Shown: piece by piece, positions 1 to 64,000 of the stretch
Position numbering within the stretch: the first letter of the stretch is position 1
Layout of the letters: every line of letters begins with the position of its first letter
Origin: Watersipora subatra
Lineage: Eukaryota > Bryozoa > Gymnolaemata > Cheilostomatida > Watersiporidae
Assembly (NCBI RefSeq): GCF_963576615.1
Contig: NC_088716.1
Location: 56,553,415 to 56,617,414, forward strand
Direction of reading: 5' to 3'
DNA length: 64,000 nt
Notes under the pieces: generated by a model
Told to the model about the DNA's origin: nothing
The model's database searches: none
Seen by the model: the letters and a program-made list of their open reading frames with translations, nothing else
Position numbers and translations under genes: made by a program

Positions 1-3000
1 AACTTCTTAGACATCATTTAGTATCTTTACACAGCTTTATATACAGTCGAATCTTGAAATATGCGTTTAATTAGCCTTGTATATCCATCTACATGTACTC
101 GTATGCCAATCGAAATAATCCTATTTAAAAGGTTTGAAATTGAATAAGTGTGTTCAAAAACTAAAAACATCTTGCTATTAGTTTAAATTATAAAGATAGG
201 CGTTTTAAATAATCAATAATTCCATATATTTTATCAATGCATGATAAAAGGAAAGAAAGAATTATAATAGAGCCACAAAGATATTCAATCATCACATCAA
301 TTTGCCTTTTCAGCTGAACTTCCATCAGTTGCATTTATGAGAAAGCCTTCGCTGCCGAATAAACACACGATGTAAATCAGGCCGTGTTCTCTTTGTGCAC
401 TCTATATGTAGTAACAGCTTCCCCTAAACAATAGCTCGTATCCCTAGTTGTAGCTCATGTGTAGTAACAGCTTCCCCTAAACAACAGCTCATATCCCTAG
501 TTGTAGCTCATGTGTAGTAACAGCTTCCCCTAAACAACAGCTCGTATCCCTAGTTGTAGCTCATATGACAAACAAAGATTCGACTCGAATCATGGTCCGT
601 AAACCAAAAAATCGGGTATTGAGCGGCTCGTATATTGAGGTTTGACTGTAAAGCATTTATTCTAATACTATATGTAATTCCCTCAAGTACTCATCATTAA
701 ATTTTGAAGCTGTGAAACGAATTAAATAAAAGTTAATAGATTCCTCTCCGAATATTTGCTCCAACATACGACATTTCTAATAAAGAAAACAAATACCAGA
801 ATGGAATACCTCCAGATGCTGAGTAATTGCATAGACAGCCAATATAGGTTATATTATAATACCTGGGACGTGTTCCCTTCCCCTTCTCACAGTGATGCAG
901 CACAATATAGGTTATATTATAATACCTGGGATGTGGTCCCTTCCCCCTCTCACAGTGATGCAGCACAATATAGGTTATATTATAATACCTGGGATGTGTT
1001 CCCTTCCCCCTCTCACAATGATGCAGCACAATATAGTTTATATTATAATACCTGGGACGTGTTCCCTTCCCCCTCTCACAGTGATGCAGCACAATATAGG
1101 TTATATTATAATACCTGGGATGTGTTCCCTTCCCCCTCTCACAATGATGCAGCACAATATAGGTTATATTATAATACCTGGGACGTGTTCCCTTCCCCCT
1201 CTCACAGTGATGCAGCACAATATAGGTTATATTATAATACCTGGGATGTGTTCCCTTCCCCCTCTCACAATGATGCAGCACAATATAGTTTATATTATAA
1301 TACCTGGGACGTGTTCCCTTCCCCCTCTCACAGTGATGCAGCACAATATAGGTTATATTATAATACCTGGGATGTGTTCCCTTCCCCCTCTCACAATGAT
1401 GCAGCACAATATAGTTTATATTATAATACCTGGGACGTGTTCCCTTCCCCCTCTCACAGTGATGCAGCACAATATAGGTTATATTATAATACCTGGGACG
1501 TGTTCCCTTCCCCCTCTCACAGTGATGCAGCACAAATTTTATCCACTGCTCGGCGAATGATAATAGAATTTCATTCTTCTTTTGGCCACAGCCTGCAGCT
1601 ACCCTGTTAAATTCCTGTCAATAACGACTAAAATATGTAGTGTATTAATTACAGTAGATGCTCCTACAGCGTAAACAATCCGTTCCAGAAACGCTTACAA
1701 TAATATAGGAATTTTACATTATACCAACAGTAAAATACACATAAATTGCCTAATATGTTCCATGACCTTTTCAAACTTAACCCATTAGTCCTTCAAAATG
1801 AATAAACAGACTAGACTTACCTTTTTAATTTACTTTTAGAAACCGTAACTGTAGTATTATTGGTTTGTATCGACAACTTGTATTGTTTCTTATCACTTTC
1901 ACTCAGTTCTCGGTCCATGAATATAGTAATTTTACAATGAAAACACACGACCTCAATGTCAATTCCCTCGACTATCTTTTTATTTTAGACAGCAAAGCCT
2001 ATTTTTCAAGAAGGAAAACAATAACAACGTTTTATATGTATAAAATAAAGTGAAACAAAAACGCAACTTTACTTTAAGAGCGATGTCTATCTGTCTATCT
2101 GTCTGTCCACCTATCCATCGAACAGGTTCAAGGTTATGATAGAATACAGCTTTCAACGATATTCCAACTCATGACATTCAGATCAGTAGATAACCACTCT
2201 AACACATGCACGGAATAATTGCACGACTACTCTACTTGTTATCTGTGCTCTATCAACACACCTTCTGACAATTTCTCATAGCGAAACAGACTGCCAGGGT
2301 ACTAGTTTTTATATAATAGAGGTAACAATATACGCCATTTTTTCTCGAAAACGACAGGTGGGAAAGAGATATTTCAAGGGCGTTATTCAAATCCAATCTC
2401 AGAACTTTTGCTGACTTCACACTTTACATTATATGAATTTTTTTTCCGTTGTACAAAGCAACAACTTTCTATAAATTCTTTACGTTATACGGAATTGTTG
2501 GAATGTTATAGGAGCGTCTAATGTACTATTAAATATGTAGCGTATTAAATACTATTAGAGTAATAAGATTAGACTAGCCTGAGAGACTAACATTGAAAAA
2601 GATCTTGTAGCGATGTTGATATGCAAATGATTATGGAAACATCAAGCCGCTACCTGGAGAAACTCGAAGCCAAAGGAATAGCACTGATGTAGAGTCTCTT
2701 TGTAAGCAGATTTAACAGTCTTCCTATCAGCGTCTGTATCAAGACTCTGCAGGTCTGTGCTGTCCAACTGATTTTCTACATGCTCTATCGCCGTTTTTAC
2801 ACCCTTTGCCAATTCAAATGCATTTGCCTGTAAATGAGCAAAGAACTCGTGGGGCTAACAATACGGCTCAGAAGATACACCGGCAAAAGGAATGGATAAT
2901 TATTAACAACCAGTATGCTGACATTGAGAGAACAGGCGTAATAACTATGTGTACAATTATTCGTAGATGTGCACATGGTGTTGCTTGGTGCAGCGGTAGC

Positions 3001-6000
3001 AAACTTCGAATCCATTTGGCTTCAAAATTGTTTGACTTTGAATTCACTTGGCTTTGAATTCACTTGGCTTCAAATTTGAATACCTTGGTTTGATTCATAT
3101 GCAATGCAATATTTTTTCCTGACATTTTCGGGATGGTTTTAAACAGATGGCCAGACACGCCTTTTATTATAGAAAAAACTGATGATTGCCCTTACTCTCA
3201 GGTCACTCCAGGCTTCAGCAATGGCTTGATGGCATGTTGTTTGCTCATTCACCAACTCGACCGCGTCTCTCGTAACTTCACAGAAAGTTTTTCGTTGCTT
3301 TGACAGCAATGAAGAGTGGGCGACTATAAGGAAAAGACCTCTTACCTAGAAAAGAACACGAAGAGCTTGTTTTTTGTCTGGCTATTTTACAAGTTTTCAG
3401 TATTTACTGCATTTAAAAGGCTGCCAGAAAAGAGGAGCTAAAGACCATGACAAACTGATGCTATTCAGGTGAAACTAACGCCGCTCAGGTTGACAAGAAT
3501 ATGCAGGTGAAGCATTATTTCTATAGTCAAGAATGTATGAGTAAAAACAGCATAATCCTTATTGGTGAGAGCGTGCAAGGAGACTTACACAGTTCTTGTT
3601 GATGACACCTAGTAGCTTCAACAGTATTATTATTATTATTGTGTTTAAATGTTAAGATTTAGAGATGAATAATATGAACACGATAGAAAAGAGAGCAGAG
3701 GAAAAATGGCAAAATGGAAAAAGGCATATATTGTAGACATTCCTATATCGTATATTTCCTATAACGTAAATTCCAGATAACGTAAAAAATTTATGTAAAG
3801 TTTTTGCTTCGTACTACGTAAAATATTCCATATAACGAAAAGCGCCAAGTCGGGCGAGTTGTCAAATTCGATTTGAACGTTAATCTATCTCGCCGCACTT
3901 GCGAAAGAAAAAACGACGCGCATATAGCGTTATACCTAATATATGTATATATACAACTTTTGCAACAATCTAGTTTGTCGTGATAGATCGCCAGATGTGT
4001 CAACAAAACAGAGAATAGGGTAGCTGTGCATTGGTCATAAACACAAATGCGATCGATTGGTGCAGACGCTATGGCGTCGGTCCACCGATCCGAATGTCAT
4101 GAGTTGGAGTATCATCGGAAATTATCTTTTATCTTAACCATGACCCCACGACCAATAGGTAGTACTGCTTTTTTTTTGTCAGATATTTCGTTGTTTTGCT
4201 TTGTTGTAGACGTATAAAATATTTGTTATTAGTTTTACTTTGCAAGTACAATTTGCCGTTTAGAAAAATAAGCAAATCGTTGCAAATGAACGTCGAAGAT
4301 GTGCGCTCCCATCAAGTTATCGTAGAATTACCGCAATCATGATCTATAAAACCAGAGAGATTGATCATGAAAAAAAGAGAAGTTGTTGATGCAAACCAAT
4401 AATACTGCAGTCACAGTACAGCCCACAAATTAAAAAAGTTGTGTCAAGTTTTTCCTTTTTGCATGGCCAAAAGGGGTGAGTTTAGAAAGATCTTAGAGTG
4501 GATTAGGCAATTTGCATGCATTTTACTGTTTCTATAATGTAATATCCTTATAATGTAAACATTCCAGGAACGAATTATTTACATTGTTGGAGCGCATACT
4601 GTATTGTGAATGAGAAGAGTGTGGGACACGGGAGCAAGTGGGAAGAACAGCGGATCAGTAAATAAGGAAACATCCGGAATATAGAAGTAAAATTAACAAA
4701 GAAGAGGAACAGAGAGCTGACAGATGTAAAATTAGACAGAATCAAAGGAAAACATGTCAAAAGGAGCAAAAACATGAAATAGGAATGTTGTCTAGCAGTC
4801 AAGCAGAAGGCATGTTTGTGGTAGCCATGGATGTGAAGTCTGTAGGTTCGAAGGCCCGAATCTAGCCTGTCTTGACAAGCTGTTGTTTTTGCGTAGTTGT
4901 CCCCCGTTGAGCGGCGAGCAACAACAGCTTGTCACAAGACGTACTGCACCTGATGCATCAGCTGCACTTATAAGGAGTTATTCTCTTCCGTCTATGCGGC
5001 TTGGTTGCGATGTTATGTCGGTCGCTCCATTGGTAATCATAACGAATTTTGCGCAAAAATTTATGTAGAAAAATAAGATTATAACGTTTAACCAGCGACC
5101 AGTCTCTGCGGTAAACTTTAGTAGAACTTGAGAACTTAGGCAACAACAGCGACTAAACATGTCGTTATTTGTGCGCTCAGTCAGTTTTAATTCTATTTTT
5201 GTATCAGTCAGTTTTATTTGTTCTAATGGATTTTATTTTGAGTTTATTTTATTCTTAAGTTCTACTAAAGTTTATCACAAAAACTGGTCTTTGGTTAAAC
5301 GTTGTAATCTTGTTTTTTTTCTACATAAATTTTTGCGTGAAATCCGTTATGATTACCAATGGAGCGACCGACATAACATCGCGGCCAAGCCGCGTAGACG
5401 GAAGAGAACAACTCTCTATAAGTGCAGCTGATGCTTCAGGTGCAGTACGTCTTGTGACAAGCTGTCGTTGCTCGCCGCTCGACGGGGGGACAACTACGCA
5501 AAAACAACAGCTTGTCAAGACAGGCTGCCCAAATCATACAAAGCAGTTTTGGTCGCAATTAGTTTTTGCTATGCCTTCTATACTATGCCACAACCTTCTA
5601 TACAATGAGCGCTGCTTTTATTCTGGATTACAAGACATTGCTTTGTATTCTCACTCGTTTATCAGTATCAACAGTAGCAGTAGTACTCGCTATTAGTAGC
5701 GGTAGTACTTGCTATCAGTAGCGGGAGTACTTGCTATCAGTAGCGGCAGTACTTGCTATCAGTAGCGGCAGTGCTTGTTATCAGTAGCGGCCGTACTTGC
5801 TATCAGTAGCGGCAGTACTTGCTATCTGTAGCGGCAGTGCTTGCAATCAGTAGCGGCAGTACTTGCTATCAGTAGCAGTAGTACTCGCTATCAGTAGCAG
5901 TAGTACTCGCTATCAGTAGCGGCAGTGCTTGCTATCAGTAGTAGCAGTGCTTGCTATCAGTAGCAGTAGTACTCGCTATCAGTAGCGGCAGTACTTGCTA

Positions 6001-9000
6001 TCAGTAGCAGTAGTACTAGCTATTAGTAGCAATAGTACTTGCTATCAGTAGAGGTAGTACTTACTATCAGTAGCAGCAGTGCTTGCTATCAGTAGTGGCA
6101 TTACTTGCTATCAGTAGCGCCTGTATTTGCTATAAGTAGTGGCAGTGCTTGCTATCAGTAGCGGCTGTACTTGCTATCAGTAGCGGCAGTACTTGCTATC
6201 AGTAGCAGTAGTACTCGCTATCAGTAGCAGTAGTACTTGCTGTCAGTAGTGGCAGTACTTGCTATTAGTAGCGGCAGTGCTTGTTATCAGTAGCAGCAGT
6301 ACTTGCTATCAGTAGTGGCAGTACTCACTATTAGTAGCAATAATAACACCGTACTGTATACCAATAATATTGGTAAGATTTGTGAAAAACTCACTCCAAT
6401 GTGTGATAGAGCTATAGTAGTTTCCGTCTTTGGTTCAACGCTGATAACCTCACCCTCCCAAAAGTTTGCATCCTCACCAGTGTTACTAAGCAACAGATAA
6501 CCTAAAGTAAAAAAGGAAGAGAAAAGAGAGAGGCAAATTGATAATTCGCACGTTTTATAAACGGAGCGCCTATTGAGTTAGACACTCTAACCAAGTCTGA
6601 GAGCTTCATACCCCATTTCTGTAGATTAAAAAACCGAAATTTACCTTCTCTTGAAGCCTCGGCAGCGACATCCTCCCGACCACAGGTAACATCTAAGAGG
6701 GCGAGTAGAGTCTGTTTATCATCTTTGATGCAGTCAGGTGCGAGTATGATGTAGTTGGCTGTGTGAGGTACTATCACCTGATCAGCAATTCCATAGAGTT
6801 ACTTATGTAGAAATCAACTTATTGAGCATTAATTGAAACTAAATCAGGTGTTATAATGGGCTATGACTAGTACTGCAGTCAAACCTCTACATGCCAATTT
6901 TCAAACGCATTATGTGAATTTTAAGCAAATATTTGACTCCAGCCCCATAACAATTTACAATATTTGAAGTTGAAGGTGTTGTTAGAGTAGGTTATGTTCT
7001 GTACCTCTATCATCTCTCTGCCTCTTCCCTATACATTGCCAAACTTCACCTGTACTCATGTGTCTCTAAAGTACATCAACACAAACCTTCTTTTATTAAA
7101 AGCTTGTTAACTAATTTATTTTTTAAATCTCCGTTATGATGTGTTTGTTTGTGCAATGTTCTAACTGCAATGTTCATCAAGGAATTAGCAACACGAATTA
7201 ACTTAGGTTTAGAAACTGTGGAACCAATTAAACGAATTACGGTTTACTCTTCAAATGAATACAAAACGAATAAAATTCCTAAGAAGAGGTTCGACTGTAC
7301 AAGTTGTACTAGATCGACACTAAGAAATAGTGATATAGAAGTTCCCTTCACCATGCCAGCATGTAGGATTAATGACACCATGCAGAAAGGCACCTACAAT
7401 AGCTTGTTATACTGTGCTATCTAAACATGGCGCTATGCACGCAGCACTCGCCATGGCTTGTCATCTTCATCTATAATTCTATATATTCATGAGATGTTGT
7501 ACCAAACACTGTCCATTGAACACTTTACTAACATATATGGATATGCCAACAAGTAGTAAGCACTCACCCTGACATGTTTTGTGGATTGAAGAACTCTCAT
7601 CAGGTCAATGGACTTGATCTTCACCTCAAACTCTGCTGATATTTCAAGATCCTTGCGCAGTTGCTTAGCAAATCCTAAAGCTTTGGATGCCCACTCTCTC
7701 TTTCTTGTGAAAAGGGTTTTAATTTCTCTACATGTCTTAATAAGCATTTGCCTGTAACCAAAGAGCACCCTGTTTATGTAGCAGTACATGCTACACGCAA
7801 TACAGCAGGTCACTGTAGATTATCTGACACTGCAGAGAACCAGACACTGTAGAGAACCAGAGACTGTTGAGAACCGACAATGCAGAAAATCAGACACTGC
7901 AGCGAACCAGACACCATAGACAAAAAGACACTAGAGAACAAGAGACTGTAGAGAATGAGACATTGCAGCGAATCAGACACTAGAAAACCAGACACTAGAA
8001 AACCAGACACAAGAAAACCAGACACTAGAAAACCAGACACTAGAGAACCAGATACTGTAGAAAACCAGATACTGTAGAGAACCAGACACTACAAAACCAG
8101 ACACTGTACAGAACCAGACACTAGAGAACCAAAGACTGTAGAAAACCAGAGACTAGCGAACCAGAGACTGTAGAGAACTAGACACTGTACAGAACCAGAC
8201 ACTAGAGAACCAAAGACAGTAGTAAACCAGAGACTGTAGCGAACCAGAGACTGTAGAGAACCAGACACTGTACAGAACCAGACACTAGAGAACCAAAGAC
8301 TGTAGAGAACCAGAAACTGTAGCGAACCAGAGACTGTAGAGAACCAGACACTGTACAGAACCAGACACTAGAGAACCAAAGACTGTAGAGAACCAGAAAC
8401 TGTAGCGAACCAGAGACTGTAGAGAACCAGACACTGTAGAGAACCAGAGACTGTAGAGAACTAGAAACTAGAGAACCAGAGACTGTAGAGAACCAGACAC
8501 TGTAGAAAATCGGACACTGCAGCGAACCAGACACCATAGAGAAAAAGACACTATAGAGAACCAGAGACTGTAGAGAATAAGACATTGTAGAGAAACTGAC
8601 ACTAGAGAAGCAGAGACTGTACAGAACCAGACACTAGAATACCAAACACTGTAGAAAACCAGAGACTGTAAAGAACCAGACACTGTAAAGAACCAGAGAA
8701 TATAAAGAATTGGATACGTTAGATGCATATACCGCAGAGAATAGCTACCGTAAAACGTCTAATTGAACGCCATGACGCTCTATTTTTCAACTCTTCCACT
8801 ATAGTGGTGGCCAATTGGGAGCGGCGTTCAAATAGAGGTTGGCGGTGTATTTTTCAAACAGCTCGTCAGTATTTTTGGAAGATACATTTAGCCCTAACAC
8901 GGGTGAAGTGAATGTTGCCTATATTTTGCTCTCTTTTTTCGGCGTAGTGATATTAAACCTTTTGGATGCAGTAAATCTGCTAACTTACCTCTAACTTGTC

Positions 9001-12000
9001 AAAGATCCTTTAATAAATGTGCATCGAGAAATAGCTCTAGCAGTTAATATCTATTGGTTGCAATTGAACTGCGATGATATTATAGCCTGTGTCCTTCTTT
9101 GCAATCTGTTGGCATTTTCAATTTTTATTTCATTTTAAATTTGAAGACATATATTTATTTTATGTCTATATTTAACATTGCTGAATAAAAGCTCATTGCA
9201 CTCACTGATATGTTTGCTACAGTTTACAGCCAAAACTAGCTTTTTATGTGCAATAGAAGTGGAGTTATGAGCATCGATTCATTGTAAGCTGAGTTGAGAT
9301 AGCCGCAAAAATGCTATTGAACAACATGCAATAAATCTGCTTATTTAGAAGTTACACAACAATAATCTATCAAATGATACAAATATATATTCATGAACAA
9401 GTGACATAAACGAACCATACTTATATTACAAGCAGACACTAAAAGTAACATTTTTCAAACAATATTTTCATTGTTGCTTTCGATGAAACGAACATCTAGT
9501 TGTCTAATACCTTCCACAATATCTTCAGGCTTCAATTCTTCTTCTGAACTGCTGAACTAGTCGATATTAGCGTTTAAATAATTTTTTAGCAGAGCAAAAC
9601 TTTTACGCGCTGCATTTAGCACTAATGCAATGTATAAAAGTTTGCTTGCTAGCGTAATCTTTGGTCCAAAATTTGCGAACCGGGTTTTATATACATGTCC
9701 TTCAAAGTATTAGGACCGCATTAAACAAAGAACTACTATTAGCCCGAGACAGTAGTAATTTATATTATGTTGCTTTCAAAGTTCATCCACCATCGTAAAT
9801 GTAAGCCTTTTTTTTATATATTTAGGCTACTTCGAAGTAGAAAGGCTGCGTTAAACAGGGAGCTACTACTAGCCTGAGGTGTTGCTTTCAAAGTTTTAAC
9901 GGAAAAATGAAAAGCTATGGAATTAGACGAGAGAATTAAATGTTATTGATATAAACAATTCATTATTAATATAATATTGTGGACACTTTTTTTACTTATC
10001 AGTTGATTTTATGGACTCGTAAAGATCAAATAATGTCAAAGTGGTGGTCAAATGGAGGGGGCGTTCAAATGGAGAGTGGCGGTCTATTATTCAACCCTTC
10101 TCTCAGGCTGGCGGTCAATTGAAAGTGGCATTCAATTAGAGGTGGCGTTCAATTAGAGGTTTTACTGTAAATACTGGTTCACTATATCGCTGCATGTCGG
10201 AGTTGTCCTTTCAAAATTCATCCTCAACTATGTGTACCAGGGATCGATAGCATCGACGAAGCAACGTGGATATGTCGAGAAAGTTTGCAGCTGTCAAACT
10301 TTCCTGATATTTCGCCGAGCATCAATGACAACCTGTACTATGCATACGATTTCAGCAAAGGTAATTCACTGTGGCGGATAGCATGATTTATTTATTTCTG
10401 TTGAGGATAGAAGCTGACTAGTATTTGATTCGAGCACGCAGAAACAAGAGGTTTCTTCGAGAAAAATTAAAAAGAAAAATGAGAACACTAAGTCACGGAG
10501 TATTTGCTGATGCAAACGCGGATAGGTTTGTGATAGCGTGAACACCGTCATCATAGACGATCATCAAACTATTTGGTATCAACGCCAAGATACGGCGATA
10601 TAGCGTGAACCGACCTTTAGATACTAACCTGTAATGAGCTGTTGTACAGTAATCGTCAGTCAAGTGCTCCATATCAGAATCAATGTTGCAGAATGGATCA
10701 TTGGTGGGTGAGCATGGGCTATCCAAAAAGACAGTTGGATTACTGTTGAACAAAGCTCTATCTAGCTCCTGCTCTAGCTCATTCTGTATCCATTGTAGCA
10801 GCATGGAGCACATGCCACTGTCAATATATAAACAAAAGGCTTGGGATGCATCATACAGACAACTCATTAGCAATCAGCAGCAGGTAGTTAACAAAAAAAT
10901 TGCACGCACCAGAAGCGTTTGCTCGCCTCAGCCATGCCTCCAGTTATGAATGGACAAATCTCTTTGCAGAAGCTCCACTCTTCTTCGAGAAAAACCTTCA
11001 ACTGATGGGCGGTTGTCTCTTTCTTAAGGGTATCCATGCCGTATTCAACGTAGCCAAAATATACCTCGATTATTTCTTTCAAGTCATTGTTGAACCGCTC
11101 GATGTTTCTCTCAAAGAGTTCATCAGTGATCGCGTACTTCTTAGTAACAGGGGAGAGAATGTACTGGTAAGATTGCTTCACAGAAATGGCAACCTTGGCT
11201 GTCTCAGAACACTCGTGAACAACCTGCAAATATCAACATATGATTCCAAAATGGACAACTACAACTCAAGATGTCTACACAATCATTCATTCTACTTTCG
11301 ACCAAGAATAGAGTAAGATCCTTAGTTTTACCTGTCTGATGATGGGCAGTGATGGGTTGTCCACATGCTGCTCCAGTCGTAGCCTGAGACACTCGTGAGT
11401 GAGATCGAGTGGAAACCTTGCGAGGAAGACAAACATAGGAATGATGCTGGGCAACTTCATGCTTTGCCATTCAGGATAAAGAGTGAAAAATCCATCCATT
11501 GCATCTCGTTCTTGCACCTTTTGGTCTGCTGTTATGACATCTCCATCAGAGGAAAGTGGTAGGACATCACAGTGCTTTACATGCGGAGAGACCAACTGGA
11601 TAACAACAACAGAAAGTTATGTGAATAATATATAATACAGAAAGGTACAATACAGACATACATGTATATGATAAAGATATACACGATACAGATATGCATG
11701 ACACAGATGTGTGGTATGTCAGGGACATTATATAAGTACACCGGGGTAGGTCAGGGGAATTATATCAGTACACCGTGGTAGGTCAGGTGAATTATATCAG
11801 TACACTACGGTAGGTCAGGGGAATTATATAAGTACACCGGGGTGGGTCAGGTAAATTATATCAGTACAATGTGGTAGGTCAAGTGAATTATATCAGTGCA
11901 CTGTGTAGATCAAGTGAATTATATCAGTACACTGTGGTAGGTCAGGTGAATTATGTAAGTACACCGGAGTGGGTCAGGTAAATCATATCAGTACAATGTG

Positions 12001-15000
12001 GTAAGTCAGGTGAATTATATCAGTGCACTGCGGTAGGTCAAGTGAATTATATCAGTGCACTGTGTAGATCAAGTGAATTATATCAGTACACCGTGGTAGG
12101 TCAGGTGAATTATATTAGTACACTGTGGTAGGTCAGGTGAATTATATAAGAACACCGGGGTAGGTCAGGTAAATCTTAGCAGTACAATGTGGTAGGTCAG
12201 GTGAATTATATCAGTACACTGTGGTAGGTCAGGTGAATTATATAAATACACCGGGGTAGGTCAAGTGAATTATATCAGTACACTGTGGTAGGTCAAGTGA
12301 AGTATATAAGTACACCGGGGTAGGTCAAGTGAATTATATAAGTACACTGTGGTAGGTCAAGTGAATTATATAAGTACACTGTGGTAGGTCAAGTGAAGTA
12401 TATAAGTACACCGGGGTAGGTCAAGTGAAGTATATCAGTACACTGTGGTAGGTCAAGTGAAGTATATAAGTACACCGGGGTAGGTCAAGTGAAGTATATC
12501 AGTACAATGTGTAGTGTGTCAGTTAGAATGTTTGGCTAGTAAAAATCTTGTATAGATTAGTCACACTGTCCAGATGTTTGTATAATATAATGTTTAACAT
12601 ATAATATAATGTTTAATGCTAATATAAAAATCAGTCTTTGTATCTGCATTTATTGCTGTTTAATTTAAGAGTAAATGAGTATATCTTATGTCATAACTCT
12701 TACAACACCCGTGTAAATGAGGAAACGTAGAACATATAATTTATATATCAAACTTGAGTAACATAGATAAAGGCTATATAAAACAGTATTGATAGTTCAG
12801 AGGTGTTAGATGTAGCCATGTTTCACTGTAGTTACTCTCCTAGCGCTTACAAAACTTTCATATCTTACAATACTCTCCTATATACTTACAGTGCTAATAG
12901 TGACTACATGATGTACTTACCATACTCTCCTATATACTGACAGTACTAATTGTGACTATATGATGTACTTACATTACTCTTCTATATACTTACAGTACTA
13001 ACTGTGACTATATGATGTACTTACATTACTCTTCTATATACCTACAGTATTAATTGTGACTATATGATGTACTTACATTATTCTTCTATATACTCACAGT
13101 ACTAATAGTTACTATACGATGTACTTATAATACTCTCCAATATACATGTACTTACAGTACTAATAGCAACTATATGATGTACTTACAATTCTCTCTTATA
13201 TACTTACAGTAGTAATGGTGACTATATGATGTATTTACAATATTCTCCAATATACTTACAGTGCTCATGGTGACTATATGATGTACTTAAAGTACTCTCC
13301 TATATACTTACAGTTCTAATCGTAACTATATGATGTACTTACAACACTATCCTATATACTTACAGTGCTAATAATGACTATATGATGTACTTACAATACT
13401 CTCCGATACACTTACATGACCGAGCTCCATGACGGGCTCCAGTTCCAGTTTAGCGACAGCATATTTTGCCTTTAGTCCAGGTCTGAGCAAGGCAGGTGAC
13501 CTACTTTTTATCATATCTAACACGCTGCTTTTTCTACAAATTCAGATGCATCAAGCATTGGACAGACAGGAAGATGAGAGTAGAGGTGTGAATGTATGTG
13601 GCCAAAGTGACATCTCAGTAATTTATTTCTTCTTTAAAACAAGGAAACTGTTTTCATATTTACGTTTGGAGAAGATGCAACGATCTACAGCACTTACAAC
13701 ACCTAGCTAGTTGATCACACTGTTAGCGCATCCGTGCAAGCAAAGTTTCAATTAAATCAGAACATTAAAAATGCCATGGAGATTATCAACCAAAGGTGAT
13801 CTATTCTAAGTCAAGGCATGATATACATAAACATAATGTGAGACACGAAGCGTGTCTTCTTATGAAATGCACTTGAATCTGCAAGACAATGTCACTGACA
13901 CAAGACTGACACCCAACACTAAACATAGATACCAACCTAAGAATCCTGTCTACTTCTGGCCTGTAGAAGGAGGTGGGTGAGGCCTGTATGTCTACGGTAG
14001 AAAATGGTGTGGATATAAACATGTGTCTGCTATCGCCACTCGTGCCAGGAGAGGTGAGTTGGGAGGCACTGGTACTTGGACTGCTGGACAGAGCTCCGCT
14101 TTCAAATCGCACCTTCTATAAATTAAATGGCGGAATGATATACCATATAGCGCATCTACTCTGTACTCTTGTATAGTGTACTAGAAACTTATGCACTATA
14201 TACGTACCATTGTAAACTGTGCAAAAGTACATACGTAACACATCTCTACACATACAAAACGTAATTTGAAAGAGAAATCGGCATCATGCAGAAGGATGAG
14301 GTGTATACAGTACAATGTGAGGTTTTAACCAAAATCCATAACAGAGAGCTGTTCAAAGTTATCTGTTTGAATTTACAAACAATCTTCCTCATTACAAATA
14401 GAGTAAATAATTTTATTCCTGTCCAAGACTAGAAAACCATTTTTAAGTAATTTTACATTACTTCACACCATAAACTGAATATTAAAAGAACAGGCAATAT
14501 ACAAAGAACAATGAATTTATCAAAGTATTCTATTAATAAAGGAGGTTAAGCTGAGCTGAGGCTAAAGTGAGCTGAGGCTAGGATGGCAGCCTGTTCCCAG
14601 CCCTGTCCAATCAAATTTTTGGGTAAAATAACGAAGCACAAGAATAGCTTGTATTTTATGCCAATGAAATAAAATAATACACGCAGGTATTATTCTATTG
14701 TTTTGTAAGTTTCCGTACAATGTAAAATTTTTCGTATGTTTTAGTAAACATTACGAAAAATTTAAAAGTAGGTATTTTGTAAGCCACAGTAGACAAATCT
14801 GCATACAATAGTTAAATGCTAAAGATAATGAGTAATAGTGCCAGTTGGCTTATTTTGAGTGTGTTTGAGTTTAAAATTTTTGGTCAATATCCAAATAAAA
14901 AAATTTTTTTAATGTTTGTTCCAAGTAAAATTTGTTTGAGAGCTGATACATTTGAAAACTGAGGTTGAACTGGAAATATGTACATAAAAAGTTGTTTCCT

Positions 15001-18000
15001 CGCCCTGTTTAACCCAAGTGGGCAGTAATGCCTACTCAAGCTCAGGTCTCCTACGAGAGACCAAGAGGTTTGAGCTTTAGGGGCCTCCGAAGTTTTAGCC
15101 ATTCCCAATAATACACTTATTAGAACTCACTTGTGTTGATTGCTGATGTGCATGTGTTATTGCACCCAACGCTCCAATAACTACCAGAAATACATAGGCT
15201 CTCTCTCTATATACACATTGCATATATCTGCTCTCATCTATATATATATAAATCTTAAAGTTTGTGAGCTATTAAAATCTTGGAATGAAGACTCCGTATT
15301 GCAGAAGATTTGATCTTGGAACCTCTTGTTACCCTGACGATATGCTAAACCATTGAGCTACGCGAGATTGAGGGTTTCATAGGGCGATATGAATTATGTT
15401 GCTATGTGGGTGAAAATACGCATACCGCTCTCCATTATGGCGCATCCTAATGGAGAGCGCAACATCATTTTATGTTTGCTCTCATGGCTCTTATTAGTAA
15501 GTTTAGCAATAGGTTAATAGGTTACTAGCTTACTCAAATTAGCCATTGGCAATGTGCCAAGCTAATGGCAAGCAGCTACATAACCTGTCACTGTTTATAG
15601 GCTGATTTTCAATACCGATGCAACGCCGGATATTCCGCTAGTCTGGTGATAACTTGAGAATCTTTCTCCAGTTATCACCTGATGAGGGCAGATATATATT
15701 TGCTTAAAACATTCCAATAGTGATTAACTAACATCTAAGTGCTCTTTACATTTTATATTATAGTACATATGTAGATATGTACTGCTGAAGTAAATAATTA
15801 TAATAATAAAGATAATTACTCATAAGAACAGCCAATAAAGAGTATAAACGAAGCGAGCAAAAGAGCTAAGTAAGTGAATGTAATAGATAAAGAACAGATG
15901 GTAGCCTACCCGCTTATTCAGACTGTTGCCTGGAGAGTCATCACTCTCGGCTGTAGAAGGAGATTCAGGGGTGGAACCAACATCACCATCTGTGACACTT
16001 GAGTTCATCAAGGGTGTCCCTGCGACCTCTACAGGTTCTATGAATGGCCACGGTACCTGTATACAGAGAAAGCTATACCGTCTGCGAACCTACAGGCCAC
16101 TGTCTCACCTGTGAGCGTGCGCAGACAATAAACCTGCAAGTTTGAACCGAACTTTCTACAAGTAAGCAAACAAGTTGGATGCGACACCTGCAAGCATAGG
16201 CACTTGCAGGCATAGGCACTTGCAGGCATATGCACCTGCATGCATATGCACCTGCATGCATAGGCACCTGCATGCATAGGCACCTGCATGCATAGGCACC
16301 TGCATGCATAGGCACCTGCATGCATAGGCACCTTCAGGCATAGGCACCTTCAGGCATAGGCACCTGCAGGCATAGGCACCTGCATGCATAGGCACCTGCA
16401 TGCATAAGCACCTGCATGCATAGGTACCTGCATGCATAGGTACCTGCAGGCATAGGCACCTGCAGGCATAGGCACCTGCATGCATAGGCACCTGCAGGCA
16501 TAGGTACCTGCATGCATAGGCACCTGCATGCATAGGCACCTACATGCATAGGCACCTACATGCATAGGCACCTGCATGCATAGGCGCCTGCATGCATAGG
16601 CACCTGCAGGCATAGGCACCTGCAGGCATAGGCACTTGCAGGCATAGGCACTGCATGCATAGGCACCTGCATGCATAGGCACCTGCATGCATAGACATAC
16701 ATCTACATTTTATTTGTGTTAGTATATGCGCTTCATTATGCTCATCTCCACTTCCTTATTCGTGATTGGTTAATTCCACCAGTTACTAGTCTGCTATGAC
16801 TAAAAAGGCAAATCAGACTTTAGTAACTGATTGAATTAACCAATCAGGAATAAGAAATCGCTAGTTTTCAAATATTAATTATTATTATTTCTTTATTATT
16901 AAAATAAATAATTTTAATAAATTCATTTTATAGGCATATCTTCATCACAATTCCTATAGATAGCGCATTTTACTCATGCAATATCTTTAGGAAGAGAAAA
17001 TTAGTTGCCTGCAATACTATTCTAAAGTGAGTCAAAAATGACATTCAGACTTCTGAATAACTTTGATAAAAATGGCCAGCTGACTAGCAGTGGATAACTC
17101 CAAAGGAAAACAGGACTGTCATTAGCAAATACAGTCAAACATGGATAACTCGAACTTCAAGGGACCGAGCAAAAGTGTTCGAATTATCAGAGCATTCAAG
17201 TTATCAGAGCACTGTCACAAGTCCATATATTTACTTATTTATTAGTAGATACATGTACATATACAAACTATAATATAAATCAAAAGCACAAATGGCTTGT
17301 TTCAAATTAAATGCTTCTAATGTAAAGTTTAAAACGTTTTCATGAAAAAGTATAGAGATTTTTCTATCACTTGAGATTGGTTTGTTGTTTGAGGTGATGT
17401 TATTGCCAGGACGCTTTTCAGATTGACATTGGCAAAACTTGATCGTTGTTGAAATGCTCAAAAGAAAAGACATTTTTTTTTTGGGGGTTTTACCCACGAT
17501 CAATTTTGCCGTTTTTTCTTGAAGTTTATGCAGATTACCTTACTTTACCTGGGATTCGTTAAGAGCAACACTCCGAGGCAGTTCAATTAGAAGTTTTACG
17601 AGGTTTTACGGTACATTCTATATCACTCACGCTTTTTTAATAGATACTTATTGAATGTACACACGTATTCTGTGTTTAGGTCAAACGATGAATAGTTTTT
17701 TGTAGCTCAGACAACGTATACTTTTAATTACAACATTTTTTAAGACGTTTTAAACATTCAACATTCCGACGTTGATTCAACACGGAATCAACGTCGGAAA
17801 ACTATTCATCACGGGCTAGCCGAGTCACGCACTCAAGGATTTTCGCCACGCACATACAAAACAACATGCGATTTTTGTTTTGTATGTGCGTGGCGAAAAT
17901 TCTTGCGCGCGTGACCCGGCTAGCCCGTGCTATTCATCGTATGGCAGTATAAATCAAATTTCACCAAACTTTTAGAAAAGTCGTTGACAAAAATATTTTG

Positions 18001-21000
18001 CCGATGGTGGTAATAACGACGCTTATGAATTACGAAAAGATGAAGTTTACCTCTATGGCTTTGAATAAAGTGATTTTCTAAAGCGAAAACAACCGTTTCG
18101 GTAGCTGTTGGGCAAAAAAACAGTTCGAATTAACAGTGTTGAGTTCGAGTTATCTATAGCAATTTATCATTACGTGGGAACGGACCAAAGGAAATGTTCG
18201 AATTAACCATGTGTTCGAGCTATCCGTGGACGAGTTATCCATGTTTGACTGTATTGAAAACTATAACCAATACATGCTGACTGTTGTGTCATCACTTATT
18301 GCTAATCATTCTGTACTCATAAGTAGATATATTGTACATCAGAGGATGTTTTCTGTAACATCAAGCAAAACATTCTAATCATGAACTAACACAAATGACA
18401 AAAGCTGAGTCATTACAAATATAATCAGGCGAAGAGAGCTTAGCAAAAAGCAGCTAGTTTACTGTTGCGGTTGGTATGCGATGAGTTAAAAAAAATATTT
18501 ATTAGGTTCAACGCATTTTTGCTTTTAGTGTAATCTGACCTCATCTTATCCTTAACAAAGTTGTCCAGTCATATTTGCTTGTCCCTTCCATCATTTTAAA
18601 TGTGTTAGCATCTCTTAATGCTTTGCAATAGGGTTTAATCTAACTGGAGGTTAAATCAAATAACATTATTACAGTTATCTTTGTCAGCTGATGTACTAGA
18701 ACTGAAACTTGCAGTACAGAAATCACATGTGACAAATAGTTTTGCAAGCAGCCAACATTGACGAACAGACCGTAGGACTACGACAAATAAAATGATGCCT
18801 ATCCCTCATTTCAACCAGCGACACAAGCATGGCTATGGACAAAAGCTACCAATAGTGTAGATACTATACATACGCAAGACATCTTCTCTACGCCCATCGC
18901 CGTGCCAGCAATTTTGATGGCAGATATCAGTGCATACGTATTGTTTAGCCACATGTTGAGAGCGCTCACTCGTCTCTACAAAAAGCGGAGATATACTATA
19001 GGCATTTGTTGAGAGAGAAACACTGTTCATCTAGCAACCTTTTTAACTGTTTCGTCTGAAAAAATCTGTTAACACCATGTTATGATCTGTTAACACCATG
19101 TTATGCACACAGAGAGCTTTTTTATAGATGACAAATTTTAGACGGTTTGAAGGACTAGACTTCTTATAATATGTATATAAAAAAGACCAAATAGCCTGAA
19201 ATTCGGTGACTATATGTAGAAGACTTTGCCGCATAGCAATAATTAATATAATATCCATCTTCTAACGAAATTGTAGACTATTTATAAAATAAGATATGGT
19301 CGTTTGGATGATGCATGACAGGGGCTTGTTGTTCAAGGTCAAATCTCACGTGTGTTTCATTGCTTAATTCCGTGCCATTGAGAGTACTTCAAAAATAGAT
19401 CACCATCAGATAAAATATGTCTAAACTCTCATTAGCATTTTGTAAACGTAAGCACATCAAATGATGTATACATAATTTAATGACTAGTTGACACCAAGGA
19501 TGTTGTTTAATTTTAGACCAAACACACATGTATATTTTATCCAACTACAAGAGAAATCCTTCAAATAGCCTGAAACTTGGTGATTTTATGTAAAAGACTG
19601 CTACATAACATGGCGTTAACAGATCATAACATGTCGTTAACAGATTGTTGAGCATGAAAGTGCTCTAAATCACCGTGAAATAAAAAGCAAGGATGGAGAA
19701 TAGCTCACCTGATGATTTTCAGACATGTGCTGCACCAATTCCTTCGTCAGAGACTTACTAGTCGGGTAGAGTGACTCTATCAAATCTATCGACTCTAAAA
19801 CGTTTTTCACGGATTCTATGGCAGCTTCGATATTGTCCAGATATTCATCTGATATTTGAAAAGGATTATTTAGCATTTCCCTAAAATAAAATGAGATACA
19901 TCTGCAGAAATGTCTCAGAGACAAGCAACCACGTGATACTCGTTGCAAAGTCTGACTGTCGTTACTTACAATATGTTATCATCGACGTAGTGTCCCTCAG
20001 GCACAAACTCAAATTGGTCAATGAGGGCAAGCTTGGCAGGAGCCCTATCTCTGTATTCCCATAGCCTCTCAATGTAATCTTCCCTCCTCCTGCATACCAA
20101 CAGAGCATTGTGCAACCGTAAATGAGATCAGACACAGATACAGAATAGCAGAAGTGGCAGGCAGCAATAAATAGGGTGAAGAATGACCTACATCTTTTTA
20201 CGATAGGCTTGCAGAGAGACAAAGAGATTTTCTGGGCTCAGTTTATCCCAACCATTGAGCAAAATCTCACTGTGCTGTCGTGCATATGGGACCGGTTTAC
20301 TTGACAACATGCGACCTTTTTCTTCTCTGTCTTTGAATGCTTTCTTACCTGCGCAATAAAAATTCAAGCAAATTGTCAAAAAGTAAAACATATCAATCAC
20401 CTATGTCATAGTCTAGTAAAACATGTCACCTACCTATCTCATAGTCTAATGAAACATGTCATCTACCTACAATGTATCTTAGAGTTTAGTGAAACATATC
20501 ACCTACCTATCTCACAGTCTAATGAAACATGTCACCTAACTATCTTACAGTCTAATGAAACATGTCACCAACCTATCTTATAGTCTAATGAAACATGTCA
20601 CCTACCTATCTTAGAGTCTAATGAAACATGTCACCTATCTATCTTGAAGTCTAGTGAAACATGTCACCTACCTATCTCAGAGTCTAGTGAAACATGTCAC
20701 CTACCTATCTCAGAGTCTAGTGAACCATTTTACACACCTAACTTAATAGCCAAAACAAACTTCTTATGGAACATCTTTCTTTCAGATTCTCCATCCCTTT
20801 CTCTTGCGGTATCCCCACTCCCATGGCGTCTTCGTGACGAGTTAAAGCTTCCGATGCGCTGCCGAACTGTAGCAGCTGCACCGTTCTTGGCCATCGTTTC
20901 AATAGACAAGTCAGAAAGCTGGTGAAGATTCTCGACTCCAACACTGTCCAAATCTGGATCAATCGCGGCTGACCTGTATCACATTACAACCCCAATGGTA

Positions 21001-21303
21001 GTGCTAATGAAGTGCGATGTGGCAAATACTTTTATAGCTGAGACATAAGGCTACTTATTTTTCTGAAAAAGAAATGATTAACAACTATCCTAAGGAGACA
21101 GATATTCGTGTATCAACTTCAACTAAAGGTTCTGACTACATAAGGGTCAATAATATGTATATTATTATTATCGCATGTTATATATAATCGCAGCCTGACG
21201 AGCACCAAGTGCGAAACAACGCTGTAGCTGTAGTTTTAATATACTCAACTCACATAGTTTAGAGTTCTCTCTTTTAACTTAACTTCTTTGAAACTACATC
21301 TCT

Positions 21304-21371
<68 letters not shown>

Positions 21372-24300
21372 TATATATATATAAATATATATATATATTT
21401 ATATATATATTTATATATATATATTTATATATATATATATATATAGATATATATATATAGATATATATATATATAGATATATATATATATATAAGATATA
21501 TTTATATCTTATATATATATATATATAAGATATATTTATATCTTATATATATATTTATATATATATATATATATATAAGATATATTTATATCTTATATAT
21601 ATATATATCTACTGTATATAAGACTAAGTGTTTATTTGTTGGTTTTTTGGTCTGTTGTGTGTCCAGTTATAGCAATAAAATATGCACGCTGGCTAGCATT
21701 GGAAATGAAAAACCGCTTTGCACCGGCATTGAACTTAGAAACACCGGTTTTGCAGACTGGTGCGCTAACTACCAAGCCACGCGGCCACCTTGCCATACCA
21801 TTTAATAATTGTGGACATACTTATTACACTTGCTAATCTCTAATGGCGCACAGGACTGCCAGTGTACTAAAAGAAAAATACGTGCCCAGACCTTCCAAAA
21901 TACTATAAATATATTTGCGTATATATAATATAAACTTGATTATTTTCTGTGCAAAACACTTTTTTATTACCAGTACAAAGCCCCGCATTCAGTAGTATAT
22001 ATATACCTCTGAAGAGGAACTGTGGCAGATGGATTTGTGGTTATGGTTGGATCATTTTTATCATCTCTTTCCATCGACCGAGACTTGTGTCTAAGCTTGG
22101 CTTCATTGCGACTCGTCTTCTTTCTGTAATCCACAGTTAAATAAAGTTGTACAAATGAATAGTAAAATAAGCTGGACAAATGCATAGAGAAACCTATAGT
22201 CATACTGCACACAGCAAGACTACCCATCGAAAAGTGAAAAGAGTGAGTGAATATGCAGAGATATACATACAGAGATGCATGATAAACAGACTGAAGCATA
22301 TTCATCATTTTTAGTGAGAGAACTCGAACAAGACAAATCGATCTACACTGATGAAACAAAATTTAAAAATAGGTTGTTTTACTCAATTTAATATCGATGT
22401 AGCTCTTAGAAAACTAAAAAACTGTTGGCTCTGTTCAGACCACCAACATATGAACCAAAACATTCAGTTATTTTTTTGAAGACGGCATTTCAGTCGCTAG
22501 ACACCAGAGGTAACAGATCTATAATATCGATGCATATCATGCACATTGCAAAGAGTTCATTAGCTGATGTTTCAGTCGCTAGACACCAGAGGTAACATAT
22601 CTATAATATCGATGCATATCATGCACATGACAAACAGTCCATTGGATGATGATTAAATATGAAAAGACTGAGGAAACAAAATTTCCTATTTATACCGGCC
22701 ACTTCGAATGAATGGTATTGGGCAATGCTAAAGGTATGTAAACAAAATGCTAATGATGGTGAGTGAGCTCGCACGCAAATTAGCACTGATCTTCTTCAGG
22801 AGACTTGACTAAAAAATAGGGTCACAGACTACGTTTAGTATAATGAATAGGAAGGATCATATAAATATTAGAAACACTAACCATATTAACAGCTACCTTG
22901 ATCCTGATTGATTAGCGATTAAAATCAATCAGTCCTTCTGCCTGCTAAAGCTCCTAATTAATCTATGAAGAAGAATGGGGAAGGTTGGAGGTAGGGCAGT
23001 ATTTAATCTATTTGCTATATTCAATCTGAAGAGGCCATCGTTTAGTAACATCTCAATAATGGAATCAGTAGTGATACGTTTGTAAAAATAAAGCCCAAGC
23101 GCCTCTCATGACATCTTCTTATCTTCACCTTTTATGAAGATAATTTATAAACGAAGAGACACTCAAGTATCTTGCGAACAACTTCTTATAAACTTTGATT
23201 GCCCTCCGTTATCAGTAGAAGAAGTGCTTTGGGATGCGAGTGAATAAGAAACTTAAATACCCACTTGCAGCAGTGCTCATCCGGCTGTGCGTGGTGGATC
23301 TTGTCATATTTTAGATCTCTGGCAGCCTGCTGTCGTTTTCTTAACTCCTTCTCATCAGATCGTGTCTTCGGATATCCCCTTTTGTGTTTTTCCTGCGAGA
23401 GTCTCCTATGAGTACGATAATATTTGGATAGACCAGACTGACCATAACTACACAATGAGACGCAATGGTGTCTCATGCATTATTTACTAAATATGAAGAA
23501 ACCGGTATGATGGCTTCTAAATACTAACTACATGTAGTAAACAACTCCCAAAAGCACGCTTATAAATATATGGATTTATGGATATATTATATCAGAGATA
23601 AGAAATGATGAACCATTTGTCCAGTTTTTAAAGTTCAAACAGCAAGTCCAGTATCAAAAGCTGTCCTTATTAGATCGAATGTGTATATGATAGGCATATT
23701 AATGTTTTAAACCTGAGTATGAATCTGTTAAAGATGTAGTTGCGTCAAAAAGGTCGATTTAATGAAATTAGGACACTTAAACGGCTAAAACATCAGCTAC
23801 AATTTGATGTCATTTTTGTCTTTGTAGACTAACCCTGTCCAGAGATACAGGGTTAGTCTACAAAGTGCTAATGTTTATGCGTTTGAATGAGACCATCTTT
23901 TAAAAAGCTCAGATTCCAGCCGGTGCTTCATTCGTGACGTAACGAGTGATACATCTGAACATAGTCCATGAGCGATAAATATAAGATCGCTTTATTAGCC
24001 AAACACCAGCAAGGAACTTTTATATAGGTCATAATAAATGTTATCACTAGTAAAACGCGTTGTCTGTGATCTCAAATTTAGGGATTTTACTATATTATTG
24101 GATCGCATTGACATTTACTAAATTAATGTTACTGTTGACTGTTACTTTAATGAATTACTTGATCGACACATTTTATTGACAAACAACAGAATTGTAAAAA
24201 TGCTTCCAGTTACTGCGAAGGTGACTCAGAGTTTTCTGAGCATCTGGTTGTTAAAGTTTGGGACAGACAGCTTATAGTTAGAATTGACAGGCGTCAGCAG

Positions 24301-27300
24301 CGTGATGTTACAGAGGAAGATAGGAAAATGGAGGTAAATTTATCTTTTACTATGAGTCTCCTATAGATATACTGTTGTGTTTACATTCAGATTATATTTC
24401 CCTGTTTGAAGCTATAATGTAATTTCCTGTGCGCGTGTGCGAGATACGGATGCACAGTGAGTTCTTGACGGCTTCTTTTTAATCCATAGCATCTAGTAAT
24501 ACAATGTCTTAGATTGATGAATATACTAAAGGTAATAATTTTAGTAGGCCCTACTCATGAATACATTTACTAATTAATAGAATTATAACTTTTTGCTATC
24601 ACTAATCATTGTTTTATAATTTTTTGATCGTTTCACCTAGCTATGTTTGCTTCAAATTTTCTTTGGCAGTTTTAGCTAGTAAGTTAGATTTATGATTAGA
24701 CTTTGGATGTTCACTTCTCACTTGTAGAAAGTGAGGCAAATCGATTGATCCATGCACATCTTTAACTTCCAGAACCAAAGCTTCGAATCGTTGGCTTGGC
24801 GTACTTATGCTTTTGTTAAACATTTATTCATTTTTAAAATTACACTCGCAATCTAACTCCCAATTTGAAAGCTTTCAGTAGATACACGTTAGAATAACAT
24901 ATCTATGAATGACGTATATTTATTGCATTTGTTTTATTGATTACAGGATGTTTATGTGGTCCCACCAGCTGAAGCAGCTTTGTCAATGTGGAAACTGCTA
25001 TAAATGGGAAAGAGAGACTTGAATATGTGCGGCATAAACCATGATGTTTTGTTTGAGTTTGCTGCAGTAGATGAATTTGTCCTATTGTATGAGCTGAAAC
25101 TATGTGAGTGGCCATGACTTAGATGGATATTTTTAATAAAAGCTTTATGCCAAGATGAAAATGTTTTTGCTTGTAAAAATTATATAATAAAATAATATTG
25201 TTGAAGACAATGCAAAACATGATTTGCAGAACATATTGAATACATTATAGTGCTGTTATCATCTGTGCTAAAATCTTCTCTGATAGATGGATTTATGAAG
25301 TGTAATCAGAGCTGTATTGGTAGGTAACTCTGCATAGTTCGACTCAATTCCAACGGACCAAATAATAAGTTCAAAAAATTTTATGCTCCACCTACTAAGA
25401 GAAAACAGGTGAGTCTACAAACTGCCAACCAGGTGCAATAATGGTTTTATTAATCCTTTACCAGAATCGATGGGTTAATTGATTTCAACAAACTTGATGT
25501 TGTTTTGCGTTCACTATTTCGGTCAACTCATAAAACCATTTGTTTTGTACTTGAATTAATTAACCGAATGGACCAGTAAAATTTTCTACAAATTGATACT
25601 AATAATGACTAGATAATGTAGACTATACATGACTTTTTGGGATGCAGTTGGTTTTGGCATATATTCGAACATATTGTTTCCAAATATGGCGGCGAGCCTA
25701 TTTTATTTAGTAGCTAGTTTCCGGTGTGTGCGTAGCAACTGAGAACTTAGCTGATACAAAGGTGTGATGAAATAAGCTAACTCGACCCTAAATAATTAAT
25801 CTAGGGTAAATAATTACCCTAGACCGGTAGAATTGGTAGTCGGTACTCAAATGTTTACACAGCATTTAGAGGAAGTTAATAAGACAAGTTTTCAATTTCC
25901 CTTATTTGAGGCGTTTAAAACATTCATAATAATGTATCTGTAGCTATATTTGAAATTTTATTCTAGCCAACATGAGCAAATACAAAATGAAATATATACC
26001 AATAGAGCCGTGTAGGACTAGACTTTTATCGCATTAGCCGATGTGAATACGAGAGATAGAGACGGGTTGTATCACGCGTTACATCATTTTGGGCAAGTCT
26101 GCGCATGTTTTTTTGGCCTGAGCGTTTTTACTGCGATCGATTTTTTTCGATTTTAATCTTCAAATATCTTGACAATCAGATCGCCTAACACAACAAACAA
26201 CATATCAACTGATAAACAAAAAGAAATACTTTCTTTTTAAATTGACTTAAATTTTACGCAACCACATCTTTAACAGCATTTAAAAAGCACCTAACCAACA
26301 TAAAGTAAAACCTACTTGACCCGTGGTCCTGGGACAGCAATAGCTGCTTCAGGAGCATCGAAGAAATCACTAGAGTTCAGACGATCGACAGAGTAGCTTG
26401 AGTCATCATCATTACTGCTCAACGGCTGCGATTGGAGGAGACGCTGAGAGGCATTTTTCAAGTATGACCTAATAAAACAGATGGTTGTGTTTCCATACAG
26501 CAGGTAGGATCATTGACTGAAGTTAAAATGAACTCGATGATATAGATTTTTATTTTATCAAAAGTTCAGCCACATTCACAATATTTACAGAATGATCTGA
26601 TCATTATCGCTACACATCTTTGTCTCCAAGCAACTAGCTTTCCTTTAACTTTGCTGGTACCTACTCTCATCATACATACATTTCCAACAACACAAATAAA
26701 ACTGTGTGCATCAAATATGTGATTAAATTGAAAGTACGCAGAATATAAGGAAAGGACATTAGCTTAACCCCAAGTTTTTCCAAAAGACAAAATGTTTGAA
26801 GTAACAAGGAGTGAAATGTACATGTAATGTACTAGCTGTACTTGAAACTATGTTAATGTTATGCCTTTTGATTCATCATAACATTTAGTAACATTTGGAA
26901 CTTTCTGCTTCAAACCATTTGGAATTAGTGGTATGACTTACCAAGCAAATGTGATAAACTGAGTGTATTCATGCTAATTATGACTGATGGCTAAGTATAT
27001 TGTACTAAAAGCATTTTTATCAGAAATATATCTTGCTTAGTGCCTGTACCGAATACTTGTATCTGTGAAGCATGCCCTATAGTGTCCTATGCCCTAAGTA
27101 GTGAAACAGATCTACAACCTAAACTAAAATATATTAATACGTATCAAGAAAAGTAAACTATACCAACATTAATTTCTTTGAAAATAAGTTTCGTATAGTG
27201 CTATCATGTTAAGGCAATGATCATTATTCGGTAACACCACCTTTCATCGTCGCTATTGTCACCATTGCCTATCGAAAACTTCACGCCGGCAGCCGAATTG

Positions 27301-27335
27301 TGTGATGGCAATGAGCAATCCTTCGAATGGTCCAT
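1..27335 (-). CDS. MAP3K4: MAP3K4 / MEKK4, N-terminal and middle part (partial; kinase domain off the left edge)
   Basis: MAP kinase kinase kinase 4 phosphorylates MKK3/6 and MKK4/7 in the p38/JNK stress pathways. Coding exons, 5' to 3': 27335-27241, 26468-26316, 23447-23265, 22123-22007, 20973-20738, 20348-20192, 20089-19970, 19880-19709, 18975-18874, 16056-15910, 14115-13937, 13482-13416, 11595-11332, 11223-10910, 10862-10629, 7751-7568, 6777-6645, 6501-6395, 3345-3196, 2827-2654, then about 1603-1493. Exons 1-20 have AG/GT borders, keep phase and total 3288 nt (1096 codons). Family motifs: [15 protein letters not shown] (exon 5), [11 protein letters not shown] (8), [10 protein letters not shown] (13), [10 protein letters not shown] (14), [17 protein letters not shown] (16), [13 protein letters not shown] then GKGTRPR (21). 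These match the vertebrate MEKK4 central region, from memory. The vertebrate protein is about 1600 aa with a C-terminal kinase domain, so about the last third is missing here. Exon 21's 5' border is not settled, because no acceptor fits both phase and homology. Confidence 0.93.
42..650. mobile_element. MITE with mariner-type ends
   Basis: The left end TACAGTCGAATCTTGAAATA and the inverted right end (reads TACAGTCAAACCTCAATATA) are similar terminal inverted repeats flanked by TA. There is no transposase inside. It holds a 53-bp tandem repeat (408-566, 3 copies). Confidence 0.6.
408..566. repeat. 53-bp tandem repeat, 3 copies
   Basis: Near-identical units begin GTAGTAACAGCTTCCCC at 408, 461 and 514. 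They lie inside the MITE at 42-650. Confidence 0.95.
841..1533. repeat. 63-bp minisatellite, 11 copies, copying exon end plus splice donor of MAP3K4 exon 21
   Basis: On the minus strand each unit is 39 nt of coding sequence ([14 protein letters not shown], sometimes THPR), the AG|GTATTA donor, and 24 nt of intron start. Because 63 is divisible by three, the frame stays open through all copies. Units alternate between two subtypes (GGGACG/CACAGTG and GGGATG/CACAATG on the plus strand), which suggests growth by 126-bp dimers. On the plus strand each unit also has a strong pyrimidine tract ending CACAG. Confidence 0.97.
1493..1603 (-). CDS. MAP3K4: MAP3K4 exon 21, ending in the unit that seeds the 63-bp array
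   Basis: The minus strand reads [19 protein letters not shown] then [12 protein letters not shown], matching the vertebrate MEKK4 segment around ISFARKW and GRGTRPRW. The first donor is CCCAG|GTATTA at 1493/1492. From there the sequence is tandemly copied leftwards, each copy repeating [14 protein letters not shown] plus the donor. The 5' edge is uncertain. CAG before 1603 gives phase 2, whereas exon 20 ends in phase 0. A weak AAAAG acceptor further in would restore phase. Confidence 0.75.
1650..2525. mobile_element. Mariner-type MITE in MAP3K4 intron 20
   Basis: Left end TACAGTAGATGCTCCTACAG; inverted right end TACATTAGACGCTCCTATAA. There is no transposase ORF. Flanks share AAATATGTAG[T/C]GTATTAA (1632-1649 and 2531-2548), a direct repeat far longer than a TA target duplication. 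Related to the element at 3730-4603. Confidence 0.65.
3730..4603. mobile_element. Mariner-type MITE in MAP3K4 intron 18
   Basis: Left end TATTGTAGACATTCCTATAT with CCTATAACGTAAATTCC inside; inverted right end TACAGTATGCGCTCCAACAA. Same TIR family as 1650-2525, about 870 bp, non-coding. Confidence 0.6.
4864..5526. mobile_element. Foldback element with about 275-bp inverted arms
   Basis: Begins AGCCTGTCTTGACAAGCTG and ends with its reverse complement. The arms (about 4864-5140 and 5252-5526) stay similar over their whole length, with about 110 bp between them. The short ORFs on both strands are mirror images of each other across the arms, so I do not call them genes. It lies in MAP3K4 intron 18. 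Confidence 0.9.
5668..6345. repeat. About 22-bp minisatellite (AGTAGCGGCAGTACTTGCTATC), roughly 30 copies
   Basis: Degenerate tandem units with RGTAGTACT/GCAGTGCT variants. The array edge is about 50 bp downstream (in the gene's sense) of the MAP3K4 exon 18 donor at 6394. Confidence 0.95.
6395..7751 (-). CDS. MAP3K4: MAP3K4 exons 16-18
   Basis: Exon 16 (7751-7568) encodes [20 protein letters not shown], one of the most conserved MEKK4 stretches. Exon 17 (6777-6645) encodes [15 protein letters not shown] and a region matching the vertebrate leucine-rich stretch after VPDTLAEE. Exon 18 (6501-6395) encodes [11 protein letters not shown]. Donors are GTGAGT, GTAAAT and GTGAGT, and phases are consistent. 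Confidence 0.93.
6871..7300. mobile_element. Short MITE in MAP3K4 intron 16
   Basis: The left end TGCAGTCAAACCTCTACATG and the inverted right end TACAGTCGAACCTCTTCTTA are similar. TA lies at the right edge. The ends resemble those at 42-650. No coding capacity is seen. Confidence 0.5.
7810..8710. repeat. About 17-bp minisatellite (GAGAACCAGACACTGTA), roughly 50 copies
   Basis: Tandem array with G/C and insertion variants. It starts about 60 bp upstream (in the gene's sense) of the MAP3K4 exon 16 acceptor at 7752. The minus-strand unit (TCTCTGGTTCTCTACAG) resembles that acceptor tract (CTCTTTGGTTACAG), which may be coincidence. Confidence 0.95.
8746..10169. mobile_element. About 1.4-kb non-autonomous mariner-type element in MAP3K4 intron 15
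   Basis: Left end TACCGTAAAACGTCTAATTG; inverted right end TACAGTAAAACCTCTAATTG, each bounded by TA, with GAACGCCA following. Sub-terminal copies of the GGCGTTCAATTAGAGG motif occur at the right end. I see no transposase ORF. Confidence 0.65.
10629..11595 (-). CDS. MAP3K4: MAP3K4 exons 13-15, conserved central region
   Basis: Three closely spaced exons (11595-11332, 11223-10910, 10862-10629) encode roughly residues 577-846. Exon 13 carries [10 protein letters not shown] and [10 protein letters not shown]. Exon 14 carries [20 protein letters not shown] and [19 protein letters not shown]. Exon 15 carries the divergent [10 protein letters not shown] region. The first two align residue by residue with vertebrate MEKK4, and these are the best anchors for the identification. 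The exon 13-14 intron is only about 108 bp. Confidence 0.93.
11734..12515. repeat. 32-bp minisatellite (GTACACCGGGGTAGGTCAGG...), about 24 copies
   Basis: Tandem array in MAP3K4 intron 12 (13415-11596), separate from the 52-bp array at the other end of the same intron. Units vary between CACCGGGG, CACTGTGG and CAATGTGG. Confidence 0.95.
12836..13415. repeat. 52-bp minisatellite anchored on the MAP3K4 exon 12 splice donor, about 11 copies
   Basis: On the minus strand the real donor reads CAT|GTAAGTGTATCGGAGAGT. Each following unit begins GTAAGTATATAGGAGAGT and has a second GTAAGTACATC 20 bp later. The intron start is thus the first, slightly diverged unit, and the array offers about 20 donor-like sites. 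Confidence 0.92.
15280..15400 (-). ncRNA. tRNA-like SINE head
   Basis: The minus strand has an A-box-like TAGCTCAATGGTTTAGCA and a B-box-like GGTTCCAAGATC at tRNA-like spacing (about 15304-15375). There is no clean cloverleaf, so a tRNA-derived SINE or pseudo-tRNA is more likely than a working tRNA. It lies in MAP3K4 intron 10-adjacent sequence. Confidence 0.45.
16188..16695. repeat. 16-bp minisatellite (GCATAGGCACCTGCAT), about 32 copies
   Basis: Tandem array upstream of the MAP3K4 exon 10 acceptor (16057). In the gene's sense each unit carries TGCAG|GTGCC, like the real acceptor/exon start ATACAG|GTACC. All reading frames through it are repeat artefacts. Confidence 0.95.
16755..16854. repeat. 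About 40-bp-arm inverted repeat (hairpin MITE)
   Basis: The left arm CTTATTCGTGATTGGTTAAT pairs with the right arm ending ATTAACCAATCAGGAATAAG, with about a 20-bp loop. It is small and non-coding. Confidence 0.75.
17130..18253. mobile_element. Pogo/Tigger-like MITE with a nested hairpin element
   Basis: Both ends read TACAGTCAAACATGGATAAC inward, flanked by TA. GTTCGAATTA-type motifs lie near both ends. At 17757-17935 a second structure is nested: a hairpin with arms TTCCGACGTTGATTC, next to a larger one with about 55-bp arms (CACGGGCTAGCC...), bordered by GATGAATAG and CTATTCATC. No transposase is seen. Confidence 0.75.
19058..19645. mobile_element. Element with doubled inverted ends in MAP3K4 intron 8
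   Basis: The left end holds ATCTGTTAACACCATGTTAT twice in tandem. The right end holds the same doublet inverted. Inside, a roughly 50-bp direct repeat begins CAAATAGCCTGAAA (19189 and 19564). Probably a MITE or foldback element. Confidence 0.6.
20405..20737. repeat. 33-bp minisatellite anchored on the MAP3K4 exon 5 splice donor, about 10 copies
   Basis: The minus strand from the donor reads TTAG|GTGTGTAAAATGGTTC then ACTAGACTCTGAGATAG. The units read GTAGGTGACATGTTTC then ACTAGACTCTGAGATAG. The donor and first intron bases are the outermost, diverged unit. Confidence 0.9.
21311..21613. repeat. AT microsatellite with internal palindromic TAAGATATATTTATATCTTA blocks
   Basis: About 300 bp of (AT)n, interrupted by G/A changes and three copies of a self-complementary block, able to form cruciforms. 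It lies in MAP3K4 intron 4. Confidence 0.98.
21700..21795 (-). ncRNA. tRNA-like SINE head next to the AT tract
   Basis: The minus strand shows an A-box-like TGGCTTGGTAGTTAGCGC and a B-box-like AGTTCAATGCC, with a plausible anticodon-arm segment between them. Likely a tRNA-derived SINE fragment. A decayed tRNA is the alternative. Confidence 0.45.
22488..22651. repeat. 82-bp tandem duplication
   Basis: Two near-identical copies begin TTTCAGTCGCTAGACACC, and both contain ATAATATCGATGCATATC. They lie in MAP3K4 intron 3. Confidence 0.9.
23820..23865. other. Perfect 19-bp-arm hairpin
   Basis: CTTTGTAGACTAACCCTGT and its exact reverse complement are separated by an 8-bp loop (CCAGAGAT). It lies in MAP3K4 intron 2, about 330 bp before the candidate nested plus-strand exon. 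Confidence 0.9.
24190..25003 (+). CDS. Candidate nested gene, last two exons, product unrecognised
   Basis: Exon A (24190-24333, 48 codons) follows ACAACAG and ends ATGGAG|GTAAAT. Exon B (24947-25003, 18 codons plus TAA) follows TTTTATTGATTACAG. Both are phase 0 and join as ...EEDRKME + [18 protein letters not shown]. Exon A contains [20 protein letters not shown], which has a protein-like composition. AATAAA follows at 25135. The pair sits antisense inside MAP3K4 intron 2. Upstream exons were not found, and I do not recognise the family. It could be an exapted or decayed element. Confidence 0.4.
26296..26364. repeat. Source copy of a 69-bp duplication spanning the MAP3K4 exon 2 / intron 2 border
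   Basis: Identical to 27611-27679 in direct orientation. It includes the last 49 bp of exon 2 (ending ...VPGPRV), the GTAGGT donor and the first part of the intron. Confidence 0.97.
27241..27335 (-). CDS. MAP3K4: MAP3K4 exon 1 with proposed start codon
   Basis: Starts MDHSKDC and ends in the acidic run NGDNSDDE(R), with donor AAAG|GTGGTG in phase 2, which joins in frame to exon 2. The frame stays open upstream to an ATG at 27524, so a longer N-terminus is possible. I chose 27335 because the upstream stretch does not look like this family. The gene's 5' region is squeezed between here and the LINE at 27.68 kb. Confidence 0.6.
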
Positions 27336-27610
27336 ACATCTGAAAATCAACTGTTTTCGTGCCGACGCTGCCGACTTAACAGGAAAATAGCAAACAGCGC
27401 ACGCCCTGCGTTTTGGCGAAACAGCTAAAATCGAGCATAAATATTTTGTGGCGAAAGTTTCCGTGCGTATGTTTGTCACCGAGCAACCAATAAGCAAGAA
27501 GTGTGGAATAGCTGGTTGCTGCATCGGATATATTTTGAGCGAATATATTAATATAAAGTTTGATCAGTTCTGGTTAAATTGTAAGAATAGTGTTTGCTAT
27601 TTATCTAAAG

Positions 27611-27679
27611 CAACATAAAGTAAAACCTACTTGACCCGTGGTCCTGGGACAGCAATAGCTGCTTCAGGAGCATCGAAGA
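27611..27679. repeat. Second copy of the 69-bp exon/donor duplication, at the LINE 5' junction
   Basis: Exact copy of 26296-26364 placed between MAP3K4 exon 1 and the LINE. It is followed at once by GCATCGAA repeated from its own end, then a 13-bp-arm hairpin (27686-27698 / 27707-27719). Confidence 0.95.
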
Positions 27680-27705
27680 GCATCGAAAATACCTGACATC
27701 TAAAG

Positions 27706-27855
27706 CTGTCAGGTATTTTTGCTAGAAAAGATCTTTCTAAGAAAGAACAAGAAGAGGATTTTCGGCTTCGAAAGGAGTTGAGAGAAACGAGGGAGGCAGA
27801 CCCAGATTCTGCGTACAAAATCAAAAAAGGGAAAATAATAAAAGTGAACAAGTAA
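27706..27855 (+). pseudogene. LINE ORF1, C-terminal fragment only
   Basis: Forty-nine codons (LSGIFARKDLSKKEQEEDF...IKVNK) end at TAA. The charged FRLRKELRETREADPD run is typical of the last residues of ORF1 (nucleic-acid-binding) proteins in this type of LINE. Everything upstream is lost, so the element is 5'-truncated and cannot mobilise alone. Confidence 0.7.
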
Positions 27856-27872
27856 TAACATCGATTAAAATC

Positions 27873-30602
27873 TTGCTGCTCAATGCTAGATCTGTTAGAG
27901 GCAAACTGAATGACATCCAAGTTCTGTCTTCGGAATATGATATATTGTGCATAACCGAAACCCATCTTGATCCATCATTTAATAATGAAATGATTCTGAG
28001 CTCTTCTCAAAAAATTATATACAGACATGATCGAGATTGTCATGGTGGTGGTGTTTTGTTAGCTTTGACAGCCAGTTTGCCTCAAGAACAAGTCTTTTTC
28101 AAAAGATCTTTCTTACCCGTTGAGGCTGTTTGTGTGAAAGTTGGATGTCCTAGAGATGAAAATGAATTTTTTGTTCTTTGTTGTTATGTTCCGCCTGGGC
28201 TGGCGAGAGAGGCAGTTGCACCACTTGAGGAATTGCTGGATTTTATGACCTCTGACTTTCCAGGGTCTAATGTACTAGTTGTGGGGGATTTTAATTTTCC
28301 AGATATAGATTGGTACAACCTACAAATTCGATCAAACTCAAATCAAAAACAATTGCATAGATCTTTTTTGAACTGCATCTTGTCTCATGATATGCGCCAG
28401 ATTATAATGGAACAAACACATCAGCTAGGAAACACTTTAGATCTAGTTATGACAAATAAGTCTAGTTTTGTTTATGACTACAGGATAATCAACCCCGGTA
28501 TCAGCGATCATTTTTTAGTTGAACTCTGTGTAGCAGCAAATTTTAAGACATCTCATGAACAGCCTTCTTTTATCAAATTATACCACAAGGCTGATTCTAC
28601 TGCTATTAAGGAGCTTTTGACTGATTCTCTGACAGATATAGTACAGGCAATTGAAAGTAAAACGAGTATCAACTCCGTCTGGCAGATTTTTGAGACGTCC
28701 ATGAATCTAGCTGTCAGTAGATTTGTTCCTAAATGTATCCCTAAGAAAAATGATAACAGGGAGCCAATATGGTTTAATAACTCAGCCAGGCGTGCAGTGA
28801 AACAACAGCGAAAACTTTATGACAGAAGTAAGCACACTGGGTTAGAAGTAGATTTCTCCAAGTATAAACAAACTAGGCGTACCAACAGAAAGAGTTTTCG
28901 TAAAATGGAGCAGGAATATTACCACCGAGTGCTGTTTGAACCCTTGGAAAGGGGTGATAGCAAACCATTTTACTCTTTTTATAGGCGGAAAACTGGAAAA
29001 AACTCACAAGGCACTGCGGTTTTCAAAAATAAATCAGCCTTAGAATCATCTGAGATTTTTAACGAATTTTTTCAGGGTGTTTTTTCAAATAGTGACTGTT
29101 TTTCCACAACTCAAACTGAACTTTCTGCAGATAAATGCCCTATACAAGTAACAAGTGATGGAGTTCTCAAACTTCTAAATACTCTTAAGCGCGGGAAAGC
29201 CCCGGGCCCAGATAAGTTTAGAAAAGAAGATCTTTGCCTAGAACCTGAAATTATTAGTAAGATATTGGCGAGCATATTCCAGTACTCGTTGAACATTGGA
29301 AAACTTCCAGATATCTGGAAAGTGGCCAATGTAGTTCCGGTACATAAAAAAGGCAGTCGGGAAGATCCGGGAAATTTTAGGCCCATATCTCTGACATGCA
29401 TTGCTTGCAAATTGTTAGAACATATTGTGCTTAGTAACATCAATAAAGATCTGGTAAATGTCATATATTCTAACCAACACGGTTTCAGAAAAGGCCTATC
29501 TTGCTCCACCCAGCTAGTCTCTACTGTGAATGAAATAATGAAATTAGTAGATAACAATAATATAGTACATGCAGCGGTACTGGATTTTTCTAAGGCATTT
29601 GACAAGGTGTCTCACGGCTTGTTGATCGACAAATTGATAAAATCAAACATAAACCCGTACATGGTAAATTGGATTAGGGACTTTCTGTCAAACAGACTCC
29701 AAAGAGTAGTGATAGAGGGTGCTGCATCTTCTGACCTGCTGGTTTCATCGGGCGTTCCACAAGGGTCTGTCCTCGGGCCCACCCTATTTTTGGTGTACAT
29801 AAATGATATCTCCGATAATCTAAATTTTTCTGCTATCAAGCTTTTTGCAGACGACGCTTTACTTTTTTCTCAGGTAAACACCCTTCAGGATTCAGTGAAT
29901 TTCCAGGAGGATTTAAACATATTAGACCAGTGGGCCTATAACTGGAAAATGAATTTTAACACTGATAAATGCCAAATCGTTCGTTTTGCAAGGCAGAGTA
30001 GCGGAAACCCAGATGTGGTGTATTACCTAAGTGGCAGACCTTTATCTGTAGTAGACAGTTTTAAATACCTCGGAGTTTTTATATCAAATGATTTTAATTG
30101 GGATTTACATATAGACTCAATCATATCTAAGGCAAGTCAGCGATTGGGAATGATGAAGCATGTTTTGTTTGATGCGCCGATGAGGGTTAGAAGGGTTGCA
30201 TATCTCACTCTGTGTAGACCAATATTGGAATATGCGAGTGAAGTATGGGACCCTCATTTGATGCGACAGGTAGCATCATTGGAGGCAGTTCAAAGAAGGG
30301 CGGTTAGGTTTATATCTGGTTTGAAAGGTAGGCAGAGTGTTACAGAGGCAAGAATTTTTATAGATCTAGAACTTTTAGAACTAAGACGCAAACATGCAAG
30401 AATGTCTCTCATGCTAAAGATTTTATCTGACGACTGCCATGAATCTCTTATCGAAAGTTTTAACCAAATACAAAATGTTCTTCACAGTCATGAAACAAGA
30501 CTGGTTACGGGGGGTGCTCCTTCAGCTGTATGTGCAAACACCGGGTTTTATATGAATAGTTTTTTACCTAGAACATCGCGCAACTTGCGCGGCTTACCAT
30601 AA
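27873..30602 (+). CDS. LINE ORF2: AP endonuclease plus reverse transcriptase
   Basis: About 909 residues without a stop. Endonuclease motifs: LLNARSVRGKLNDIQ, ILCITETHLD, GGGVLLAL, VGDFNFPDIDW, DLVMTN and NPGISDHFLVEL (the SDH catalytic motif). Reverse transcriptase motifs: VPVHKKGSREDPGNFRPISL, QHGFRKGLSC, AVLDFSKAFDKVSH, GVPQGSVLGP and FADD (catalytic). A C-terminal thumb-like part has FKYLGVFIS and RPILEYASEVWDPH. The frame continues upstream of 27873 and overlaps the ORF1 end, and 27873 is TTG rather than ATG, so the true start is unsettled. All key catalytic motifs are intact, so the insertion is probably young or under selection. Confidence 0.92.
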   Translation: MLLNARSVRGKLNDIQVLSSEYDILCITETHLDPSFNNEMILSSSQKIIYRHDRDCHGGGVLLALTASLPQEQVFFKRSFLPVEAVCVKVGCPRDENEFFVLCCYVPPGLAREAVAPLEELLDFMTSDFPGSNVLVVGDFNFPDIDWYNLQIRSNSNQKQLHRSFLNCILSHDMRQIIMEQTHQLGNTLDLVMTNKSSFVYDYRIINPGISDHFLVELCVAANFKTSHEQPSFIKLYHKADSTAIKELLTDSLTDIVQAIESKTSINSVWQIFETSMNLAVSRFVPKCIPKKNDNREPIWFNNSARRAVKQQRKLYDRSKHTGLEVDFSKYKQTRRTNRKSFRKMEQEYYHRVLFEPLERGDSKPFYSFYRRKTGKNSQGTAVFKNKSALESSEIFNEFFQGVFSNSDCFSTTQTELSADKCPIQVTSDGVLKLLNTLKRGKAPGPDKFRKEDLCLEPEIISKILASIFQYSLNIGKLPDIWKVANVVPVHKKGSREDPGNFRPISLTCIACKLLEHIVLSNINKDLVNVIYSNQHGFRKGLSCSTQLVSTVNEIMKLVDNNNIVHAAVLDFSKAFDKVSHGLLIDKLIKSNINPYMVNWIRDFLSNRLQRVVIEGAASSDLLVSSGVPQGSVLGPTLFLVYINDISDNLNFSAIKLFADDALLFSQVNTLQDSVNFQEDLNILDQWAYNWKMNFNTDKCQIVRFARQSSGNPDVVYYLSGRPLSVVDSFKYLGVFISNDFNWDLHIDSIISKASQRLGMMKHVLFDAPMRVRRVAYLTLCRPILEYASEVWDPHLMRQVASLEAVQRRAVRFISGLKGRQSVTEARIFIDLELLELRRKHARMSLMLKILSDDCHESLIESFNQIQNVLHSHETRLVTGGAPSAVCANTGFYMNSFLPRTSRNLRGLP

Positions 30603-33045
30603 TTTTATGTTTTATTGACTATTTTTAAATAAAGTTCTCAACGGCCTTCTTTTGCCCGATTTCGGGATTTACGGGTTCTTAAAACACCTAGACCTAGACC
30701 TAGACCTAAACTAATGTAACACTGATATAAAAAATGACTTCGTAAATAGAAGCAATAAACTTTCCACATTAAAGGGTCGATATAGTCAGTAATACATTAA
30801 CAGCTGCAGTTTTTCAAGGCTGTGAAGGCAAAGTGTAAAAATTACAGTTGTGTTTTTATATCATAAATTTTTTTGATTGACTAGCAGAATCACCAATGTG
30901 GCTGAGACAGGCTTTGTCACATGCAACTCAAAAAAATATTGTTTCTCGTATTCTGCAGCAGTGAATCACTAGGCCTAAATGAATTTAAAACGCTTTTATT
31001 GGCCCGAGTTTGTTCTAAAACTTAATTAAATAAATCTTCAAAAAGCAACCTTGTTGAGTTATTGAATGTATTTTTTTTAGTAATTTATTAATCGATGCTG
31101 CAGCTCAGCTGTTATTACAACTGAAAGCAACAGCAAAAGTTGTAGTTCATGTATAAAAATAAAAAATATAACAATGTTTGTATGACATTTGCACAAACTA
31201 TTTTTCTATGTTAAAAGTTGATAAAAATCTTAAAGCATGCTAAAGATATTTTTTAGCTTTGCTTGACTATTCCATCTTATTTTTATATCGTGATGCTAAC
31301 CAGAAGGTTCTGTATGGTTATACAACTCATTTTAGCAAGGATAGTGTTTGTTATTTAGCTACAGTTACTTGCTAAACACGCATCTGACTAGTTGAACACG
31401 CGTATTTTGGTAAAGCGTACAATTTTTGGCATATGCAGTACTCATGAACTTTTACAAAATGACAATCTATACCATCAAGTTCATCTTAACTTGTAACCAC
31501 AATCGATCAGTGTATTCACGCGAAAAGAGACACCAGAAACAGATTATGTTGCCTTTACTAACAAGTGGTGTGAATTGGTTTGACTGATAAAATTGGTATT
31601 GCCAAAATGAAATGAGTATTCATTAAATATACTTTTAATGTAAAGCTTTAGACATTTACAATTTAAGCATTACTTGAGCATGAACCAAAATTAAAGCAAC
31701 CAAAACAATGGAGAAGCTGCTTTGTTAAACCGAAACCAAACTGAACACTGAACATCATAACTTACCACATACCTATAACAATAAGGGGCTAAAAGATTTG
31801 GACAGCTACAGCTAGAATTGAGCAATGAGCCACAACTCTTGGTGCAGATTTGGACAATGAGTCAAGAATTTTATTTTCATTAAACTACAAGAACTGAAAT
31901 GTGAATTGGTAAGCAGTCAACATGTTTTTAGGAGCTGTCATTGATTGCTTAGAGTGAAGCTTTTGTTTTACTGATTTCTGCAGGCTGGAATCAAATAGGT
32001 AGCGCTGAATTCACAGGATCATGCTCTGCCAGTTACAGCTGGGTGGGCTGTACTTTGTCATAGTGTGCTAAATACAGTGCACTGTTATGTGTAACTATAA
32101 AGTTGAGATGGCTGCTGCTCTCATGTTGAGTTCAATAGACTATTCTAGATATGACAGAAAAATATGTTGGAATTGACACATGTTAGGCTTCAAAAAATTA
32201 CAGATATATTTTTAAAAGGAGTGCACTTCACTACAAAATCAGCTGTTTTATCCATTGAATCAGCGGAATGCTCGATGTAGAACAGTCAGCACGGTTTATG
32301 AAAAAATAGAAGCACTCCATTCCGCATTTACAGTAACATGTTCTTATTTTAAAATTAACATTTAAAATTTTTTTTAACAAAATCCAATTAAAAAAAAAGT
32401 TTTTACATATAAACATATTTATGTGCTTTTCAATAACACTAAATAGGTCACTTCTAAAATAATTATCTTTTTGTATACAACTTGCTTTGCATTTGCAATT
32501 TTGGTATGGAGTTTGACTTGCTCATAATAAGAAATGGAAGCAAGACCACTTTACTTACTATGCTATCATAGCTGGCTAATAAAATGATGCTAATTACAGA
32601 ATTACTAAAAAAATATTCGAACAAAAAACATTAATTAAAAAATAATAAATATCTGCTTTGGTAACAACATATTCCAATCTACCAAGCAATTGACATAGAG
32701 TGCTGTCCAAGAAGGCATCTGATATATTCAGTACGCAGTCTTTACTATGTGGGACGTGTCTGGCCATCCGTCTATCTAAACCCAAAATTAGAAAATGGGA
32801 TGGAAGATTAATTTAAGCATGATTTAAACTTGCAGCTTTCATCTTAGTACAGCAACACTTTAACAGTACAGTACTAGAACAGCTAGTACAGCAACACTCT
32901 AACACCAATGCCGATCGACTGCCTTTCAGCATTTCTGAACAATTGTGCAAATCGTCGTTCGCTGGGATTTATAAGTTTTGATTTGATTTTTGATTTATAA
33001 GTTTTGATCTGCAATCGTCGTTCGCTGCACACATGATGATCGCTC

Positions 33046-35133
33046 ATGGCGCTAGACTGCCAAGGTGCAAGTATAAATAATTCTAGAAGAATAGTTAGGT
33101 TTGGCTCTAATCAAGGTATACTATTATAATGTATTAACAACTTTTGATGCAATTTTAAGTTACTTATTTAACTCTAATTTTTTAATACTGGTTTACGTCT
33201 GACAATTAAATAACTATTATCAAAAACAATCAGATTTTAGATTCCTAATAAACGCTTTTCTTTCTTCTGGACATTATTCTGTGGTTCATGATGCAAAAGT
33301 ACAAAAACAGTCTCTTTCTCAAATAATTATAACCACTTTATAATTATAAAGTGATTAGCTACCATTTGTCCATTTTTAAAAATAACTTTAGCACTCTAGT
33401 TAGGAGTAAACTGCGCTGGGATACTCTGCAAAAACATTATTCTTTGGAAGCTATTGCGCTAATAATAATGCATTCTTCATTTTTTGAAATGGTGTCCATA
33501 TAACTGTTGGCTAGCAGCTAACAGTTATATGAACAGTAATCTTTTTTACTGTAAACATTGCCTTTTTTTGTAGTTTTGGCTCTAAGATAGAATGTTGGAA
33601 AGACCCTCAAGTAGGGCCCCCTTTGCTGGCCACCCTGCATATGATGAATCGACCAGATATTATGTGGCCACACCCAGACCTGGTCCACGAGTCAAACCTG
33701 AAGGACAAGAAAATGCTGAGCGGTGGGTTTATTAATATTCTTTTATATAATATATTTTTCCTCTTTCCACGATCGTTTAAAATGACTGAGCAAATTATCA
33801 TTCGCATGTAGCATGTTTTTCTACGCTGAAACGCTTGGTGTGGTCTGTATGTCAAGTTTAGTGATAGGTTTTGTTTAACAGGAACAGAGGCAGCTTAGAC
33901 TTGAGCTGGGAAGGAAGGAGACTAACTAGCGAACTGAACAGTGGCAACACAACTGGCAGGTATTGCTCATCGGAAGGTCGAGAAAATCTCGTAAGAAGTC
34001 GAGGCAATCTGTCCAATATACTTTTTACAAAAGGTTAGCTTTTATCTGAGCGCATCAACAAAAACTAAATTGACAAGTTTATTTAAAGGTTTTCAAAATG
34101 GGCGGCGTGTGCTTGCCGTGAAAATTTTTAAGTAGACTTGAGGCATCTACTTTATGTGGCAAACTTGAAGTGGATGCCTCAAGTTTTCGAGCTGTTATGG
34201 GCCTACTGATTACAAGAGTTATACCAGCTACTGCAAGTAACAGCAGTAAAAACAGGTATCGATAAAAGATACGGCCCAAGTACAAAAAACCCAATTCTCT
34301 ATTTAAAAAACAAATTTAATAGTTTTCGGTTTAAAAAAGTTAATATTTTCATTGACCAGTCAAAGCTTGTTACAGAAAGTTCTATCGTTAAATGTGAAGT
34401 TGAGCGGACCATCGCAAGTACTATGATTGCCGTATTCTGTATTCACAACTTTCTAAAGCTATATTTTTATCATACGCTTCCACTTGTAGTGTTTGCAGTC
34501 CATAAAAATTGACCAGAGGCCTAACAAATTTATTATAATAGGTTATCTAATGGCCTTAGTGATCTTTGTCTACGCGACACGCATGTTTCTGTTTGATATT
34601 AGCATAAATCATTTTTTAGACACTACTCTTTTTCATTGTTATAGTTACGTAGATGGTACACAGGCTATTTAATTCAAACATGTTTCTACTTGTAAGCAGC
34701 ATCTGGACAAACACCGAGAGTTGCTGTTCCGTGTCGCGCTGTGACATCTCAGGGTGAAGCAATTGCAGAACAAAGCAAAGGTGGTAGAGTTAGTCTCTTG
34801 TTTTCTAATTATGGAAGAAATGAGTCTACGCCGAGAGCTCCACCGAGGGTCAAAGTTGAAGCAGCAGTCAACTACCACTTGAACAGAGGTATTATATATA
34901 ACTACATTCATAGCAAGTTTGCCAGCGACTAAAGCTGCTCACTGACATTTGTGTTCTATCATGCTTGCGATGTTTTCAAAGGATGTGCGATGAACAGCCT
35001 ATTGCATGATGTGAAGTCCGTGCCGAAGTCAGCTCGCCCAGGGCCCAGAGTCAAGCCTGAAGCGGAGAATAATGCAATGAAGAATCGTGGGTCAATGAAC
35101 AGCATCATGAGGGTCTGTACACCTAGGTACTAG
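33046..35133 (+). CDS. Five-exon gene for a 232-aa protein with PRVK...NRG repeats, function unknown
   Basis: Exons 33046-33115, 33587-33722, 33882-34033, 34700-34888 and 34982-35133 have GT-AG borders. They keep phase (1, 2, 1, 1) and total exactly 699 nt including TAG. The start is ATG in MALDCQGASINNSRRIV. The protein is basic and low in hydrophobics, with no signal peptide or membrane segment. It contains a loose module P-x-P-R-V-K-x-E-A-x2-N-x3-N-R-G-x2-N-S-L: PGPRVKPEGQENAERNRGSL, PPRVKVEAAVNYHLNRG and PGPRVKPEAENNAMKNRGSM, plus a divergent copy starting TPRVAVP. I do not recognise a named family. It lies between MAP3K4 and CELF, on the opposite strand to both. Confidence 0.8.
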
Positions 35134-36699
35134 TGAGGAGTGGAGGTGACAGCTCCATAAATCAAATTTCTCATTGTATGCTGAATAATGACTGCGCTGA
35201 CGCATGTAGTCAAAGGATGATATTATTTCGGGTAATTTTATTCAATGTATGTGATGACATTACATGTCTTGCAACATTCTTCATTGTTCTGGCAATGTAC
35301 ACTGGCTCTGCTTCTAAAGCTTATGCATTTTCTTATTGAGCAGTGAATGTTTTCAGACTAGGGAAGACAATATTAGTATTTTTTATTTCTTTTTGCATAT
35401 TTATTGCAATATATTGTATTATACTTGATTATTTTAATGCATAACAAGGTTGTAAGGGATAATTTAACAGTATAATATCATAATGATAACCTATTTTCAA
35501 CGGCACAGCTTTAATTTATGTGATAATCGATAAGGCGAGGCAATACACACTGGAGTCGTGCTCTCGCTTGGCACACAAGTCCAACTCCTGCCATATGCAG
35601 AGCACGTTATGGTGGACGGTTGATGGGTCTTTTCTAAATTTTCTTCCAGCAACCGGTTGTTGACAGCAGTCATAATTCAGGATACAATGTATATGCAACT
35701 AGAGATTAAGGTATTCAGAAAAGATAGTTTGTTTTACAAAAAATCCTTTTAAATAAAGTCCAGAAAAATATGATGCCAGGTATAAATAGCTACTGGTCAG
35801 GCAAAATCTTCAACAAAATAGTATATCCATAAGGTTAGATAATAATATAATGATGATATTGAGGCTAATATCTAGCAAAATTACATTGAGATTTAATTAC
35901 AAGCTCCCTCCAAAACCATGGACTAGAAATGGCCACCCACATAGGATAACATGCAGACAACACAGCCTACTAACAGAGGCGAGGGACCAGTACTGGTTCT
36001 AGAAATTGTCCCCGCTTTAGGTGAGTCATTGGGATACAATCGACAACAAGTTTAGCAATAATATGGGAAAGAGAGGGAGTTAGTTATTGATTGAGATAGA
36101 TAGAGTTACTATCCACAGGTAGCAAGATTACAGCTTCGTTGACAGGATAACTGTGTGTGTGTGTGATCGTTTAGTGTTGAGACATTGACGTCAGCTGTCA
36201 GATGCGCTAGACGAGTCTATCGCCGCTGGTTATTAGCAGTTTCAGAGACAAGCATGGTGCGACTGATCGGCCAATAACAAAGCTTGTTATAGACATGTAT
36301 GTTGACCTTGACCTCACATTTATAATTCTCTGTAAGACATACACAGACATTCAATACATATGGGCTACAGAAAATGAGCAACAGCAAACTACTAGTCGAT
36401 CCTCAGAAAATATTCTAAGGAAAGACCCTGCATGCACTGTACAACACAAAAATGCAAGGCTAAGCATCGGCAAATCTGATATCTATCTCAAAACCCAGCC
36501 ACCTGTTGAAACAACTGCATGATGCCTGAGCAAAAGACAACATGGCTCAAATAAGCCATCGTATTTAATTACACCAACAAGCCAGACACATTTTACACCA
36601 GAGCTACAGTGTCTACCGAATAGCACATATGAAGTTCTGACAAGATAGATACACAGATTGATAATAAGTGCATACAAGTATACAAAGCAGCTATAACCA

Positions 36700-36915
36700 C
36701 ATAAACGTAATGTCTGCCACAGATGCATGGATGTATCACACCGCAACAGAAGGGATGGACGTGTCTTTCTGCAGCAGACACATGACCATGTCACTCTGCA
36801 GTAGACACAGATGTGTCATTCTGCAGCAGGCACATGGATGTGTCTGCTGCAGAATGACACATGGATGTGTCAGTCTGCAGCAGATACATGGATGTGTCAT
36901 GCTGTAACAGACATT
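36700..36915. repeat. Degenerate 27-30-bp repeats (CAGCAGACACATGGATGTGTC)
   Basis: About six imperfect copies, some inverted (GTGTCTGCTGCAGAATGACAC region at 36840), in the space between the repeat-protein gene and the CELF 3' end. The rest of 35134-37494 shows no convincing feature. Confidence 0.7.
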
Positions 36916-37494
36916 TATGTATATAGCTGCAAGAGATTCATTGTATCACTTTAAAACAAGTGTAGATGCAAAGAGTTGTGACAAGTATATAGATGTATAG
37001 AGCTACACACACATAGAGAGTGTATAACTTCTTGATGCACAGATTTAGTGAGCACATGACAACAAATGTAAAACATGCAACGTATTTCCACCGAGCAGTA
37101 GAATTGGAGCTAAGCTGGGACAGCACAAGTCTAACCTAATGATCTGCACACTTCTAGCAGCTGACAGGTAATTGGTGGATGAGGTATTAATTAAGATTGT
37201 TCTGTGCAGTTGTAGTAGGTGGCCCCATCGTACCAAGGAATGGGTGTATTTACAGATGCTTGTGCGCTAGAACAAGTGTTGAAAGACTCCAATTATGTAA
37301 AATCTTTGTAAAAAATATCGCCTAATCTACTGTTTTTGATTAAAAAATAAGTTATCACCTCGAATATTGTGTAGATAAACAATAAACTACAAAATTAGTA
37401 AAAAATAAAAAAGGAAAAGTTAATATATATTCTGAGTATAACAGTGAGGTCGGACATGATTGGTCGACTGAGATCATTCAACGAGCTAGCGAGG

Positions 37495-38585
37495 CTAAAC
37501 TGAACACTGTTCCCTTGATTGTTCCAATACATACCAATAAGGCTTATTCTCATTTTTTGATCGCTTTAGTTGAACTTTTAAACGTTTCATTTTAATCTGG
37601 TAACCATTCATAGTAGCGATAGCTGCTTGGGCTGATGCTGGATTATCATAGCTCACAAAGCCTGCAATAAAAGTGTTTCTATGTAAATGCAATAGCAGAC
37701 AACTCCATCATAAAGCAATCAAGAGCTATTTGTGAGTTCTGGCCTATGTACAGATACATATCTACTATCTTCTAATTCCAGTCTGTCTTGCTATTTTAGC
37801 TACATCATCTACACCATTAAAGATACGCTTGTAGGAATTCTAATTGCTTCAGTTTAAAATACATTTTACTCAAAACTTCAATTTTTTGAGTTTGTAAATG
37901 CGAGTAGATTGGTCACAAATAGCAAGCCACTTCAGTAGTTCATGTCATCCCTTTACTTTCACTCTCGTGGTAGTTACAACATCAGAATTAACCAATGACT
38001 GATAAAGATGTAATTATCATTTCAATCTGCACATATTTCATTTTGTTAGTTTTTCATGGAAGCGCTGCAAGGCCGAGTTTAGCTCAACAGGTTTTTGCCA
38101 TTTTTGCATAACTCTTTAAACGTTGTTTTTTAAAATGAAACAAAAAAGAAGCTTATAATTCCTAATCATTGAATACAAGTTCTGTTCAAGATAGTTATAT
38201 GAAGTTACGGATTAATCATGATCGAGTTTGAACAGCGATGGTTCCTAGTACTTGCTGTTACTAGCACAATGTTTGCGCAAAAATTAAGGTGGCTACACTG
38301 TTTGTATCATGTTTATTATGCTTTCTCTATGGTAGTATAAGGAAAGAAGGCTACAAAGGTTCTTACCAAAACACTTGCTGAGGCTTGTCTGCTTGTCAAT
38401 AAAAACCTTGGAGCTAATGACTGTGCCAAAAGACTGGAAGTGATGAAGCAAGTCGAGGTCAGTGAAATCTTGGGGCAAGTGATAGATGAACAAGTTTGCA
38501 CCGTCAGGGCCTTCCGTTTGCTTTCCAGCGGGGGTGTCAGCAGCGAGAGCCGTCTGTACTGGTGCATATGCGTGTGGAAAAGAGG
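37495..38585 (-). CDS. CELF: CELF exons 13-14 encoding RRM3
   Basis: Exon 13 (38585-38367) encodes [17 protein letters not shown] and [15 protein letters not shown]. Exon 14 (37661-37495) encodes [20 protein letters not shown] and the basic tail [18 protein letters not shown]. The 13 extra residues [13 protein letters not shown] before TAG are not part of the usual C-terminus. Confidence 0.93.
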
Positions 38586-41500
38586 CTGGAATAGTAGAGA
38601 AACAAGCATACAAGTGCTGCGGTATGACCAAGGACAATAGGGCACGTGATACATAGCGGACATAACAAGCTTTGAAGACAAGACTGCATGCTGTTAGATA
38701 GCCAGCTACATACATCTGTGATAAGACATCTCCCTATTGTTATGTTATGAGAAATAACATTCATTAAGCAAATAACTTTGGAAAGTTATCACGCTGTCTG
38801 AGAGACCAATGGGTTTTTACATGTGCAAAACAAAACTCAAAACATTGGCGATCAACGTGCCTTAATCACCAGACAAACTAAAACAAATGGGACAGGAATA
38901 CACACAACACCTAGACACATGACAAATCACATAGACATGGGCAGACTAGATAAACATATAGAGCAAGACAAGGTGTGCTTTTGGGCTGTGTACCTGCATA
39001 TTGTGTTAGACCGCTGTAGGCTTGTGCGAGTGTGGCATCTATAGAGTGCTGCGTCTGCAGAGCAGAAATAGGCCCACCACCTAGAGTGTGAGCCGGGTAC
39101 CCGGCAAGGGGTGGCTGCACTGGTGCCCCGGCCAAGTTAAACTGTTGCTGCATTTGAGCCGGCGTCAAGGCACCACCAGCCGCAGGTTGAGGCGCCGCCT
39201 GGGCAACCGGTGCAACCGGAATGCCTGAAATTAACAGACATGAAAAGGTAACACAGATGCTGAACGTTAAGAGAGCGGTGAGTAGAGACCAAATCCATGA
39301 CATAGCCAGCCACCTCCGAGCATGCACCTTAGATGGTCAACGCAAAGATATGTACTGCCCAAACCAATACAGACGTGAGACCCGAAGCCACTAACCACCT
39401 GCTTTCACGCTATTGAACCTAAGAATAACAAGCTAAGAACCAGCACAGAAAGCATCACGTAAATTAACTCCCTAAAAATGGTGTCTATAACACTGAGGGA
39501 AATGAGTGTTACAGATATAGCAGCTATACTCGGAGTCGGGTAATCAGTAAAAGCCTGGAACAGAGGACAAGACAATAGGCAAGCGAGTAAGCAGACAAAC
39601 AGACAACAAACACACACACACATTTTTAAGGCGACAAAACTGAGCAAAGCTTTCGCGTATCTTAATTCATTACAGGACTAGGGCTGATAGGCTATGGCTA
39701 TACAGGATTTGCTGGGTGCTCGAGTGAAATGCTTGACTAAAGATAGCAGAGTGGGGAGCCAAGGCTACACGCCTAGCAATTCAATTCACCTGTGCTATTA
39801 CTAGACGTCGATGAGCTGGCTATTTTTAAATTCCCTAAAACAAATGGTCGCAGCATCACCACAGTTTTGCGAGTAGGCTTAAGACATAATGGCCATCATT
39901 GTAATCGATGCAGTGAAAGAACCAGCTAATGGTAGGTTAGTGAAATAAAGGGTTCATCGCTGCTTTTAAAAGTCTGTTACCTACATGTAAATTGAAGAAA
40001 ATTTTTGGCCATGGTATTTAAGTTTGCAAAATTTAGACTTTCTCTGTGTATAATTTCATACAATAAAACATTTACCGAGTATTACCATGCAGCTTTTTCA
40101 CATAATAAAACACCAGAAACTTGATTAGAAAATCAGCAAATAATTTTAATGCTTTTTGTCCAAAAAAGCTGTTGTTTACATTGTGGCACAGTAAGTATAT
40201 GGCAAGTTGAATATTCCTTATTTTAACTTGCTAACATTGTACATAAAAGTGAAGGAATTTTGAACTCGATCACAAATAATTTTTGTATATATGTAGAATC
40301 TGCTGATACACCATATACAGGTGAAGGCAGATGTAAATGAACTCGGGACTATTTTGAGCATGTTTTGCATTGCTTGTATTATGCTGTCTAAAAGTGAAGC
40401 ATAAGATCTCTTAATACCTAAATCAACGTAAAGCGGTTGACAATATTTTTTTACACAGGTTTAAGAGAGCCGAGCATTAAGCAGTTAACTATGACTAGTT
40501 TTTCCCTCCATATCATTAAAACTTTATAATGATAGGGTATGACAGCCAAGATAATTGCCTAAAAGCTTGGTTTTGTGATGTCCGTAAAGAGACAACCAGC
40601 CATTGCCGTAATCACTGTTTTATAATTACGATTTTTAAATTTAAAAGAAATCCAAGTTTTACCTATGTATTTAAGGACGTTACCAAAGCATGTATAGCCT
40701 TGAATATTTCTACATCACTTATCAGTGTAATCAGTGATATGCCAAGACTTTAATTGTAGTAATTTTAGGAAAGAAGGACGGTAATGTGCCCTATACAAAT
40801 AGAGAGACAACTCCACATTAAAATCTGACCTACCAGGCATAGAATTTATAGCTAATGTATGTCCATTGGTCGGGCTTGTCACGGTGCGTGTCATGGAAAG
40901 TGGTGTTGCACTGAGTGCTGGAATACCAATTAAACTCTGTCCCGTCAACATACCTGCATCAACGGAACATCTGCATTGCACGAGTGACAGGCTTTTAGAA
41001 AATGGATGTCAATTTTGTCCTGAAGATTTCCACTTTCTAAACTAACATCATTTAACTCTTACCCATATTCTGTAGGTTCTGCATGTTGTGGTAATTCATA
41101 GAAGCAACATCTAAAAAATAAACGAAGACGACCATCTTTAAACTAGCTTAATGATTGTCGTTTGTAAACTGTATCTGGAAAACTGTATATAATGAGCTTG
41201 CGGTAGCGAAATTCTACTTACCCATCGGATTAGGAGGCACTGTCAAACCCATTTGCTGCAACAACTACAAAACAAATAATAGTATTGCACCAAAAACCAT
41301 CGAAATCTATTTTTTTCTCACAAAAAAGACTGCAATCATGAATATAGATAAAGAATGAATCTATTCATATATACGTGAATCGTAAAGATATGCATCAGTA
41401 TATGCATACGAATAAACCTGGTTACACAATTAGGTTGCTTTGATGTCAACGAACGGTTTTTAAAGGCCAAAAAAAGGAGTCTACAAGGACAAACAAGTTG

Positions 41501-44500
41501 GATGCAATTGCTGCAAGGCATGAGAAACCTAATTTAACCTAAAAACCTAATAAAACAGAAAAACTGATTAACCGACAACAAGTTGAAAGTTTTTCTCGCA
41601 TGTTTGACTTTTGGAAAAAGATTTTACAAAAAGGAACAAACGTCGACAAAAAGATTGAGGTTCTAGTTTATAAAAGCTGCTATTTATGCGGACAGGTTGA
41701 GCTGAAGAGCATGGAAGACGTAACGTAAGCTGGCTGACATTTTTGCTGAATGCCATATTGTTGAAATCAATTAGCAGCTCGTGAGATAAGATGGATAGAG
41801 TTTATGGAGGCCGGTGATGCAAGAACACAAAGCAATTCCCATGACATGGTTTACAATCTATGCACTACATGACAAGCAATTACAGTCAGAGCTTGAAAAG
41901 GCTGAAAATTAAAATCTTTGGCAACCGCTAAACTATCACAGCAAAACACCTTCACTTTACCCACTTCTTGCATTTTCAGAATTACTAGCAATTTTAAACA
42001 ACAAAGAGCAGTTAATTCTTCAAAGAGCCAGCCGTTAGACGACGCTCACCAATGCTATGCAGAAATTAACTACATCTCTATAGAATAAATCAAGCTCAGC
42101 CAGGTGTAACAGCAATGAGCCTTTTGCTGCACATCACGTAGCATCTCATGTACTGCGACACAAAGCTAAGCTTTAAAGATGATAGTTTGAGATCCTTAAG
42201 ATGATACGTTAAGAAGTTTGAGACCTCTGATACTTACGGTGAATGACAGCTACACTTTGCACAGACAGTCATGAAATACTGAAGTTACCAGAGTTAATGA
42301 TTACGTTGATAGAAAATAAATTTAAAATAGTTACAGAACTTAATTTGTGAAAGAATTGAACAAAAGATCCCAGACAATTGCGACAGACTCAAAAAAGCTT
42401 CAACTTCCACAATGTTATTGCTAATTATTTGATATAAAAACTGTGTTGCATTGAAGCTGATATGAGTAGGACCTGCAGTGGGAGATAGGGATAAAGCTAA
42501 TGTGAGTGGTACCTGCAGGAAAAGATAGGGCACAAGTTAATAACGGATGGTACCTGCAGAAGGAGACAGGGCTAAATCTGATATAGGTGGTACGTACAGG
42601 AGAAGATAAGGCTAAAGCTGATATGGGTGGTACCTACAGGAGAAGATAGGATTAAAGCTGATATGGGTGGTACCTACAGGAGAAGATGGGACTAAATCTG
42701 ATATAGGTGGTACCTGCAGGAGAAGATAGGACTAAAGCTAATATGGTCGTACCTACAGGAGAAGATAAGGCTAAAGCTGACTTACTGCAAGGTACTGATG
42801 TGGCGACATCCCGGCTGGAAGACTGCTTGGGTAGGGATTTGCCGTAACGATATTGTTATTTGGAGGTAGCTTTATTCGAATATCTTTGTCTTTTTGAGTG
42901 TCAGCAAATTTCACTACAATTGGAGAGGCGCATCCCTGCAACAGATGACAACGTATTTTAATTTAGTACCAAGTACTGTCAATAAGAGGTTTAAGATAAG
43001 ATATTAGGAAAAGAGAGGCTTACTTCCATTGTGAGATTGTGATGCATACTTTGTATGGCACTCAGTGCACTTTGCCTAGATGCGAATGTCACAAACGCGC
43101 AACCTGCAACAAAAGAGATGATATTCTTACTTAAAATATTAAGTCAATCAAGGTAAAATAAAGGTGATAACAACAAGAAATAAACCCAACACAAAAACAA
43201 GAAAGATTTTTCATGAGGCTACGATCCTCAGTGCTCAGAAGCCAACTAAAAACCATGTCATTGTCTGTTAAATCAACCAAAGCAATTAGATGAATTTTTA
43301 GCAATAGGTAACTTTGTAGGTAACATGGTGGGATGAAAGGAACCATTACAAAATAATAGATCACATCAGACTTTCTAGGTGACATGTTAAGATAAAAGGA
43401 ACCATTCCAAACTAGGAGATGATATCAGTCTCGATGGTCACGGCTGGCGGAGAGACTACTATGAGATTAGACAAAAGCATTAATGGTGAAGATGAAACAC
43501 ATCTGACTTGTAGAAGTATTAGCTAAACAGGGTAAGAGAAAGGACAAGAGAAAGATAAGGGTAAAAGAAAAAGGTAAACAGGGAAAGAACGAAGTATCAG
43601 ATAGAGCAAAAAACACCAGAGGATAATGAAAACAAAGAAAATGGTGAGAACAAAAGCTAAGAGACAGCATAGTATGCATAGATGCAACAGATGCATAGTA
43701 GAAAAATGGAAAATAGGAGAAAGAAACGGAGAACAGGAGAGAGAGAGAGAAATGGAGAATAGGAGAGAGATAGAGAAATGGAGAATAGGAGAGAAAGCGA
43801 AATGGAAAATAGAAGGGCGTGAGAGAGAGAAAAACGGAGGGCGTGAGAGAGAGAAAAACGGAGGGCGTGAGAGAGAGAAAAACGGAGGGCGTGAGAGAGA
43901 GAAAAACGGAGGGCGTGAGAGAGAGAAAAACGGCGGGCGTGAGAGAGAGAAAAACGGCGGGCGTGAGAGAGAGAAAAACGGAAGGCCTGAGAGAGAAAAA
44001 CGGAAAGCCTGAGAGAGAGAAACGGAAAGCCTGAGAGAGAGAAACGAAGGTCTGAGAGAAACGGAGGGCGTGAGAAAGACACTGAAGGCCTGAGAGAAAT
44101 GGAGGGCGTGAGAGAGACACTGAAGGCCTGAGAGAAATGGAGGGCGTAAGAGAGACACTGAAGGCCTGAGAGAAATGGAGGGTGTGAGAGAGACACTGAA
44201 GGCCTGAGAGAAACGGAGGGCGTGAGAGAGACACGGAAGGCCTGAGAGAAACAGAAGGCGTGAGAGAGAGACTGAAGGCCTGAGAGAAACAGAGGGCATG
44301 AGAGAGAGAAACGGAGGGTGTGAGAGAGAGAGAGACACTGAAGGCCTGAGAGAAACGGAGGGTGTGAGAGAGAGACACTGAAGGCCTGAGAGAAACAGGG
44401 CGTGAGAGAGAGAAACTGAGGGTGTGAGACAGAGACACTGGAGGCCTGAGAGAAACGGAGGGTGTGAGAGAGAGACACTGAAGGCCTGAGAGAAACAGAG

Positions 44501-47500
44501 GGCGTAGGAGAGACACTGAAGGCCTGAGAGAAACAGAGGGTGTGAGAGAGAGAAACTGAAGGCCTGAGAGAAACAGAGGGCGTGAGAGAGAGAAACTGAG
44601 GGTGTGAGAGAGAGAGACACTGAAGGCCTGAGAGAAACTGAGGGTGTGAGAGAGACACTGAAGGCCTGAGAGAAACAGAGGGCGTGAGAGAGAGAAACTG
44701 AGGGCATCATAAAGATATCAATGAAAGTATAGGAAGAAAGATATCAATGACAGGATAGAGAGAACTGGAGAGAGAAAGAAGAGAGGGCAGAAGAAAGGAG
44801 GGGGCAGGAGTTGAAAAGAAAGAAAGGCAGAAGAAGAAAGGAGGTTCTTAGGAATAACAAGAAACAGGAATGAAAAGGAGACCAGAAAAACAAGAAAAAG
44901 ATAGAAAATAAGGATTAAGGATAGGAACAAAGAGTAGATCATGAACAGGGAGACAAAGAACAGCGAGTAGAGAAGCAAAAACATGGTAAGTCAAGAGACA
45001 AAATACAAAAAATGATAGATAGATATATAGATATAAAGTGGTACCTCGACTTCCCCCTGACGTGTCACGTAATATCATGCAGTCATCTATCGCACCATAT
45101 GGCTGAAACATTGTCTTTATGTCATTCTCAGCCAACTTCTTGCTGATCATACCAATAAATAGCTTCCTGTCCTCAACTGAAACAAGAACAAGTAATCAAT
45201 GTCAAAGCTTTGACAATTTTCTCAAATGTTGAGTAGACTATCATGGTCAGTAGTGAGTAAAAAGGAGCTATAATTTAAACAGCTGGCATCGAAAAACTAA
45301 AACGCAATGATCGGCCTCTACAGAACTGTTCTGTAGAGTCCACAGAAGTACTCCATCTCATGAACAAAAAACTATACACAATAGAAGTTTAAGTATTTCC
45401 GTATCTCGACTGCAACGATATGACAAATGATTTTCAAGGACATTAACTCAAGTTCAGAAATACCACTTACCATTTTTTTTCTCGTTGTCGGCAGGTTTCA
45501 TCTGTATTGGGTGGTGCATCTAAAAGCAGATAATCAGACAGATTATAAACGCGAGACACGCGCAACCACTAATTCTCTACCAGCTCAGTGATTTACTTGA
45601 CCGGCTAAGTATAACAATCTCCAGTAATGTCAGTCAACACAACTCAAGGGTACATTCTAGCCGATTACAGCCAAATTATCAAGATCTTCGAATAACAAAA
45701 CAACCGTCAAGGTAGCCATTTTGCTAGGTAAAAAAAAGACTCGACCAGAGTAAACCGAAGCACGCAAACAACTAACATTATATAACTGAGTAGATTGGTA
45801 AAGACACAACTGCTAATTGGTATTATTCAAGAGCAGGCAATAATAAGGGGGCCATCAATTTCTAAGAGCTCAACGCTAGACCCAGTTCTATGCCCACCAA
45901 TTACTAGTCAATTTGCTACAATTTTAGCATCAAGCTATGTCAGAGATAACCAGTAATTAATAAACACAATTGCGGGCAATCGATTATCGTGCCTGAAGTC
46001 TAACCATGTCTGCTAGTCTACCAAAAGCCATTCTAAATAAATTCTTTGCGACTTGCCAGCCAATCAGCATCCCTATTATAACACTAAAGCAACCTTATTG
46101 GTCAGAGAATGCGAGATGTGTCATTAAGAGTCACTTAATCAAGCTACCCAAATACGAAATGGATTTAACTTGTTTTCCTTCGGACTATGAGTAATAATTT
46201 TAACAGAATTTAGATTCACAGGCTAAAGAGAAACAACCTTTACCAAGAACCATGCCGAGTTTAATCCTGCTCACAAACACTTATGACCATCAAATGTGAA
46301 TGTCACGCATACTAAAGCACCGCATCCAGCAAGGAGTAATAATGTTAATATAAAATACCATTGAACCAAATGATACTGGCACCCAGCAGTTATTGCGAGC
46401 TATGAAATGTCAGTGTGGTGTGAGACATACTCACCCCTGGTAAAGTGTGTCGTCCGTGGAGCTCGTCCTGGGCCATAATCGCTCCTTTTCTTGTGTAAAA
46501 TGTCACAAAGCAGCAGCCTACAAGCGTATGACGGATTAGAGCAAGAATGGTTAAACTACGGGAATGGAAAGAACCCAATCAAATATGGGAAAGCAATCAG
46601 AGTGCTTTGGTTGAGGCTGGATGAAATATATCGTTAAGCATTGGTGTAAAGTCCCTCATTTCATAGCCACAATCTTAATAAATTGCCAATCTTCTTCAAT
46701 TAGATAATTTATTTAGATTTTTAATTAAACTAATAGATGAAAGAGTATGATTGAAGTAAAAGATTAACCTATCACTATGGCAACAGGTGATTTGATATGT
46801 TCTAGACTCCTTGACGACCCCCTTGTCTCATGTTTAAAGCCAACTGGGAAAGATAGGTGCTTAGAAAGCATCCAAAAGTAGGAAGACCAATAGTCTTAGT
46901 AATGCACCAAATAACTAAGAGGAGCGTTAAAGCTCCCACCAATAGGAACGATGGTAAGAAAACTAAAGATCTGAGGCAATAGCTGACAACTTATAAAAAC
47001 AAGCTTATAAATGGCATAAAGAGCAAGGGCACCTATCCTTATCGAGTGTTCGAACCAAAACTGCAATACTAGCAAAACAACAAACAAGAGGTACAGCTAA
47101 TGCTAGGGACTGAGGCGTCATTGAAAAATCTTATCTAAAATAGTTGGAAAACTCAGAAAAACTGAGGCTATCGCGAGAAAATGTGAAACAGCTGTCAAAC
47201 CAGCATACGTAACCCTTCTCCGCTTGTGGATGCTAGAGATGAAGCTAACAACTGTGATGCCAACTAGAGAGTGGACTAGAGTGGCAGCTGAGAGAGAGAG
47301 ACTGGAGGGTACTCGGTGTCACGAGTGACGTGCTCCGGCACATCTGTGCCGCTACTCCCCCACCACTCATTACCATTAGATGCCATTCATCAGCCGTATT
47401 ACGGTGTATCTACCATGCTCGCAAGCTACCAGCTACATGCACTACGATTTGGCTGAGTGACTACGCTTGTGGGTTGGTTGGTAAATAACTGACAAGCTTG

Positions 47501-50500
47501 CCTTCGTATGAGTTAATAATGACAAATTAGCACCTGAGCACCGCGGGAGATGTTCAGCCGTGGGCATGACAAGACACATCTCAGAGGCCATGTTGTGACA
47601 AGGCGGCAGATAAGAACAGCAAGAAACATCGAAGAGCACGTCTTAGTTGCCTGCAACTAGTCTATTACCTGTCACGGCAGCCTCTCAGTCAGCACATGTC
47701 CTGGCCATGATTAGAGCCGATCTGGTTGGAGGGCAAGCTATCCCACAGTCTGTCATTACACTCGAGTGGACTCGAGTGGCACAATAAGAGCCCCTAACAA
47801 GCCATGTACCTCAAATCTTGCAGCCAAATGTCAGCCAAATAACTTGCGTTGTTTAATATCGCTGCATCAATTTAAGATGTAATAATGCCTGCTTTAAAAT
47901 AGCCATGGGTGCGACAGTATTCGAGTTACTTTGATTCCGAAGGTCTATAGAAAGCATGACACTTCTCATGGTTGAGGGACCTTGTTGGCATCCGATTCCC
48001 ATCCCAACCATCATCGCCTCTAGCCCAGTAAAGGCTGTGGTAACGACATTTGCCTCATTTGTCAGCCTTCCCTAAGGCTGTAACAATTTAGACTCTAGTC
48101 TTACTACCTATCAAAAATTAGCTATCATCTAAACCATCCAATCCTCAGATTTCAAAACAAGTATATGAATATTCATCCAAGTTTATTTCTGTTTTGAAGA
48201 CTGCTACAGTTACTTTGTTATGCTTTTTCCCAGCAAGTGTTGAACACGGTCACTTAAAATGAAGGCAGTCTGAGCTCTACTGTCAGGCTATTATGTAACA
48301 GCTCTAACAAAGAGACATACAGCAACCTGTCTAATTCCAGTGCATTTTACAGAGCTGAAAAGAAGAATCTTACCCGCTACTTGCCATTGTTACCATTCCT
48401 CTTGCTAAAACAAGAAACAGCAGTAGCAATAGCTACCAACCTCTTGGGTTATAAGCAGAAGAGCAATTCCGACCTACGTACGTACCTAGTGAGATGGTGA
48501 CGAGCCGTCGAGAAGAGCTGAGACGACTGGTGACGGTGCGCCTGCAGCTAGACAAATGACAAGTTCAAGCAAGCTAGTAAACCCTTGGTTGATTACCACT
48601 TACATCAATCATTATAATCTCCTAAATAGAAGCTCAAATCTCTGTATAACAGAGCTATTGATGCTCCATTAGCTGGTCACACCAAGCATTCTGAGAAGGC
48701 ACAGATGGAACACTCTTCCATAAACTTCAGTGTAAAAGTTTTTTGAGGTTTAAACTGCACACCACCAGGGTTTGGCCGCATAATTGATTATGGACCTCAT
48801 TGGAAGATCTTACAAGTCCATTACAAGCAACGTAAAAATTACTCTTTCAATAAAAAAACTTCTAAGCTTATCGAAGGGTCATTCTGCTTAGTATAGTTTG
48901 TGTTTTTTAGTTACTAAACAAGAGGTAAGGTTAAGGGTATTACAAAGTTATAGGTAAAGATAATCAATCATCTCTAGCGGGGAAATAGACAACAAGCTCG
49001 AAAGAAAGATATCCAAAGCTTTGAAGGAGGTCGGCTTATCAGCCACGAATCAGAACATAGAGTGAATTCATTTCAGAGTGAGTCACATTTTCTGCCTCTT
49101 TATAGAGGATATGAAATCCTAGCAGTTTTGTCAGCTTTAGATTAACAACACCTAATTCATCTGTCAATCTCTCAGACTAACTGGGTACAAGTGTTCGCGG
49201 TTTTAAAAACTGGAGTGGAACAAACGACAAGCCTGTCTATTATGGCTTCCACTATGTGGTTCCGCTTCTTCAACTAAAGCCTAAATTTCACAAAAATTAC
49301 AGTACTTTCATTAGTTGCAAATATTATTTTAGGAATGTTTGATGTAGGTATTCGATAAGCGGAGTAGACGTACCACACCAACAGCCAACAGTATCACAAG
49401 AGATCAGGTATAATGTGTGACCTGGTCATTTTTATCACAAAGGAGAGTTTATGGGAACTGCGGCACACGCAAGGCGCGTGGCACTCCAAACAAAACTGCG
49501 AGATAAAAACCAAATTGCCAACAAGCAAACACTCATCACTAAAATGTAGAGATAAAAGTAGGTAAAAGCTTTAGCCTCTCTCAATTCGACTTACCAGTAG
49601 AGAGTTGGCGAGGAAGGCGGGAGAAGGATGACACAGACAGGATGCAGAGGCAAGCAGAGAATGGTTAGATGCGCATTGCAGGTGTTACCCCTAGCTCTAT
49701 AGACATTATTATGAAAAGCTTTTGTCACCCAGAGTTATTATCGGTACAATGGATTCATTCGGCGAGTCTTACTGACCGCCTGTTATGTTTGAAGTCGGCT
49801 AATAATAACAAAATCATCTCAGCATTTGCACAACTTTCCTACTTCTATGGGACGCATAACACTTAAACAGTTTCTAAGCCTTTATTTACAGCAGCCATGA
49901 GATGGTAGCGAAACTGTGATGCAACACCCCCAACTAAACTTAGCCATTCTCAAATTGCCAAAACTGTTCATACCAAATTTGGGTCAACTATGTAGAGCAA
50001 ACAAAACTCGTACGACCTTGAGTTACAAAGTCAAAAGGCATTAACCATTTAATTATAAACAAATTCTATGTGAACATCTTCTAAAGGATACTACAATCTC
50101 TATAAAATTCTTGAAATTGCAGGTTAATGCTGCATAATGGCAAAATAGATCTTGGAGTTATCTGCTCTTACATTATAAAATCCTTAGCAATTTTCAAATA
50201 CTAACACTAGAATAGGATTGTATGCAAACACCATAATCTATAGTCTTCTTTGTCTTTGAGCAGCAAGGTGGAACTGAACAGTAATATATGCAAATGTAGC
50301 GATACAATCACACGCGCACACTTCTGAATCAAAAGTGTTATAACAAGGTTATTTATCTGATACTTCTAAATTAAAAATATTAAAAGATTTTCTTTCCAAA
50401 ACATTGCAGCAGAAGCATTCCGTTTAAGGTTGTGCCTACTAAGCCCTATGTCACACATGTTTTAGTTACTGGAGTCCCAAATGTATATCAAACCAGCTTG

Positions 50501-53500
50501 GAAAATGTCACCTTAAATTCATTGTTAAATCAACAATCAGTAGTAAACAAAAATGCAAGAAAACAATGATGAAACTATCAGTTAAAATCTAACAGGAACT
50601 TGCGAGATGATACGTGTAATAACCACATTCAACAATAACAATGCGGGTACCACCTGCTATGAATTGTCATATCTACGCGAGCCACATACTTGCATGTGGT
50701 GGGTCATTGTCAAGACAGAATAAGCTAGTGGCTATAATGACGAAAGCAAACAAGTGATAAGATGAGTATAAAGCTTGTCAACAAACATTCTATTGGTCAG
50801 TGATATGGATGGCACACTCCGCAAGCTGTATCTATCTGATCAACTATTTCTTGGCATTAAACTTCTTAATTTTACAAAATTTCAACGACTACAAATCTAA
50901 TCATGCACACCACATCGGACAGCGACCAGGGAGACTAAACAAGCTAGCTTAGCGATAAAAGATTTCAGGCTATATCCATGGTGCAGGCTGTTTCTAACTG
51001 GTCTTCTTTTAATCCATTTTTATAGAATATATTTGCAGCCTAGATTCGCCTGCTTTCTTTCGAATATAAAAGCAAAAGTTTAAGAGATGAAACCTTGAGC
51101 TATTCCTAAATTCTTGAGATTTATCTCACAGCATTAAAGGTTGACTTGCAACAAAATTCACCTTACAGTTATTTGATATGAAAAGATTCACCATGTCTTA
51201 CTCTGTTGTGTTGTAGGTGCAAAATATGTGGAAATGTGATTATAAGCTCTTAAAAGCTAAAAAATGAACAGTTAATCGCAGCCGCACGAGACCGTCGTAG
51301 TTTGGATTCTCTTTCCAAAATGGCTCAAATATGACGTAGCTGTGGTAGATGGTTTCTGTTTACACTTTCGTCGAAATATTTTCACAAACATACTTCACGC
51401 ATTCAATAAAGCCATGTCTATTGTTCTTACGCGTCTGTTCTATCATCATCGTAATGCTGTCACTTTTAGCAGTGATATCCTATAACTTATCGTAAAAATT
51501 TGTGTAATTTTTTAGTCTTAGTTTGAAGGAGTACATATCATTGTCTAATAATCATGGCAAGCCTGTTGGTCACTTGTGATAATCGAAAAGTGCTGAAGAA
51601 ATTATTTACGAAGTATTGGGTCACATGATCAGATTACGACTTGACGACTGAATAATGCGGAAACAAAACTGTAAAGTAGCGAGCATCTATATTTGATACG
51701 GGGGTCTTCGGTTAAACCCGAAGTGTTTGTCATAAACGAGTGCTACGATAAGTTTTATATTGAGCTTTTTATTGGCCTTTCAATTCACGTGAGAACATCA
51801 CGTGACAAGACAATAACCAAATTTCGTGACTACGTCATCAAAATAAAGAGATTCCAATCTACGGCGGTTTGTCTTTTTTGAGCTTTTAAAAGCTTGTAAT
51901 CACATTCCCACATATTTGGCACCTACAACACAACATAGTAAGACAGTGAATCTTTTGATACCAAATAACTGTTATGTGAATTTTGTTGCAAGTCAACCTT
52001 TAAGAAACGGCAAAAGAAACGAGTAAGCGCTCACCATTGTTCGATCAAAACCTACGCTAAAACGGTCTCCAAAAATTAAAATGCTTCCCATTTGGGCACA
52101 ATTATGGGTGTCTACCGACGCATCTTCACCTGATGATGCCTCCATAAGTTGGCAATATACACCAGCCAATGAGCATTCACTGCTTCCAATATAATGATGC
52201 AACAGCTCATTGCACCCAAAAGGCTAAACAATAAGTACTACAAATGCTGAGCGCACTACAAATGCTGAGCGCACTACAAATGCTGAGCGCACTACAAATG
52301 CTGAGCGCACTACAAATGCTGAGCGCACTACAAATGCTGAGCGCACTACAAATGCTGAGCGCACTACAAATGCTGAGCGCACTACAAATGCTGAGCGCAC
52401 TACAAATGCTGAGCGCACTACAAATGCTGAGCGCACTACAAATGCTGAGCGCACTACAAATGCTGAGCGCACTACAAATGCTGAGCGCACTACACAGCGA
52501 GCGCACTACACAGCGAGCGCACTACACAGCGAGCCCACTACACAGCGAGCCCACTACACAGCGAGCCCACTACACAGCGAGCCCACTACACAGCGAGCCC
52601 ACTACACAGCGAGCCCACTACACAGCGAGCCCACTACACAGCGAGCCCTCTACACAGCGAGCCCACTACACAGCGAGCCCACTACACAGCGAGAGCACTA
52701 CACAGGGAGCGCACTACACAGCGAGAGCACTACACAGCGAGAGCACTACACAGCGAGAGCACTACACAGCGAGAGCACTACACAGCGAGAGCTCTGCACA
52801 GCGAGCGCACTGCACAGCGAGCGCACTGCACAGCGAGCGCACTGCACAGCGAGCGCACTGCACAGCGAGCGCACTGCACAGCGAGCGCACTGCACAGCGA
52901 GCGCACTACACAGCGAGCGCACTACACAGCGAGCGCACTACACAGCGAGCGCACTACACAGTAAGCGCACTACACAGCGAGCGCACTACACAGCGAGCGC
53001 ACTACACAGCAAGCGCACTACACAGTAAGCGCACTACACAGTAAGCGCACTACACAGTAAGCGCACTATACAGTAAGCGCACTATACAGTAATCGCACTA
53101 TACAGTAAGCGCACTACACAGCGAGCGCACTACACAGTAAGCGCACTACACAGTGAGCGCACTACACAGCGAGCGCACTACACAGTAAGCGCACTATACA
53201 GTAGGCACACTATACAGTAAGCGCACTACACCATAAGCGCACTACACCGTAAGCGCACTACACAGTAAGCGCACGACACAATACACACTACACAGTAAGA
53301 GCTGTTATCAACTAAAATAGCACATATGTACTACACAAACACAAAACCAACCTCTGTGGGCTCCTGTTGACTTGTCCCGCAGCACGTTCAGTTGGTAAAT
53401 ATCTCCGTACTTGCTGAACATTTCTTTCAACTCCGACTCTTCCATAGTTTTTGGAATCTGTAAAGATGAAATGCATTGTGACTGCTTATCCTCTGTGACA

Positions 53501-55430
53501 AGACAAAGACATCTCATACCAAATGTTTTAGCAAAATTAGAAAGCAAATAAGAATACTAAGCAGCACACAGATGGCCAGCAACTTTGTAGATTGGTCTGA
53601 AGCACAAATATGATTAGAATAGCGGGCAGTGCATGATGCCTCCCTCACCTGTCCTACGAACATCTTTATAGAATCGTGTTCTGGCTCCCTTTTATTCTGG
53701 TTGAAATCATCCGTCTCTGAAGAGCCTGGAGAAGTCCCAGGACCATCACCTATTGTGAGAGTGGTGTGCGGTGACGTCTCCATCTGTATGCAGTTGGATA
53801 AACTATGAGGTTGCACAACTCTTTAAAATTGTTGAATTCTGCTAATTAAGAGTTGTTTCATACCGTTTGCTATTCAATAAGTTAGGGTTACCATGTTAAT
53901 AAAGAATCAATCAATAGACTCCCAAGAACTGTCAAATTTTACTTCAAGCTTTTTTTGACACTTGTCCAGTTTTCAATATAGCTGTTCACCACTTGGAGTG
54001 AATGTTGTCTTCGTTGCCAACTTCTGTAGGCCTAGCGCCTCGACAAGCTACAGTGTTACTGCACATGTGGGCTGAATCATTCCTTACTTATGTAGGAATT
54101 AGGCTTTCATTTACTTTTTTATTTTAATCAATATTGTAACTATGTTTGTTTTTGCTTAATGCTATATTTTCACTAATTGATTAAATAACACGGACATACA
54201 CGCGTGTGCACGCCTGAGCCCATGCACGCACACACTCTTTTGAGACATTCTTGCACAAACTCAAATGCAAAGTGGCATGAATAACTTTCCAAAGCACAGA
54301 TAATTCATGCCTTGCTTCTTGTGTAAAAATAAGTATAATGGAATCAAATAAAAAATAGATTTTGAACTGCAGTCATAAGACATTTTAATATTAAATGTTA
54401 TTTTAATATTAATTATGGTATTTTGATTAGCTATAATCAGAAAAATGCAGTCCATGCAATGCTTCTACATGTGAATTTGAGAAATTTGCATAGAGACAGC
54501 TCATTTGTCAATACAGGCCAGCATAGAGCTACTTTTTTTATGCGCGATGCTTTCAAGTGAAGCAAGTGGAGAATGTTTAATACAAAAATCGTTTTAAATT
54601 GCCTGAGAAACAATAATAACTAATGCTTTTTTTCAGAACAAAAATATTGGAGCGGTTTCAACAAGAGCAAAGTGACAAAACACAACAATCAAATGAAAGA
54701 GTTATAAGCAGAAACAGTGAAAAACTCCTCAACTCTTTCACTACTGCGCTAAAATCGCTATTCTGACCAAATTAATTCAAACGGATTTTCGGAAATTTGA
54801 TATATCGCTAGTATTTATGCAATATCTCAAAAATCAATGCAGATATTGTTTTACTGTAAACTGCATCTTACTCAACAAAATTCTCTTCAAGTACAACTTT
54901 TTAGTGAATCACTATCGCTTTCTTTGCATTGAACGAACACGGTGAATTTGTCATGACTTTAGCGATCTGGCTTTCCTGTTTTCATAAATAATTAGAAATG
55001 GAATTGCTGAGCAAAATAGCAGAAAGATTTTTGATTGGTTGCATGTGATTGGCAACTAGGTTTTTCGTTAGAGACAAAATTTGATTGGTCTACCTAATGT
55101 GTAGGCTTCGTAATGAAAAGAAAAGTGAAACTCTATTGATAAGCCGATATTACCGCCACTGACTTACGGCAGCAAAAGAGTTGATCTTCACATGAGAAAA
55201 AAATTTGTTCGTCCTACGTAAAACTTTCATGGTTGCCAGGAGTGATATCGGAAGCTCTGTGTACAAACAGCCTGTTACCACTTCTCTGAAACAGCTCATA
55301 CAATTAGTAACACTACCTTATCGCTAAAGGGCAGATTATCTCCCTTGTTGCTCTTAGTTTGTGACAGTGACATCATAACTGGGTTGATAGTAGCGGCAGG
55401 AGATATGGTCTGCATGGTCAGAATACTCAT
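37495..55430 (-). CDS. CELF: CELF family RNA-binding protein (CUGBP/Elav-like, Bruno type), complete
   Basis: CELF proteins bind GU-rich RNA and control alternative splicing, mRNA decay and translation. Coding exons: 55430-55317, 53783-53649, 53457-53352, 46517-46435, 45519-45471, 45176-45045, 43103-43024, 42935-42786, 41264-41222, 41110-41063, 40953-40834, 39224-38994, 38585-38367, 37661-37495. All have AG/GT borders, phases agree, and they total 1677 nt (558 aa plus stop). RRM1 (about 76-155): [15 protein letters not shown]-like [21 protein letters not shown]2 (about 165-245): [35 protein letters not shown] linker of about 210 aa. RRM3 (about 473-545): [49 protein letters not shown]. Motifs fit CELF1/2 better than CELF3-6. 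The frame runs 13 residues past the usual C-terminal KPY. A GTATGT donor at 37534 would instead splice to an unseen exon. Confidence 0.95.
42455..42785. repeat. 40-bp minisatellite anchored on the CELF exon 8 splice donor, 8 copies
   Basis: The minus strand from the donor reads GCA|GTAAGTCAGCTTTAG then CCTTATCTTCTCCTG. The units read CAGGTACCACCTATATCAG then a TTTAGTCCTATCTTCTCCTG variant. Each unit thus carries an AG|GTACC or AG|GTACG junction where the true donor sits. Confidence 0.92.
43735..44705. repeat. About 1-kb purine-rich minisatellite in CELF intron 6
   Basis: Two zones: a 26-27-bp unit (GAGGGCGTGAGAGAGAGAAAAACG) at 43815-44030, then longer composite units (GACACTGAAGGCCTGAGAGAAACG...). 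Nearly all purine on the plus strand, so triplex (H-DNA) formation is possible. Long ORFs on both strands are repeat artefacts. Confidence 0.95.
45045..46517 (-). CDS. CELF: CELF exons 4-6: end of RRM1, inter-RRM hinge, start of RRM2
   Basis: Exon 4 (46517-46435, 83 nt) holds RNP1 of RRM1. Exon 5 (45519-45471) is the 49-nt [14 protein letters not shown] exon, whose size and content match those of vertebrate CELF genes from memory. Exon 6 (45176-45045, 132 nt) holds RNP2 of RRM2. Confidence 0.95.
48486..48541 (-). other. CELF: Possible 56-nt poison exon in CELF intron 3
   Basis: Flanked by CTAGCTGCAG and GTACGTAC. In the phase left by the upstream CELF exon it reads 18 codons and then TAG exactly at its end, so inclusion would truncate CELF inside RRM1. 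Splice-site quality is moderate. No transcript evidence is available. Confidence 0.2.
51134..52003. mobile_element. MITE with long TIRs and TTAA at both edges
   Basis: The left end TTAAAGGTTGACTTGCAACA is matched by the inverted right end. Similarity continues at least about 165 bp inward (shared GTTGTGTTGTAGGTGC and TGATTA[T/C]AAGC), and more weakly to about 260 bp. TTAA flanks suggest piggyBac-type targeting, but the ends do not start with the usual CCC. It lies in CELF intron 3. Confidence 0.75.
52018..52229 (-). other. Orphan exon-like ORF in CELF intron 3
   Basis: From TTGTTTAG at the 5' side to ACAATG|GTGAGCG, the minus strand reads [20 protein letters not shown] then ...[21 protein letters not shown], phase 0 at both ends. 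Composition is protein-like, but no known domain is recognised. Wedged between the TTAA MITE and the satellite, it may be transposon-derived. It would break CELF phase if included. Confidence 0.3.
52235..53295. repeat. Two-phase satellite: 18-bp units switching to 16-bp units
   Basis: 52235-52490 is 14 copies of ACTACAAATGCTGAGCGC (18 bp). From 52491 it becomes about 50 copies of ACTACACAGCGAGCGC (16 bp), with CCC, GAG, TGCACAG and GTAAGC variants in blocks. The array edge is about 60 bp past the CELF exon 3 donor at 53351. Confidence 0.97.
53649..55430 (-). CDS. CELF: CELF N-terminal exons 1-2
   Basis: Exon 1 (55430-55317) starts [20 protein letters not shown] after an in-frame upstream TGA and ends SDK|GTAGTG. 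Exon 2 (53783-53649) begins METSPHTTL right after CATACAG and ends KMFVGQ|GTGAGG. Exon 2's own ATG could serve as an alternative start, giving a 520-aa protein, which also fits phase perfectly. Confidence 0.75.
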
Positions 55431-55645
55431 GGTACCTACTCAAAAGTTGCCTGTCTACAGCTCATACGGTAGTCCTTCACAAATCCTTTTTTTGTAGCTG
55501 AAAAAACAAATGTTAATGCAGGAGTTGCCTCCTTCCAAGCTGCAGCTGCCTAACCACCACTGAGTATTTACTGGTGTTCTGCAGCAGGTCATCACCAATT
55601 CTTTAGTTAAAAATTTGTAAAAATCTACAGATGGGATCTCAAAAT

Positions 55646-55689
55646 CACTCCAATAGACATGGAAATGCATTTCCATGTCTGTTGGAGTG
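55646..55689. other. 44-bp loopless palindrome
   Basis: CACTCCAATAGACATGGAAATG is followed directly by its reverse complement, with one mismatch. It could form a cruciform. Nothing else is recognised in 55431-58274 apart from this. Confidence 0.9.
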
Positions 55690-58274
55690 CATTCCTTCGA
55701 CTAACTGGTGCAGAGAGACGTCTGCAGCGATAACGCCTAAAGATTTATTAAAATTTATCCAATAGAATATTTCCATGACCAAACACAAGCGAAGCGATTG
55801 TTTGGGAGCTTTATGATAAATGCAAATGCGCACACAACTCCCGAAAGATTATCCGTCAACGGCCGTTACCAAACCCTTGTACCGAAATCCCATAGATAAA
55901 TTTAACCATTTTTGTGTAGAGTCGTTTAAGTATAATAATGATACAAAACACATATAACCATATTTAAATATGTTACCAAGTCTTTAAAAAGTTGACGCAA
56001 TATCCTAAAACTAACCCATCTGATCGGATTATACATAAATAGACAGATTAATTTGGCCTAAAATCGCAATAAAAACTTGACAAGCCTTTTTTAATCAAAA
56101 TTAAGACCGGCCAACGAAACGCCAATAAGGCCGTGCGACAGAGAGTAGAACCATTAAGTCGTGCACATTTCACGAGAAAAACGTGCACATTTCACCAGTC
56201 TATGGCATTGTCCGATTGCTGAAGGTTTAATTAATTTAACGTAGTAAGTAATTAACGTAGAAGTGCTGAAAAGTAATCATTTCTTTTTTGCCGATTCTAC
56301 CGGACTCTGACATTTTGGACACTTATAATGAGTACTTTGGCATTCCAACTGATGTCCAAAGCAGTAAAAGTAAAGCAAATGACAATGATATTTTTCTAAC
56401 AATTCTTATAAGAATATTACAATATTTAATTGTAAGAATAATTGTTTGATTTTATAAGATTTAGTTATAAGAATAATCATTCGAATATACAAGTTCGAAG
56501 TATATAGTGACCGATGGTGGGCAATATGTTACTGTTAATATTTTTCTAAAGATTTTGTTGGTGATACTGCGGCTGTGCCCAATATCGTGGTACTGCCAAG
56601 CCGTTTTTAATATCTGCAAAATTAAGTTATAGGCCTACATTTTCTTACAGATATACATCTATTTCTATGACAACCAGCTAAAATCTGTTTAGATTTTTAA
56701 AATCACCATAATTTTTTAGATATAAATACAGAAATCTAGATAAATATCACAACTTCTTGATATTGGTTGCTATGACCAATGATATACAGCCCCAGCCTGT
56801 GAATATTACACAGCAGCTTGCCATTTTACTTCAAATATTGCACTTCTCCTATTGCAGGGAGAGATATAATCATATAATCTTTTCCTTTCATTATTGCTGT
56901 TTGTTGAACATAATAACATCCAGTACATTACAGCTACCATTGCAGCTACCATTGCAGTTCTCCTATTGTACTGCAGTGCCATTTGACTGCTAATATTGCG
57001 TTTCTCAACTGGCAGTACCCTTTCTTTTTCCATTATCACTTTGGTCGTGGGCTGTATGACAGGGGATTTCTAGTATACATTATGTTGGATAGGTTTAAAT
57101 TACGATTTTCTAGACTTTATCGCTGCAGACATCTCTGCACCAGCCAGTCAAGGAAATGAACTCTAATAAACATGGAGTAGGAAATGATAAAGCCATGTAC
57201 AGCATTAAGGAAAGAACACCGGTCTACCTGGCTCTTGCTGAGCTAACAAGGCGGTGCTAAAAGAGGATGACGGCACAGATTATATGGACATTTTAGTAGA
57301 GTAACAGTGTGTAGGCTATTAAATGATGCTCTCGTTGACCAGAGTCTAATGGCGATACAGGTACAAGTATAATACTCAAACAATTGCAAACCCTGCAATG
57401 GATAGCTATTGTAGAATCATTGCTGAACGCACTTCTCGCACTTCTCACAGGCCTACACTTCCCCGAGGTCAGATCATAAGAGCACAATGCGATAGCCTAC
57501 AGACCTCTACAGACCTCTTATTTTAGAACCGAGGAGTACTCGGGTGTACTCCTCCTCCTCCTACTCCACTCGCCGTTCACAACTATGGCTACACTCATTA
57601 CCCATTGAAACTATGATGAATCCATAATTTGCATATTTGGAAGAGAATTTTATGGGAAGTAATTAAGAGTTGATGAAAATATGATAAGGCGAGCCTCGAG
57701 TGCTCTCGCTAAAGACATCACTAGTGTAGCCAGCGGGACATCAGTGTATCTTCCAAGTCAGCTGCCTACCAGCAGATCTGTCTCCTCATTTGGTATTTGT
57801 TAATTGACATACATACTCTATGTTTTCATGATACAATGATGGAAACTACACTCGCGAATGATGCGCAAGAAAATGCAGCGCAAGCTATTTCATTTTAAAA
57901 CCCTTCACACTCCAGTCGTTATATTTTCATTTGAGCAGTTCTGAAAGCTCCGTTTCGAATGCTGCTAAGCGTGACAAGATTGCATTGCTAATTATTGACC
58001 TATGACGTAGAATTTCTTACCTTTTTTTAACAAGGCGCTGACGTTAATCCGCATCATGCAAATATCCATTGAAACAATCATCACTGGAACTCAATACGCG
58101 CACAACTCCAAATCTGTATCATGCACACAACGAAAACATACTGATATAACACGACAATGTCACTAATAGCAAAAACAAAATGACCAAATTACGTACAGAC
58201 CACGGACACACATTATCTACTCAGAAGTCGCGCGTGTATGTGTTCATAAGACATAAGGCGCAAGAGATACTTAC

Positions 58275-58329
58275 CGGCAGCGTTGGTCAGGAGACCTACT
58301 GAAGAAATGTTGAGGGTGCAACTGGTCAT
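58275..58329 (-). other. Possible upstream or alternative first exon
   Basis: The minus strand reads ATG ACC AGT TGC ... GCTGCCG|GTAAGTATC with a strong donor (MTSCTLNISSVGLLTNAA). It is out of phase with CELF exon 2, so it is either 5' UTR of CELF or part of another gene. Confidence 0.3.
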
Positions 58330-59570
58330 ACGCCGTCAGCTTGTCCTTGCATTTGTCTGAGAGGCTTGATGCAAGATATAAAATTGGCTCCTTTATGTAT
58401 TGTACGGCTGGCTGTCGTCCACTCCTACAGGATAAGTGTTCTATACTTGAGAGCCTTACTAATTTGCCTATTAAATTGTAGCGGGCTAAGTGGAGCCTTC
58501 TAGGAGCGGGCTATATCAGCTCAAAGACTCTCAGAAAAAGCCATGCTAAACTAGTTCGCTGGCTGGCTTACCCCAGCTTGTCGTACCTATAGCCAAAGGG
58601 TAATCTCGCTTAACCGCTTTCTGTTGGTAGATAGCCAGCAGAAACGTATCATTATGGATGTTCACGCCAAGCTTACCAATTTTGTAATTATACAATGAAG
58701 AGGACACCGCTTGGTGTGAATGTAGGCTGTCAAACTACAGCACGCTATCGGCAGCACGCTATCGGCAGTCCGAGCATAGCTCCAATTACCCTACAATGCT
58801 GACATCAAAAGGCTGTCTGTTCGTTTAATTACGTTTAATGACAGAGAAATGATGGCAGCGGTGGAACGACCGTGAATCAGGCTGCTCTGTGGTTGTAAGG
58901 TGAGACGCTGCCCTGTTCACGTACCTAACAACATAGCAAAACAAGATGGATGTGCGGCACAGTAAAATGCCTATAAACCCAGTGCAATAGAGGGTTACGG
59001 GCAGTGAGGCCAAAACTGCTGGAGTTATCTCCTCCTAATCACCAGCTGGCATAACTCTCAGCTGACATACAAGGTTGGGCTAAAGAGATAAGCTATCAGC
59101 AAGAAGGCCAGATGTCGGTGCCCAGAGAGGTAAAGGTAAGCGAAGTCCGTTTCCCTATCACATTACGCCGTGCGCTGGAGGCCAAATGGTCCAATCGGGT
59201 AAGCACGCGCAAATTCATAAGAATTGCAAATGCACTCACGGAATTGATGCCGCGGCTTGTACACAAAGCTATCTATGCATTAAATAATCAAATAACAAAC
59301 AGAAACAAAAAAGCCCTCATTGAAAACACTCAAAAGAGTATGACTTACAAAAATAATATATCAACAGGCGAAAGCCCATTAGCAAATGTAAATATAGTCT
59401 GCACAATAAGCAATAGCTAAGTCAATTACAAGTCATACCTGGTGGATAGACGCCCATGGCCAGAACAACCCAGTTATGCATCGCTGTCAGCCAGCTCGCT
59501 GTCTTAAACTCAACTTTGAGATAAACATCCAAATACGGTAGACATAATGAGAATTGACATGACAACTCAC

Positions 59571-59664
59571 TATCTATGTACAGTTGGGACGGGACGGTGT
59601 GCATGAGCCCCACAATGCGACAGCAAGCCTCATCGATAGGCTGGTCTACTAGCTGAGCTAGTTG
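59571..59664 (-). CDS. Candidate internal exon, gene unknown
   Basis: Minus strand after TTTTATGTGAG: QLAQLVDQPIDEACCRIVGL then MHTVPSQLYID(S), ending ACATAGATA|GTGAGTTG, a good donor. Helical, protein-like composition. I cannot assign a family or find its partners. Confidence 0.45.
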
Positions 59665-62600
59665 CTCACATAAAACAGGTGATATAAACGTCAGACAACA
59701 GCAGATGTACAGTGCTAGTTTATCTGTGTGCAGGTAGATAGGCCATTGCTACCCTCCTTACGTAACCAGAACTCTTTCAGCAGCAAGAGAAGCAGCATGA
59801 TTGCCGCTAGCTGCCACTGGGGATCAGACAGGCAAAGAACGGAGCAATTAAGCAACTATTATATAACTAGAGAGCTCACCCCAACACGCATTCCTCTAGC
59901 CTTAATCCTGTTATGTTGTAACTCTCTGACAAAAGAACAATTACTAATCCAAGGCATTGACTTAGGCTAAACCATAGAGGATAAAGGTGTTTAGAGAGAA
60001 GGCTAGACTTGTCCGCTGAGTATCATTACACCAGGTTCGGCTAACGTAAATCAACTGTCAGCAAGGAAGAGCAGAACAACAGCCAACTAAGCCCGGATAT
60101 TGGCCCATAAACTGATGGGCAGGATGCAACATTCATCTACTAGAAAGTGGCTCGAATGAAATGACATCATTCATGAGTTATAGGTGAAATTAATTGTTAG
60201 CAAGCACTTGACACCATACGATTGCAACCGCGGAGGCCACAAGGGACACAAAGAGGTCTTTAAATCAATTGGCAGTAAAAAACTGACAAGCTAGTTGATG
60301 GGTGAAAACCAACAAGCGCTGTATAATTACGTGAAAACTTACCTTGTTTAAAACGGCTCAGTTGAGCAAAACTGGACAGAATATTTTAGACAAAACAAGA
60401 CTGCTTCACAGACCACTACATGAGGCTATTTATTAGCTATGAGCTTGTTTTCCAAGCCAGCTGCACAATCAGTGACATCATTGGAATACCAACATGAAGC
60501 CAAACAGCAATTTTAAAATTTTTATAATTTCATAACATTTTAGACAAGTATTATTAGTAATAAATGAAAGAATGCTAGGTGAAAATAGCTTTAATTCGTT
60601 CAACAACGCTCATGAACTTACATGGATAAACTACAGGTTACAAAATTCGTACAATTTATTTGCATGAAAGCAGCTCTAATGAAATAACTCGTCTCACAGA
60701 AGAATTTGGACAGATGTTTCTATAGTCATGTTAACAGGGAGATTAGGCAAATGAGTGTTCGATAAAGAGAAGATGATAGAGAAGCGTGTGTAATAAATCA
60801 GGAAGAATTATCTCCATCCTATTACCAAAGCGCGTTTGACAAAAACGGAGTGATGTCTACAGACTCTGGTGGCCGTTGACTACATCTATGGTGGCCCTTG
60901 ACTACATCTAAGCGCATAATTTTTCTTAGAGCTGTTAAGCCGCTAAGTTTTCTGACAGTTCTTTCAAATCCATTCAACCAGAGATTTCTTATCGACTTGA
61001 AAATACATCAGATAAACACCAGACAGACAAAAAGATGAAACAAGGAGGAAAGATGAAAGGACACTTTGCAGTTAGATAAAGTAATGAAGCGCAAGCAGGA
61101 TGATGCAGCCTTTGAAAACAGAGAGACTTACGCTAACTTCAAATGACAGCCACCATATTTGATGCATAAGTTAAACAAATTCTAACATGATTTTGAAACG
61201 TTTCATCAGCAGCAGCAATAAATATACATAAATCCTGTATGGATATCAAATAAATAAAGTTTCCATTTCACAGAATGTCTATTAGGTATACTTGAGCAAA
61301 GAAGGTTAGCACCACCTCAAATATCATAGTTTTTTATACAAAGTTGTGAAAAGTAAATCTGGATATTCACATCTGGGGGCTGCAACAGCCTTCCTTTTGT
61401 TGTAATCTAAGTAGTATATGTGTGTATGACTGTATGATCAATTAGTAAGACATAATTGTTAATTCTTGACCCAAGTAACATAGAGCTTCTCTATACATAG
61501 TTAGTATATTTATAAACACTTCTTATCACATCGACTCTTCGTTGGCAACATGTTTTATGCGTAGTAAAGACGTAGATATAAATACACTTTGAACTAATAG
61601 TAGTACATATCTACATATAAAGAAAGCTAGCAAGCAAACAATAAACATACAGTCACATTAAACGTTGATAAATTGAAAGACAAAACAAAACATACCGTAA
61701 CCAAACACAACTGGACTGACTTTCACAAAAAAGCTAGTTCAACAACGAATATCGTCCCAAAGCAGCTGACAAAATAGTTTTGTGTCGAATAGCTAAGACC
61801 ATGTGCTCTAGGAAAGCGCGGTCACGAAAAGGTCATCCAATAAAATGCATTATGATGGATTCGATTTTATGGAGAGATAACTCCATTCCAACTATCGTAC
61901 GTGATTCGTGTTGTGGTCCAATAAACTCGATTCGCATTCGTAAATTTAGTTAATTGTGAATGAAAATTTTATCGTGGCTCAACAAAACTTTATTTTTTGG
62001 ATAAAATGCTCATAAAACTCTTTTGTTGTTTCATCTTGTAAACAGATATATTAGATTTGTAAAACTAGTTGAGATCTTATTTTCCTTTCAATATGGTATT
62101 AATAGTAAGGATGCTATAGTTTTACTGCATTGCCTAAGAAACATTTTATGAGCAGTCACTTTGACGTTGCTGTTTTGCTTATTTGTTATAATTTTTCAAA
62201 GCAAAAAAATACACTGGTTTGGCTCCTTGAGTTTTTACAGGCATCACACAATGACAACTACATTTCGTCTGTTAACGTCTATAACTTATTCTTCAAATGC
62301 GTTATGCATGTGTACAATTTTCAGTTTTGTATAGTGTACATATCTTACTTCGACACGACAGAATGTCTAATGGAAGCTCTTACACAGTTCGAACATCTGT
62401 GTGGGTCATCCTAATAAGGAGAGCAAAAATCCTATATTCAGCTTTCGAATGAATGTGAAAATGGTGTGCTTGGCTGAATAACTGGCTGGGCTAAAACTGC
62501 TACGTATGGTTGACCAATTACAATAATAATTCTCACGACCGATATTCTGAGGGAAACGTGCCAAACCATGAAGGAACATAGATTTATGAATCGAGATACT

Positions 62601-62776
62601 AGTAGAATAAGCATGATCATAACATTCAACAGAATATCAGCTTCGCAAGTTCTAACATGATCAACTCTTATTATACAAAATAGCAAAAAAAATTCACTTT
62701 ATAAGTGAAAGTAAATTAAGGAAGCAGTGTTTCTGAGATAAGTTAAAGGTGCTTTGGTGATCACTTAAGCTGTTCC

Positions 62777-62834
62777 ATACACTTGTATTTCATAGTTCCG
62801 TACATGAATGCACAGAAGTATGAAATACAAGTGC
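62777..62834. other. 15-bp-arm inverted repeat
   Basis: CACTTGTATTTCATA and its exact reverse complement are about 24 bp apart. The neighbouring 62930-63190 holds loose, degenerate repeats around GAGCGTACAACTG. Otherwise 59665-63751 shows no gene I can support. Confidence 0.8.
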
Positions 62835-63751
62835 ATACTAGCCTCTACAATTGTATTGAAGCATCAAGGGAAAGAAAGCTATGTATAGATTTACTGTAAC
62901 TATCGCAATTAGGAGCTCACCACAAGTCTCAACTGCACATGTTCACTTCACACAAAGTAGTTCAACAGCATACAACTCCCCATGAGTGTTCAACTGTTTT
63001 CAAACACAAACCTCCATTAGCATGTAACTCTTTATGAGCGTACAACTGTCTTCAATCATATAAAGCTACATGAGCATACAACTACCCATGAGCGTACAAC
63101 TGCCATTAAACATACAAACCTCTATAAGCGTACGAGTGTCTACAAATGTTGAATTTTTTAAAAAATGCAAACCTCTATGAGCAAACAGCTCGAGAAAAAC
63201 ACATGAAGGCAAAATGTATTGAATTTTAGTCATTTTACAAATTTATAAGCCTCACAGACTATCAGTTTTTAGTGAGAATTGGTTTCTGATAAAATGATAC
63301 AAAGATATGTAAAAGCACTGCAATACCTATTGCCAAAGCAAGGTTAGCCAATAATAACTTCAAGATAAAAAAATAAAAATTGAATTGCTGCTCTTTTGAC
63401 TACAAACTGCAAAAGTAACTGAAGGTTTTTTACAAGAATGCTACAAAAGCACATGAATCCATATGTATGCTCTGAGGATATCAAGTCAAGAGCTGCTGTA
63501 TACGCAAGTATAACACAAACACAGAACTGAATACGTACAGCATCAATGATGGACTTCCCAGAAAAGTATGATTAATTGCAATATATTGGGCAACTCAGAA
63601 AATAGCACCATTTTATAACATAAATATCGAGGAAAGGATTGAAGTTCCAGCTTCCACCAAGAAATAGGAAATCAACTTTCCTACTAAATAAGAAGGCACT
63701 AGTGACCATGTGCAAATTAGCTTGCACCGCAAGTCCAAATAACCATAAAAA

Positions 63752-63943
63752 CTAACTGAAAAAATATTCAGACTTCTTGACCAGACTGAGGTCAAGATTG
63801 CCCTTTGGAATGACACTCCTTACGAGTCTACCAAGAAACTCGTGTTCGGGGTCGTCTGGGTTGATGTAGTTCTTTACAAAGTAGTCAGAGAGGTTTGAGA
63901 GAATTGGCTGACTGTGTATATCATAAAATGACTCGCGACAGAT
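63752..63943 (-). CDS. Candidate terminal exon of an unidentified gene at the right edge
   Basis: After TTTGTACATGTTTTAG the minus strand encodes 63 residues (ICRESFYDIHSQPILSNLSD, YFVKNYINPDDPEHEFLGRL, then VIPKGNLDLSLVKKSEYF) and TAG. The sequence looks like a folded, probably helical domain, but I do not recognise it. An internal GTAAGG after GRL could be a donor instead, making it an internal exon. Most of the gene would lie past 64 kb. Confidence 0.5.
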   Translation of the reverse strand: MCRESFYDIHSQPILSNLSDYFVKNYINPDDPEHEFLGRLVRSVIPKGNLDLSLVKKSEYFFS

Positions 63944-64000
63944 CTAAAACATGTACAAATACACATGAGTCCTTCATCCAGTCAGTCATCATTCCTAGTC

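Follow-up and report, generated by a model that had tools for sequence, protein, structure and literature searches.

A 63-bp tandem array across a MAP3K4 exon end and its splice donor, probably a mirage-type minisatellite

Introduction

Minisatellite-like tandem copies of an exon/intron boundary have been described in amphioxus as mirages. The cases reported are Adh3, the globin genes BflGb6 and BflGb9, TnC and PGBD5 (PMC3087553, PMC3902484), TnC and the PGBD5 repeats being added by the second of these papers. Many of the repeats carry AG/GT signals, and concerted evolution within the array is described. According to the same reports, normal splicing is undisturbed in Adh3, the globins and TnC, and the authors infer the same for PGBD5. 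Mirages have also been proposed as a source of new introns (PMC3087553). The AGGT model of intron gain is recounted in another paper, together with the case of vertebrate ATP2A1 and with that of fission yeasts, where multiple 24-bp AGGT duplicates stand in tandem and have introns (PMC4974935), and changes of human gene structure driven by minisatellites have been described as variable internal tandem repeats (PMC2812944).

We describe here a related structure in MAP3K4 (MEKK4), found within a window (the whole stretch of DNA analyzed) of 64,000 nucleotides. It shares with the amphioxus mirages, as these are described, the tandem copying of an exon/intron boundary, the AG/GT signals and the concerted evolution and, with BflGb9 in particular, the duplication of the 3′ boundary of an exon. 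It differs from them in the gene concerned and in having a unit that is open in the frame of the gene. Its 11 units of 63 bp contrast with the 150-160 bp of the globin mirages (BflGb6 having 6 repeats in one haplotype and 3 in another), with the 10-72 bp of Adh3 and with the 60 and 108 bp of PGBD5. As in the AGGT intron-gain cases given in PMC4974935 (ATP2A1, fission yeast SPOG_01682 and SOCG_00815, potato RdRp), tandem AG/GT segments are able to supply the GT and the AG of one intron; unlike those cases, the MAP3K4 segment spans an existing exon/intron junction at the donor, has no acceptor-like tract and is studied here as DNA. The human variable internal tandem repeats of PMC2812944 are alike in that minisatellite expansion alters exons, introns and splicing patterns, whereas they concern paralogues in segmental duplications studied with transcripts and we deal with the DNA of a single locus.

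A literature search that took in a minority of the subscription journals gave no report of a minisatellite in MAP3K4. As there are earlier examples of similar exon-edge repeats, which according to the reports leave splicing undisturbed, we regard the array as an attractive natural test case and not as a new system. It extends the series of mirages reported for amphioxus by a case in MAP3K4, and it may show how tandem AG/GT units, the proposed raw material for new introns, might persist harmlessly. It also lends itself to the study of splice-site choice as an experiment of nature: 11 donors that share a 17-base core follow each other in steps of 63 nt, so that any preference among them must come almost wholly from position, and the product of every donor is in frame and countable in cDNA.

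Results

MAP3K4 gene and the exon that carries the array

The window holds only part of MAP3K4, on its minus strand. The open reading frame (ORF) of the exon that carries the array matches the Pfam family MEKK4_N (PF19431) with E = 6.8e-14, ORF residues 12-43 aligning with profile positions 1000-1031. Upstream, ORF 2642-2854 matches profile positions 929-987 with E = 1.4e-4, its 20.1 bits being below the curated cut-off of 24.9. Ten further minus-strand ORFs were searched against Pfam; four match MEKK4_N, over profile positions 291-337 (weak, E = 0.057), 516-590, 589-690 and 730-793 (the other E-values being 7.9e-15, 7.2e-20 and 7.7e-9), in collinear order, and six have no match. The C-terminal kinase domain of MAP3K4 would fall past the low end of the window. 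Weak Pfam matches of the repeat ORF itself (Annexin E1, FAS_I_H, HD_5, DUF5948) were discarded as products of repetition, no single stretch passing alone.

The exon carrying the array starts after the acceptor TTATTGACAG/GAATTT and ends TCCCAG/GTATTATA (the slash marks the splice junction). Its acceptor and phase were assigned by eye, the phase following from the end of the preceding exon (Table 1).

Table 1. Features of the MAP3K4 exon and of the 63-bp array (positions in the window)
Feature	Position	Strand	Remarks
Preceding MAP3K4 exon	2654-2827	minus	174 nt; ends CAG/GTAGCG, phase 0; MEKK4_N match
MAP3K4 coding exon	1493-1614	minus	122 nt; begins in phase 0, ends 2 nt into a codon (AG)
63-bp x 11 tandem array across exon 3′ end, donor and intron start	836-1535	minus	TRF and donor-anchored alignment
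Array copy 1	1473-1535	minus	native exon end 1493-1535; native donor and 20 nt of intron 1473-1492
Ten additional array copies	843-1472	minus	each with donor CAG/GTATTATAATATAA, all in frame
Intron after array	733-842	minus	array frame continues to stop codon 733-735

Anatomy of the array and variation among its copies

TRF reports the array with a period of 63, 11.1 copies, 95% matches and no indels. When copies are anchored on the donor, 11 are counted, each exactly 63 bp from the next, and the first intron base (the G of GT, minus strand) is found at 1492, 1429, 1366, 1303, 1240, 1177, 1114, 1051, 988, 925 and 862. Each unit comprises 43 nt of exon and 20 nt of intron (TTGTGC...CCCAG/GTATTATAATATAACCTATA). 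The 17 bases CAG/GTATTATAATATAA are identical in all of the copies. The ends of the array join other sequence cleanly, and the repeated segment is bordered by TTG on the exon side (ATTTGTGCTG) as well as on the intron side (TATATTGGCTG). Past the array, on the intron side, TRF finds a 53-bp unit in three copies at 407-564.

An earlier note on this DNA had recognized the gene as MAP3K4, which the collinear MEKK4_N matches bear out, and had described an 11-fold 63-bp repeat with a duplicated donor. The duplication of the donor is confirmed by the common register of CAG/GT in every copy. The 11-fold count holds as a number of copies at exact spacing; as the exon itself is copy 1, only ten are extra, and the 0 to 11 additional units that had been predicted become 0 to 10. 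Instead of 39 nt of coding sequence and 24 nt of intron, the unit is divided as given above, and the array occupies 836-1535 instead of 841-1610, the exon having limits of its own (Table 1).

In the 693 bases of the 11 copies there are 14 differences from the consensus, confined to five variable columns. Copies 1 and 6 are identical over 63/63 bases and both equal the consensus; copies 2, 4 and 8 form a second identical group and copies 3, 5, 7 and 9 a third. As to homogenization at the borders, private variants are carried by the two copies of the far end (10 and 11), yet copy 1, on the exon side, equals the consensus and copy 6. The alternating identity groups suggest a recent expansion by two-unit (126-bp) steps that left out the far end.

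The same variants bear on the possibility that the copy number is the product of assembling a shorter or a longer repeat. One amphioxus mirage appears to be misassembled in the draft genome, according to a supplement legend of PMC3087553. The units of the MAP3K4 array carry distinct, patterned variants and its ends are clean, and an error could affect no more than the number of copies; we consider an assembly error very unlikely.

A mirage-type minisatellite as the best explanation

Three of the features by which mirages are described are seen in the array: each of the 11 units takes in some exon and some of the neighboring intron, AG/GT signals are present in register throughout, and the identical groups of copies point to concerted evolution within the array. 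The exact 63-bp spacing, the identity of the exon copy with the consensus and the wealth of minisatellites in the window give further support. The array is, with good probability, a young mirage, that is, a minisatellite born across an exon/intron boundary, in which copies 2 to 11 would be intronic passengers and the exon's own donor would be the one mostly used.

From the array, the register, the frame and the variants observed, we infer an order of events, a donor choice and a tolerance of the array. A duplication with 3-bp TTG ends would have copied the last 43 nt of the exon, the donor and 20 nt of the intron. The TTG at both borders would fit a duplication at a 3-bp microhomology, and the exon is taken as the source because the exon part of the unit is the part that Pfam matches. 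Replication slippage or unequal exchange, partly via two-unit blocks, may then have raised the number of copies to 11, copies 2 to 11 coming to lie in the intron as passengers. The donors sharing their core sequence, the spliceosome would tell them apart almost only by position, and the exon's own donor would be expected in most transcripts because use of the last donor would imply an exon of 752 nt. If exons are recognized as units, size favors the first donor (122 nt against up to 752). The array would be tolerated because its unit is 63 = 3 x 21 nt, is open in the gene frame and has AG/GT at the same place in each copy; use of any donor, or the loss of whole units from AG/GT to AG/GT, would keep the downstream frame.

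Reading frame of the array

The frame is open from the acceptor of the exon through the array to the stop codon. All 11 donors would give exons of 122 + 63k nt, which leave a remainder of 2, and the longest of them, which contains the others, is open. The proposal of the earlier note that any donor could be used without a frameshift is therefore upheld, as is the formal match to the substrate of the AGGT tandem-duplication model, given that the stretches between neighboring donors run from GT to CAG.

These lengths favor a reading in which several of the 11 donors are used as alternatives, so that MEKK4 would exist in isoforms lengthened by 0 to 10 units of 21 aa (14 residues plus YYNITYI) before the kinase domain. 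The openness of the frame says little in this respect. Of the six frames of the array, three contain no stop codon, including two on the antisense strand, and when the intronic 20 nt was replaced by random 20-mers from the introns of the gene, the unit was open in 69.6% of 20,000 draws (about 23% with the added condition of a multiple of three). As the unit is 63 bp long, an open frame in one copy almost ensures an open frame in the others, and the result does not amount to 11 independent facts. Selection for an open frame was rejected as evidence on the grounds of the open frames and of the random draws, and the open frame is weak evidence for use of the units.

The variants also stand against alternative donor use. 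When the extended frame is translated, four of the five sites show non-synonymous changes (AGG>AAG, ACA>CCA, CGT>CAT and ACC>AAC, the last in the intronic part) and a single one a synonymous change (CAC>CAT). CGT>CAT (R>H) modifies the RPR motif and is present in copies 3, 5, 7, 9 and 10, which makes five of the ten extra copies. This pattern is as expected without coding constraint, five sites being too few for a real test. In addition, the published mirages are reported with normal splicing (PMC3087553, PMC3902484).

Splice signals and the choice of donor

Pairing with the 5′ end of U1 was computed for six donors picked by eye. The native donor of the array is the weakest of these, with -7.2 kcal/mol against -7.7 to -11.2, in a comparison that leaves out a seventh donor near 10.91 kb, which has unsettled borders and may be weaker than that of the array. 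The donor near 10.63 kb (CAG/GTTAGT), whose ORF has no Pfam match, pairs with -10.1 kcal/mol. A decoy GTGAGA within the exon part of the unit scores -4.4. Pyrimidines make up 25% of the 20 nt before the CAG of the unit, against 60, 65, 50 and 50% at four native acceptors. RNA folding of the unit and of its dimer was no better than that of shuffles (z = 1.49 and 0.45).

With a weak donor and poor acceptors, use of a downstream donor is conceivable and splicing between units appears unlikely. Sequence would hardly guide the choice among donors, because the 17-base core is the same in 11/11 copies and copies 1 and 6 are equal over their whole length. Both the weak donor and this lack of discrimination favor alternative donor use. 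As the native donor is the weakest of the six compared, downstream copies could compete with it, which counts against the passenger status of copies 2 to 11. Selection for use could likewise explain the conservation of all 11 donors, the units being nearly identical throughout anyway. Weighing these signals with the frame, the variants and the published mirages, we consider it unlikely that several of the donors are used, and the gain of extra 21-aa units that the earlier note had put forward as possible finds no support.

A further form of the same idea is an in-frame, self-expanding donor array in which the number of copies sets the possible 21-aa gain in MEKK4 and in which donor choice would be almost purely positional because the donors are identical, amounting to a coding VNTR (variable number tandem repeat) that acts via splicing. 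If it were true, the sequence preceding the kinase domain could vary from one individual or cell to another; we find it quite unlikely.

The tandem AG/GT units might also act as 63-nt introns, from the GT of one copy to the AG of a later one, or as recursive splice points, following the AGGT model of Rogers. Every donor-to-donor stretch indeed starts with GT and ends with CAG, and precedents are given in PMC4974935 (vertebrate ATP2A1 and the fission-yeast 24-bp AGGT duplicates with introns across them). However, the extra copies are already intronic, and removal of a unit would only shorten the intron unless a distal donor were used; moreover, the acceptor-like pyrimidine tract is missing. Such a birth of introns at this locus seems extremely unlikely. 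The mirage-type minisatellite remains the preferred explanation of the array.

Minisatellites of the window and the part of chance

The window is rich in minisatellites. Eleven arrays, picked from 52 TRF rows (period of 10 or more, roughly five or more copies), cover 6844 of its 64,000 bp; one of them, at 36755, has 1.9 to 7 copies depending on the period. We assigned random positions to the seven larger arrays found in the first 21 kb and counted the exon edges covered, the borders of the six exons (12 edges) having been read by eye and the donor of the exon at about 10909-11223 being unsettled. At least one of the 12 edges was covered in 83.2% of 20,000 trials, with a mean of 2.6 edges. Exon 19709-19880 rests on the match with E = 0.057 and exon 2654-2827 on one below the Pfam cut-off; the value was 75.9% when the former was omitted (ten edges) and 84.1% when the 3-copy array at 407-564 was added. 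As this null drops finished arrays at random, unlike their real origin, it tells us no more than that an excess is absent. We rejected a special targeting of the exon edge, since chance would be enough to cover one edge in a gene of this kind. An overlap with an exon edge is not unexpected by chance in a minisatellite-rich gene, which tempers surprise at the array.

A repeat-derived origin of the unit was considered and rejected: in the 2 kb flanking the array on each side, no match of the unit is significant (score 20, a score reached by 21 of 60 shuffles), and three fragments of the array have no exact match elsewhere in the window. Among 14 minisatellite units chosen by hand, AGGT is present in 5 on the minus strand (6 occurrences) and in 3 on the plus strand (4 occurrences), about 2.1-2.2 occurrences being expected per strand; the enrichment is too weak and the units too hand-picked for it to be claimed. 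Two of the 14 units have a period that is a multiple of three; as three other arrays can also be read by TRF with a period of 24, 27 or 54, we draw no conclusion from the periods.

Some other repeats of the window carry motifs that resemble splice signals. A 17-bp array of about 54 copies (7811-8697) ends about 60 nt upstream of the Pfam-supported MAP3K4 exon 7568-7751, and its gene-strand unit, TCTGGTTCTCTACAGTG, is pyrimidine-rich and ends in CAG like a splice acceptor. A 16-bp array of about 32 copies (16185-16694) has a consensus unit, CCTATGCATGCAGGTG, with CAG/GTG on the strand of the gene (minus). Another array, with about eight copies of 40 bp (42454-42780), has a minus-strand unit that contains TATCTTCTCCTGTAG/GTACC, which resembles a recursive splice point. 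This array sits between two minus-strand ORFs, 38293-38733 and 44848-45195, that match RNA recognition motifs (E = 2.3e-6 and 4.8e-5) and that resemble a CELF/Bruno-type gene. The window also contains a non-LTR retrotransposon-type open frame of 953 aa (27741-30602) in which both an endonuclease and a reverse transcriptase domain are present.
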